Both the position numbers and the translations under genes were made by a program. Positions 1-36,320 of a stretch of DNA of 36,320 bases are shown here, piece after piece. Source of the DNA: an uncultured Eisenbergiella sp. (GTDB lineage Bacteria > Bacillota > Clostridia > Lachnospirales > Lachnospiraceae); NCBI GenBank assembly GCA_947598825.1, contig CANQFM010000031.1:1-36320 (forward strand). Reading direction: 5' to 3'. Below the pieces are notes generated by a model. It ran no database searches. It saw only the letters and a program-made list of their open reading frames with translations, and was not told the origin of the DNA. How positions within the stretch are numbered: the stretch's first letter is position 1; each line of letters opens with the position of its first letter.

Positions 1-32
1 AGTGAGTGCTAATTCTTTTATAAAAAATTTGT
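1..32 (+). repeat. Direct repeat copy 1 (half-CIRCE-like)
   Basis: The sequence GAGTGCTAATTCTTTT followed by an A/T-rich tail recurs at 1178-1210 in the same orientation with only a few differences. GAGTGCTAA equals one arm of the HrcA-binding CIRCE element (TTAGCACTC-N9-GAGTGCTAA), but the other arm would lie outside the window. The two copies bracket the HAD fragment and the AbrB/PIN pair. Confidence 0.6.
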
Positions 33-48
33 GAAGTCCCGAATTTGA

Positions 49-258
49 GGAGCAGGGCATTTGCAATGGATAAACAATATTACCAAAACGCCTTGTAAAA
101 ATGATATAGATAGGCTGAAACTATGTGGGACAGGCATTGCGGTAGAGAATGCCATTTCAGATATCAGAAATATAGCAAATCACATTACTCTGACAAATGA
201 TGAAGATGGAGTGGCTGTGTGGTTAGAAAAAAACGTGCTGTCTCACCTGGGTTTGTAA
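49..258 (+). pseudogene. C-terminal remnant of a Cof-type HAD phosphatase
   Basis: The open frame (stop codon at 46-48 just upstream) reads into a typical Cof/HAD-IIB C-terminus: NDIDRLKLCGTGIAVENA, then the tail element TNDEDGVAVWLEKN. In intact relatives this part begins with the Mg-binding motif GDGxNDxxML. Here only CKNDIDRL remains, so motif IV is half lost and motifs I-III (DxDGT, S/T, K) are absent. The only possible start is a TTG at 61 without a convincing ribosome binding site. A 65-residue product could not be an active phosphatase. I read it as the tail of a gene truncated by recombination at or before the upstream direct repeat. The intact HAD gene at 2458-3243 is a separate paralogue. 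Confidence 0.7.
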
Positions 259-294
259 AAAGGACTGGGTAACCGATCAATCGGTTCCCAGTCC
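256..294 (-). terminator. Rho-independent terminator of the AbrB/PIN operon
   Basis: An inverted repeat at 262-294 (GGACTGGG...AACCGA / TCGGTT...CCCAGTCC, four-base loop) is followed on the minus strand by CCTTTTTA. It starts within the last codons of the PIN gene. There is no T run on the plus-strand side. Confidence 0.75.
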
Positions 295-669
295 CAGAAA
301 TTGAGATACAGTCATACATTTTGGATGTTCCATATCCAGGCTCAGAAAATCTTTGTCCCCTGTTAAGATAATATCTACATCCGACACAATAGCCGCATTG
401 AGTATCGGCTGATCCTTGGCATCGCGTATTAGTTTTTCCGCATGATCAATTGCGGGAATCAATTCATAGGACATTTCTGCAAGCAATACTTCTGCATCCG
501 GTAAAAGTTTGGGCGCTTTTCGCTTCAAAATTTCCCTAATTTCGGCAATATTACGGTCGCACAAAACCATTTCATGATTGTCTGCGATATACAGCAGAGC
601 TTGTGCCGGCTTTGACTTTGGAAATAATAATGCAGAAAACAAAACATTTGTATCAACTAATATCCGCAA
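277..669 (-). CDS. PIN-domain toxin (VapC-like, COG1569 type)
   Basis: A 130-residue PIN-domain protein, probably a Mg-dependent RNase toxin. The acidic residues expected of the active site are visible: D6 in LVDTNVL, E43 in NIAEIREIL, D86 in DAKDQPILNAA and D105 in TGDKDFL. Length and order match the 'toxin component, PIN family' group. I chose the TTG at 669: it gives the canonical start MRILVDTN, has AAGGG eight bases upstream, and lies four bases after the antitoxin stop. ATG codons at 699 and 687 are in frame but overlap the antitoxin and lack a good ribosome binding site. It is co-transcribed with the AbrB-type gene upstream. The target RNA cannot be inferred. Confidence 0.85.
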   Translation of the reverse strand: MRILVDTNVLFSALLFPKSKPAQALLYIADNHEMVLCDRNIAEIREILKRKAPKLLPDAEVLLAEMSYELIPAIDHAEKLIRDAKDQPILNAAIVSDVDIILTGDKDFLSLDMEHPKCMTVSQFLGLGTD

Positions 670-673
670 GTCA

Positions 674-928
674 TTAACCCTTTCCATAACGTACTTCATT
701 TACAAGTGTCTGCACATCATCTTCGCTGGAAACGCCCATTGCGTCAGCAACGTCAGCAAAAGCAGCCTGCGCTCTGCGAATTGCCTGTGCAGATGCATTG
801 CTTACAACTACTTCTCCATCCTGCTTCTGATAAAACAGAATTTTATCGCCGGATTTGAGACCCAGCAGGCGGCGAATTTCAACCGGCACCGTGATTTGCC
901 CATTGGCAGAAATTTTAGCTAGATTCAT
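674..928 (-). CDS. AbrB/MazE-type antitoxin
   Basis: An 84-residue protein whose first half is a swapped-hairpin SpoVT/AbrB DNA-binding domain: AKISANGQITVPVEIRRLLG, then LKSGDKILFYQKQDGEVVV. The second half (about 50-84) is an Ala-rich helix that would bind and neutralise the PIN toxin encoded immediately downstream. The start at 928 gives the family-typical N-terminus and is preceded by AAAGGGTG. The frame stays open upstream to 1138, but that extension crosses the promoter and has no domain similarity. By analogy with other AbrB/PIN pairs the protein probably autorepresses the promoter at 980-1008. No operator could be identified with confidence. Confidence 0.85.
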   Translation of the reverse strand: MNLAKISANGQITVPVEIRRLLGLKSGDKILFYQKQDGEVVVSNASAQAIRRAQAAFADVADAMGVSSEDDVQTLVNEVRYGKG

Positions 929-979
929 ATAACTCACCCTTTCATTCTTGAAATCTAAAGAAAACTTGAGACCATTATT

Positions 980-1008
980 ATTATATCCCAAAATGGATAT
1001 GGAAACAA
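980..1008 (-). promoter_or_regulatory. Sigma-A promoter of the AbrB/PIN operon
   Basis: On the minus strand there is TTGTTT, a 17-base spacer and a consensus TATAAT, ending about 50 bases before the antitoxin start. Confidence 0.7.
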
Positions 1009-1102
1009 CTATTATTTCTATGTAAGTGTGCTTACTACACCAATTTTTACACCAATTCTGCACCGATTGATACTCCCAGAAACAACCAGCCAAAAACAAC
1101 AG

Positions 1103-1137
1103 TGCCGCAGAAGTCCCGAAAATCCGGCTCTGCGGCA
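1103..1137. other. Hairpin of unknown role
   Basis: Nine-base perfect inverted repeat TGCCGCAGA/TCTGCGGCA with a 17-base loop containing a minor CCG/CGG pairing. On the minus strand it is followed by CTGTTGTTTTTGG, so it could be a weak terminator for transcripts reading through from the holin-like toxin. I see no gene between it and 1268. Confidence 0.35.
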
Positions 1138-1177
1138 TTTGACAGTATAAGATAAAGACCGATTAACGCGAACAAGG

Positions 1178-1210
1178 AGCGAGTGCTAATTCTTTTTTAA
1201 AAAATTTTTG
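1178..1210 (+). repeat. Direct repeat copy 2 (half-CIRCE-like)
   Basis: Second copy of the 1-32 repeat: AGCGAGTGCTAATTCTTTT followed by an A/T stretch. The GAGTGCTAA arm (1181-1189) would pair with 1163-1171 in a CIRCE spacing, but that segment (TTAACGCGA) matches only 5 of 9 bases, so a functional HrcA site is doubtful. Confidence 0.6.
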
Positions 1211-1235
1211 TCCGTAATCTTTCCACGGAAAATGC

Positions 1236-1264
1236 TTGAATCAAAAGCACGGATATGTTATAGT
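1236..1264 (+). promoter_or_regulatory. Promoter of the antisense antitoxin RNA
   Basis: TTGAAT, a 17-base spacer and TATAGT. Transcription would start near 1271. No start codon with a ribosome binding site follows; the transcript would meet a terminator about 95 bases later. Confidence 0.65.
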
Positions 1265-1269
1265 ATAGA

Positions 1270-1302
1270 TACAAAAGGAACAACCGCCCACAAGGTGGGT
1301 TG
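1270..1302 (-). terminator. Terminator of the holin-like toxin mRNA
   Basis: On the minus strand the hairpin CAACCCAC-CTT-GTGGGCGGTTG (1281-1302) is followed by TTCCTTTTG. It lies ~70 bases after the toxin stop codon, so the toxin mRNA 3' end would overlap the whole antisense RNA. Confidence 0.5.
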
Positions 1303-1365
1303 GCCTTACAACGAGAATAGAAATTCCACCCCGCCACTCAGCCAAAGTTTTGGGGTGGTTTTTCT
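1271..1365 (+). ncRNA. Putative antisense RNA antitoxin (RatA-like arrangement)
   Basis: A ~95-nt transcript is predicted between a good promoter (1236-1264) and a strong terminator (1326-1363). It encodes no plausible peptide. It is convergent to the 29-residue toxin and fully complementary to the predicted 3' untranslated region of the toxin mRNA. This is the txpA/RatA type I geometry known from Bacillus subtilis, where 3'-end pairing triggers mRNA degradation. The function is inferred from layout; sequence similarity to RatA was not assessed. Confidence 0.55.
1326..1365 (+). terminator. Terminator of the antisense RNA
   Basis: Seven-base perfect stem CCACCCC/GGGGTGG (1326-1332 with 1352-1358) followed directly by TTTTTCT. 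Confidence 0.75.
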
Positions 1366-1373
1366 ATGTAGCC

Positions 1374-1463
1374 TTACCTACAAAACGTAAACACGAATGT
1401 AAGCAACGCCAGAAGAAATATGCCAAACGTCAGCATATCCTTGAAATCAAAATGATTTCTCAT
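1374..1463 (-). CDS. Holin-like type I toxin peptide (29 aa)
   Basis: A very short gene encoding a single hydrophobic helix: a polar start (MRNHFDFKD), then MLTFGIFLLALLTFVFTF and a C-terminal CR. Small peptides of this kind are annotated 'putative holin-like toxin' in Clostridia and resemble the membrane toxins of type I systems (TxpA/BsrG class). GGGGGTG at 1470-1476 sits six bases before the ATG at 1463, which decides that start; an ATG at 1469 abuts the ribosome binding site. A convergent antisense RNA overlaps its 3' region. The toxin would insert in the cytoplasmic membrane. Family assignment rests on the pattern only. Confidence 0.7.
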   Translation of the reverse strand: MRNHFDFKDMLTFGIFLLALLTFVFTFCR

Positions 1464-1530
1464 AGGCATCACCCCCATTCTATACAGAATAGAGGCCAGC
1501 CCACCCTGCAACACGGTTGTTCTTATTGTT

Positions 1531-1560
1531 ATCTTACCATAGTCGTCCCGTTCCCCGCAA
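1531..1560 (-). promoter_or_regulatory. Candidate promoter of the holin-like toxin
   Basis: TTGCGG, an 18-base spacer and TAAGAT on the minus strand, 68 bases before the toxin start. It is weaker than the antisense promoter, as expected if the RNA antitoxin is in excess. Confidence 0.4.
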
Positions 1561-1610
1561 TGCTTTCAGCGTCCATTTTCGACGCTTATATGCTCGCCCT
1601 ATAATTTTCA

Positions 1611-1639
1611 TTGACATTCCTGCCGGGGCGTAGTATTCT
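1611..1639 (+). promoter_or_regulatory. Promoter of the mntP transcript
   Basis: Consensus TTGACA, a 17-base spacer and TATTCT. Transcription would start near 1646, just before the riboswitch aptamer. Confidence 0.75.
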
Positions 1640-1654
1640 AAATCATACCAATTT

Positions 1655-1822
1655 CCCATGAGGGAGTAGCAAGCACATATTGTGTAACAAGTCAACATAC
1701 TGGCCGTTTTTTCAGCCTGGCTTGTTTTAAATTGCGAGACTCATGCATAACTGTAAGCTATACAGAGTTTTTTCTCGAATCGTGACTCAGGTATAGCAGG
1801 TCAGGTTATGCGTGGGTCTTTT
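1655..1822 (+). promoter_or_regulatory. yybP-ykoY Mn2+ riboswitch
   Basis: The conserved elements of this class are present: GGGAGTAGC (1662-1670) in the first loop and GCGAGAC (1734-1740) in the second. They are joined by a P1 stem CATGAG/CTCATG (1657-1662 with 1740-1745). The class binds Mn2+ and controls efflux genes, and here it precedes mntP. The expression platform is described with the terminator at 1738-1822. Confidence 0.9.
1738..1822 (+). terminator. Riboswitch-controlled terminator
   Basis: GACTCATGCATAAC (1738-1751) can pair, with G-U pairs, to GTTATGCGTGGGTC (1805-1818), followed by TTTT. Its left arm contains CTCATG, the 3' strand of aptamer P1, so terminator and ligand-bound aptamer exclude each other. 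Mn2+ should therefore switch mntP on. Confidence 0.7.
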
Positions 1823-1851
1823 ATTCTTTCAGTTCCACCGGAGGGAGCAAA

Positions 1852-2436
1852 ATGGAATGGAATTTCGTGTTTATCCTCAACAGCATCCTGCTGGGCGTAG
1901 GACTCGCCATGGACGCTTTTTCGGTATCGATGGCGAACGGCTTAAACGACCCGGAAATGAAGCGAGGCAAAATGGCCGGGATCGCCGGCGTATTTGCAGG
2001 ATTTCAATTCGCCATGCCCCTGATCGGCTGGATCTGCGTCCACACGATCGTCCAATACTTTCAAGCGTTTGAAAAGGCCATCCCCTGGATCGCTCTCCTC
2101 CTTCTCGTCTTTATCGGCGGGGATATGCTCCTGGAGGGGATCCGCAGCAAGGATGCATCGGAAAAGAAACCGGGTCTCGGCATCTGGGCACTGCTTGTCC
2201 AGGGCGTCGCGACCTCTATCGACGCGTTATCCGTCGGTTTTACCATCGCCGGGTACGGGTGGGCTATGGCGCTGGCCGCCTGCCTTATCATTGCCGCCGT
2301 TACTTTTATCATTTGTATGGCGGGACTTTTTATCGGCAAAAAATTTGGAACGAAACTGTCCAACAAAGCGCAGATCCTCGGCGGCGTCATATTGATCGGG
2401 ATTGGGATCGAAATTTTTATCACCGGGATCTTTTAG
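1852..2436 (+). CDS. mntP: Manganese efflux pump MntP
   Basis: A 194-residue polytopic membrane protein of the MntP (DUF204/YebN) family, which exports Mn2+ across the cytoplasmic membrane. It has two homologous three-helix halves. Each carries the signature acidic residue: D21 in GLAMDAFSVS and D124 in GVATSIDALSVGF. Length is typical. The ATG at 1852 has GGAGGGA about six bases upstream. Expression is controlled by the Mn2+ riboswitch in the leader, so function and regulation agree. The gene ends convergently 21 bases from the HAD gene with no clear terminator between them. Confidence 0.95.
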   Translation: MEWNFVFILNSILLGVGLAMDAFSVSMANGLNDPEMKRGKMAGIAGVFAGFQFAMPLIGWICVHTIVQYFQAFEKAIPWIALLLLVFIGGDMLLEGIRSKDASEKKPGLGIWALLVQGVATSIDALSVGFTIAGYGWAMALAACLIIAAVTFIICMAGLFIGKKFGTKLSNKAQILGGVILIGIGIEIFITGIF

Positions 2437-2457
2437 AAAAAATACTGATATCCCTCT

Positions 2458-3243
2458 TCAGATCAGCCCATAGTGCGCCAACGCGTGGGCGATCCCGTCT
2501 TCATATAGCCCGGTTGTCACAAAGGACGCCATTTCCTTTACCCCCGCGCTGCTGTCGCCCATAGCCACGCTGTTTTTTACCGCCTGCAGCATCGGCGCGT
2601 CGTTCATGCTGTCGCCAATGGCGATCGCGTCCTTCTCCGAAATCCCATGATACCGGCAGATCTTTTCAATGGCGCTGGCCTTGGATACCCCTTTCGCCGC
2701 CAGTTCCACAAAACCGGCTCTCCTGTCGATACAGTCAAACCACGGCTCCACGCCCTGCCGGAAACGCGCGATGTCGCTCTTGCCGTCGTACCAGGCCACC
2801 AAATTATGAAAGGAAAAATCCGGCTCGTCTATATCCCGCCAAAAACACTTTCCCCTCTGCTCATAAGCCTTCATGACCGGTATGAACTGCTCCACCAGCC
2901 GCACCCTCTGATCCACGAAAAAAGTATCCCAACGCTCATAAACCGGCGTCATATCGCAGTCATGGATCAGACTGGCAACTTTCCGGCAGTCCTCCTGCTC
3001 CAGGATCCGGTTTTGCAGGATCTCCTCCCCGCAACGGATATAGGCCCCGCAGCTACAGGCATAGCCGTCAAAGCCGATCCGCCGGATCTCTTCCTCCACA
3101 TCCACAAACGCCCGGCCCGTGTTGATATACATCAGGTGTCCTCTTCTCCTCGCCGCACGGATCGCATCCACTGTGCTTGCCGGTATGCAGTAGCGCTCGT
3201 CGCCGGATATCAGCGTACCGTCTATATCAAAAAATACGATCAT
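2458..3243 (-). CDS. Cof-type HAD-IIB family phosphatase
   Basis: A 261-residue HAD phosphatase with the C2B cap. Motif I is DIDGTL (D6 nucleophile, D8 acid/base), motif II is T42 in INTGRA, motif III is K188... in KGVSKASAI, and motif IV is GDSMNDAPM (D211, D215). These enzymes usually dephosphorylate sugar phosphates or flavin/PLP-type cofactors in the cytoplasm; the substrate here cannot be told. The ATG at 3243 starts just before motif I, as is usual, and has GGAGG ten bases upstream. An open extension to 3294 would run through the promoter. It is monocistronic and convergent with mntP. Confidence 0.9.
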   Translation of the reverse strand: MIVFFDIDGTLISGDERYCIPASTVDAIRAARRRGHLMYINTGRAFVDVEEEIRRIGFDGYACSCGAYIRCGEEILQNRILEQEDCRKVASLIHDCDMTPVYERWDTFFVDQRVRLVEQFIPVMKAYEQRGKCFWRDIDEPDFSFHNLVAWYDGKSDIARFRQGVEPWFDCIDRRAGFVELAAKGVSKASAIEKICRYHGISEKDAIAIGDSMNDAPMLQAVKNSVAMGDSSAGVKEMASFVTTGLYEDGIAHALAHYGLI

Positions 3244-3265
3244 CTCTCTCAATCCTCCGGCTTTG

Positions 3266-3294
3266 ATTATATCCCGACGGGGCAGAAAACACAA
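3266..3294 (-). promoter_or_regulatory. Promoter of the HAD phosphatase gene
   Basis: TTGTGT, a 17-base spacer and consensus TATAAT on the minus strand, giving a leader of only ~15 bases. Confidence 0.7.
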
Positions 3295-3383
3295 CCCATT
3301 TTACTTCCCTCTCCTTCTCGCCGTCATATTGTATATTTTGATCCGGAAAAGCCTGTTTTTATTGGTGTTTTCACGGAGAAATG

Positions 3384-3412
3384 TTGATTTCTTCCTGTAA
3401 AAATTGTATCAT
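3384..3412 (+). promoter_or_regulatory. Promoter of the giant surface-protein gene
   Basis: TTGATT, a 17-base spacer and TATCAT, about 90 bases before the start codon. The leader contains a small perfect hairpin, GGCATG-TTTT-CATGCC (3456-3471), of unknown role. Confidence 0.6.
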
Positions 3413-3501
3413 ATATATATGCTTTTCTGACGACAGCATAAAAGCTTAAACCTGCGGCATGTTTTCATGCCCTGAATATATAATTGCAGGAGGAACACCC
3501 C

Positions 3502-6500
3502 ATGAAACGCAAGGGTAACGATCGGATCGGCAAACGGATCCTGGCCCTGACGATGGCATTCGCCATGCTTCTGTCCCTGGACGGTTTTACAGGCTTGACA
3601 AGCATCACCGGACCAAATCCGCCCGTATACGCTGCGGAGATAGACTCGGCTGGTTCAGACCCGGCAAAGTCGGGAGAAACAACACCCGCTCCGGCATCGA
3701 CGACTTCCGAAGTGTCAGAAAACCAGGAAGAGACGCCGCCCCTAGCAGCCTCACAGCCCTCCGATTCTCCTGAATCATCCGAAACGCCGGAAGGCTCCGG
3801 TTCCCTCGAGTCATCGGAGACGCCGGAAGGCTCCGATACAGTCGAGTCCTCTTCCCCTGCGGAATCCTCCGAGACGGGATCTTCCGAGACTCCTTCTACA
3901 GAATACACAGACGCCACGCAGCCTGCTACGGAAACCGAGACTGCTTTTCTTACTGCGCCCACAGTGTCCGAAACGGAAACCGTTGAAACTTCATCCGAAC
4001 CGGAAGAACCGACCAAAGAAACGGAGACAATGACGGAAACTCCGTCCGCAACGGAAGTCGAAACGGAAACGACGGTCGAAACGGAGACGGAAACGGAAAC
4101 CGAGACGGAGACGGAAACGGAAACTGAGACGGAAACCGAGACGTTGCTTGAAAAACCCTATAGGCTCATGCTCGCTAATGGGGACAATGGGCCGAAGCTG
4201 TTATTGGCCGTTAAATTGCAAAACGGTCAGTATACCTTAGAAGTAACTTATTCAGGCACTTATGACCTTGTTGGAACTGATAGGGGTACAGGCATTGTCC
4301 TTGAAAGATATTCTGATGACTCAAATTCCAGCAACTTTCAGCAAATGACATGGGATAATAAAGCTGATATTTCCAATTACCAAATTAGTAGCACCAGTTT
4401 TAGAATTCTGAGGGATAAAGATAAAAAAACACCAGAACCACTAAGTTCCAATCAAACGCTTTCTATTCCCTTTTCATTAGCAAAGATTGCGGATTTATCA
4501 TCATATTCTTTCAGGTTTCACATATCTATAGATGATGAAAGTGGTATCACATATAATGAACAACCTATACCTACCCTAAGCGGAACAGAAGTCAAATTTG
4601 AATATAGTAACGGCACAATCACTCCTGCAAGTTATACCGTTGATCTTATGTCGGGAACCGTTTCTTCCAACGGGGATTCTACCGGTGAAACCAATCCTGA
4701 CACGCCCACCGGCGCATATACCCTGATCTATCATCTCAACGCGCCGGACAGCAGCGGTGAAACAACAACCGAAGGCGTAGATATTTACACCGTTTCACAG
4801 GATTCTCCTGATTTTATATTGAAAAGCGTGGGAAAAACCCATAAAACAGATTCTAATGAGACAATTTTTCCAACTAACGATAAAGCAGACAGTCTGAAAC
4901 AAGGGCAATATAAAGACGATCATAATGTAACTTATTTCTTTGCCGGATGGGACCCATCCCCAAGTTCTTTTAGTTCTTATGATAAAATTAAATATCCCAT
5001 TTCCGACATCGGGAATAATAAAGACAATTACCGCGGGTTTCAGCCCGATACCCAGATTAAATTGTCGGCTGGAACGACCGATCTCTACGCCGTTTGGATG
5101 CCTGAATCCAAAGCCGGTCTGTTTGGTTATGTGATGTCAGTCAATGGGGCATCATTTAATCCCAGCGATCAACTATTGGGCGACAATGGTACAACCGAGC
5201 AAAAGCAGGCACAGAAATATATAGTGTATGATGGTGGCCATGGCAAAGGGGAAAGCGATCTGTTTACCATTTCTTCCGATACGCCTAAGTATGAACCTTA
5301 TCAATTTATTGCCTGGTTTAATAAAAGCCCCAGCATTGATCAAGACTATATTGTCAGGCCCTCCGGGCAGGTCCAGTACAACGGCGAACATAGCATTTAC
5401 AGCCTTGACGCTGTATGGGGTAGCCTTACCCAAGGACATGACGAATCGCATAAATTTGACAGTCAGCCCCATGCGATCACGTTTGAACCTGAAACTGCAG
5501 GGAGCTATGTTTCTCACCCACAAGTAGAATTCTATGCCGGCAGCTATACTTCTAATCAGACGCAGCAGCAAGCTTTTGATAGTATATTTAATTCGTCAAC
5601 TGTATCTTATGAGTACACCGTCACCAAAGATGAAGACCCTAACCCTGTCAAAACATTAGTTACACAAAATGTAAACGACGTTCCTTCTTTCACAGATGTC
5701 GGTGTCTATCATTATGAGCTTAATGCATATCTAAATGTCCCTGCACAGTACACCAGGAACGCTGAGGCCACCAGCAGAATTCCTATTGGTAACACTAAGG
5801 CTACCCTGACCATCACTGACGAGGCAGTCTTGGTTTACCATACCAATCTGCCCAACAATGATGATAAAGAATTCAGAGATAACAATCCAACAAAATCTGG
5901 CTCCGAATACACCTATAACGTACAACAGCTTGAAAATGTTTTTGAAGAAAAAGATTTTAATAATAACAGTATAAATCGGAGAAGCGGCCATATTACAATT
6001 GGCAATACTACCTATTACTTTGCCGGTTGGTCCAAAGAAAAAACAATTCAAGGGAATTATCGTGAAATCGGGTATCCCGTTTCCGTATTTAAATTAGGCG
6101 ACGACAACACCGTCCGCCTTCTTAAAGATGGATTGACGCTTTCCACCACGAATCAAGTGGAGAACCTCTATGCGGTCTGGCTGACATCTCCCGCTATGTT
6201 TGGCTATACCATGACGATCAGCACCGGAGATTTTAAAAACTCCACCACAACAGGAGGGAAAACGCTAGGGGATAATGGACTTACCGAAAATGGTGCAAAA
6301 AAATATGTTGTCCTCGATGACAGATATAATTTTAATGATGATAAAGATAAGCATCCGATCACTGTCACACCGGAGATCCCCACAGACACCTCAACCGGAT
6401 ATACCTTCCTGGCCTGGTACAATAAAAATTATACAAAAGGTGATAAGAACACCGGCGGCAACGATAACAATCTGAATAATCCCTTCACCTTCCCCGGCGG

Positions 6501-9500
6501 GCAGGTTTATTTTGGCAACACCAATACTGTCTTCTCTCTGGATGCAGTATGGGGCAAGCTGGAGGCTCAAAATGACCGGGTCCCTTACGATGGGGAAAAA
6601 CACGGCCTGCCTGATGCTGATCTTTTGTTTAAAGGTGGAAAGGATCAGGCTGATCTGGAAAAGGCCCTAAACGCTGGTGTGACCGCTACTTATTCCGTAA
6701 CGGTGAAAAAGGGCGACGAACAGATTGGTTCTCCCATAACAGGCACTTTGGATTCCTTTAACACCCTCCCGCTTCCGGCGCAATGTACGGACGTGGGAAC
6801 CTATACATATGACATCAGCGTGACCTTTACAGATGCTAACCTGCTCAGCGGAGAATCTCCCAAACCTGATACCGTCACGCTCACCACCACCGCGACCCTG
6901 ATCATCGATCCCGTGCTGGAGTTAAGCGTTGCAAAGGAATTAGTGGGACGGGACTGGAAAACTGATGACGCATTCACCTTCCAACTGACATCTCCTAACG
7001 GCAACGCCAGCCTTTCCGAGCCAAAAACTGTGGAAATCACAAGGGAAGATCAGACGGAAAGCTTTGGCTATATCGCGTATCAAGGCAACGCAGCAAACGA
7101 CGGCTCTTATACACTTCGTGTCTCAGAAACGCCGGGCAGCGAAACGGGAATGACCTACGCCGACCCTCAGACCATAACCGTGGCCGTCAAAGGTAATGCC
7201 AGCGGTCCCTATACCCTCTCCGGAGATGGCATAAAAAAGGATTCCGCAAATCCCAATATATATAAAAAGACTGTAACGTTTACCAACACTTCCGTTCCCG
7301 GCAATCTGACCGTCACAAAGACCGTTGACGGCAAGGACGCCGACCAGAAAAAAGAGTTTTCCTTTACCGTAACATTAGACGATACAAGTATCAATAAAAC
7401 ATACGGCGGCATGACATTTGCAAACGGCGTTGCCAGTTTCAAACTGGCCCATGGCCAGAGTGCCACTGCCACCGGCCTGCCCGCCGGAATTAAATATACC
7501 GTTGCGGAAACAACGGAAGACCCCAACTATACCGTTTCCTCTGAAAACGAGGAAGGCACGATCCAAAGCGGGGAAACCGTCACCGCTTCTTTCACCAATA
7601 CTCTCAAGACCGGCAACCTGACCGTCACCAAAGAAGTTTCGGAAGGCGGCGATCCGAACAAAGCTTTCCGGTTCACGGTAACCTTGGACAAAACGCTCAG
7701 CGGCGCCTACGGAAATATGACATTTACCAATGGTACGGCCAGCTTCACTCTGGCCAATGGCCAGAGTGTTACTGCCGAAGGCCTGCCTGTGGGCACATCC
7801 TATACGGTAAAGGAGGATGCTTACACAAGCTACACTTCCAGTCTCCCCGCCGAAGGTCAGACTGGCACGATCCAGGCAGGAGAGACGGCCCAGGTTAACG
7901 TCACCAATACCTGGCATACCGGCAACCTGATCGTTACCAAAAAAGTTTCGCCAGGCGGTAATATTTACAAGGAATTTACCATCTATGTGAATCTGGACGA
8001 TAAAAACATCACCGGTACATATGGCGGGATGGAGTTTTCGAACGGTCTGGCTATCCTGGGGTTGGCGGACGGCGAAAGCGCAACGGCCAAGGATCTGCCC
8101 GCCGGGCTGCGCTACACCGTCTCCGAAGAACCGGCAACCGGATATCAGGTTACCTACAGCAATAATGCGACCGGTACGATCCCGGCAGACGGATCGGCGG
8201 CTCAGGTCACCGTCACCAACACCTACAAAGGAGGGACCCTGAAAGTCACCAAAACCGTGGTGGACGCTCCCCCTTCGGATGAAGGCAAGGAATTTACCTT
8301 TAAGGTAAAGCTAAATGACGAAACTGTCCACGGCCCCAGAGGAAGCGTGAGCTTTGAAAGGGGAGTAGCAACCTTTACCTTAAAAAACGGCGCGTCCATT
8401 GAAATCCCCGGACTGCCCGCCGGCGCAACCTACACGGTCACGGAGGAAGATGCCGGTTCGAGCGGCTATGTCACCAGTTCCTCCGGCAGCACCGGCAGTA
8501 TCCCTCTCAATGACACTGTGGTGGCGGCCTTTACCAACACCTACCGGCCCGGCAATCTTGAGATCCATAAGGAAGTCGCGGGTAAGGGCGCGGATCCCCA
8601 AAAGGAGTTTACTTTTACCGTAACGCTGGACGGTCATCCCGAATGCAACGACCAGCACGGGCAATTGAAGTTTGAAAACGGAGAAGCCACTTTTACCCTG
8701 AAACACGGGGAAAGTATAACCGCCACCGAGTTACCGGCAGGGGGCTATACGGTCACGGAAACGTCCGATGACGACTACGTCACTACAGTCAACGGCAGCC
8801 AGGCCAACTCCTTTACCTGCTCCCTCTCCGACGGATCCCATTCCGCTACGGTGAACTTTGTCAACCGTTACAAAACCGGCGATCTGAGTATCTCCAAAAC
8901 CGTTTCAGGAACAGGCTTTGATCCCACGCGGGATTTCCAATTTACCGTGACTCTGGGCGATAAAACGATTAACGGAACCTACGGGGATCTGGACTTTACA
9001 AATGGCACAGCTACATTTACGTTACATCACGGGGAAACCAAAACAGCCCAGGAATTGCCTAACAATACGACCTATACGGTTACGGAAACCGACGCCAACC
9101 AGCACGGATACCAGATCAAGGAAGCCTCAAAAACCGGCACGATCCGGTATGGCGCTACTGCGACTGTATCCTTTGTCAACGAGTACCACACCGGCGGTCT
9201 GACCGTCGAAAAAGTGCTTACCCCCGGGGGGAATACGACCAGGGATTTCAACTTTACCGTAACGCTGACCAACGAACCGCTGACAGGCACCTATGGCGAC
9301 ATGAAGTTTGAGAATGGCGTGGCGAAGTTTACCCGACGGGGCGGCCAGAGCTTCACCGCTACCGGTCTGCCTGCCGGGACAGGATATACCGTTACAGAAA
9401 CAGGCTCTGGGGAATACCAGGTCAGCTATAACAACCAGACCGGCACGATCCCGGATGGGGGTACTGTGACAGCCACTGTCACCAACCACTATCCCGCGGG

Positions 9501-12500
9501 ATCCCTGACCGTCAGCAAGACCGTAGTCGGAGCAGGAGGCGATCTCGATAAGGAATTTCATTTCACCGTAACCCTGAGCGGCACGGGGGCAGACATTCAC
9601 GGCCCCAGAGGTAGCGTTTCCTTTGACAACGGCACGACTTCGTTTGCTCTTAAAAGCGGAGAAAGCAAAACGATCCCGGGCCTGCCCGCTCACGCGCACT
9701 ATACCGTCACGGAAGCCGAAGCCAATCAAGGCTGCTACACGACCACCAGCGTCGGAGAAAGCGGCTCGATCCCGGACGGTGGCGTCGCGAGTGCCGACTT
9801 TACCAATACCTATACCACAGGAAATCTTTCCGTCAAAAAGGCCATTACCGGAGACAGCGCAAGCAGGACCAGACAGTTTTCCTTCAAAGTAACGCTGGAC
9901 AGCCCTATCAGCGGCGACTTCGGACAAATGCATTTTACGGACGGCGTCGCTTCCTTCACGCTATCCGACGGACAAACGATCAGCGCTTCAGGACTTCCCG
10001 CTAGGACAAAATATACTGTTACGGAAACGGATGGAAACCAGGATCATTATGTGACTGCCGCCTTGGAGAAAACCGGTACGATCCCTGCCAACAGTACTGC
10101 AGAAGTATCCTTTACCAACCGCTATCAGAGCGGCGGCCTGATCGTCCGCAAATCGGTCAGCGGCAGCGGGGCGAATAGATCCAGAGATTTTACCTTCACC
10201 GTGACTTTGGATAACGGCGATCCTACCCATCCGATCAACGGCCTTTTCGGCAATATGAACTTCATCGACGGCACAGCTACCTTTACACTGCATGACGGAC
10301 AAAACGCAGCCGCCACAGGGCTTCCTGCCGGGACAAAATATACCGTTTCGGAAAAGCCTGTTTCCGGCTATACGACTGTCTTTTCAGACAGCGCATCCGG
10401 CACAATCCCGGATCAGAATACCGCCGTCGTAAATGTCACAAATACCTACCATGCAGGCGGCCTGTCCGTCACAAAAATACTTACCGAGGGCGGCAATACG
10501 CAGCGGCGCTTCGATATCCATGTAGAGTTGTCCGATAAGAGCATCAACGGCGACTACGGCGAGATGCATTTTGCAAACGGCGCAGCCTCTTTCCAGCTTC
10601 TTGGCGTAGACGATGATGAAGAAGGCGCCAACAGTAAAACTGCTACCGGCCTGCCTGCTGGCATAACCTACGAGGTCACGGAGACGGAAGTAAACGGATA
10701 TACCGCCAGTTACACGGACTGCACCGGTACGATCCGGGATGGAGAGACGGTGTCCGCCACGATCACCAATACCTATGACGCGGGAGAACTTACGGTCAGC
10801 AAAACCGTGGCAGATGCTCCTTCTTCAGATACCGATCGGGCGTTTCATTTTACCGTCACCTTAAACGATACCACTGTCTACGGGCCAAGAGGCGATGCTT
10901 CTTTCACCGGCGGCAAGACTTCCTTTTCCCTGAAAAACGGGGAAAGCATTACGATTCCCGGTCTTCCTGCCGGAGCCACCTATACCGTCGCGGAAGAAGA
11001 AGCCGGCGAAGGCGGCTACATCACTACCAGCACCGACGCTTCCGGCACGATCCCTCATAACGGCACCGCAGAAGCGACCTTTACCAATACCTACCGCCCC
11101 GGCAGCCTCACCGTCACAAAAACCGTGGTGGGCGAGCCCGCAGACCAGCAAGATCGGGCCTTTACGTTTACCGTGACCTATAAAGATGAAGCCGGGAAAG
11201 CGATCACCGGAAAATACGGCGACATGGACTTTACAAACGGCGAAGCCACCTTTACCTTACAGAACGGCGAGAGCGCCACGGCCGAAAAGCTTCCTACCGG
11301 AAACTATGAAGTCAAAGAAACATCCGACAATAAATATGTCACCACCTCCACCGGCGCTTCCGGCACGATTACCACAGCAGGCGCCTCCGCTACCGCAGCC
11401 TTTACCAATACCTATAAGACCGGAGAACTGACCGTCAAAAAAACCGTTACCGGCGAAGGCGGCAGCAAAACCAGACTGTTTTCGTTCACAGTAACGCTGG
11501 AAGGCGCAGCCGGAGAAGCGATCAACGGTTCCTATGGCGGAATGACTTTTGAAAACGGCGTCGCAAGATTCACTTTAAAACACGGGGAAAGCAAAAGGGC
11601 GAACGGGCTGCCCGACGGGATCTCCTATCTCGTAACCGAAGATGAGGCTGATCAGAACAGCTATGTTACAACGGCCACAGGCGACAGTGGGGTAATCACC
11701 TATGGCGTCCCGGCTGAGGCGAGTTTCACCAACGACTTCCGCCGCGGCGATCTGACCGTCACAAAAATACTCGCCGCGGGCGGCAACACCCAGTGGGATT
11801 TCTCCTTCAACGTGGATCTGCAGGACGCAGCTATCAACGGGATCTACGGCGAAATGGAATTTACCGAGGGCCAGGCTTTCTTCACCTTAAAAGGAGGGGA
11901 AAGCAAAACGGCCAAAGGGCTCCCTGCAGGGACGTCTTACCTTGTTACGGAAATGCGGGCGGACGGCTATACCGCAAAACAGGAGAACTGTGAAGGCACG
12001 ATCCCGGATGGCGGCGTAGCAGAGGCAGTCATTACCAACACATATCCCGCCGGCACCCTGACCGTGACCAAAAACGTCGAGGGCGCAGGCGCAGATCCCG
12101 AAAAACAGTTCCACTTTACGGTGCGCTTAAGCGACTCCGGCGTCAACGGGCCTCGGGGTACCGATACGGATGGCACGCTGCTGTCCTTCACGGACGGCGT
12201 AGCCCATTTTACCCTAAAGAGCGGCAAAACGGCAACGCTCCAGGGCCTCCCGGCCGGTGCGTCCTATACCGTTACAGAAGAGGAAGCTGATCAGGGCAGC
12301 TACGTCACGACAGCGCAAAACACTTCCGGCGTTATAGAAGAAGACCAAACCAAAGAGGCCGTTTTCACCAACACCTTTACCACCGGAGATCTGGTCGTGT
12401 CAAAGACCGTTACGGGAAATGGGGCCGATAAGACCCTTCCCTTTGACTTTACCGTGACTGTGGACAATATCAATTCCTCCAGTCCGATCAACGGCACCTA

Positions 12501-15500
12501 TGGCGGCATGACCTTTACAAACGGCACCGCTTCCTTTTCTTTAAGCGACGGCGAGCAAAAACTGGCGAAAGGACTGCCCGCCGGGACGAAATATACCGTA
12601 ACCGAAACGAATGCGGCAGAAAAAAATTACGCGTCCAACAGCGTCAATTCCAGCGGCACGATCCCGTTTAACGACACGGCCAGGGCGACCTTTACCAACC
12701 GCTACCGGACAGGAAATCTGACCGTTCATAAGACCGTTGTCGGAAACGATCCCAATTCACTCAGAAGCTTCCGCTTCACTGTGACTTTGGATAACGGAAC
12801 CGCCGATAAGATCAGCGGCACTTACGGACAAATGACCTTTGAAAAAGGCAAGGCGGAGTTTGAGCTGCAACACGGGCAAAGCATAACAGCCGCCAATCTG
12901 CCTGCGGGGACGACCTATCAAGTAATTGAAGAAAGTGCTTCCGGCTATACGTCTGAGGCTACCGGCGACAGCGGACAGATCGGGGATCAAAGAACCGCTA
13001 CCGCAGAATTTACCAATACTTACCATGCGGGCAGCCTGTCCGTTACGAAAATCCTCACCGCAGGCGGCAATACGCAGCGGCTGTTTGACATTCATGTGGA
13101 ACTGAGCGATAAGCATATCAACGGTACCTATGGCGATATGCGCTTTGTAAACGGCGTGGCCTCCTTCCAGCTTCTTGGCGTAGACGACAACGGAGAAGGC
13201 GCCAACATCAAGACCGCCACCGGCCTGCCTGCGGGCATAACCTACGAGGTCGCGGAAACGCAGCCCGACGGCTATCGCGTCAGCTACACAGGCTGTACCG
13301 GCATGATCCAGGAGGGAACCACAGCAAACGCTACGATCACCAATACCTATGACGGCGGCTCCCTCAAGATCAGCAAGGCCGTCCGCGGCGACGGCGCCGA
13401 TCCGGAGAAGCCCTTCCGCTTTACTGTGACCCTTTCCGATACCAGCATCCAGGGGCCTAGAGGCACGGATGCGGACGGAAATCTCCTGCGATTTACCAAC
13501 GGAAGTGCCAGCCTGACCTTAAAAGACGGTCAGCATGTGGAGATTCCGGGGCTTCCTGCGGGGGCAACCTATACCGTCACGGAAGAAGAGGCCGGCGAAG
13601 GCGGCTACATCACTACCAGCACCGGCGCTTCCGGCACGATTCCTCATGGCGGCACCGCAGAAGCGGCCTTTACCAATACCTACCGCCCCGGCAGCCTCAC
13701 CGTCACAAAAACCGTGGTGGGCGCGCCCGCAGACCAGCAAGGTCGGATCTTTACGTTTACCGTGACCTATCAAGATACGACAGGGAAAACGATCACCGGG
13801 AAATACGGCGAAATGGACTTTACAGACAGCAAAGCCACCTTTACCTTAAAGGACGGCGAAAGCATCACAGCCGATGATCTTCCTACCGGAAGTTATAAAG
13901 TCGAGGAAAAGGCTGACGGCGAATATGCGACTACCTCCACCGGCTCTTCCGGTACGATCACTAAAGCAGTCACCTCCGCTACCGCCGCCTTTACCAATAC
14001 CTATAAGACCGGAGAACTGACCGTCAAAAAAACCGTTACCGGCGAAGGCGGCAGCATAACCAAACGTTTTCCTTTTACCGTTACCCTGGAGGGCGACGCC
14101 GGGAAGGCGATCAACGGCGACTTCGGACAGATGCATTTTAAAGACGGCGTCGCAACGTTTGCTTTAAGACACGGGGAAAGCCAAAAAGCGACCGGTCTGC
14201 CCGACGGGATTTCCTATACCGTAACCGAAGATGAGGCGGATCAGAACGGCTATGTTACTACGACCACAGGCGACAGTGGGAAGATCACCTATGGCGCTCC
14301 CGCTGCGGCAAACTTTATCAACGACTTCCGCCGCGGCAATCTAACCGTCACAAAGATCCTTTCCGAGGGCGGCAATATCTGGCGGGACTTCCGATTCAAT
14401 GTGGATCTGCAGGACGAGAACATCAACGGAAGCTATGGCGATCTGGATTTTACCGCGGGTCAGGCCTTCTTCACCTTAAAGGGCGGAGAAAGCAAAACAG
14501 CCCAGGGACTCCCGGCGGGGACCTCCTATTCTGTCACCGAAATGTGGGCGGACGGCTATACCGCGGAGCCGAATCACTGTAAAGGCACGATCCCCGACGG
14601 CGGCACGGCCGAAGCGTCCATCACCAACTTTTACCGCGCAGGATCCCTGACCGTGACCAAAAAAATTGAAGGCGAAGGCGCAGATCCCGAAAAGCAGTTC
14701 CACTTTACAGTGCATTTAAGCGACTCCGGGGTCAACGGCCCAAGAGGGAAGGACGCAGAAGGCCAACAGATCCAGTTTGAAAACGGCGATGCGGATTTCA
14801 CCTTAAAGGGCGGCGATTCTATAACTATCCCAGGACTCCCTGCCGAAGCGGATTATAACGTTACGGAAAGTGAGGAAAACGCGGAAGGCTATGTCACCAC
14901 CACTACAGGACGCGAAGGTACGATCCCGCTTCAGGATACTGTAGAAGCGGTCTTTACCAACACCTACCGCCCCGGCAGCCTGACTGTTTCAAAAACCGTG
15001 GTGGGCGCGCCCGAAACCGAGAAAGATCAGGCCTTTGAGTTTACCGTAACCTATCAAGATACAGCAGGAAAAGCGATCACCGGAAAATACGGCGACATGG
15101 ACTTTAAAGACGGCACGGCTACCTTTACCTTGAAAAACGGGGAAAGCCGGATCGCGGATACGCTGCCTCTCGGAAAATATGAAGTGACAGAAACGCCTGC
15201 AAAGGGGTATGCTGTTACCAGCACCAACGCTTCCGGCTCCATTACAAAAGAGCATCCCTCTGCCGCCGCAGACTTTACCAACACCTTTGAAACCGGCGCC
15301 CTGCATATTTCCATGACAGTCGAGGGACGAGGAGCGGAAAAAGACAGGGAATTCCATTTCACAGTAACCTTAAGCGATACCGGCATTAACGGGCCTATGG
15401 GACAATTTGCTTCCGGAGAAAGTCAATTAAGGGCGGCAAGGGCAGAGAACGGTTCCGATGCCCAGCTCAACTTTACAAACGGCGTCGCCAAATTTACCTT

Positions 15501-16113
15501 AAAACACGGGCAAAGCGTCCTCATCCCAGGACTGCCGGCAGGCACAGATTATACCGTAACGGAAAACGATGCGGACCAGTACGGCTACCGCACAAGAAGC
15601 GAAGGCGAGACAGGGAGCATCCTTGCAAACGATACCGTATATGCGGTCTTTGTCAATATCAAAGATATCGAGGAGGAAGAATCCGGTACACAACCCGGCA
15701 CCGAGACGGAACCTTCCAGCGAAGATCCCGGCCCTGGCACAGAATCCGAACCTTCCGGCAGCGACCCCGGCACACAGTCCGGTCCTTCCGGGGACAACTC
15801 CGGCTCCGGCTCCAATCCTCCTTCAAGCGGCGATTCCGGATCCGGTTCCTCAACCGAACCGTCGACAGAGCCTCCGGCAGCCAGTGAAGCGCCTGCTTCA
15901 AGCGGCACGAAAACGCTGCAGCCATTGCCGGATCTTACCCTGGCGCTGACCCCGCCGATAAACGACGCGGGCGAGGCCAACGATGCCGACACGGAAGGCG
16001 CCAACGTACCTACCGGCGACGAAGCCGATCCATTCCTTTGGATGGCGCTTCTTGGCCTGTCCCTGCTGGGGCTGGCGGCGCCGTGGGCCATGCGCAGGAA
16101 ACGGCGTGGATGA
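3502..16113 (+). CDS. Giant wall-anchored protein with 26 Cna-B-like domains (4203 aa)
   Basis: A secreted, sortase-type surface protein, probably an adhesin or stalk. In order: signal peptide (1 to ~44, cleavage near VYA/AE); Ser/Thr/Glu/Pro stalk with a TE repeat (~46-213); an unrecognised domain (~215-405); two copies of a ~365-residue unit with FAGW...LYAVW (Listeria/Bacteroides-repeat-like) motifs (~406-1136); a Spy0128/FctA-like domain (~1137-1266); 26 Cna-B/DUF7601-type domains of ~107 residues (1267-4054); a Ser/Pro/Gly/Glu stalk; and NVPTGD, a hydrophobic helix and RRKRRG. Each domain has LxVxK near its start, YTVTE in the middle and FTNT at the end, the Lys/Glu/Asn set of isopeptide-forming Cna-B folds. 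The last lacks the Lys. The ATG at 3502 has AGGAGG eight bases upstream; a TTG at 3484 precedes that site and is rejected. The ligand is unknown and no sortase gene is in the window. Confidence 0.9.
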   Translation: MKRKGNDRIGKRILALTMAFAMLLSLDGFTGLTSITGPNPPVYAAEIDSAGSDPAKSGETTPAPASTTSEVSENQEETPPLAASQPSDSPESSETPEGSGSLESSETPEGSDTVESSSPAESSETGSSETPSTEYTDATQPATETETAFLTAPTVSETETVETSSEPEEPTKETETMTETPSATEVETETTVETETETETETETETETETETETLLEKPYRLMLANGDNGPKLLLAVKLQNGQYTLEVTYSGTYDLVGTDRGTGIVLERYSDDSNSSNFQQMTWDNKADISNYQISSTSFRILRDKDKKTPEPLSSNQTLSIPFSLAKIADLSSYSFRFHISIDDESGITYNEQPIPTLSGTEVKFEYSNGTITPASYTVDLMSGTVSSNGDSTGETNPDTPTGAYTLIYHLNAPDSSGETTTEGVDIYTVSQDSPDFILKSVGKTHKTDSNETIFPTNDKADSLKQGQYKDDHNVTYFFAGWDPSPSSFSSYDKIKYPISDIGNNKDNYRGFQPDTQIKLSAGTTDLYAVWMPESKAGLFGYVMSVNGASFNPSDQLLGDNGTTEQKQAQKYIVYDGGHGKGESDLFTISSDTPKYEPYQFIAWFNKSPSIDQDYIVRPSGQVQYNGEHSIYSLDAVWGSLTQGHDESHKFDSQPHAITFEPETAGSYVSHPQVEFYAGSYTSNQTQQQAFDSIFNSSTVSYEYTVTKDEDPNPVKTLVTQNVNDVPSFTDVGVYHYELNAYLNVPAQYTRNAEATSRIPIGNTKATLTITDEAVLVYHTNLPNNDDKEFRDNNPTKSGSEYTYNVQQLENVFEEKDFNNNSINRRSGHITIGNTTYYFAGWSKEKTIQGNYREIGYPVSVFKLGDDNTVRLLKDGLTLSTTNQVENLYAVWLTSPAMFGYTMTISTGDFKNSTTTGGKTLGDNGLTENGAKKYVVLDDRYNFNDDKDKHPITVTPEIPTDTSTGYTFLAWYNKNYTKGDKNTGGNDNNLNNPFTFPGGQVYFGNTNTVFSLDAVWGKLEAQNDRVPYDGEKHGLPDADLLFKGGKDQADLEKALNAGVTATYSVTVKKGDEQIGSPITGTLDSFNTLPLPAQCTDVGTYTYDISVTFTDANLLSGESPKPDTVTLTTTATLIIDPVLELSVAKELVGRDWKTDDAFTFQLTSPNGNASLSEPKTVEITREDQTESFGYIAYQGNAANDGSYTLRVSETPGSETGMTYADPQTITVAVKGNASGPYTLSGDGIKKDSANPNIYKKTVTFTNTSVPGNLTVTKTVDGKDADQKKEFSFTVTLDDTSINKTYGGMTFANGVASFKLAHGQSATATGLPAGIKYTVAETTEDPNYTVSSENEEGTIQSGETVTASFTNTLKTGNLTVTKEVSEGGDPNKAFRFTVTLDKTLSGAYGNMTFTNGTASFTLANGQSVTAEGLPVGTSYTVKEDAYTSYTSSLPAEGQTGTIQAGETAQVNVTNTWHTGNLIVTKKVSPGGNIYKEFTIYVNLDDKNITGTYGGMEFSNGLAILGLADGESATAKDLPAGLRYTVSEEPATGYQVTYSNNATGTIPADGSAAQVTVTNTYKGGTLKVTKTVVDAPPSDEGKEFTFKVKLNDETVHGPRGSVSFERGVATFTLKNGASIEIPGLPAGATYTVTEEDAGSSGYVTSSSGSTGSIPLNDTVVAAFTNTYRPGNLEIHKEVAGKGADPQKEFTFTVTLDGHPECNDQHGQLKFENGEATFTLKHGESITATELPAGGYTVTETSDDDYVTTVNGSQANSFTCSLSDGSHSATVNFVNRYKTGDLSISKTVSGTGFDPTRDFQFTVTLGDKTINGTYGDLDFTNGTATFTLHHGETKTAQELPNNTTYTVTETDANQHGYQIKEASKTGTIRYGATATVSFVNEYHTGGLTVEKVLTPGGNTTRDFNFTVTLTNEPLTGTYGDMKFENGVAKFTRRGGQSFTATGLPAGTGYTVTETGSGEYQVSYNNQTGTIPDGGTVTATVTNHYPAGSLTVSKTVVGAGGDLDKEFHFTVTLSGTGADIHGPRGSVSFDNGTTSFALKSGESKTIPGLPAHAHYTVTEAEANQGCYTTTSVGESGSIPDGGVASADFTNTYTTGNLSVKKAITGDSASRTRQFSFKVTLDSPISGDFGQMHFTDGVASFTLSDGQTISASGLPARTKYTVTETDGNQDHYVTAALEKTGTIPANSTAEVSFTNRYQSGGLIVRKSVSGSGANRSRDFTFTVTLDNGDPTHPINGLFGNMNFIDGTATFTLHDGQNAAATGLPAGTKYTVSEKPVSGYTTVFSDSASGTIPDQNTAVVNVTNTYHAGGLSVTKILTEGGNTQRRFDIHVELSDKSINGDYGEMHFANGAASFQLLGVDDDEEGANSKTATGLPAGITYEVTETEVNGYTASYTDCTGTIRDGETVSATITNTYDAGELTVSKTVADAPSSDTDRAFHFTVTLNDTTVYGPRGDASFTGGKTSFSLKNGESITIPGLPAGATYTVAEEEAGEGGYITTSTDASGTIPHNGTAEATFTNTYRPGSLTVTKTVVGEPADQQDRAFTFTVTYKDEAGKAITGKYGDMDFTNGEATFTLQNGESATAEKLPTGNYEVKETSDNKYVTTSTGASGTITTAGASATAAFTNTYKTGELTVKKTVTGEGGSKTRLFSFTVTLEGAAGEAINGSYGGMTFENGVARFTLKHGESKRANGLPDGISYLVTEDEADQNSYVTTATGDSGVITYGVPAEASFTNDFRRGDLTVTKILAAGGNTQWDFSFNVDLQDAAINGIYGEMEFTEGQAFFTLKGGESKTAKGLPAGTSYLVTEMRADGYTAKQENCEGTIPDGGVAEAVITNTYPAGTLTVTKNVEGAGADPEKQFHFTVRLSDSGVNGPRGTDTDGTLLSFTDGVAHFTLKSGKTATLQGLPAGASYTVTEEEADQGSYVTTAQNTSGVIEEDQTKEAVFTNTFTTGDLVVSKTVTGNGADKTLPFDFTVTVDNINSSSPINGTYGGMTFTNGTASFSLSDGEQKLAKGLPAGTKYTVTETNAAEKNYASNSVNSSGTIPFNDTARATFTNRYRTGNLTVHKTVVGNDPNSLRSFRFTVTLDNGTADKISGTYGQMTFEKGKAEFELQHGQSITAANLPAGTTYQVIEESASGYTSEATGDSGQIGDQRTATAEFTNTYHAGSLSVTKILTAGGNTQRLFDIHVELSDKHINGTYGDMRFVNGVASFQLLGVDDNGEGANIKTATGLPAGITYEVAETQPDGYRVSYTGCTGMIQEGTTANATITNTYDGGSLKISKAVRGDGADPEKPFRFTVTLSDTSIQGPRGTDADGNLLRFTNGSASLTLKDGQHVEIPGLPAGATYTVTEEEAGEGGYITTSTGASGTIPHGGTAEAAFTNTYRPGSLTVTKTVVGAPADQQGRIFTFTVTYQDTTGKTITGKYGEMDFTDSKATFTLKDGESITADDLPTGSYKVEEKADGEYATTSTGSSGTITKAVTSATAAFTNTYKTGELTVKKTVTGEGGSITKRFPFTVTLEGDAGKAINGDFGQMHFKDGVATFALRHGESQKATGLPDGISYTVTEDEADQNGYVTTTTGDSGKITYGAPAAANFINDFRRGNLTVTKILSEGGNIWRDFRFNVDLQDENINGSYGDLDFTAGQAFFTLKGGESKTAQGLPAGTSYSVTEMWADGYTAEPNHCKGTIPDGGTAEASITNFYRAGSLTVTKKIEGEGADPEKQFHFTVHLSDSGVNGPRGKDAEGQQIQFENGDADFTLKGGDSITIPGLPAEADYNVTESEENAEGYVTTTTGREGTIPLQDTVEAVFTNTYRPGSLTVSKTVVGAPETEKDQAFEFTVTYQDTAGKAITGKYGDMDFKDGTATFTLKNGESRIADTLPLGKYEVTETPAKGYAVTSTNASGSITKEHPSAAADFTNTFETGALHISMTVEGRGAEKDREFHFTVTLSDTGINGPMGQFASGESQLRAARAENGSDAQLNFTNGVAKFTLKHGQSVLIPGLPAGTDYTVTENDADQYGYRTRSEGETGSILANDTVYAVFVNIKDIEEEESGTQPGTETEPSSEDPGPGTESEPSGSDPGTQSGPSGDNSGSGSNPPSSGDSGSGSSTEPSTEPPAASEAPASSGTKTLQPLPDLTLALTPPINDAGEANDADTEGANVPTGDEADPFLWMALLGLSLLGLAAPWAMRRKRRG
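4018..4140 (+). repeat. Thr-Glu coding microrepeat in the N-terminal stalk
   Basis: Near-perfect runs of ACGGAAAC / ACGGAGAC hexamer-type units encode alternating Thr-Glu ((TE)n, residues ~173-213). The array is prone to slippage in steps that keep the frame. It probably forms an extended, possibly O-glycosylated spacer after the signal peptide. Confidence 0.75.
4717..6906 (+). repeat. Twofold internal duplication in the N-terminal region
   Basis: Two consecutive ~365-residue units (about 4717-5825 and 5826-6906) share the same succession. Each has a YHxN...YFFAGW/YYFAGW...LYAVW segment, then FGYxM...LGDNG...AWxNK...LDAVWG, then a beta domain with DVGxYxY and a closing LTITD/LIIDP. Identity between copies is moderate, so the duplication is old. 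Confidence 0.65.
7300..15663 (+). repeat. 26 tandem Cna-B-like domains with a four-domain higher-order period
   Basis: Each unit begins G-x-L-x-V-x-K and ends x-F-T-N-T-Y. Units fall into four types that cycle. One type contains GGN near its start (GGN codons at 7954, 9226, 10489, 11779, 13063 and 14368, about 421-435 residues apart). The next always contains GPRG and IPGLPA-like motifs (domains 4, 8, 12, 16, 20, 24). The array is therefore six four-domain blocks plus two final domains, the last also of the GPRG (here GPMG) type. Confidence 0.85.
10459..15000 (+). repeat. Recent eight-domain duplication inside the array
   Basis: Domains 11-16 and 19-24 are pairwise much more alike than other same-type domains. 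Domains 11 and 19 share a unique LLGVDD insertion. DNA around 11011 and 13600 is nearly identical for over 100 bases (offset 2589). The DNA offset is ~2.57-2.59 kb, i.e. eight domains. Confidence 0.75.
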
Positions 16114-16175
16114 ACCAGTAACAAGCCATGAATGAATCTGTAACAACATGACCCGATTCCGGAACCATTAAAAAA

Positions 16176-16233
16176 CCCGGTCTGGAGAAAGGCCCTAAAA
16201 CAGCCCTTCCCTCAGACCGGGATTTTTATTTTA
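16176..16233. terminator. Bidirectional terminator between the giant gene and the ABC operon
   Basis: Nine-base stem CCCGGTCTG/CAGACCGGG (16176-16184 with 16213-16221). It is followed on the plus strand by ATTTTTATTTTAT and on the minus strand by TTTTTTAATGG, so it can serve both convergent transcripts. Confidence 0.85.
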
Positions 16234-16285
16234 TAGGAAGCCCTGCCCTCCTGTCCTGGCGCCGCCAACAGGCAAATCTGCCGCG

Positions 16286-17497
16286 TCACTCGTGCCGCAA
16301 TGCGTCGATAGGACTCATCCGGGCCGCTTTCCGGGCAGGATAGATCCCAAAGAAAATTCCCACCGCCGAGGAAAACAGGGAGGCTCCCAGGACGGTAGAA
16401 AGCTGTACCCTGGCGGAAAAGCCGATCAGGGAACAGACCCCCCAGGCGCCCAGGACACCCAGCGTAATGCCGATCACGCCGCCCAGCAGGGTGATGATAG
16501 CGGACTCCGACAAAAACTGGATCAGGATGGAGGAAGTCCTGGCCCCCAGGGATTTGCGGATGCCGATCTCCCGGGTGCGTTCCGTCACGGACACCAGCAT
16601 GATGTTCATGACCCCGATGCCGCCCACCAGAAGGGAAATGGCCGCCACCAGCACCACAAAGGCCGTAACATAATTCAGTACGGAATTAACCTGATCCAGC
16701 GCGTCGCTGAAGCTCTCCACCATAATAACGCCCTGGCCCTGCACCTTATGCCGCCGCTCCATGAGCCGTACCGCGTCCCGGGCGATCTGGGACGCATACT
16801 CGTTCCCCTCGCCCATGATGTAGAAGCTTTCGCTTTCCGTAAAATAAAAGCCGAAATTTTCAATGGAATGCAGGGGGATTTCCATAGTCATGGTATTGCC
16901 GTTCATCGCGTTGACCAGGCTGGCCGCGCTGTCCTCACGCACGCCCACGATAGTAAATTCCTGCGTGATCCCGTAGATATCCGCTTCCACGCTCATCCCT
17001 ACCACATCCGTATTGCCGAACATCTGCCGCGCCGCGTTTTCCGGGATCACGCAGACCATACGGGAGGCTTCGTACTCGTTCTGGGAGAAATACCTGCCTC
17101 TGATGATCGGCTCGCTGGAATAGTATTCCATGGCCGGAGTGCCGCAGGAGATATACATATTCGCGTTCCCCTTCCGGGTGCTGACGGTGGCATAGATCGT
17201 ATACACGTCCGTAACGCCCTTCACATGATCCACTTCCTCCTGAACGGCCTGGAAATCTTCCTCCGTAAAATAGACGGGTTCCATACCGCTCTGGTTATTG
17301 GCGTAGATCACCACCTGGCCTCCCGCCATCTGGTTTAATTCGCCGTTTATCTCCGACTTGATCCCGTTGCCCACGGAAATGATCAGGATCACGGAAGAAA
17401 TCCCGATGATGATCCCCAGCATGGTCAAAAGGGATCTGCCCTTATTGCTCCTGATATTCATCAGGGCGATCTTGATATATTCCCACAACTGTCCCAT
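16286..17497 (-). CDS. MacB-like ABC transporter permease
   Basis: A 403-residue permease with one helix near the N-terminus (about 22-44: LLTMLGIIIGISSVILIISV), an extracytoplasmic MacB core domain (~45-275) and three C-terminal FtsX helices (~280-395). It ends in the family-typical KAARMSPIDALRHE. With the ATPase and adaptor encoded upstream it forms a MacAB-type tripartite exporter, which in Gram-positives exports peptides, antimicrobials or cell-surface components. It is the last gene of the operon, 15 bases after the adaptor gene. The substrate is unknown. Its position facing the giant surface-protein gene is not evidence of a shared role, because a terminator separates them. Confidence 0.9.
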   Translation of the reverse strand: MGQLWEYIKIALMNIRSNKGRSLLTMLGIIIGISSVILIISVGNGIKSEINGELNQMAGGQVVIYANNQSGMEPVYFTEEDFQAVQEEVDHVKGVTDVYTIYATVSTRKGNANMYISCGTPAMEYYSSEPIIRGRYFSQNEYEASRMVCVIPENAARQMFGNTDVVGMSVEADIYGITQEFTIVGVREDSAASLVNAMNGNTMTMEIPLHSIENFGFYFTESESFYIMGEGNEYASQIARDAVRLMERRHKVQGQGVIMVESFSDALDQVNSVLNYVTAFVVLVAAISLLVGGIGVMNIMLVSVTERTREIGIRKSLGARTSSILIQFLSESAIITLLGGVIGITLGVLGAWGVCSLIGFSARVQLSTVLGASLFSSAVGIFFGIYPARKAARMSPIDALRHE

Positions 17498-17512
17498 ATC
17501 CTGCCCCTGTTC

Positions 17513-19036
17513 TCATTCGCGCACGACGGGCATGACCTGCATCCCCTCTTCCAAATCCTGTCCCGTGGATATGACAATTGTGTCGCCATCTGCAATCCCC
17601 TCCAGGATTTCTACGTCAGTATCATCTGATATGCCTGTCACAATTCTTTTCTTCGCTATGACGCCCTCTTTTACCACATAACAGAAATCTCCCTCTGTGT
17701 CAGTGTTGATCGCCTCATAAGGAGCCAGCACCGCTCCCTGCGCCTGTGCCGTCAGGATCCGCGCTTTTCCGTCCACGCCCAAATACAGGTTTTCATCGGG
17801 ATCCTTCAGGGAAATGTCCGCGTACACGACGAGCGTATTTTGCTGGTTGTTCTGCGCCATGCGGTTGATCTTTTCCACAACGCCCTGATAAACGTTCCCG
17901 GCGATCGTGACCTCCGCCTGCTGTCCTTCTTTCACCTTTTCCAGTTCGTAGCGGTTCAGTTCCACCGTCACCTTTACTTCCCGGTCGCTCTCTATCGTAA
18001 CGAGCGCCGCGCCCTGGGCTGCGGTAGCGCCCTCTACCACCTGAACCTGCGTGACGATGCCGGAGATCCCGGCGCTGACCCCCGCTGCAGCCAGATCCAG
18101 CTTTTGCTTTGCTTCCTGCTGGCCAAGCTTTGCGCTCTCCACAGCGATTTGGCGCTCCTTCTGGGCATAGCCGTTTAAGATCCCGCTCTCCGAGGAATTT
18201 TGCGTGGATTCCCGCCGCTGGATCTCCTCCTGCATATCCGACAGCTTCTGCTGTTCAAAATCGATCAGCCGCTGCTGCTGTTTGATATTTTCCTCCTGTT
18301 CAATCATGTTCAGGTCGTTCTGCACGTCTGTCCTCTGATCTGTGACGTTATCGATGATCTCATAGATGCTTTCTTCTTCGCTGCTGCCGGGCGCCACCTG
18401 CGCCAGCCTGCGGTTCTGGTAGTTTAATTCCTCCTGCAGCTTTTTGTCCCAATCCAGCAGATCCTTCCTCCTGGCGGTGACATTGTCCTCCAGTTGATAC
18501 GTCAGGCCCTGCACATACTGTCGCTGGTTTTCCTCCATCGTCTTTAACTCTTCCAGGCCAATGGTGGCGTCCGCGTACTTGCTTTGATTTTTATTGCTCT
18601 CCTGCAGCGCGTTCTGATAGCTGCTGGACGCCGAAGACACCTCCAGATCCGCCTTTTTGCTGTTTTCCTCCAGATCCGCCGTGTCAAAAACGATCAGCTT
18701 TTGTCCGGCCTGCACCTCATCGCCTTCCGCCACAAGCACCTGGCTGACCTTCGCTCCCACAGGCGCAAAACAAGTCTCGCTTTTGTCGCTGACCACTTTC
18801 CCGCTGACCGAAACCGTCTCGTCCAGATCCCCCGTCCGGGCCCGGATACATTCCACAGGCACGACAACAGGGCCCGACGCCGCATGGGAATAGACGATGC
18901 CGGACACCAGGGCCACAGCCAGCGTCCCGATCAAAAGATACCTCTTCTTAAATCGCTTCCCCGTCTTCTTCTCTTTTCTTTCTTTCTCTTTTCTTTCTTT
19001 CTCTTTTCTTTCTTTCTTTTCCCTCTTTTTAAGCAT
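17513..19036 (-). CDS. HlyD/MacA-family adaptor of the ABC exporter
   Basis: A 507-residue membrane-fusion/adaptor protein. A very charged cytoplasmic N-terminus (Lys/Glu/Arg, residues 2-32) precedes one helix (~33-52). Then come a lipoyl-like hairpin domain (VSQVLVAEGDEVQAGQKLIVFD), a long coiled coil (~110-290), the second lipoyl half (ISGIVTQVQVVEGATAAQGA) and beta-barrel domains. The start at 19036 overlaps the ATPase stop by 8 bases and has AGGAGG just upstream inside the ATPase gene, implying coupled translation. The N-terminal tail is encoded by a perfect 15-base tandem repeat. Confidence 0.9.
   Translation of the reverse strand: MLKKREKKERKEKERKEKERKEKKTGKRFKKRYLLIGTLAVALVSGIVYSHAASGPVVVPVECIRARTGDLDETVSVSGKVVSDKSETCFAPVGAKVSQVLVAEGDEVQAGQKLIVFDTADLEENSKKADLEVSSASSSYQNALQESNKNQSKYADATIGLEELKTMEENQRQYVQGLTYQLEDNVTARRKDLLDWDKKLQEELNYQNRRLAQVAPGSSEEESIYEIIDNVTDQRTDVQNDLNMIEQEENIKQQQRLIDFEQQKLSDMQEEIQRRESTQNSSESGILNGYAQKERQIAVESAKLGQQEAKQKLDLAAAGVSAGISGIVTQVQVVEGATAAQGAALVTIESDREVKVTVELNRYELEKVKEGQQAEVTIAGNVYQGVVEKINRMAQNNQQNTLVVYADISLKDPDENLYLGVDGKARILTAQAQGAVLAPYEAINTDTEGDFCYVVKEGVIAKKRIVTGISDDTDVEILEGIADGDTIVISTGQDLEEGMQVMPVVRE
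18971..19015. repeat. Three perfect 15-bp tandem repeats in the adaptor gene
   Basis: CTCTTTTCTTTCTTT occurs three times without mismatch, inside a longer pyrimidine tract. On the coding strand each copy encodes a five-residue Lys/Glu/Arg unit (KERKE). Fifteen bases keep the frame, so copy number changes would alter only the length of the charged cytoplasmic tail. Confidence 0.9.
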
Positions 19037-19730
19037 GATGGCTTTCCTCCTGTGTCAGATCTTCCGTGATCCTCCCGTCCCCGATGCGGATCACCCGCTT
19101 CGCCTGGGCCGCGATCTCATTGTCGTGGGTGATCAGGATCACCGTCCGTCCCTCTTCGTGCAGCCGTTTTAAAATTGCCATGATCTCCCGGCTGGAGCCG
19201 GAATCCAGATTCCCAGTCGGCTCGTCGGCCAGCAGGATCGGAGGGGCCTGGGCGATGGCCCTGGCAATGGCCACCCTCTGCTGCTGCCCGCCGGACATCT
19301 CCGAGGGCAGATGGCGCATCCGGTTCTCCAGGCCGACCTTGCACAGCGCGCTCCTGGCCAGCTCCCGGCGTTCCCGCTTGCCCACGCCCCGATAGATCAG
19401 CGGCAGCTCTACATTTTCGGCGGCCGACAGGCTGGGGATCAGATTAAAGCCCTGGAAAATAAATCCGATCTCCCTGTTGCGCACGTCCGACAGTTCATTA
19501 TCGCTCATCCCGGACACATCCCTGCCGTGGAGGCGGTAACTGCCCGAAGTCGGTACGTCCAGGCAGCCCAGAATGTTCATCAGCGTGGATTTGCCGGAGC
19601 CGGAATGGCCGATGATCGCCACGAACTCATTTTCCCCGATGGAGACTGTGACGTGATCCAGCGCCCGCACCTCGTTCTCCCCCGGATTATAGATCTTGCA
19701 TACGTCCTGTACTTCTACCAGCATTTCCAT
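19029..19730 (-). CDS. MacB/LolD-type ABC transporter ATP-binding protein
   Basis: A 233-residue ATPase with all nucleotide-binding motifs: Walker A GHSGSGKST, Q-loop FIFQGFNLIP, signature MSGGQQQRVAIARA, Walker B ILLADEPTGNLD and H-loop ILITHDNE. It energises the exporter formed with the adaptor and permease genes downstream. I chose the ATG at 19730 because GGAG lies six bases before it; the in-frame ATG at 19742 overlaps that ribosome binding site and has none of its own. It is the first gene of the operon, under the promoter at 19761-19789. Confidence 0.92.
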   Translation of the reverse strand: MEMLVEVQDVCKIYNPGENEVRALDHVTVSIGENEFVAIIGHSGSGKSTLMNILGCLDVPTSGSYRLHGRDVSGMSDNELSDVRNREIGFIFQGFNLIPSLSAAENVELPLIYRGVGKRERRELARSALCKVGLENRMRHLPSEMSGGQQQRVAIARAIAQAPPILLADEPTGNLDSGSSREIMAILKRLHEEGRTVILITHDNEIAAQAKRVIRIGDGRITEDLTQEESHHA

Positions 19731-19745
19731 TTTCTTCTCCATTTG

Positions 19746-19789
19746 TACTATTGTTATAATACACTAATACTTTTAAAAAGGTTTGTCAA
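19746..19789 (-). promoter_or_regulatory. Promoter with overlapping imperfect palindrome, ABC operon
   Basis: TTGACA (19784-19789), a 17-base spacer and TAGTGT (19761-19766) on the minus strand. A 24-base imperfect dyad (19746-19769, 16 of 24 positions symmetric; TATTAGTGTA...ACAATAGTA) covers the -10 and start region. That placement suits a repressor operator of the GntR/TetR/MarR kind. No regulator gene is adjacent. Confidence 0.5.
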
Positions 19790-19923
19790 GCGCCAATCGA
19801 CAGATTTATTCTGTTCCGAACAGCGGGCATTTTATTCTCCGCCCGTTTCCGTTCTATTTTGAAGAAAAACATTTATGATTTGCCGCAGGCATTTCGGAAG
19901 ATTCTCTTAAGGCTTTCTTAAAC

Positions 19924-19961
19924 AAAAATACCCCCCGGCCTGTCGTTACGGGGCCGGAGGG
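19924..19961 (-). terminator. Terminator of ribU
   Basis: GC-rich hairpin (CCCTCCGGCC / GGCCGGGGGG, 19931-19961) followed on the minus strand by TATTTTTG. Confidence 0.85.
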
Positions 19962-19977
19962 CAAAAGAAAACCGCCG

Positions 19978-20703
19978 TTATTTTGTGTTTTTCAGGATCG
20001 GGCTGAGCTTTTTATAGACCAGCATCGTCACCAGGGAAACCAGGGTCCCCTTTAACAGATTTAGGGGCACCACGCACAGAAGTACCAGCCCTGCGACGCT
20101 GTCAATGGAGGGATGGATCGCCGCGCCCATGGCGATGATCGCGTCCAGGGGCAGCCCGAACATCTGGGAAAACTTGGGCAGCAGATACACCGCATTAAAT
20201 ACCGCTCCTACCACCGCCATCAGAAGCGTTCCCGTCACGATCCCCAGGATCGCCTGCCGACGGGTCTTTCTGACCAGATAAATGACGGAAGCCGGAAGCA
20301 CCAGCATACAACTGGTGACGAAGTTGGCCAGCTCGCCCACAAAAGCCGTGGAGGAAGGCTTAAACACCAGCTTGACCAGGATCTTTAAAAATTCGATCAT
20401 CACCCCGGCCACCGGCCCATAGGCGAAAGCCCCGATCAGCGCCGGCAGCTCCGAAAAGTCGATGTCATAAAAGGACGGCGCAAAGGGCACGGGGAACGAC
20501 AGGGACATCAGCACGCCCGACATGGCGGAAAAAAGACCGATCACGACGATCTTTCGGGTAGTCAGCACCCTTTCGGTATCGCCGTTTTTCTTTTTTACCG
20601 CTTTCTCGATCCCGTAGGCGATCAAAAAGGCCAGAAGCACCAGCCCAAGAAACTGCAGGACAAACACCAGGTTTTCCATGACGCTTTGCAACAGTGTGTT
20701 CAT
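19978..20703 (-). CDS. ribU: Riboflavin ECF transporter S component
   Basis: A 241-residue hydrophobic substrate-binding (S) subunit of an energy-coupling-factor transporter, about six helices. It contains family-type segments such as FPVPFAPSFYDIDFSELPAL and AFAYGPVAGVMIEFLKILVK. RibU binds riboflavin and works with a shared EcfA/EcfA'/EcfT module, which is not in this window. The FMN riboswitch and its terminator in the leader make riboflavin uptake the natural assignment. The ATG at 20703 has AAAGGAGA eight bases upstream; the open frame upstream of it crosses the riboswitch terminator. An N-terminal helix plus KKKNGDTER loop (about 10-45) extends the usual core. Confidence 0.92.
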   Translation of the reverse strand: MNTLLQSVMENLVFVLQFLGLVLLAFLIAYGIEKAVKKKNGDTERVLTTRKIVVIGLFSAMSGVLMSLSFPVPFAPSFYDIDFSELPALIGAFAYGPVAGVMIEFLKILVKLVFKPSSTAFVGELANFVTSCMLVLPASVIYLVRKTRRQAILGIVTGTLLMAVVGAVFNAVYLLPKFSQMFGLPLDAIIAMGAAIHPSIDSVAGLVLLCVVPLNLLKGTLVSLVTMLVYKKLSPILKNTK

Positions 20704-20756
20704 TTTTATTCTCCTTTCGCAGCGCAAAGGAAAAGTTCCCGTATGCCGGCCAATGA

Positions 20757-20794
20757 CAAGAAAAGCCCGGAAGACGATCAAATGTCTTCCGGGC
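20757..20794 (-). terminator. FMN-riboswitch terminator
   Basis: Eleven-base perfect stem GCCCGGAAGAC/GTCTTCCGGGC with an eight-base loop, then TTTTCTTG on the minus strand, ahead of ribU. An upstream pair ACACAGGCG/CGCCTGTGT (~20813-20872) may act as the alternative structure. Confidence 0.85.
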
Positions 20795-20879
20795 CTGTCA
20801 CCGGCTGCCAGACACAGGCGGATCCTGCTCCTCCGGATTCTTCCGGCTGTGCGTCCGATCCCGGCGCCTGTGTTCTATG

Positions 20880-21022
20880 GTTGTCTTCTTTCATCCAGAC
20901 TGTACTGTCGGCTTCGGAATCTCCCAACGGACTTTCCCGTCGTCCGCTGCGATCACCGAATCATGCCTTATCGGCTCGTGGGCTATACCACCGGTTGGGA
21001 CTTGCACCCGACCCTGAAGAAC
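20880..21022 (-). promoter_or_regulatory. FMN riboswitch (RFN element)
   Basis: The minus strand carries the conserved blocks in order: TTCAGGGTCGGGTGCAAGTC, CCAACCGGTGGTATAGCCC, ACGAGCC, then GATTCCGAAGCCGACAGTAC and AGTCTGGATGAAAGAAGAC. FMN binding favours the downstream terminator and so shuts off ribU. Confidence 0.95.
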
Positions 21023-21047
21023 TTTACCTTATTTTGTTTACCTGCTC

Positions 21048-21076
21048 ATCATACTCCCGTCGTTTCAGTCTGTCAA
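21048..21076 (-). promoter_or_regulatory. Promoter of the ribU transcript
   Basis: Consensus TTGACA, a 17-base spacer and TATGAT on the minus strand; the start point would be near 21041, about 20 bases before the FMN aptamer. Confidence 0.8.
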
Positions 21077-21079
21077 TCC

Positions 21080-21140
21080 CCTTTTACAGACGCTCGGCCA
21101 GGCGGATGTTACAGACCGCGCGGCCAGGCTGGCGTTACAG
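21080..21140 (-). repeat. Imperfect ~26-bp tandem duplication over the tex stop codon
   Basis: On the minus strand CTGTAACGCCAGCCTGGCCG is followed by CTGTAACATCCGCCTGGCCG and then CTGTAAAAG. The first CTGTAA is the Leu-stop of tex. No structure or gene is obvious in the repeats. Confidence 0.6.
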
Positions 21141-23597
21141 CCGCATGGTCAGGCTGATCCGTTTCCTGGCCAGATCCACCTCCAACACCTTGACGTCCAC
21201 GATATCCCCGACGCTGACCGCTTCCAGCGGATGCTTGATAAAACGGTCCGTGATCCGGGAAATATGCACCAGTCCGTCCTGATGTACGCCGATATCCACA
21301 AACGCGCCGAAGTCAATGACGTTGCGAACTGTGCCTTTTAAGACCATACCCGGCTTTAAGTCCTTCATCTCCAGGACGTCGCTGCGCAGGATGGGGGCCG
21401 GCATGTCCTCTCTGGGATCCCGGGCCGGTTTCTCCAGTTCCTTCAGGATATCGTCCAGCGTGATCTCGCCGATGCCCAGCTCCTGAGCCAACGCCTTTTT
21501 ATCCTTGATCCGGCGTTCCAGCGTTGTGCGCTCCGGCACCGTGTTCTCCAGCGCCGTGAGGCCTGCACCCTTTTGCGGACGTTCGCCTCCCTGCTTCTGC
21601 TGCGGCACAGGCTTCGCGTTTTTTCGTTCCGCCTGTCCCATCTGCCCCATAGCGGCGGCCAGCGCTTTCCCCATGGCGGTATCCGTATTGCGGATCACAA
21701 AGCCGTTCTGGCGGCGGCCCTGTTTTGCGCTGCCGTTTCGATCTGTACTGCCGCTTCGGCCTGTACTGCCGTTTCGATCTGTATCGCCGTTTCGGTCTGC
21801 GCTGCCGTTTCGGTCTGCGCTGCCTGCGGCCCGTTTTTTCTTCGCCTCCGCCTGCAGCGCGCGCACATCCTCCATGGTCATGCCCAGCTTGTCCAGAAGC
21901 CCCATGGCGGCCTCATAGGACTCAGGATGCACGCTGGTGGCATCCAGAGGATTGTCCCCGTCCAGAATACGCATGAACCCGGCGCACTGCTCATAGGCTT
22001 TGGGACCTAGCTTGGCCACTTTCAAAAGCTGCCTGCGGTCCGTAAAACGCCCGTTGGCCTCCCGGTATTCCACAATGTTCTTCGCCAGTGTCTTGCTCAC
22101 GCCGGAAATATAGGAAAGCAGGGAAACGGAAGCGGTGTTTAAGTCCACGCCGACCCGGTTCACGCAGTCCTCCACCACACCGTTTAACGCTTCTCCCAGC
22201 TTCTTCTGGTTCATATCGTGCTGATACTGCCCTACCCCGATGGACTTGGGATCGATCTTCACCAGCTCCGCCAGCGGATCCTGGAGGCGGCGGGCGATGG
22301 AAGCCGCGCTGCGCTGTCCCACGTCAAAATTGGGGAACTCCTCCGTCGCCAGCTTACTGGCGGAATAGACCGAAGCCCCCGCTTCATTGACGATGACATA
22401 CTGGATCGGTTTTTTCAGTTCCCGGAGCAGCTCCACGATCACCTGTTCCGATTCCCGGGAAGCGGTGCCGTTTCCCACCGAGATCAGGGTAATGCCGTAT
22501 TTTTCGATCAAGCGTTTTAACTCCCGCTTCGATTCTTCCACTTTATTCTGGGGCGCGGTAGGATAGATCACTTTGGTATCCAGGACTTTTCCCGTAGGAT
22601 CCACCACCGCCAGCTTACAGCCCGTGCGAAACGCAGGATCCCAGCCCAGCACCACGCGGCCCGTGATCGGCGGCTGCATCAAAAGCTGTCCCAGGTTTTT
22701 GCCGAACACGTCGATCGCGCCTTCCTGGGCTTTCTCCGTCAGTTCGTTGCGGATCTCCCGCTCGATAGCGGGGGCAATGAGCCGATCATAGCTGTCGGCG
22801 ATCACTTCCTCAAGCACGGGGCCCGTAACGGCGTTCTCCCGAGTGATCACCTGTTTTTTGAGATATTGAAGGATATGCTCTGTCGGCGCTTCCACCTTTA
22901 CATTCAAAAACTTCTCCGCTTCTCCCCGATTCAGGGCCAGGATCCTGTGCCCTGCGGCTTTTTTTACAGGCTCTTCATAGGCGTAATACATTTCGTAAAC
23001 GCTGGCTGCCTTTTCGTCTCTGGCCGTGCTGGTCAGTTTTCCTTCGTCAAAGGTAAGGTTTCGGATGAAAATGCGGTGATCTGCTTCGTCGGAAATTCGC
23101 TCCGCCAGAATATCCTTCGCGCCCTGCAGGGCCTCGGATACATCTGCGGCCCCATTTTCTCCCCCGATATATTTTTCCGCCTCTTTCTCCAACGGCGTTT
23201 CTGTCTCCTGCTGCCAGATCAAATCCGCCAGTCCTTCCAGTCCCTTTTCCTTCGCCACACTGGCCCTGGTCTTTCTCTTGGGACGGTATGGACGGTACAG
23301 ATCCTCCACCACTACCAGCGTCTCCGCCGCCTGGATCCGGTCTTTTAACTCCGGCGTCAGCTTTCCCTGTTCCTCGATGCTTTTGAGAACCGACTCCTTC
23401 TTTTCCTCCAGATTGCGCAGATATTGCAGCCGTTCGTCCAGGTTGCGCAACACCTCATCGTTTAAGGAGCCTGTGGCCTCCTTGCGGTAACGGGAAATAA
23501 ACGGGATCGTGTTGCCCTCGTCGATGAGCTTTACAGCGGCTTCCACCTGCCAGCGCTCCACCTTCAGTTCTTCTTTCAGCTTGTTTAAAATATCCAT
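21135..23597 (-). CDS. tex: Tex-family RNA-binding protein
   Basis: An 820-residue Tex/YhgF protein, larger than the usual ~715-780. It has a helical Tex N-terminus (PFISRYRKEATGSLNDEVLR), a YqgF/RuvC-like domain (~315-430; VVLGWDPAFRTGCKLAVVD), tandem helix-hairpin-helix motifs (~490-560) and an S1 domain (~747-818; GTVRNVIDFGAFVDIGVHQD). Tex binds nucleic acid and is linked to transcription and translation quality control. The extra length is a low-complexity linker between the HhH region and S1, including tandem (S/D)xDRNG units encoded by 18-bp repeats. Start ATG at 23597 follows GAGAGGCAG. Monocistronic. Confidence 0.95.
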   Translation of the reverse strand: MDILNKLKEELKVERWQVEAAVKLIDEGNTIPFISRYRKEATGSLNDEVLRNLDERLQYLRNLEEKKESVLKSIEEQGKLTPELKDRIQAAETLVVVEDLYRPYRPKRKTRASVAKEKGLEGLADLIWQQETETPLEKEAEKYIGGENGAADVSEALQGAKDILAERISDEADHRIFIRNLTFDEGKLTSTARDEKAASVYEMYYAYEEPVKKAAGHRILALNRGEAEKFLNVKVEAPTEHILQYLKKQVITRENAVTGPVLEEVIADSYDRLIAPAIEREIRNELTEKAQEGAIDVFGKNLGQLLMQPPITGRVVLGWDPAFRTGCKLAVVDPTGKVLDTKVIYPTAPQNKVEESKRELKRLIEKYGITLISVGNGTASRESEQVIVELLRELKKPIQYVIVNEAGASVYSASKLATEEFPNFDVGQRSAASIARRLQDPLAELVKIDPKSIGVGQYQHDMNQKKLGEALNGVVEDCVNRVGVDLNTASVSLLSYISGVSKTLAKNIVEYREANGRFTDRRQLLKVAKLGPKAYEQCAGFMRILDGDNPLDATSVHPESYEAAMGLLDKLGMTMEDVRALQAEAKKKRAAGSADRNGSADRNGDTDRNGSTGRSGSTDRNGSAKQGRRQNGFVIRNTDTAMGKALAAAMGQMGQAERKNAKPVPQQKQGGERPQKGAGLTALENTVPERTTLERRIKDKKALAQELGIGEITLDDILKELEKPARDPREDMPAPILRSDVLEMKDLKPGMVLKGTVRNVIDFGAFVDIGVHQDGLVHISRITDRFIKHPLEAVSVGDIVDVKVLEVDLARKRISLTMRL
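21728..21817. repeat. Five 18-bp tandem repeats in the tex linker
   Basis: Units of the form CGCTGCCGTTTCGATCTG with few substitutions run five times, with a degenerate part-copy at each end. On the coding strand they encode six-residue units of the SADRNG / STDRNG type (one copy is STGRSG). Copy-number change would keep the frame. Confidence 0.9.
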
Positions 23598-23616
23598 TTC
23601 TGCCTCTCGCTTCTAC

Positions 23617-23632
23617 CGCCTGCAGGCGGTTC
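23617..23632. other. Perfect palindrome in the tex leader
   Basis: ACCGCCTGCAGGCGGT is a 16-base perfect palindrome ~20 bases before the tex start. It could be a protein-binding site; in RNA it could only fold as a short strained hairpin. Role unknown. Confidence 0.4.
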
Positions 23633-23665
23633 TCCTTTGGCCGCGTTTTGCAAACGCCCTATTTT

Positions 23666-23695
23666 AGTATAACGGAAACCCCACCGGCATTGCAA
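23666..23695 (-). promoter_or_regulatory. Promoter of tex
   Basis: TTGCAA, an 18-base spacer and TATACT on the minus strand. The remaining divergent intergenic DNA to 23790 holds a short direct repeat (CTGCTGCCGAGG at ~23711 and ~23733) and nothing else I recognise. Confidence 0.65.
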
Positions 23696-23790
23696 GCCCC
23701 GTTTGCTCCCTGCTGCCGAGGGAGATTGCGTCCTGCTGCCGAGGAAGGATGCCCCATTTAAAAAGTGGCGGCCGTTCACATTTTTTTCAT

Positions 23791-23819
23791 TTGTATCCGC
23801 CCGCAAAAAGTGGTATGCT
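23791..23819 (+). promoter_or_regulatory. Promoter of the DUF4190-like/DUF975 operon
   Basis: TTGTAT, a 17-base spacer and TATGCT, 27 bases before the first start codon. Confidence 0.65.
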
Positions 23820-23846
23820 GTCTTCATAGGAAAGGAGGGACTCTTT

Positions 23847-24266
23847 ATGCAGGACGATCTCTCAACGATGCGCCGTGAGCCCTCTGCGCTGCCGGGAAAC
23901 GGGTTTGCCATCGCCTCACTGGTATTTGGCATTCTGGCGCTTATCAGCACGATGACGATGACCATAGTGATCCCTGTCTTTTTTGGAAGCCTGGCTATTA
24001 TTCTGGGCTTTCTTTCCAGAGGGAACCGGACTTCCCTGCATCACTATGCGCTGACTGCCGTCATCACCGGCTGCTGCTCGCTCGTCATCAACGTCGCGCT
24101 CTTTGCCGGCTCCTTTTATATGATCTTTTCCAACAAAGAGATGGCGCAGCAGTATTGGAACATGATGAATGAAACCTATGAGCAGATGACCGGCATGACG
24201 CTGGAGGAGCTGCTTCAGAATTACGGACTGGGAACGGATACCCCCACTTCCACGACACAGAGGTAA
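23847..24266 (+). CDS. Small DUF4190-like membrane protein
   Basis: A 139-residue protein with a polar N-terminus ending in PGNGFAIASLVFGILAL. It has two main hydrophobic hairpin helices (~23-52, FGSLAIILGFLSRGNR loop) and a third (~70-92), then a Glu/Met-rich polar tail. The GFAIASLVFGILAL start and the AIILGFLSRG turn are characteristic of DUF4190-type proteins, whose function is not established. ATG at 23847 has AAAGGAGGG seven bases upstream. It is five bases ahead of the DUF975 gene and almost certainly co-transcribed with it. Confidence 0.75.
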   Translation: MQDDLSTMRREPSALPGNGFAIASLVFGILALISTMTMTIVIPVFFGSLAIILGFLSRGNRTSLHHYALTAVITGCCSLVINVALFAGSFYMIFSNKEMAQQYWNMMNETYEQMTGMTLEELLQNYGLGTDTPTSTTQR

Positions 24267-24271
24267 TCGAC

Positions 24272-24985
24272 ATGAATTGTTTTGCTACCAGGGCGGAACT
24301 CAAATCCCGGGCAAGGCAGTCTTTGATGGGCCATTATTTCTCCCTCTCAGGCGCCTTTCTCACGATCGGGCTACTGCAATATCTCGTCTCGGTCCCGCCC
24401 TCCCTTATGAACGTCCAGCCGCCTTTCGGCATGCTGCTTTACTACGGCGCCTATTTCGCGCTGGAACTCTTTTACGGGATCTTCCAGGCGGGGCTGGCCT
24501 TTTTATTCCTGAGCAACGCCTGCGGCCAGCCTGTCAGCATGAACGGTATTTTTTCCGGCTTCTGGAATAATCCGGGCAGGGCCGCCATGGTGCGGTTTTT
24601 CCCCGCCCTGCTCCTGCTGATACCGGACATCGTGCCTACGATCTGCCTCACCCAGTTTGCTGACGGACACGATCAGAAATGGCTGTGGTACGGGCTCCTG
24701 ATCACTCTGATCCTGCTGCCCTATACTTTCTTTGTGGAGATCCTCTATTCCCAGGCCTTCTATGTCATGCTGGACTATCCGGACATGGAAGCCAGCGAAT
24801 GCCTGCGCTATTCCAGACGCCTGATGAAAGGCAATATGCTCCGCTTCCTCTGGCTGCGGTTCAGCTTCCTGCCGCTGGTGATCCTCGGTTTTTTAAGCTG
24901 CGGCATCGGGCTGTTGTTTGTCTATCCTTACCGGGAGCAGACCTACGCCAACTTCTACCTGGATCTGGTCGCGCAGCAAGAATAA
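24272..24985 (+). CDS. DUF975 family integral membrane protein
   Basis: A 237-residue protein with about six helices. The C-terminal hallmark of DUF975 is clear: a SRRLMKGNMLRFLWLRFSFL segment, then a GFLSCGIGLLFVYPYREQTY stretch and a closing ANFYLDL. The N-terminal RAELKSRARQSLMGHY is also family-typical. The biochemical function of DUF975 proteins is unknown; they are common in Firmicutes and often sit beside other small membrane proteins, as here. AGAGGTAA in the end of the upstream gene serves as its ribosome binding site. It ends at a shared terminator with prfB. Confidence 0.85.
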   Translation: MNCFATRAELKSRARQSLMGHYFSLSGAFLTIGLLQYLVSVPPSLMNVQPPFGMLLYYGAYFALELFYGIFQAGLAFLFLSNACGQPVSMNGIFSGFWNNPGRAAMVRFFPALLLLIPDIVPTICLTQFADGHDQKWLWYGLLITLILLPYTFFVEILYSQAFYVMLDYPDMEASECLRYSRRLMKGNMLRFLWLRFSFLPLVILGFLSCGIGLLFVYPYREQTYANFYLDLVAQQE

Positions 24986-25010
24986 TGTCGCCGCCACCTG
25001 TAAAACGGGA

Positions 25011-25052
25011 AAAAATACCCCATGGGCATATGTCCATGGGGATTCTTTTTTC
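25011..25052. terminator. Bidirectional terminator between DUF975 gene and prfB
   Basis: Perfect eight-base stem CCCCATGG/CCATGGGG (25018-25025 with 25034-25041). The plus strand continues ATTCTTTTTT and the minus strand TATTTTTTCCC. Confidence 0.9.
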
Positions 25053-25063
25053 CTTTTCTGGTA

Positions 25064-26197
25064 TTAGGCCCTCTGTTCTTCCGCCTTTTTGGCGCTGATC
25101 CATTTCAGATAGGCGTTGATAAAAGGATCCAGATTGCCGTCCAGCACGCCGTCGGCGTTGGAAACCTCCTGATCGGTGCGCAGATCCTTGACCAGCTTAT
25201 AGGGCTGCAGCACATAGGATCGGATCTGGTTGCCCCAGGCGATGTCCTTTACCTCGCCGCGGATATCGGAAAGCTTCTCCGCGTTGGCCTCCTGCTTGAG
25301 CAGATACAGCTTGGCCTTCAGCATCTGCATCGCCTTATCCTTGTTCTGGAACTGGGAGCGTTCGTTCTGGCACTGAACCACCACACCCGTGGGCAGATGG
25401 GTGATCCGCACGGCCGAGGAGGTCTTATTAATATGCTGGCCGCCGGCGCCGCTGCTTCGGTAGGTATCGACCCGCAGATCCTCGGGATTGATCTCGATGT
25501 CCAGATCTTCCTCGATGTCCGGCATCACATCCAGGGAAACGAAAGAGGTCTGCCGTTTCCCCTGGGCGTTGAAAGGCGAGATCCGCACCAGCCGGTGTAC
25601 GCCCTTTTCGGATTTCAGATAGCCGTAGGCGTTTTCGCCGTTGACCTGGAAGGTCACGGACTTGATGCCCGCTTCGTCGCCGTCCAGATAGTCCAGCACC
25701 TCCACGGAAAAGCCTTTTTTCTCCGCCCAGCGGGTATACATGCGGTAGAGCATGCTACACCAGTCGCAGCTCTCCGTGCCGCCCGCGCCGGCGTTGAGCT
25801 TTAAGATCGCGTTGCTCTTGTCGTATTCACCGGACAAAAGCGTGGAGATGCGCAGTTCGTCCAGCTCCGCCACGAATTCATCCAGTTCCCCCCTGATCTC
25901 CCCTTCCATCTCGGGGTCGTCTTCCTCGTAGCCCATTTCGATCAGCGTTTCGATGTCGGAATACTGGGTCTTTAACTTCTCGCACAGATCCCTGGTATCC
26001 TTTAAGTTTTTCAATTCCTTCATCTTGCGGTTGGAGGAATCCGGATCGTCCCAGAAGCCCGGTGCTTCCAGTTCCATTTCCAGTTCCTCGATCCGCTTGC
26101 TCTTTCCGTCCAGATCCAGAGAATCGATCACCTCCTGCAGCGTCGTCTCATAACTCTGCAGTTCGAACTTCATCTGGTCGAGTTCCACCATTGCCAT
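25064..26197 (-). CDS. prfB: Peptide chain release factor 2
   Basis: A 377-residue RF2 that releases peptides at UGA and UAA codons. The stop-codon recognition motif SPF (207-209) and the catalytic GGQ (252-254, SSGAGGQHINKT) are intact. Most bacterial prfB genes contain an in-frame UGA near codon 26 that is bypassed by +1 frameshifting. Here the frame is continuous: the equivalent SLDLD (residues 26-30) is encoded TCT CTG GAT CTG GAC, with no CTTTGA. AGGAGG (26131-26136) still lies just upstream. The ATG at 26197 has GGAG nine bases upstream; a TTG at 26203 is too close to it. It follows secA by 16 bases, the common secA-prfB order. Confidence 0.95.
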   Translation of the reverse strand: MAMVELDQMKFELQSYETTLQEVIDSLDLDGKSKRIEELEMELEAPGFWDDPDSSNRKMKELKNLKDTRDLCEKLKTQYSDIETLIEMGYEEDDPEMEGEIRGELDEFVAELDELRISTLLSGEYDKSNAILKLNAGAGGTESCDWCSMLYRMYTRWAEKKGFSVEVLDYLDGDEAGIKSVTFQVNGENAYGYLKSEKGVHRLVRISPFNAQGKRQTSFVSLDVMPDIEEDLDIEINPEDLRVDTYRSSGAGGQHINKTSSAVRITHLPTGVVVQCQNERSQFQNKDKAMQMLKAKLYLLKQEANAEKLSDIRGEVKDIAWGNQIRSYVLQPYKLVKDLRTDQEVSNADGVLDGNLDPFINAYLKWISAKKAEEQRA

Positions 26198-26213
26198 ATC
26201 CAAAAACTCCTTC

Positions 26214-28781
26214 TTATTTGTTCCGGCCGCAACAGTTCTTATATTTCTTGCCGCTGCCGCAGGGACAGGGATCGTTGGGATAAACCTTCATCTTTTCCCG
26301 CTTTACGGGCTTCTTCGGGCCGGAATCGTCCTTGTTGGTGCCCGTCACCTTGGCCACCTGCTCCCGCTCCACCTTCTGCTCGATACGGATATGGCAGAGT
26401 ACGCGGACCGTATCCTCCTTAATGCTTTCGGTCATGTTGTCAAACATCTCATAACCGCTCATCTTATATTCTACCAGCGGATCCCGCTGTCCATAGGCCT
26501 GCAGGCCGATCCCCTGGCGAAGCTGCTCCATATCGTCGATATGGGTCATCCATTTGCGGTCGATGACCTTTAGCAGAATAACGCGCTCCGCCTCCCGGAT
26601 CAGCTCTGAATTCGGGAACTCTGCCTCTTTTGCCTCGTAAAACTTTACCGCTTCTTCCTTCAACTGCTGCTTTAAGCCGTTGCGCTTCGGGTTCGCCACC
26701 CGTTCGCGGGTGACCGGTTCCAGCGGAATGATCGGCAAAAGCAGGGAATTGAGTTCGGCGAAATTCCAATCTTCGATGCCAGCGTCCTCGCCGATCACCA
26801 TGTCCACCGTATTATCCACGATATCCGTCAGCATCTTGTAAATGGAATCGCGCATGCTCTCGCCGTCCAGCACCCGGCGGCGCTCCGCATAAATGATCTC
26901 GCGCTGTTCGTTCATCACCTGGTCGTATTCCAGCAGGTTCTTACGGATGCCGAAGTTATTGCCTTCAATCTTCTTCTGGGCGTTCTCGATGGCCTTGTTC
27001 AGCATCTTATGCTCGATCTCCTGCCCTTCGGGGATCCCCAGGGCGTTAAACATGGAGATCATCTTCTCGGAGCCGAACAGCCGCATCAGATCGTCCTCCA
27101 GGGAAATATAAAATTTGGATTCCCCGGGATCTCCCTGACGGCCGGAACGGCCGCGCAACTGGTTGTCGATACGGCGGGACTCATGGCGCTCGGTGCCGAT
27201 GATCTTTAAGCCGCCGGCGGCCTTGGCCTCTTCGTCCAGCTTAATATCCGTACCACGACCGGCCATGTTGGTAGCGATGGTCACGGCGCCGTGAATACCG
27301 GCGTCCGCCACGATCTCCGCTTCCAGTTCATGGAACTTGGCGTTTAACACCTTATGCTGGATCCCTTCCCGGCGCAGCATACCGGAAAGCTCTTCGGAGG
27401 CCTCGATCGTAATAGTGCCGACCAGGACGGGCTGCCCTTTTGCGTGGGCCTCTTTCACCGCCTCCACAATGGCGTGGAGCTTTTCCCGCCGGGTCTTATA
27501 TACCGCGTCATGGTGATCGATACGGATCACCGGACGGTTGGTAGGGATCTCCACTACGTCCATGCCGTAGATATCCCTGAACTCCTTTTCCTCCGTCAGC
27601 GCCGTACCGGTCATGCCGGCCTTTTTCTCAAATTTATTAAAGAAATTCTGGAAGGTGATGGTCGCCAGCGTCTTGCTCTCCCGCTTCACCTTCACATGCT
27701 CCTTGGCCTCGATGGCCTGATGCAGACCGTCGGAATAGCGGCGTCCCGGCATGATACGGCCGGTAAACTCATCCACGATAAGCACCTGATCGTCCTTGAC
27801 CACATAATCCTTATCGCGGTGCATCAGGTTATGGGCACGCAGCGCCAGGATGATATTGTTCTGGATCTCCAGATTGTCCGAATCCGCCAGATTGTCGATG
27901 CCGAAGAACTGCTCCACCTTAGTGATGCCCTCGGCGGTCAGGTTGACCACCTTGTCCTTCTCGTTGACGATGAAGTCCCCCGTTTCCTCCTGTTCGATGC
28001 CCATGATGGCGTCCATCTTGGACAGATCCTCCATATCCTTGCCCCGCACCATCCGCCGCGCCAGGATATCGCAGGCTTCATACAGGCTGGTGGACTTGCC
28101 GCTCTGTCCGGAAATGATCAGCGGCGTGCGCGCTTCGTCGATCAGCACCGAGTCCACCTCATCGACGATGGCGTAATGCAGGCCCCGCTGCACCAGTTGT
28201 TCCTTATAGATGGCCATATTGTCCCGCAGATAGTCAAAACCCAGTTCATTGTTGGTCACATAGGTGATATCGCAGGCATAGGCTTCCCGCCGTTCCTCGG
28301 GCTTCATGGTGTTTAGGATAACGCCCACCTTCAGGCCCAGAAACTCGTGCACCGCCCCCATCCACTGGGCGTCGCGGGCCGCCAGATAGTCGTTGACCGT
28401 GACTATATGCACGCCCTTGCCTTCCAGGGCATTCAGATAAGCGGGCAGGGTCGCCACCAGCGTTTTGCCTTCGCCGGTCTTCATCTCCGCGATACGGCCC
28501 TGATGCAGGATCACGCCGCCGATGAGCTGCACCCGAAAATGCTCCATGTTCAGTACGCGCCTGGCCGCTTCCCTGACCGCCGCATAGGCCTCCGGCATCA
28601 GGTCGTCCAGCGTCTCCGTGCCTGCCAGCCGTTCTTTAAATTCCCTCGTCTTATCTCGAAGCTGTTCGTCTGTAAGCTCCATCATGGCGGGACGGAGCTG
28701 TTCGATCTTCTCGACGATCGGCTCGATCCGCTTTAATTCCCTTTCACTGTGGGTTCCAAAAACCTTCTCGAAAATATTCAT
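26214..28781 (-). CDS. secA: Preprotein translocase ATPase SecA
   Basis: An 855-residue SecA, the motor that drives unfolded preproteins through SecYEG. Walker A is MKTGEGKT (100-107), the DEAD-type box is DEVD (207-210), and motif VI-like [13 protein letters not shown] is present. The preprotein cross-linking and helical scaffold regions are complete. The C-terminus has the zinc-binding SEC-C motif [13 protein letters not shown] after a Lys-rich linker. The ATG at 28781 gives the universal MNIFEKVFG start with GGGAG upstream; an open extension to 28826 is not homologous. It is presumably the export route for the large secreted proteins encoded nearby. Confidence 0.97.
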
Positions 28782-28831
28782 GTACTCTGTTCTCCCATTG
28801 CATTTTCGATCCACATACAAATCCAACGTAT

Positions 28832-28860
28832 ATTCTAACAGATTCCCCGGGAAAATGCAA
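28832..28860 (-). promoter_or_regulatory. Promoter of secA-prfB
   Basis: TTGCAT, a 17-base spacer and TAGAAT on the minus strand, ~45 bases before the secA start. Confidence 0.65.
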
Positions 28861-28900
28861 GGAGCGCAACGCGCTTAACAAAAGCTGCTCGCTGCGCTCC
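28861..28900 (-). terminator. Possible terminator of the six-gene operon
   Basis: Eight-base stem GGAGCGCA/TGCGCTCC with a long loop, followed on the minus strand by TTGCATTTTCC, which is also the -35 region of secA. A second weaker stem, GGAAATGC/GCGTTTCC, lies at ~28912-28932. Neither has a strong T run, so read-through into secA is possible. Confidence 0.4.
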
Positions 28901-28931
28901 CTTCTAAGGAAATGCCCTTCTCAGCGTTTCC

Positions 28932-29873
28932 CTAAAATTCTACCGACCATTCTTTTTCTTTGTTCAACGGCTTTACCGGGTAATTCTCATAGGTTTTCCA
29001 GTAATAATCCTGCTTCTTGGCGTCCTCCATGTCCGGATCGAAAATATACCATTCTTTCCCGATCAGGATCTCCGTCCATCCGTGAGGCGTCAACCCTCCC
29101 CGCGCAGCGCGGATCTGCCCCGTGGCAACTCTCGCCTGATACCCCAGGCCCTTGGCCAGGCTGGCAAAAGCGGCCGCATACCTGAAACAGTTCCCTTCCC
29201 CCGTGGTCAGAAGCTGCAGCGCATAGCCTTCGGTCCAGTCTCCCTCCGGCGTTTCGTAAGTCCGTTTATAGCTGGTATGATCCAGGACATACTGATAGGC
29301 GGCCCTCAGCTTTTCTTCCGCTGACATATCGTTTGTCACGATCGAGGCCAAAATCTGCGTCACGCACTGTTTTAAGGGGGTCGCGATCTCCTCCTTCGCT
29401 TTTCTCTCCGCCTCCTGCCTGGCCTCCTCTGCCCCTTCCTCTTTTGCCGCGATCAGGGCCTTTTGCGCCGCTTTCTCTGCCTCTTCCTTTTCCTGTTTCA
29501 GCTTACGCACTTCCTGGATCCTCTGCTCCAGCACGACGGCTCCGGTCCTCTCCAGACCTGTCTGCAGGATATTGTCGGCTTTCTCAAACTCCGCTTCATC
29601 GAGACAGGACTGGGTCTGAGCCAGATAGGCCAGTACCATCGCCTGCCCCACGGCTCCGTCATCCGGCTCCAGGCGCAGGGCGGCCTCGTATTCTGCGATC
29701 GCTTGTTCATACTCTGCTCCCGCCAGGCAGCGCTCCGCCGCCGCCATATGTTCCCGGTATTCCTGCGCTTTTCTGGCCTGTGCGGCGCCAAAGCCAACGG
29801 CTGCGGCCATCGCCAGAACGGCGGCGGTCGCCAGGAAGATCCAGATATCCTTCTTTTGCATGATCGCTTTCAT
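28932..29873 (-). CDS. Transglutaminase-like protein with TPR/coiled-coil N-terminus
   Basis: A 313-residue extracytoplasmic protein. It has one N-terminal helix (~10-32), a TPR-like segment (AERCLAGAEYEQAIAEYEAA, then LRLEPDDGAVG), a charged Lys/Glu/Ala coiled coil (~115-165) and a C-terminal transglutaminase/protease-like core. The catalytic triad is C229 (GEGNCFRYA), H264 (TPHGWTEI) and D279 (IFDPDME). The core is closely similar to that of the gene at 34773-35657, with identical spacing of the triad, but the N-terminal halves are unrelated. Such cores can act as peptidases, transglutaminases or amide-bond transferases; which one applies is unknown. Last gene of the operon, 39 bases after the VanX-like gene. 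GAGGAAG precedes the ATG. Confidence 0.85.
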   Translation of the reverse strand: MKAIMQKKDIWIFLATAAVLAMAAAVGFGAAQARKAQEYREHMAAAERCLAGAEYEQAIAEYEAALRLEPDDGAVGQAMVLAYLAQTQSCLDEAEFEKADNILQTGLERTGAVVLEQRIQEVRKLKQEKEEAEKAAQKALIAAKEEGAEEARQEAERKAKEEIATPLKQCVTQILASIVTNDMSAEEKLRAAYQYVLDHTSYKRTYETPEGDWTEGYALQLLTTGEGNCFRYAAAFASLAKGLGYQARVATGQIRAARGGLTPHGWTEILIGKEWYIFDPDMEDAKKQDYYWKTYENYPVKPLNKEKEWSVEF

Positions 29874-29912
29874 TCTCGTTCTTCCTCTGAAAAAAACTTT
29901 TCCCTGCTTTAT

Positions 29913-31910
29913 TCACTCTGCCTCATAAGCAAAGCTTTCCTGGCAGTATCCGTCCTCGTCAAAATGATATTCCCTGCCCTCTATTTCCTCCGCCGTACCG
30001 GTATAAAAGCTTCCGTCCGCTTTCCGGTAGCGCCAGCCTGTATCGTCCTTTTTCCAGCCCTCCGGGGAAACCCCTTTTCTCATATAGGTATACAGATCGA
30101 GTTCCGCCCGGATATCGTCGTCCTGGAAGTGCCACCATTCGGAAAACAGGTCGCTGAAACCCGCCGACATCATGTAACGCGCCAGCAGATCCGCTTCTTC
30201 ATTGTTCTGGGCTGTGGAAGAATACCAGCTCAGATCGTGCATTTCCGTCTGCATGGAAAGGGTCTGTCCGCTTTCCAGCTCCTCCAGGGTCAGATCCACC
30301 GCGATGCCCCGGTTATGTGCCGAAACAGAACTGGCCAGGAAAGAGGAAAGCCCGTACCGGCCCCCCGTCATGACGCTGCCGTAGGTCAGCCCGATCCGAC
30401 TGGCATCCCCGTTTCCCAGATTCTCGGCCTCGATCCGTTTGCCCATCGCAGCGCTCATGGTGGAATACAGATACCGGGTCGCCTCGTTGGGGCGGAAGGC
30501 GTCATAGATCCGCAGCCGGTAGCCGTCCCGCCGAACCATATTGGCCGCCTGCAAAAGACGGTTTGCCGTAGGGTATAAAAGAGGCACCAGATATCTTTCC
30601 TCCCCCGTGTAGACATCCTCATAGCCCGGGATCACCGTATTGGAGATCTTCGGGACGTCATATCCGTGAACCCGGAAAATGGAGGAATCGCTGTTTTTGA
30701 TCTCATAGGCGCACAGGTCCCCCAGATACTCCGCCAGATCGATCATACAATACCTTCCGTCCACCCAGCCTGCCGTATCCTGATACCGGACGAGGAAATA
30801 ATCCCCCTCCTGCCTCAGGACGCAAAGGGCCGTTCCCGCCGGAATGCTCCCCAGCCGTCCGCTGCCGTCTGCATTTTCCCAAAACGGCTGGTCCAGCAGG
30901 GGCCATACGGTACAATACAGCGGCGACACCTCCACGCGGAACGTGACCTCATAGGGATCGGCAGTAAAATCCTCCGTTTCCTTCTGCTGTTTCGTATCGT
31001 AAGCGACGACCCGGAAACGCACCTGGCTTCCGGAAGGCAGGGTCCCCACCTCATATGCCGTCTCATTCCCTTCCAGCACTGCGCGCGTCAGCCAGGCGTT
31101 TTCCTCGGACGACCACTGCTGTACTTCGCAGTACTTTCCTTCCACGCTTTCCCAGTCCAGCGCGTACCGCCGGTCCCCCAGCCCCTCATAGGTCAGATTA
31201 AGCTGCCCCCCGAACAGCTCCCTGTGGGATATGGACACCGGTTCCGCATAGGCGCTGTAGGAAACATATCCGTTTCCCTGCACCATCGTCCTGACGGTGA
31301 ATTGGATCGTATCCCGATCCCGAAGCACGTTAAAATCCGCCCCTGCGGACAAACAGATCAGGGAACCGTCGGATACGCCGATGCTCTGCCATTCCCCATT
31401 TTCATCCTGAATATAGACTTCGTAATCCTTTCCGTCCGTTCCCGTACAGGCCAGAAAGATTCGTTTGTCCACGCTGTCCACATCGCACGTCAGATCCGGC
31501 TTTTGCAGCGAGGCCGGTTCGATCAGAAATTCCGAAACGTCCCCCTCTTTCTCCCGGGTCATATGCAGCAGATTGACCGTTTCCCGGATCGGCAGCAGCC
31601 GCAGGTAGATCTTCTGCCCCTCCGATACGCCCTCCAGGATCACGCTGCCCGAAGGGTATTCCCCCAGCGGCGTATATTCGGCCCCATCGAAGCTGTATGC
31701 CATACGGCATCTGGCAATGGAAAGCTGGGAAGGCCAGGAAAGGCTCAGCCGCCCTTCCTGCAGGCTGACCTGCAGCGCCCCCGCAGGAAAGACCGGTTTC
31801 GCACCTCTTGGCTGCAGCAGCACCCCTGCTCCGAAAGCGGCGGCAAAAAAAAGCCCTATTCCCAGACAGATCAGCAGGATCCGCATAAGAGCCAGAAAAA
31901 ACTTTTTCAT
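29913..31910 (-). CDS. VanX-like D,D-dipeptidase with SH3-like and wall-binding domains
   Basis: A 665-residue membrane-anchored protein. It has one helix (~5-30), beta-rich fibronectin-like segments (~40-330), an SH3-like domain (~335-395; AGTALCVLRQEGDYFLVRYQ), an M15D peptidase core (~420-610) and a choline-binding-type repeat at the end (GWKKDDTGWRYRKADGSFY). Zinc ligands and catalytic Glu are H532, D539 (SAHNRGIAVDLTL), E591 and H594 (EWWHF). This reproduces the spacing known for VanX (H116, D123, E181, H184). YDAFRP, also conserved in VanX, is present. Unlike VanX it is exported, so wall peptides, not cytoplasmic D-Ala-D-Ala, are likely substrates. ATGA overlap with the DHHW gene. Confidence 0.88.
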   Translation of the reverse strand: MKKFFLALMRILLICLGIGLFFAAAFGAGVLLQPRGAKPVFPAGALQVSLQEGRLSLSWPSQLSIARCRMAYSFDGAEYTPLGEYPSGSVILEGVSEGQKIYLRLLPIRETVNLLHMTREKEGDVSEFLIEPASLQKPDLTCDVDSVDKRIFLACTGTDGKDYEVYIQDENGEWQSIGVSDGSLICLSAGADFNVLRDRDTIQFTVRTMVQGNGYVSYSAYAEPVSISHRELFGGQLNLTYEGLGDRRYALDWESVEGKYCEVQQWSSEENAWLTRAVLEGNETAYEVGTLPSGSQVRFRVVAYDTKQQKETEDFTADPYEVTFRVEVSPLYCTVWPLLDQPFWENADGSGRLGSIPAGTALCVLRQEGDYFLVRYQDTAGWVDGRYCMIDLAEYLGDLCAYEIKNSDSSIFRVHGYDVPKISNTVIPGYEDVYTGEERYLVPLLYPTANRLLQAANMVRRDGYRLRIYDAFRPNEATRYLYSTMSAAMGKRIEAENLGNGDASRIGLTYGSVMTGGRYGLSSFLASSVSAHNRGIAVDLTLEELESGQTLSMQTEMHDLSWYSSTAQNNEEADLLARYMMSAGFSDLFSEWWHFQDDDIRAELDLYTYMRKGVSPEGWKKDDTGWRYRKADGSFYTGTAEEIEGREYHFDEDGYCQESFAYEAE

Positions 31911-33340
31911 CGGCCGCTTTCACCCGTCTTTCCTTCGTATAAGATCCGGACGTCCCCTTCTGAACCGGTCAGCACCCTTACCGCAAACTCTGTCCCCGCC
32001 GCCTGATCCATTGGCAGATACAGAGTGAAGCCGTAATCGTTTTTCTCTCCCTTTTCCGTAAGCTGCACGCAAAACGCCTCAAAAACCCGGGTCTGCGCCC
32101 CGTCCGTGATCTCCAGAAGGATCGGGCTGTCCTCCCGCATATACCGAGGGTCAGCCACGCCCGAAAATCTCCAGTAGCTTCCCTCCTTTTGCAGATGCAG
32201 CGTCGTATCGCTTTCCGTTTTTTCACCGGATCCCGGGAGTTTTCTTTGGGGAGCGCTCATCAGAGGCGGAACGCTTCCCAGCGTCGGCAGATGCCGTTCC
32301 ACCTTTTCCAGTATCACGACATCCGATTCCGCCGTGATCAGATCCTCCATGCGATAAGGGACAAATTTGGAAAAAGTCGCCTGTTTAAATTCCCGGGCAA
32401 AAAAGGGCAGCAGGGAATTGCCGAAGGAATCCCGGTACATCAGCAGGTTCTGGTTCCCTGTCTCAGATGCGGTCTGAATATAGTCGTCCTCCACATCGTC
32501 CCCCTGCAGATACGTCCATCCGCCTTCCGGGGCATAAAGGGTCTCCTCCTCCGGCTGCGCCCCCACCGGATAAACCATCAGGTTCAGATCTCCCAGATAT
32601 TCCCGGGTTTGCCCTAAAGGAGAAGCAGCATAACCGGGAGCCTTGCGTCCGCAGGCCTGTAAAAGCGCGTCGGTGACCAGCGCCGCGCCCTTCTGGTTCC
32701 AGTGGGAATCCCGCGCATAGTACAGCGTTTCCTTCTGCCCCTCAAAAAGGGCGTACAGATCCACATAGGATACCCCTTCCTGTTCCAGCCAGGGCACAAG
32801 GCGCTCTGCGTCGCTTTCTTCCGCGATCCGGTACTGATACCGGGCGGGCATATTTTCCCCGTACAGGGAATTTTTATTGGGCGCTATGGTAAACACAAAG
32901 GTCTGGCCCAGGCTCCGGGCGTACTCCTGCATCAGCGCCAGGTTATGCGCGATGTTAAACAGCATCCTGTCGGACAGGCTGTGGTTGTGCTGAAAATCGT
33001 CCAGCGTCGCCTCATAATACAGCCAGCCGTTTTTCCCGACGATCACGCTGTCCACGGGGGACGTCCCAAAGACCGCGCTTCTGATCCTGGCGTCTGCCGC
33101 CACAAGTTCCTGCCGGAACGCAAAGTGATCCGTAAAATACTCTCCCGCCTCCTGCAAAAAATCCATGTTGACTCCGTCCTCCCCCGTCAGGGCAGGCCAT
33201 TTGGCAAGTTCCGTATTTTCCGTCGTCCGCATGGTGGGCCAAAAGAGCATTCCCGCAAAAGGGATCAGGCAGATCCCCAGCACCAGCGCACAGTACAGGA
33301 TAGAAAGAAGCTTTCCGCTGCAAAACCGATTTTTCCCCAC
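31907..33340 (-). CDS. DHHW/AlgX-like protein, likely O-acetyltransferase partner
   Basis: A 477-residue protein with one N-terminal helix (~12-33) and an extracytoplasmic SGNH-type domain of the DHHW family. The triad can be read as D211-x-H213 (ARDSHWNQKGA) and S305 (MYRDSFGNS). The His-to-Ser spacing of 92 residues is close to that of AlgX (D174, H176, S269). A beta-rich C-terminal domain (~385-475) could bind carbohydrate. In AlgI/AlgX, PatA/PatB and DltB/DltD systems such proteins pass an acyl group from the membrane MBOAT enzyme to the polymer. It starts at GTG 33340 with AAGGAG eight bases upstream, 12 bases after the MBOAT gene. Confidence 0.85.
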   Translation of the reverse strand: MGKNRFCSGKLLSILYCALVLGICLIPFAGMLFWPTMRTTENTELAKWPALTGEDGVNMDFLQEAGEYFTDHFAFRQELVAADARIRSAVFGTSPVDSVIVGKNGWLYYEATLDDFQHNHSLSDRMLFNIAHNLALMQEYARSLGQTFVFTIAPNKNSLYGENMPARYQYRIAEESDAERLVPWLEQEGVSYVDLYALFEGQKETLYYARDSHWNQKGAALVTDALLQACGRKAPGYAASPLGQTREYLGDLNLMVYPVGAQPEEETLYAPEGGWTYLQGDDVEDDYIQTASETGNQNLLMYRDSFGNSLLPFFAREFKQATFSKFVPYRMEDLITAESDVVILEKVERHLPTLGSVPPLMSAPQRKLPGSGEKTESDTTLHLQKEGSYWRFSGVADPRYMREDSPILLEITDGAQTRVFEAFCVQLTEKGEKNDYGFTLYLPMDQAAGTEFAVRVLTGSEGDVRILYEGKTGESGR

Positions 33341-33352
33341 CTTGTTTGCTCC

Positions 33353-34762
33353 TTAAAATCTGAAATAAATGAATGGATTATAAGTCCCGCCCGACAGGCT
33401 GAACAGACACAGCAGCAAAAGCAGGACGCTGGCCGCGTAGGAAAAAGGCCGCCAAAAGCTGCGCAGCCGGGCGTTGCTTCGGCAAAGCACCCACTCTGTG
33501 ACCGGCAGACAGCAGACCGCGGCAGCCGCCAGCGCTGCCCAGAACAGACCGTTTAACGGGGCCATGGCCGCCGCCGTTACCGCAGCGCCGCCTTTTGCGC
33601 CCGCAAACATCGCCGCCAGCATCCTTCCCGCCTGTCCCAAATCGTCGGAACGAAACAGGACAAAGCCCACGCAGACCACCAGCAGCACATAAAGATGCCC
33701 GATCCACGCTGTCTTTTTCTTTTCCCCTTTTTTGCCAAAAACGGTTTCCAACGCCAAAAACAGGCCGTGGAACAGCCCCCAGAGGACAAACGTCCAGTTC
33801 GCGCCATGCCAGAGCCCCGTGCAGAAAAATACGATCAGGCGGTTGATCCACGTCCGGGTCTTCCCTTTCCGGTTCCCGCCCAACGGAATATAAAGATATT
33901 CCCGAAACCAGTTTGTCAGGGAAATATGCCATCTTCTCCAGAAGTCCTGTATGCTCGACGCCAGATAGGGATGGTCAAAATTCTCCCGGATCGTAAAACC
34001 GAACATTTTCCCCAGGCCGATGGCCATATCGCTGTATCCGCTGAAATCGAAATAGATCTGCATCATATAGGCGACCGCGCCCGTCCAGGCCGCCGCCATC
34101 CCAATTTCCGCCGCCGGAAGGGCGTACACATAATCCGTCGCCACGCCCATGGTATTGGAGATCAGCACCTTTTTGGACAGCCCCAGGATAAAACGGCGCA
34201 GCCCCTGGGCGGTCTTTGACGCGGACTGCTGCCTGTCTCCAAGCTGCTGTGCAATATCCGTGTATTTTACGATCGGGCCGGCGATAAGCTGCGGGAAAAA
34301 AGAAATATAGAGCAGCACCTTCCCAAAGCTTTTTTCCGCCTCCGCCTTGCCCCGGTACACGTCGATCACATAGGAAAGGGCCTGAAAGGTGAAGAAAGAA
34401 ATGCCGATGGGCAGACGGATCTGTACGGCCGGAAAGGCCCGCCCCGTCAGAAAGCCCAGCGTTTCCAGAAGCATCCCCGTATATTTGTAAAAGAAAAGCA
34501 TCCCGAGGTTCAGCAACACCCCCGCCGCCAGCAGCGCTTTTTTGAACTTCTCGGATCTCCCTGCAAAGGCCCGGGCCAGCAGATAATTCCAGAAAACGCA
34601 AACGATCATCAAAAAAACGTATACCGGTTCCCCGTATGCATAAAACAGCAGGCTCAGCGCCACCAGCAACGCGTTTTTTGCCCGCAGGGAAGGCATCAGG
34701 CAATAGAGCAGATAACCTGCCGGAAGGAAAACGCATAGAAAAGGCATTGAACTGAAAGCCAT
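33353..34762 (-). CDS. MBOAT-family membrane O-acyltransferase (AlgI-like)
   Basis: A 469-residue polytopic membrane enzyme of the AlgI/DltB/PatA group. Conserved elements include LPIGISFFTFQALSYVIDVY, FFPQLIAGPI, FDFSGYSDMAIGLGKMFG, FWRRWHISLTNWFREYLYIP (H279) and the catalytic-His segment TGLWHGANWTFVLWG (H319). It would move an acyl group, usually acetyl, from a cytoplasmic donor through the membrane to its extracytoplasmic partner encoded next (DHHW protein). GAGGAG six bases before the ATG. The acceptor polymer cannot be deduced. Neither dltA/dltC nor alginate genes are present, so neither D-alanylation nor alginate acetylation is supported. Confidence 0.93.
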   Translation of the reverse strand: MAFSSMPFLCVFLPAGYLLYCLMPSLRAKNALLVALSLLFYAYGEPVYVFLMIVCVFWNYLLARAFAGRSEKFKKALLAAGVLLNLGMLFFYKYTGMLLETLGFLTGRAFPAVQIRLPIGISFFTFQALSYVIDVYRGKAEAEKSFGKVLLYISFFPQLIAGPIVKYTDIAQQLGDRQQSASKTAQGLRRFILGLSKKVLISNTMGVATDYVYALPAAEIGMAAAWTGAVAYMMQIYFDFSGYSDMAIGLGKMFGFTIRENFDHPYLASSIQDFWRRWHISLTNWFREYLYIPLGGNRKGKTRTWINRLIVFFCTGLWHGANWTFVLWGLFHGLFLALETVFGKKGEKKKTAWIGHLYVLLVVCVGFVLFRSDDLGQAGRMLAAMFAGAKGGAAVTAAAMAPLNGLFWAALAAAAVCCLPVTEWVLCRSNARLRSFWRPFSYAASVLLLLLCLFSLSGGTYNPFIYFRF

Positions 34763-34772
34763 GTTTTTCTCC

Positions 34773-35657
34773 TCAGAAGACCACAGGCCATTCCGCCTGC
34801 TTGATCAACGGTTTCACCGGGTAATTCTCATAGGTTTTCTGATAGAAATCCCATTTTTTGGCGTCCTCCATATCCGCGTCGAAAAGATACCATTCCTCCC
34901 CGATCAGGATCTCCGTCCATCCATGGGGCGTCACGCCTCCCCTGGCGGATTTGATCTGCCCTGTGGCGACCCTCGCCTCAAAACCCAGTCCTCTGGCCAG
35001 GCTGGCAAAAGCGGCCGCATACCGGAAGCAGTTCGCCTTCCCGGTGGTCAAAGCTTCCAGGGCATAGGCCCCCGTCCAGTCCCCCGCAGGCGTTTCATAG
35101 GTACGCTTATAGCTGGTGTGATCCAGAACATACTGATAAGCGGCCCTCAATTTCTGCCCCGCCGTCATCTCCGGCGTCGTGACCGATGAAAGGACTTCTG
35201 TCACGCACCGCGCAAGGGGCGAGGCTTCCTGCGGCAGGATCTCGACCAGTTTCCCGTCGCTGCCGAACCGGTACTGCCCCACCTGGGCGTCCTTCACCAT
35301 GACCCCGTCGTTTCCAAAGAAGTACAGATCCTCTCCCACGGGAAGCCATCCGGCAAAGAGATTCCCTTCCGGCAGGAGATAATATACGGCCCCGTCCACC
35401 TCGGTCAGACCCACCTGGACAAAACCGCTGCCGTCCAGGTGCCACTTCAGATCCCCCAACTGGATCCAGCAGTCCTTCGCCCAGGTCCCGTCCATGTTTT
35501 TCCACAGTACACCGTTTTCCGCCTGGACAAAACCATAGGGGATTTCCTGCGCGGGCGGCTCCAATGACGCTTCCTGCGCCTCTGCCTTACTGCCGTTCAT
35601 CCAGAAGCATCCGGCGGCGACGAGCAGGCCGGCCGCCCAAAACAAACTCCTTTTCAT
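34773..35657 (-). CDS. Secreted transglutaminase-like protein with wall-binding repeats
   Basis: A 294-residue protein. A signal peptide (1 to ~27, ending SKAEA) precedes about four choline-binding-type repeats (~40-140; GFVQAENGVLWKNMDG, LKWHLDGSGFVQVG, YFFGNDGVMVKDAQVG). The C-terminal transglutaminase-like core has C210 (KANCFRYA), H245 (TPHGWTEI) and D260 (LFDADME). The core matches the gene at 28932-29873 almost residue for residue, while the N-terminal half is different. The repeats should hold it in the wall. I chose the ATG at 35657 (GGAGGAG eight bases upstream), five bases after the upstream dipeptidase gene; an open extension to 35678 overlaps that gene. It ends 10 bases before the MBOAT start. 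Confidence 0.87.
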   Translation of the reverse strand: MKRSLFWAAGLLVAAGCFWMNGSKAEAQEASLEPPAQEIPYGFVQAENGVLWKNMDGTWAKDCWIQLGDLKWHLDGSGFVQVGLTEVDGAVYYLLPEGNLFAGWLPVGEDLYFFGNDGVMVKDAQVGQYRFGSDGKLVEILPQEASPLARCVTEVLSSVTTPEMTAGQKLRAAYQYVLDHTSYKRTYETPAGDWTGAYALEALTTGKANCFRYAAAFASLARGLGFEARVATGQIKSARGGVTPHGWTEILIGEEWYLFDADMEDAKKWDFYQKTYENYPVKPLIKQAEWPVVF

Positions 35658-35662
35658 CCGCT

Positions 35663-36320
35663 TTACTCCTCCGTACAATATCCTTCTTCGTCAAACGTAT
35701 ATTCGCGTCCGTCGATGGTCAGCGTGCCGCCCGCAAAATACCCTCCGTCCTCCTGCCGGTATTTCCATCCCCGATCGTCTTTCTTCCATCCGGTGATCTC
35801 CAGCCCGTCGGCAAGATAGGTGTTCAGCCCTATGGCATTTCGCGTTTCATCATCCTGGAAGTGCCACCATTCCGAGGTCAGATCGTTGAATCCGATCCCT
35901 TTCATATACTTCGCCAGCAGATCCGCATTTTCGTTGTTGTAAGGCAGAGCGGAATGCCAACTGAGGTCGTGCATATCCGTCTGCATCGTCAGCCCTTCCC
36001 CGGTATCCAGCCGTTCCAGCGTCAGATCCAGCGCGATCCCCCGGTTATGGGCGGAGGTCTGCGCGGCCAAAAAGCTTCCAAGCCGGTATTTGCCGTCCGT
36101 CATGGCCTGATAGAAGGTCTGGGTATTCCCCTGCAGGTATGCCAGAAACGCCGCCAGTTCTTCCGGCGCAAGGCTCTTTAAAGAAGAAAGCTCCTGCAGC
36201 GTCATCACGCTCAGCTTTCCCAAAAGCTCCGGCGTCAGCCCATAATTCACGGCGATCGCGACCAACTGATCCGGCGTCATGCCATAGGCGGCCGCGATCT
36301 GTTCCGGCGTCCGCTGTTCC
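35663..36320 (-). CDS. VanX-like D,D-dipeptidase, 5' end beyond the window
   Basis: The frame is open to the window end, so this is the C-terminal ~218 residues of a longer protein. It shares with the gene at 29913-31910 the zinc segment TSAHNRGIALDLTLE, the MHDLSWHS and NNENADLLAKYM segments, SEWWHFQDDE and the closing repeat GWKKDDRGWKYRQEDGGYF. Ahead of the zinc motif lies a helical stretch not found in the paralogue: TPEQIAAAYGMTPDQLVAIA, then TPELLGKLSVMTLQELSSL and LAPEELAAFLAYLQ. It is an insertion in or just before the catalytic domain. First visible gene of the operon; the promoter lies outside the window. No internal start codon is needed. Confidence 0.85.
   Translation of the reverse strand, partial: EQRTPEQIAAAYGMTPDQLVAIAVNYGLTPELLGKLSVMTLQELSSLKSLAPEELAAFLAYLQGNTQTFYQAMTDGKYRLGSFLAAQTSAHNRGIALDLTLERLDTGEGLTMQTDMHDLSWHSALPYNNENADLLAKYMKGIGFNDLTSEWWHFQDDETRNAIGLNTYLADGLEITGWKKDDRGWKYRQEDGGYFAGGTLTIDGREYTFDEEGYCTEE

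What the first reader, a model, noticed from the sequence alone, without database searches (positions are those of the whole stretch)
28932..36320. Six-gene envelope operon: duplicated VanX-like/transglutaminase pair flanking an MBOAT-DHHW acylation module
Gene order is dipeptidase-1, transglutaminase-1, MBOAT, DHHW/AlgX-like, dipeptidase-2, transglutaminase-2, with gaps of -4 to 39 bases. Both dipeptidases keep the VanX metal and catalytic residues; both transglutaminase-like cores keep C-H-D with identical spacing (35 and 15). The acylation pair keeps H319 and a D-x-H...S triad. Accessory domains differ between copies (wall-binding repeats, SH3-like, TPR/coiled coil). I know of no described system with this combination. 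A plausible reading is coordinated cleavage or cross-linking of stem peptides together with O-acylation of a surface polymer.
Basis: partly seen in the sequence, partly recalled or inferred. Interest (0 to 1): 0.82.

Follow-up and report, generated by a model that had tools for sequence, protein, structure and literature searches.

The report
Conserved gut-bacterial wall-modifying gene module
Gut bacteria carry a recurring gene set that looks built to remodel the cell wall: enzymes predicted to cut or link wall peptides, a machine that adds acyl groups outside the membrane, and a small lipoprotein with a conserved cysteine; what it acts on has not been tested.

Summary
The six genes are real (minus strand, window 28932-36320). 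The first, M15_1, is cut by the contig end; its N-terminal half lies on another contig of the same genome. The named catalytic residues are present.

The combination is not strain-specific. Of 79 loci with relatives of M15_2, 64 have a transglutaminase-fold (TG) gene in the same block and 55 an acyltransferase as well, in six arrangements. The acyltransferase is swapped: MBOAT+AlgX/DHHW-like, MBOAT+GDSL, or AT3.

It is fused to the SGNH acyltransferase in 5 loci, and one SGNH-TG fusion exists.

48 of 48 intact MBOATs carry PatA's FXYXXF acyl-shuttle motif. The same lipoprotein family also sits in Dlt-like operons (ligase, carrier and MBOAT in 23 of 40 loci sampled).

Best reading: a module joining transmembrane O-acylation to TG/VanX-fold wall tailoring. 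Substrates are unproven. Seven open-access text searches found no description of the combination.

The parts
35663..36319 (-). M15_1: C-terminal half of a VanX-fold (Peptidase_M15) zinc peptidase, with a C-terminal repeat like that of M15_2; the N-terminal half (654 aa, with FRPNEATR) is on contig C18:1-1962 of the same genome
34773..35678 (-). TG1: choline-binding-type wall repeats plus transglutaminase-fold core, C217-H252-D267
33353..34762 (-). MBOAT O-acyltransferase (DltB/PatA-like), H319
33356..33373 (-). C-terminal acyl-shuttle motif FIYFRF (FXYXXF) of the MBOAT
   Evidence: motif defined in PMC12148441 (passages read)
31907..33340 (-). AlgX/PatB1-like SGNH acyltransferase, D211-x-H213 and S305
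29913..31910 (-). M15_2: N-terminal membrane helix, FN3-like domains, SH3-like domain, VanX-fold zinc peptidase, C-terminal autolysin-type repeat
28932..29873 (-). TG2: N-terminal membrane segment, TPR/coiled-coil-like segment (weak Pfam matches), transglutaminase-fold core; no counterpart after M15_2 in L002 and L007

Best explanation
It is one version of a widespread clostridial envelope-modification module. Shown by sequence: the genes travel together, keep their active-site residues and share a recurring small Cys-motif protein. Inferred: the MBOAT takes an acyl group (most likely acetyl from acetyl-CoA, as no ligase or carrier gene is present) and loads it on the Tyr of its own C-terminal FIYFRF. 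The SGNH protein takes it onto Ser305 and passes it to a hydroxyl of a wall glycan. At the same site the VanX-fold peptidase trims D-amino-acid ends of stem peptides, and the TG-fold cysteine enzyme cuts or exchanges an amide or isopeptide bond in the same wall. The small lipoprotein, with its linker and Cys motif, holds the outside enzymes next to the acyltransferase. The two M15-TG pairs would be two copies of the tailoring arm with different anchors.
For: Linkage: 64 of 79 M15_2-relative loci have TG in the block, 55 of 79 TG plus an acyltransferase; 52 of those 55 have the small Cys-motif protein, the 3 misses being contig ends. Control in the same genomes: of 9 genomes with a divergent M15 (E above 1e-15, a cut chosen after seeing the list), 6 have TG and MBOAT within about 6 kb of it, against 0 of 16 strong VanX-type M15 genes in 14 genomes (read by eye). 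Non-homologous swap of the acyltransferase: MBOAT+AlgX, MBOAT+GDSL, AT3. Fusions: SGNH-seven wall repeats-TG in one ORF; the small protein's tip or domain fused to the SGNH protein in L026, L028, L063 and L163, L171. Co-variation TG-MBOAT r 0.95 over 40 loci, 0.90 within the AlgX type (permutation maximum 0.265). FXYXXF in 48 of 48 intact MBOATs and 13 of 13 in further loci, two of which repeat contigs of the first set. SGNH: nearest solved relative by sequence is B. cereus PatB1 (1.5e-9); MBOAT: DltB (3.5e-29). M15_2 model: VanX is the only M15 chain among the 50 fold matches listed (TMt 0.73); Arg, His, Asp, Glu, His align with VanX and are invariant in 30 aligned rows. TG Cys 69 of 69, His 69 of 69, Asp 68 of 69. 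Wall-repeat or Ig-like domains: TG1, M15_2, TGs of L023 and L054.
Against: No substrate was tested. PatB1, the nearest SGNH relative, acetylates a secondary wall polysaccharide (PMC9487903, passages), so the acceptor may not be peptidoglycan. In the AlgX type, M15-TG co-variation (0.301) does not exceed the permutation maximum (0.319), so M15 is a looser partner. TG-MBOAT pairs (same strand, within about 6 kb) without PF01427 M15 occur in 8 of 30 family genomes (by eye). None of 40 lipoprotein-family loci had M15 on the same strand. The VanX Arg is present in only 53 of 58 rows of a wider alignment. The SGNH protein lacks PatB1's block II residues in the alignment. TG-fold cores can be proteases, amidases or ligases; sequence does not decide.
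Confidence: 0.5

Rival explanations
1. The acyl acceptor is a secondary cell-wall polysaccharide or capsule (PatA1/PatB1-like), and TG and M15 open or tailor peptidoglycan to attach or expose that polymer.
For: Nearest SGNH relative by sequence is PatB1, a secondary-wall-polysaccharide acetyltransferase. L054, and by cluster L008, have an O-antigen-ligase-like gene between two such gene sets.
Against: No recurrent polysaccharide-synthesis gene stood out among the neighbour clusters that I looked at (first 45 clusters, by eye, not a systematic search). The SGNH protein's block II Asp and Arg do not align with PatB1's.
Confidence: 0.3
2. The TG-fold enzyme acts on the module's own lipoprotein: it links the Cys-bearing part to trimmed stem peptides, giving a covalent membrane-to-wall tether in the manner of Braun's lipoprotein.
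For: 52 of 55 module loci, and all those not cut by a contig end, encode one small protein with a conserved Cys motif. The type A tip occurs in 2 of 120 family genomes, once each and only at the module; the type E tip once in each of 7 type-E genomes and in 0 of 3 others. TG is the partner common to all module types.
Against: The tips have no shared Lys or Gln as a classic acceptor or donor, and no cleavage or linkage has been seen. A docking peptide explains the same facts.
Confidence: 0.12
3. The M15 proteins are VanX-type D-Ala-D-Ala dipeptidases, as in glycopeptide resistance or D-Ala salvage.
For: VanX-like fold and conserved metal and catalytic residues.
Against: M15_2 is far below NCBIfam's VanX and DdpX-type cut-offs (36.5 of 320; 65.4 of 176). 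A predicted N-terminal membrane helix and wall-type repeats suggest that it works outside the cell. A conserved MQTxMHDLS segment stands where VanX has its substrate-contacting loop (the role of that loop is recalled).
Confidence: 0.05
4. The genes are unrelated neighbours that happen to sit together.
For: TG and MBOAT genes are common in these genomes (95 and 100 matches in 23 genomes).
Against: Permuted but retained neighbourhoods in 55 of 79 loci, in Lachnospiraceae and Oscillospiraceae, plus fusions.
Confidence: 0.02

Closest known systems
PatA1/PatB1 (B. cereus secondary wall polysaccharide O-acetylation) and PatA/PatB (peptidoglycan O-acetylation)
   Same: MBOAT plus an SGNH partner; FXYXXF as in PatA; PatB1 is the nearest solved relative by sequence
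   Different: The passages read do not describe TG, M15 or a Cys-motif lipoprotein in those systems; block II residues differ
OatA-type AT3-SGNH O-acetyltransferases
   Same: AT3 membrane acyltransferase in type E modules
   Different: In type E the AT3 stands beside TG, a small Cys-tip protein and M15; my HMMs found no SGNH gene in the block
DltXABCD D-alanylation system
   Same: MBOAT close to DltB (3.5e-29); the wider family includes ligase-carrier-MBOAT-GDSL operons
   Different: No ligase or carrier in the window or in 16 kb of C18; the shuttle motif is fused to the MBOAT rather than on DltX
CcsHI (clostridial cellulose acetylation)
   Same: MBOAT/SGNH pair (named in PMC12148441, passages)
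   Different: No cellulose-synthase gene was noticed beside the window's module (not searched for specifically); TG, M15 and lipoprotein instead
ClaspCone-1 operons with SGNH and MBOAT (PMC12419801, passages)
   Same: SGNH and MBOAT genes together in an operon with an envelope protein
   Different: The word transglutaminase does not occur in the main text; the partner is a Lipocone protein
VanX and M15 peptidases
   Same: Fold and catalytic residues
   Different: Multidomain proteins with a membrane helix, below the VanX equivalog cut-off, distinct MQTxMHDLS segment
TG-fold wall or surface enzymes: PeiP pseudomurein endoisopeptidase, S. pyogenes TglA (PDB 9crn)
   Same: Fold matches of the TG1 model (E 3.2e-6 and 5.0e-6)
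   Different: Loose matches (rmsd above 7, aligned range not shown, probably the core); no paper on TglA was found in the library

Membership tests
MBOAT-SGNH polymer acyltransferases | MBOAT with catalytic His | tested here: met
   Pfam MBOAT 128.5 bits; H319 in GLWHG
MBOAT-SGNH polymer acyltransferases | C-terminal FXYXXF acyl-shuttle motif | tested here: met
   FIYFRF at the C-terminus; 48 of 48 intact relatives, 5 truncated ones set aside
MBOAT-SGNH polymer acyltransferases | adjacent SGNH protein with Asp-x-His and Ser | tested here: met
   ALGX 62.5 bits; D211, H213, S305
MBOAT-SGNH polymer acyltransferases | acylates an extracellular polymer | not testable with these tools
   needs wall chemistry
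PatB1 subfamily (DHHW) | block V TDHHW and block II DXRY with oxyanion Arg | tested here: not met
   RDSHW at block V; D357 and R359 of PatB1 align with other residues (alignment, read by hand)
Peptidase_M15 (Pfam) | score over the gathering cut-off | tested here: met
   49 and 45.2 bits against 27
VanX (NCBIfam equivalog) | score over the cut-off | tested here: not met
   36.5 and 39.2 bits against 320
VanX (NCBIfam equivalog) | Arg71, His116, Asp123, Glu181, His184 | tested here: met
   aligned in M15_2 (numbers counted by hand, roles recalled); invariant in 30 rows
Transglutaminase-like superfamily | Cys-His-Asp triad | tested here: met
   69, 69 and 68 of 69
Protein-crosslinking transglutaminase | transamidating activity | not testable with these tools
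   the fold includes proteases, amidases and ligases (general knowledge)
Dlt system | DltA ligase and DltC carrier | tested here: not met
   HMMs for the related ligase and carrier found nothing in the window or in C18:1-16000; present in related loci

The most novel reading that the evidence does not exclude
The module is a lipoprotein-to-wall ligation and acylation machine. M15 exposes an acceptor on stem peptides, the TG-fold enzyme joins the Cys-bearing part of a dedicated lipoprotein to it, and the linked acyltransferase O-acylates the same patch of wall. This would be a Gram-positive counterpart of Braun's lipoprotein linkage that uses a transglutaminase fold, with a sister form in Dlt-like operons that delivers a D-amino acid instead.
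Probability: 0.1. Interest if true: 0.92.

Novelty: new variant of a known kind. Interest (0 to 1): 0.72.

Why it matters
MBOAT-SGNH acylation is known for several wall polymers. A fixed partnership with a TG-fold enzyme, a VanX-fold peptidase and a Cys-motif lipoprotein was not found in print in the seven searches that looked for it (open-access library only, titles and abstracts of listings seen). It occurs in gut families (Lachnospiraceae, and Oscillospiraceae including Faecalibacterium), where wall acylation and stem-peptide trimming could bear on lysozyme resistance and innate sensing. It also gives TG-fold proteins, numerous in these genomes (95 matches in 23 genomes), a concrete role to test.

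Tried and rejected
Strain-specific assembly: rejected, the neighbourhood recurs. Canonical VanX: rejected by cut-off and context. Lipoprotein tip as a general sorting signal: not supported, at most one copy per genome and only at the module. M15 as the core of the unit: not supported, because TG and MBOAT co-vary more closely in the AlgX type and occur without it. Toxin-like PDB matches of TG1: in the four alignments shown they lie in the wall-binding-type repeats found in many surface proteins, so they say nothing on function. Promoter/terminator scan: uninformative. Searches for a paper on S. pyogenes TglA found none.

Limits: one search found 88 stretches encoding a relative, kept the best 80 and gave 79 loci; some share an assembly. 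Blocks use gaps of at most 2600 bases and HMMs trained on the same loci. In one search the flank test of the 12 weak M15 genomes used only 1.5 kb: among three true modules it showed TG in two and MBOAT in none, so it is weak; the lipoprotein HMM matched in L106 and L107. The 40 lipoprotein loci are all places with E at most 1e-25 except three already fetched, four further places lying inside fetched stretches: 31 with TG, 29 with an acyltransferase, 24 with both, 4 with neither (L137 and L154 near contig ends, L167, L173); one MBOAT there is in a 2991-codon frame (L158). Counts were read by eye.
Full report
OBSERVATION. The six genes are on the minus strand, 28932-36320. Pfam supports each label, with two corrections. 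The 'DHHW' protein is better called AlgX-like (62.5 bits; DHHW 25.1 against a cut-off of 25), and the 'dipeptidases' pass Pfam Peptidase_M15 but fall far below NCBIfam's VanX model. Residues and spacings are as stated. M15_1 is cut by the end of contig C31. A 654-aa frame at C18:1-1962, open at the contig end, carries the matching N-terminal half with the catalytic-Arg segment.

A MISSING GENE. Fifty-three bases before that frame on C18 lies a 176-aa lipoprotein gene (C18:2016-2546, minus) ending in RRYVEDCGMDTGYWIIYYSDGHEEYIDG. It matches no Pfam or NCBIfam family over a cut-off except the generic lipid-attachment site. It is probably the first gene of the same operon, but the contig junction is not proven.

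CONSERVATION. A scan of one genome per species with M15_2 found 88 stretches encoding a relative; the best 80 gave 79 loci, with titles mostly naming Lachnospiraceae, Oscillospiraceae or their genera, many from gut or rumen. HMMs built from these loci gave the neighbourhoods. Module loci: M15-TG-MBOAT-SGNH(AlgX) (12, three of them with an extra M15 or SGNH); MBOAT-SGNH-TG-lipoprotein-M15 (12); TG-MBOAT-SGNH-lipoprotein-M15 (4); MBOAT-SGNH-lipoprotein-TG-M15 (2); M15-TG-MBOAT-GDSL-lipoprotein (16, plus 2 cut after MBOAT); TG-small protein-AT3-M15 (7). That is 55 of 79. TG without an acyltransferase in the block: 9 (two, L008 and L054, have MBOAT-SGNH about 3.6 kb further). No TG in the block: 15 (12 M15 only, 3 lipoprotein-M15), some at contig ends. 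Contig names pair several lone M15 or TG-M15 loci with a full module in the same assembly: L009/L047, L012/L049, L013/L061, L010/L076, L078/L056, L003/L066, L004/L016, L005/L014.

CONTROL. In 120 genomes of the window's family, 23 had PF01427. Divergent M15 genes (E above 1e-15, a cut set after seeing the list; 9 genomes) had TG and MBOAT within about 6 kb in 6 genomes. The 16 strong VanX-type genes (14 genomes) had this in none (by eye). In 291 genomes of the class a profile of the module M15 matched 16. Besides the window's own, G018, G373 and G378 have M15, TG, MBOAT, SGNH and lipoprotein together; G018 is very probably the genome of L032. The other 12 had weaker, short matches; in their 1.5-kb flanks no TG, MBOAT or AT3 was detected, but the same test showed TG in only 2 of 3 true modules.

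THE SMALL PROTEIN. It was found in 52 of 55 module loci; the 3 misses (L031, L045, L066) are cut by contig ends. Type A ends in a variant of YIEDCGxD(S/T)GYW (11 of 12). Type E ends in GCIGDDGLVW or, in L021, GCIGDEGLVY (7 of 7). The globular forms share an invariant Cys and Gly: 18 of 18 in alignment A3, around SC(A/L/I)xxGxD. A lipobox was found in 19 of 21 and 19 of 19 proteins of the two globular sets and in 8 of 8 type A proteins tested (the two misses start at a contig end), but a stricter pattern gave 7 of 21, 17 of 18 and, for type E, 4 of 7, so not every one is shown to be a lipoprotein. The tip is fused to the SGNH protein in L026, L028 and L063, and the globular domain to GDSL in L163 and L171. 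The type A pattern occurs in 2 of 120 family genomes, at the module in G101 and beside M15_1 in G000. The type E pattern occurs once in each of 7 type-E genomes and in none of 3 others.

FUSION. One ORF (L094:8900-11497) joins the AlgX-like SGNH domain, seven choline-binding-type repeats and a TG core.

ACYL TRANSFER. PMC12148441 (passages read) reports that PatA loads acetyl on the Tyr of a C-terminal FXYXXF, from which PatB takes it. All 48 intact MBOATs of the loci (5 truncated ones set aside), and 13 of 13 in further loci (two repeating L032 and L038), end in this motif. In a tree of 81 MBOATs, 35 of 36 rows of AlgX-type modules with M15 fall in one set of 41 rows (support 98) with 4 TG rows lacking M15 and 2 rows without detected TG. 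It excludes the six other MBOATs of the window's genome; L030 falls outside.

THE TAILORING ARM. The M15_2 model (mean pLDDT 89.6) has an N-terminal helix, FN3-like domains, an SH3-like domain, a VanX-like domain (1r44, TMt 0.73) and a C-terminal repeat. The TG1 model (87.3) mostly matches choline-binding repeats; among the 50 matches listed are PeiP, TglA and a putative cysteine protease (rmsd about 7, aligned range not shown). Cutting versus joining is open.

WIDER FAMILY. The lipoprotein profile finds 85 of 291 class genomes at 1e-6; many of the weakest matches cover only the first 60-100 positions. In 40 loci of the strongest matches, 31 have TG, 29 an acyltransferase and 24 both; none has M15 on the same strand, two have it on the other. 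Ligase, carrier and MBOAT occur together in 23 of 40, with TG in 21; a racemase in 16. A common order is TG-(Asp/Glu racemase)-AMP ligase-carrier-MBOAT-GDSL-lipoprotein. Pfam confirms racemase and ligase in L083 and L054; the carrier label rests on its size, place and DSFD-type sequence (by eye). This looks like a Dlt-like aminoacylation operon with TG and the same lipoprotein family. The window's module would be the form without ligase and carrier (none found in the window or in C18:1-16000), probably acyl-CoA-fed, with M15 added.

CO-VARIATION. TG-MBOAT distances correlate at 0.95 over 40 loci (M15-TG 0.42, M15-MBOAT 0.49) and at 0.90 within the AlgX type, where M15-TG is 0.30, not above the permutation maximum. 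In the GDSL type all three pairs reach 0.93 or more. Shared ancestry of the genomes contributes to all of these.

CONCLUSION. The unit is real and conserved, and its chemistry is partly predictable. The acceptor polymer, the bond handled by TG and the role of the Cys motif are inferences.

Noticed in passing
window 3484-16113 (+): A 4209-aa ORF with 26 DUF7601 repeat matches, a giant repetitive protein, perhaps a surface protein.
   Followed up: partly
L083, L135, L138-L142 and similar loci: Recurrent operon TG-Asp/Glu racemase-AMP ligase-carrier-MBOAT-GDSL-lipoprotein in several clostridial families, like a Dlt system for another (perhaps D-) amino acid.
   Followed up: partly
L087:4257-5132: A Peptidase_M15_4 gene (65.6 bits) near a TG-MBOAT-GDSL-ligase cassette, as if a different M15 enzyme had been recruited.
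   Followed up: partly
L150, L160, L161, L166, L169, L170: Clusters of two to six TG genes beside GDSL and the lipoprotein with no MBOAT detected.
   Followed up: no
L003, L004 and window 26214-28826: TG-M15 pairs lie next to secA in relatives, as the end of the window's module does; the module may have grown around that pair.
   Followed up: partly
L114:2771-15927: Upstream of the lipoprotein gene on C18: three similar ~400-aa proteins with an N-terminal membrane segment and two large proteins beginning like Ser/Thr kinases (by eye).
   Followed up: no
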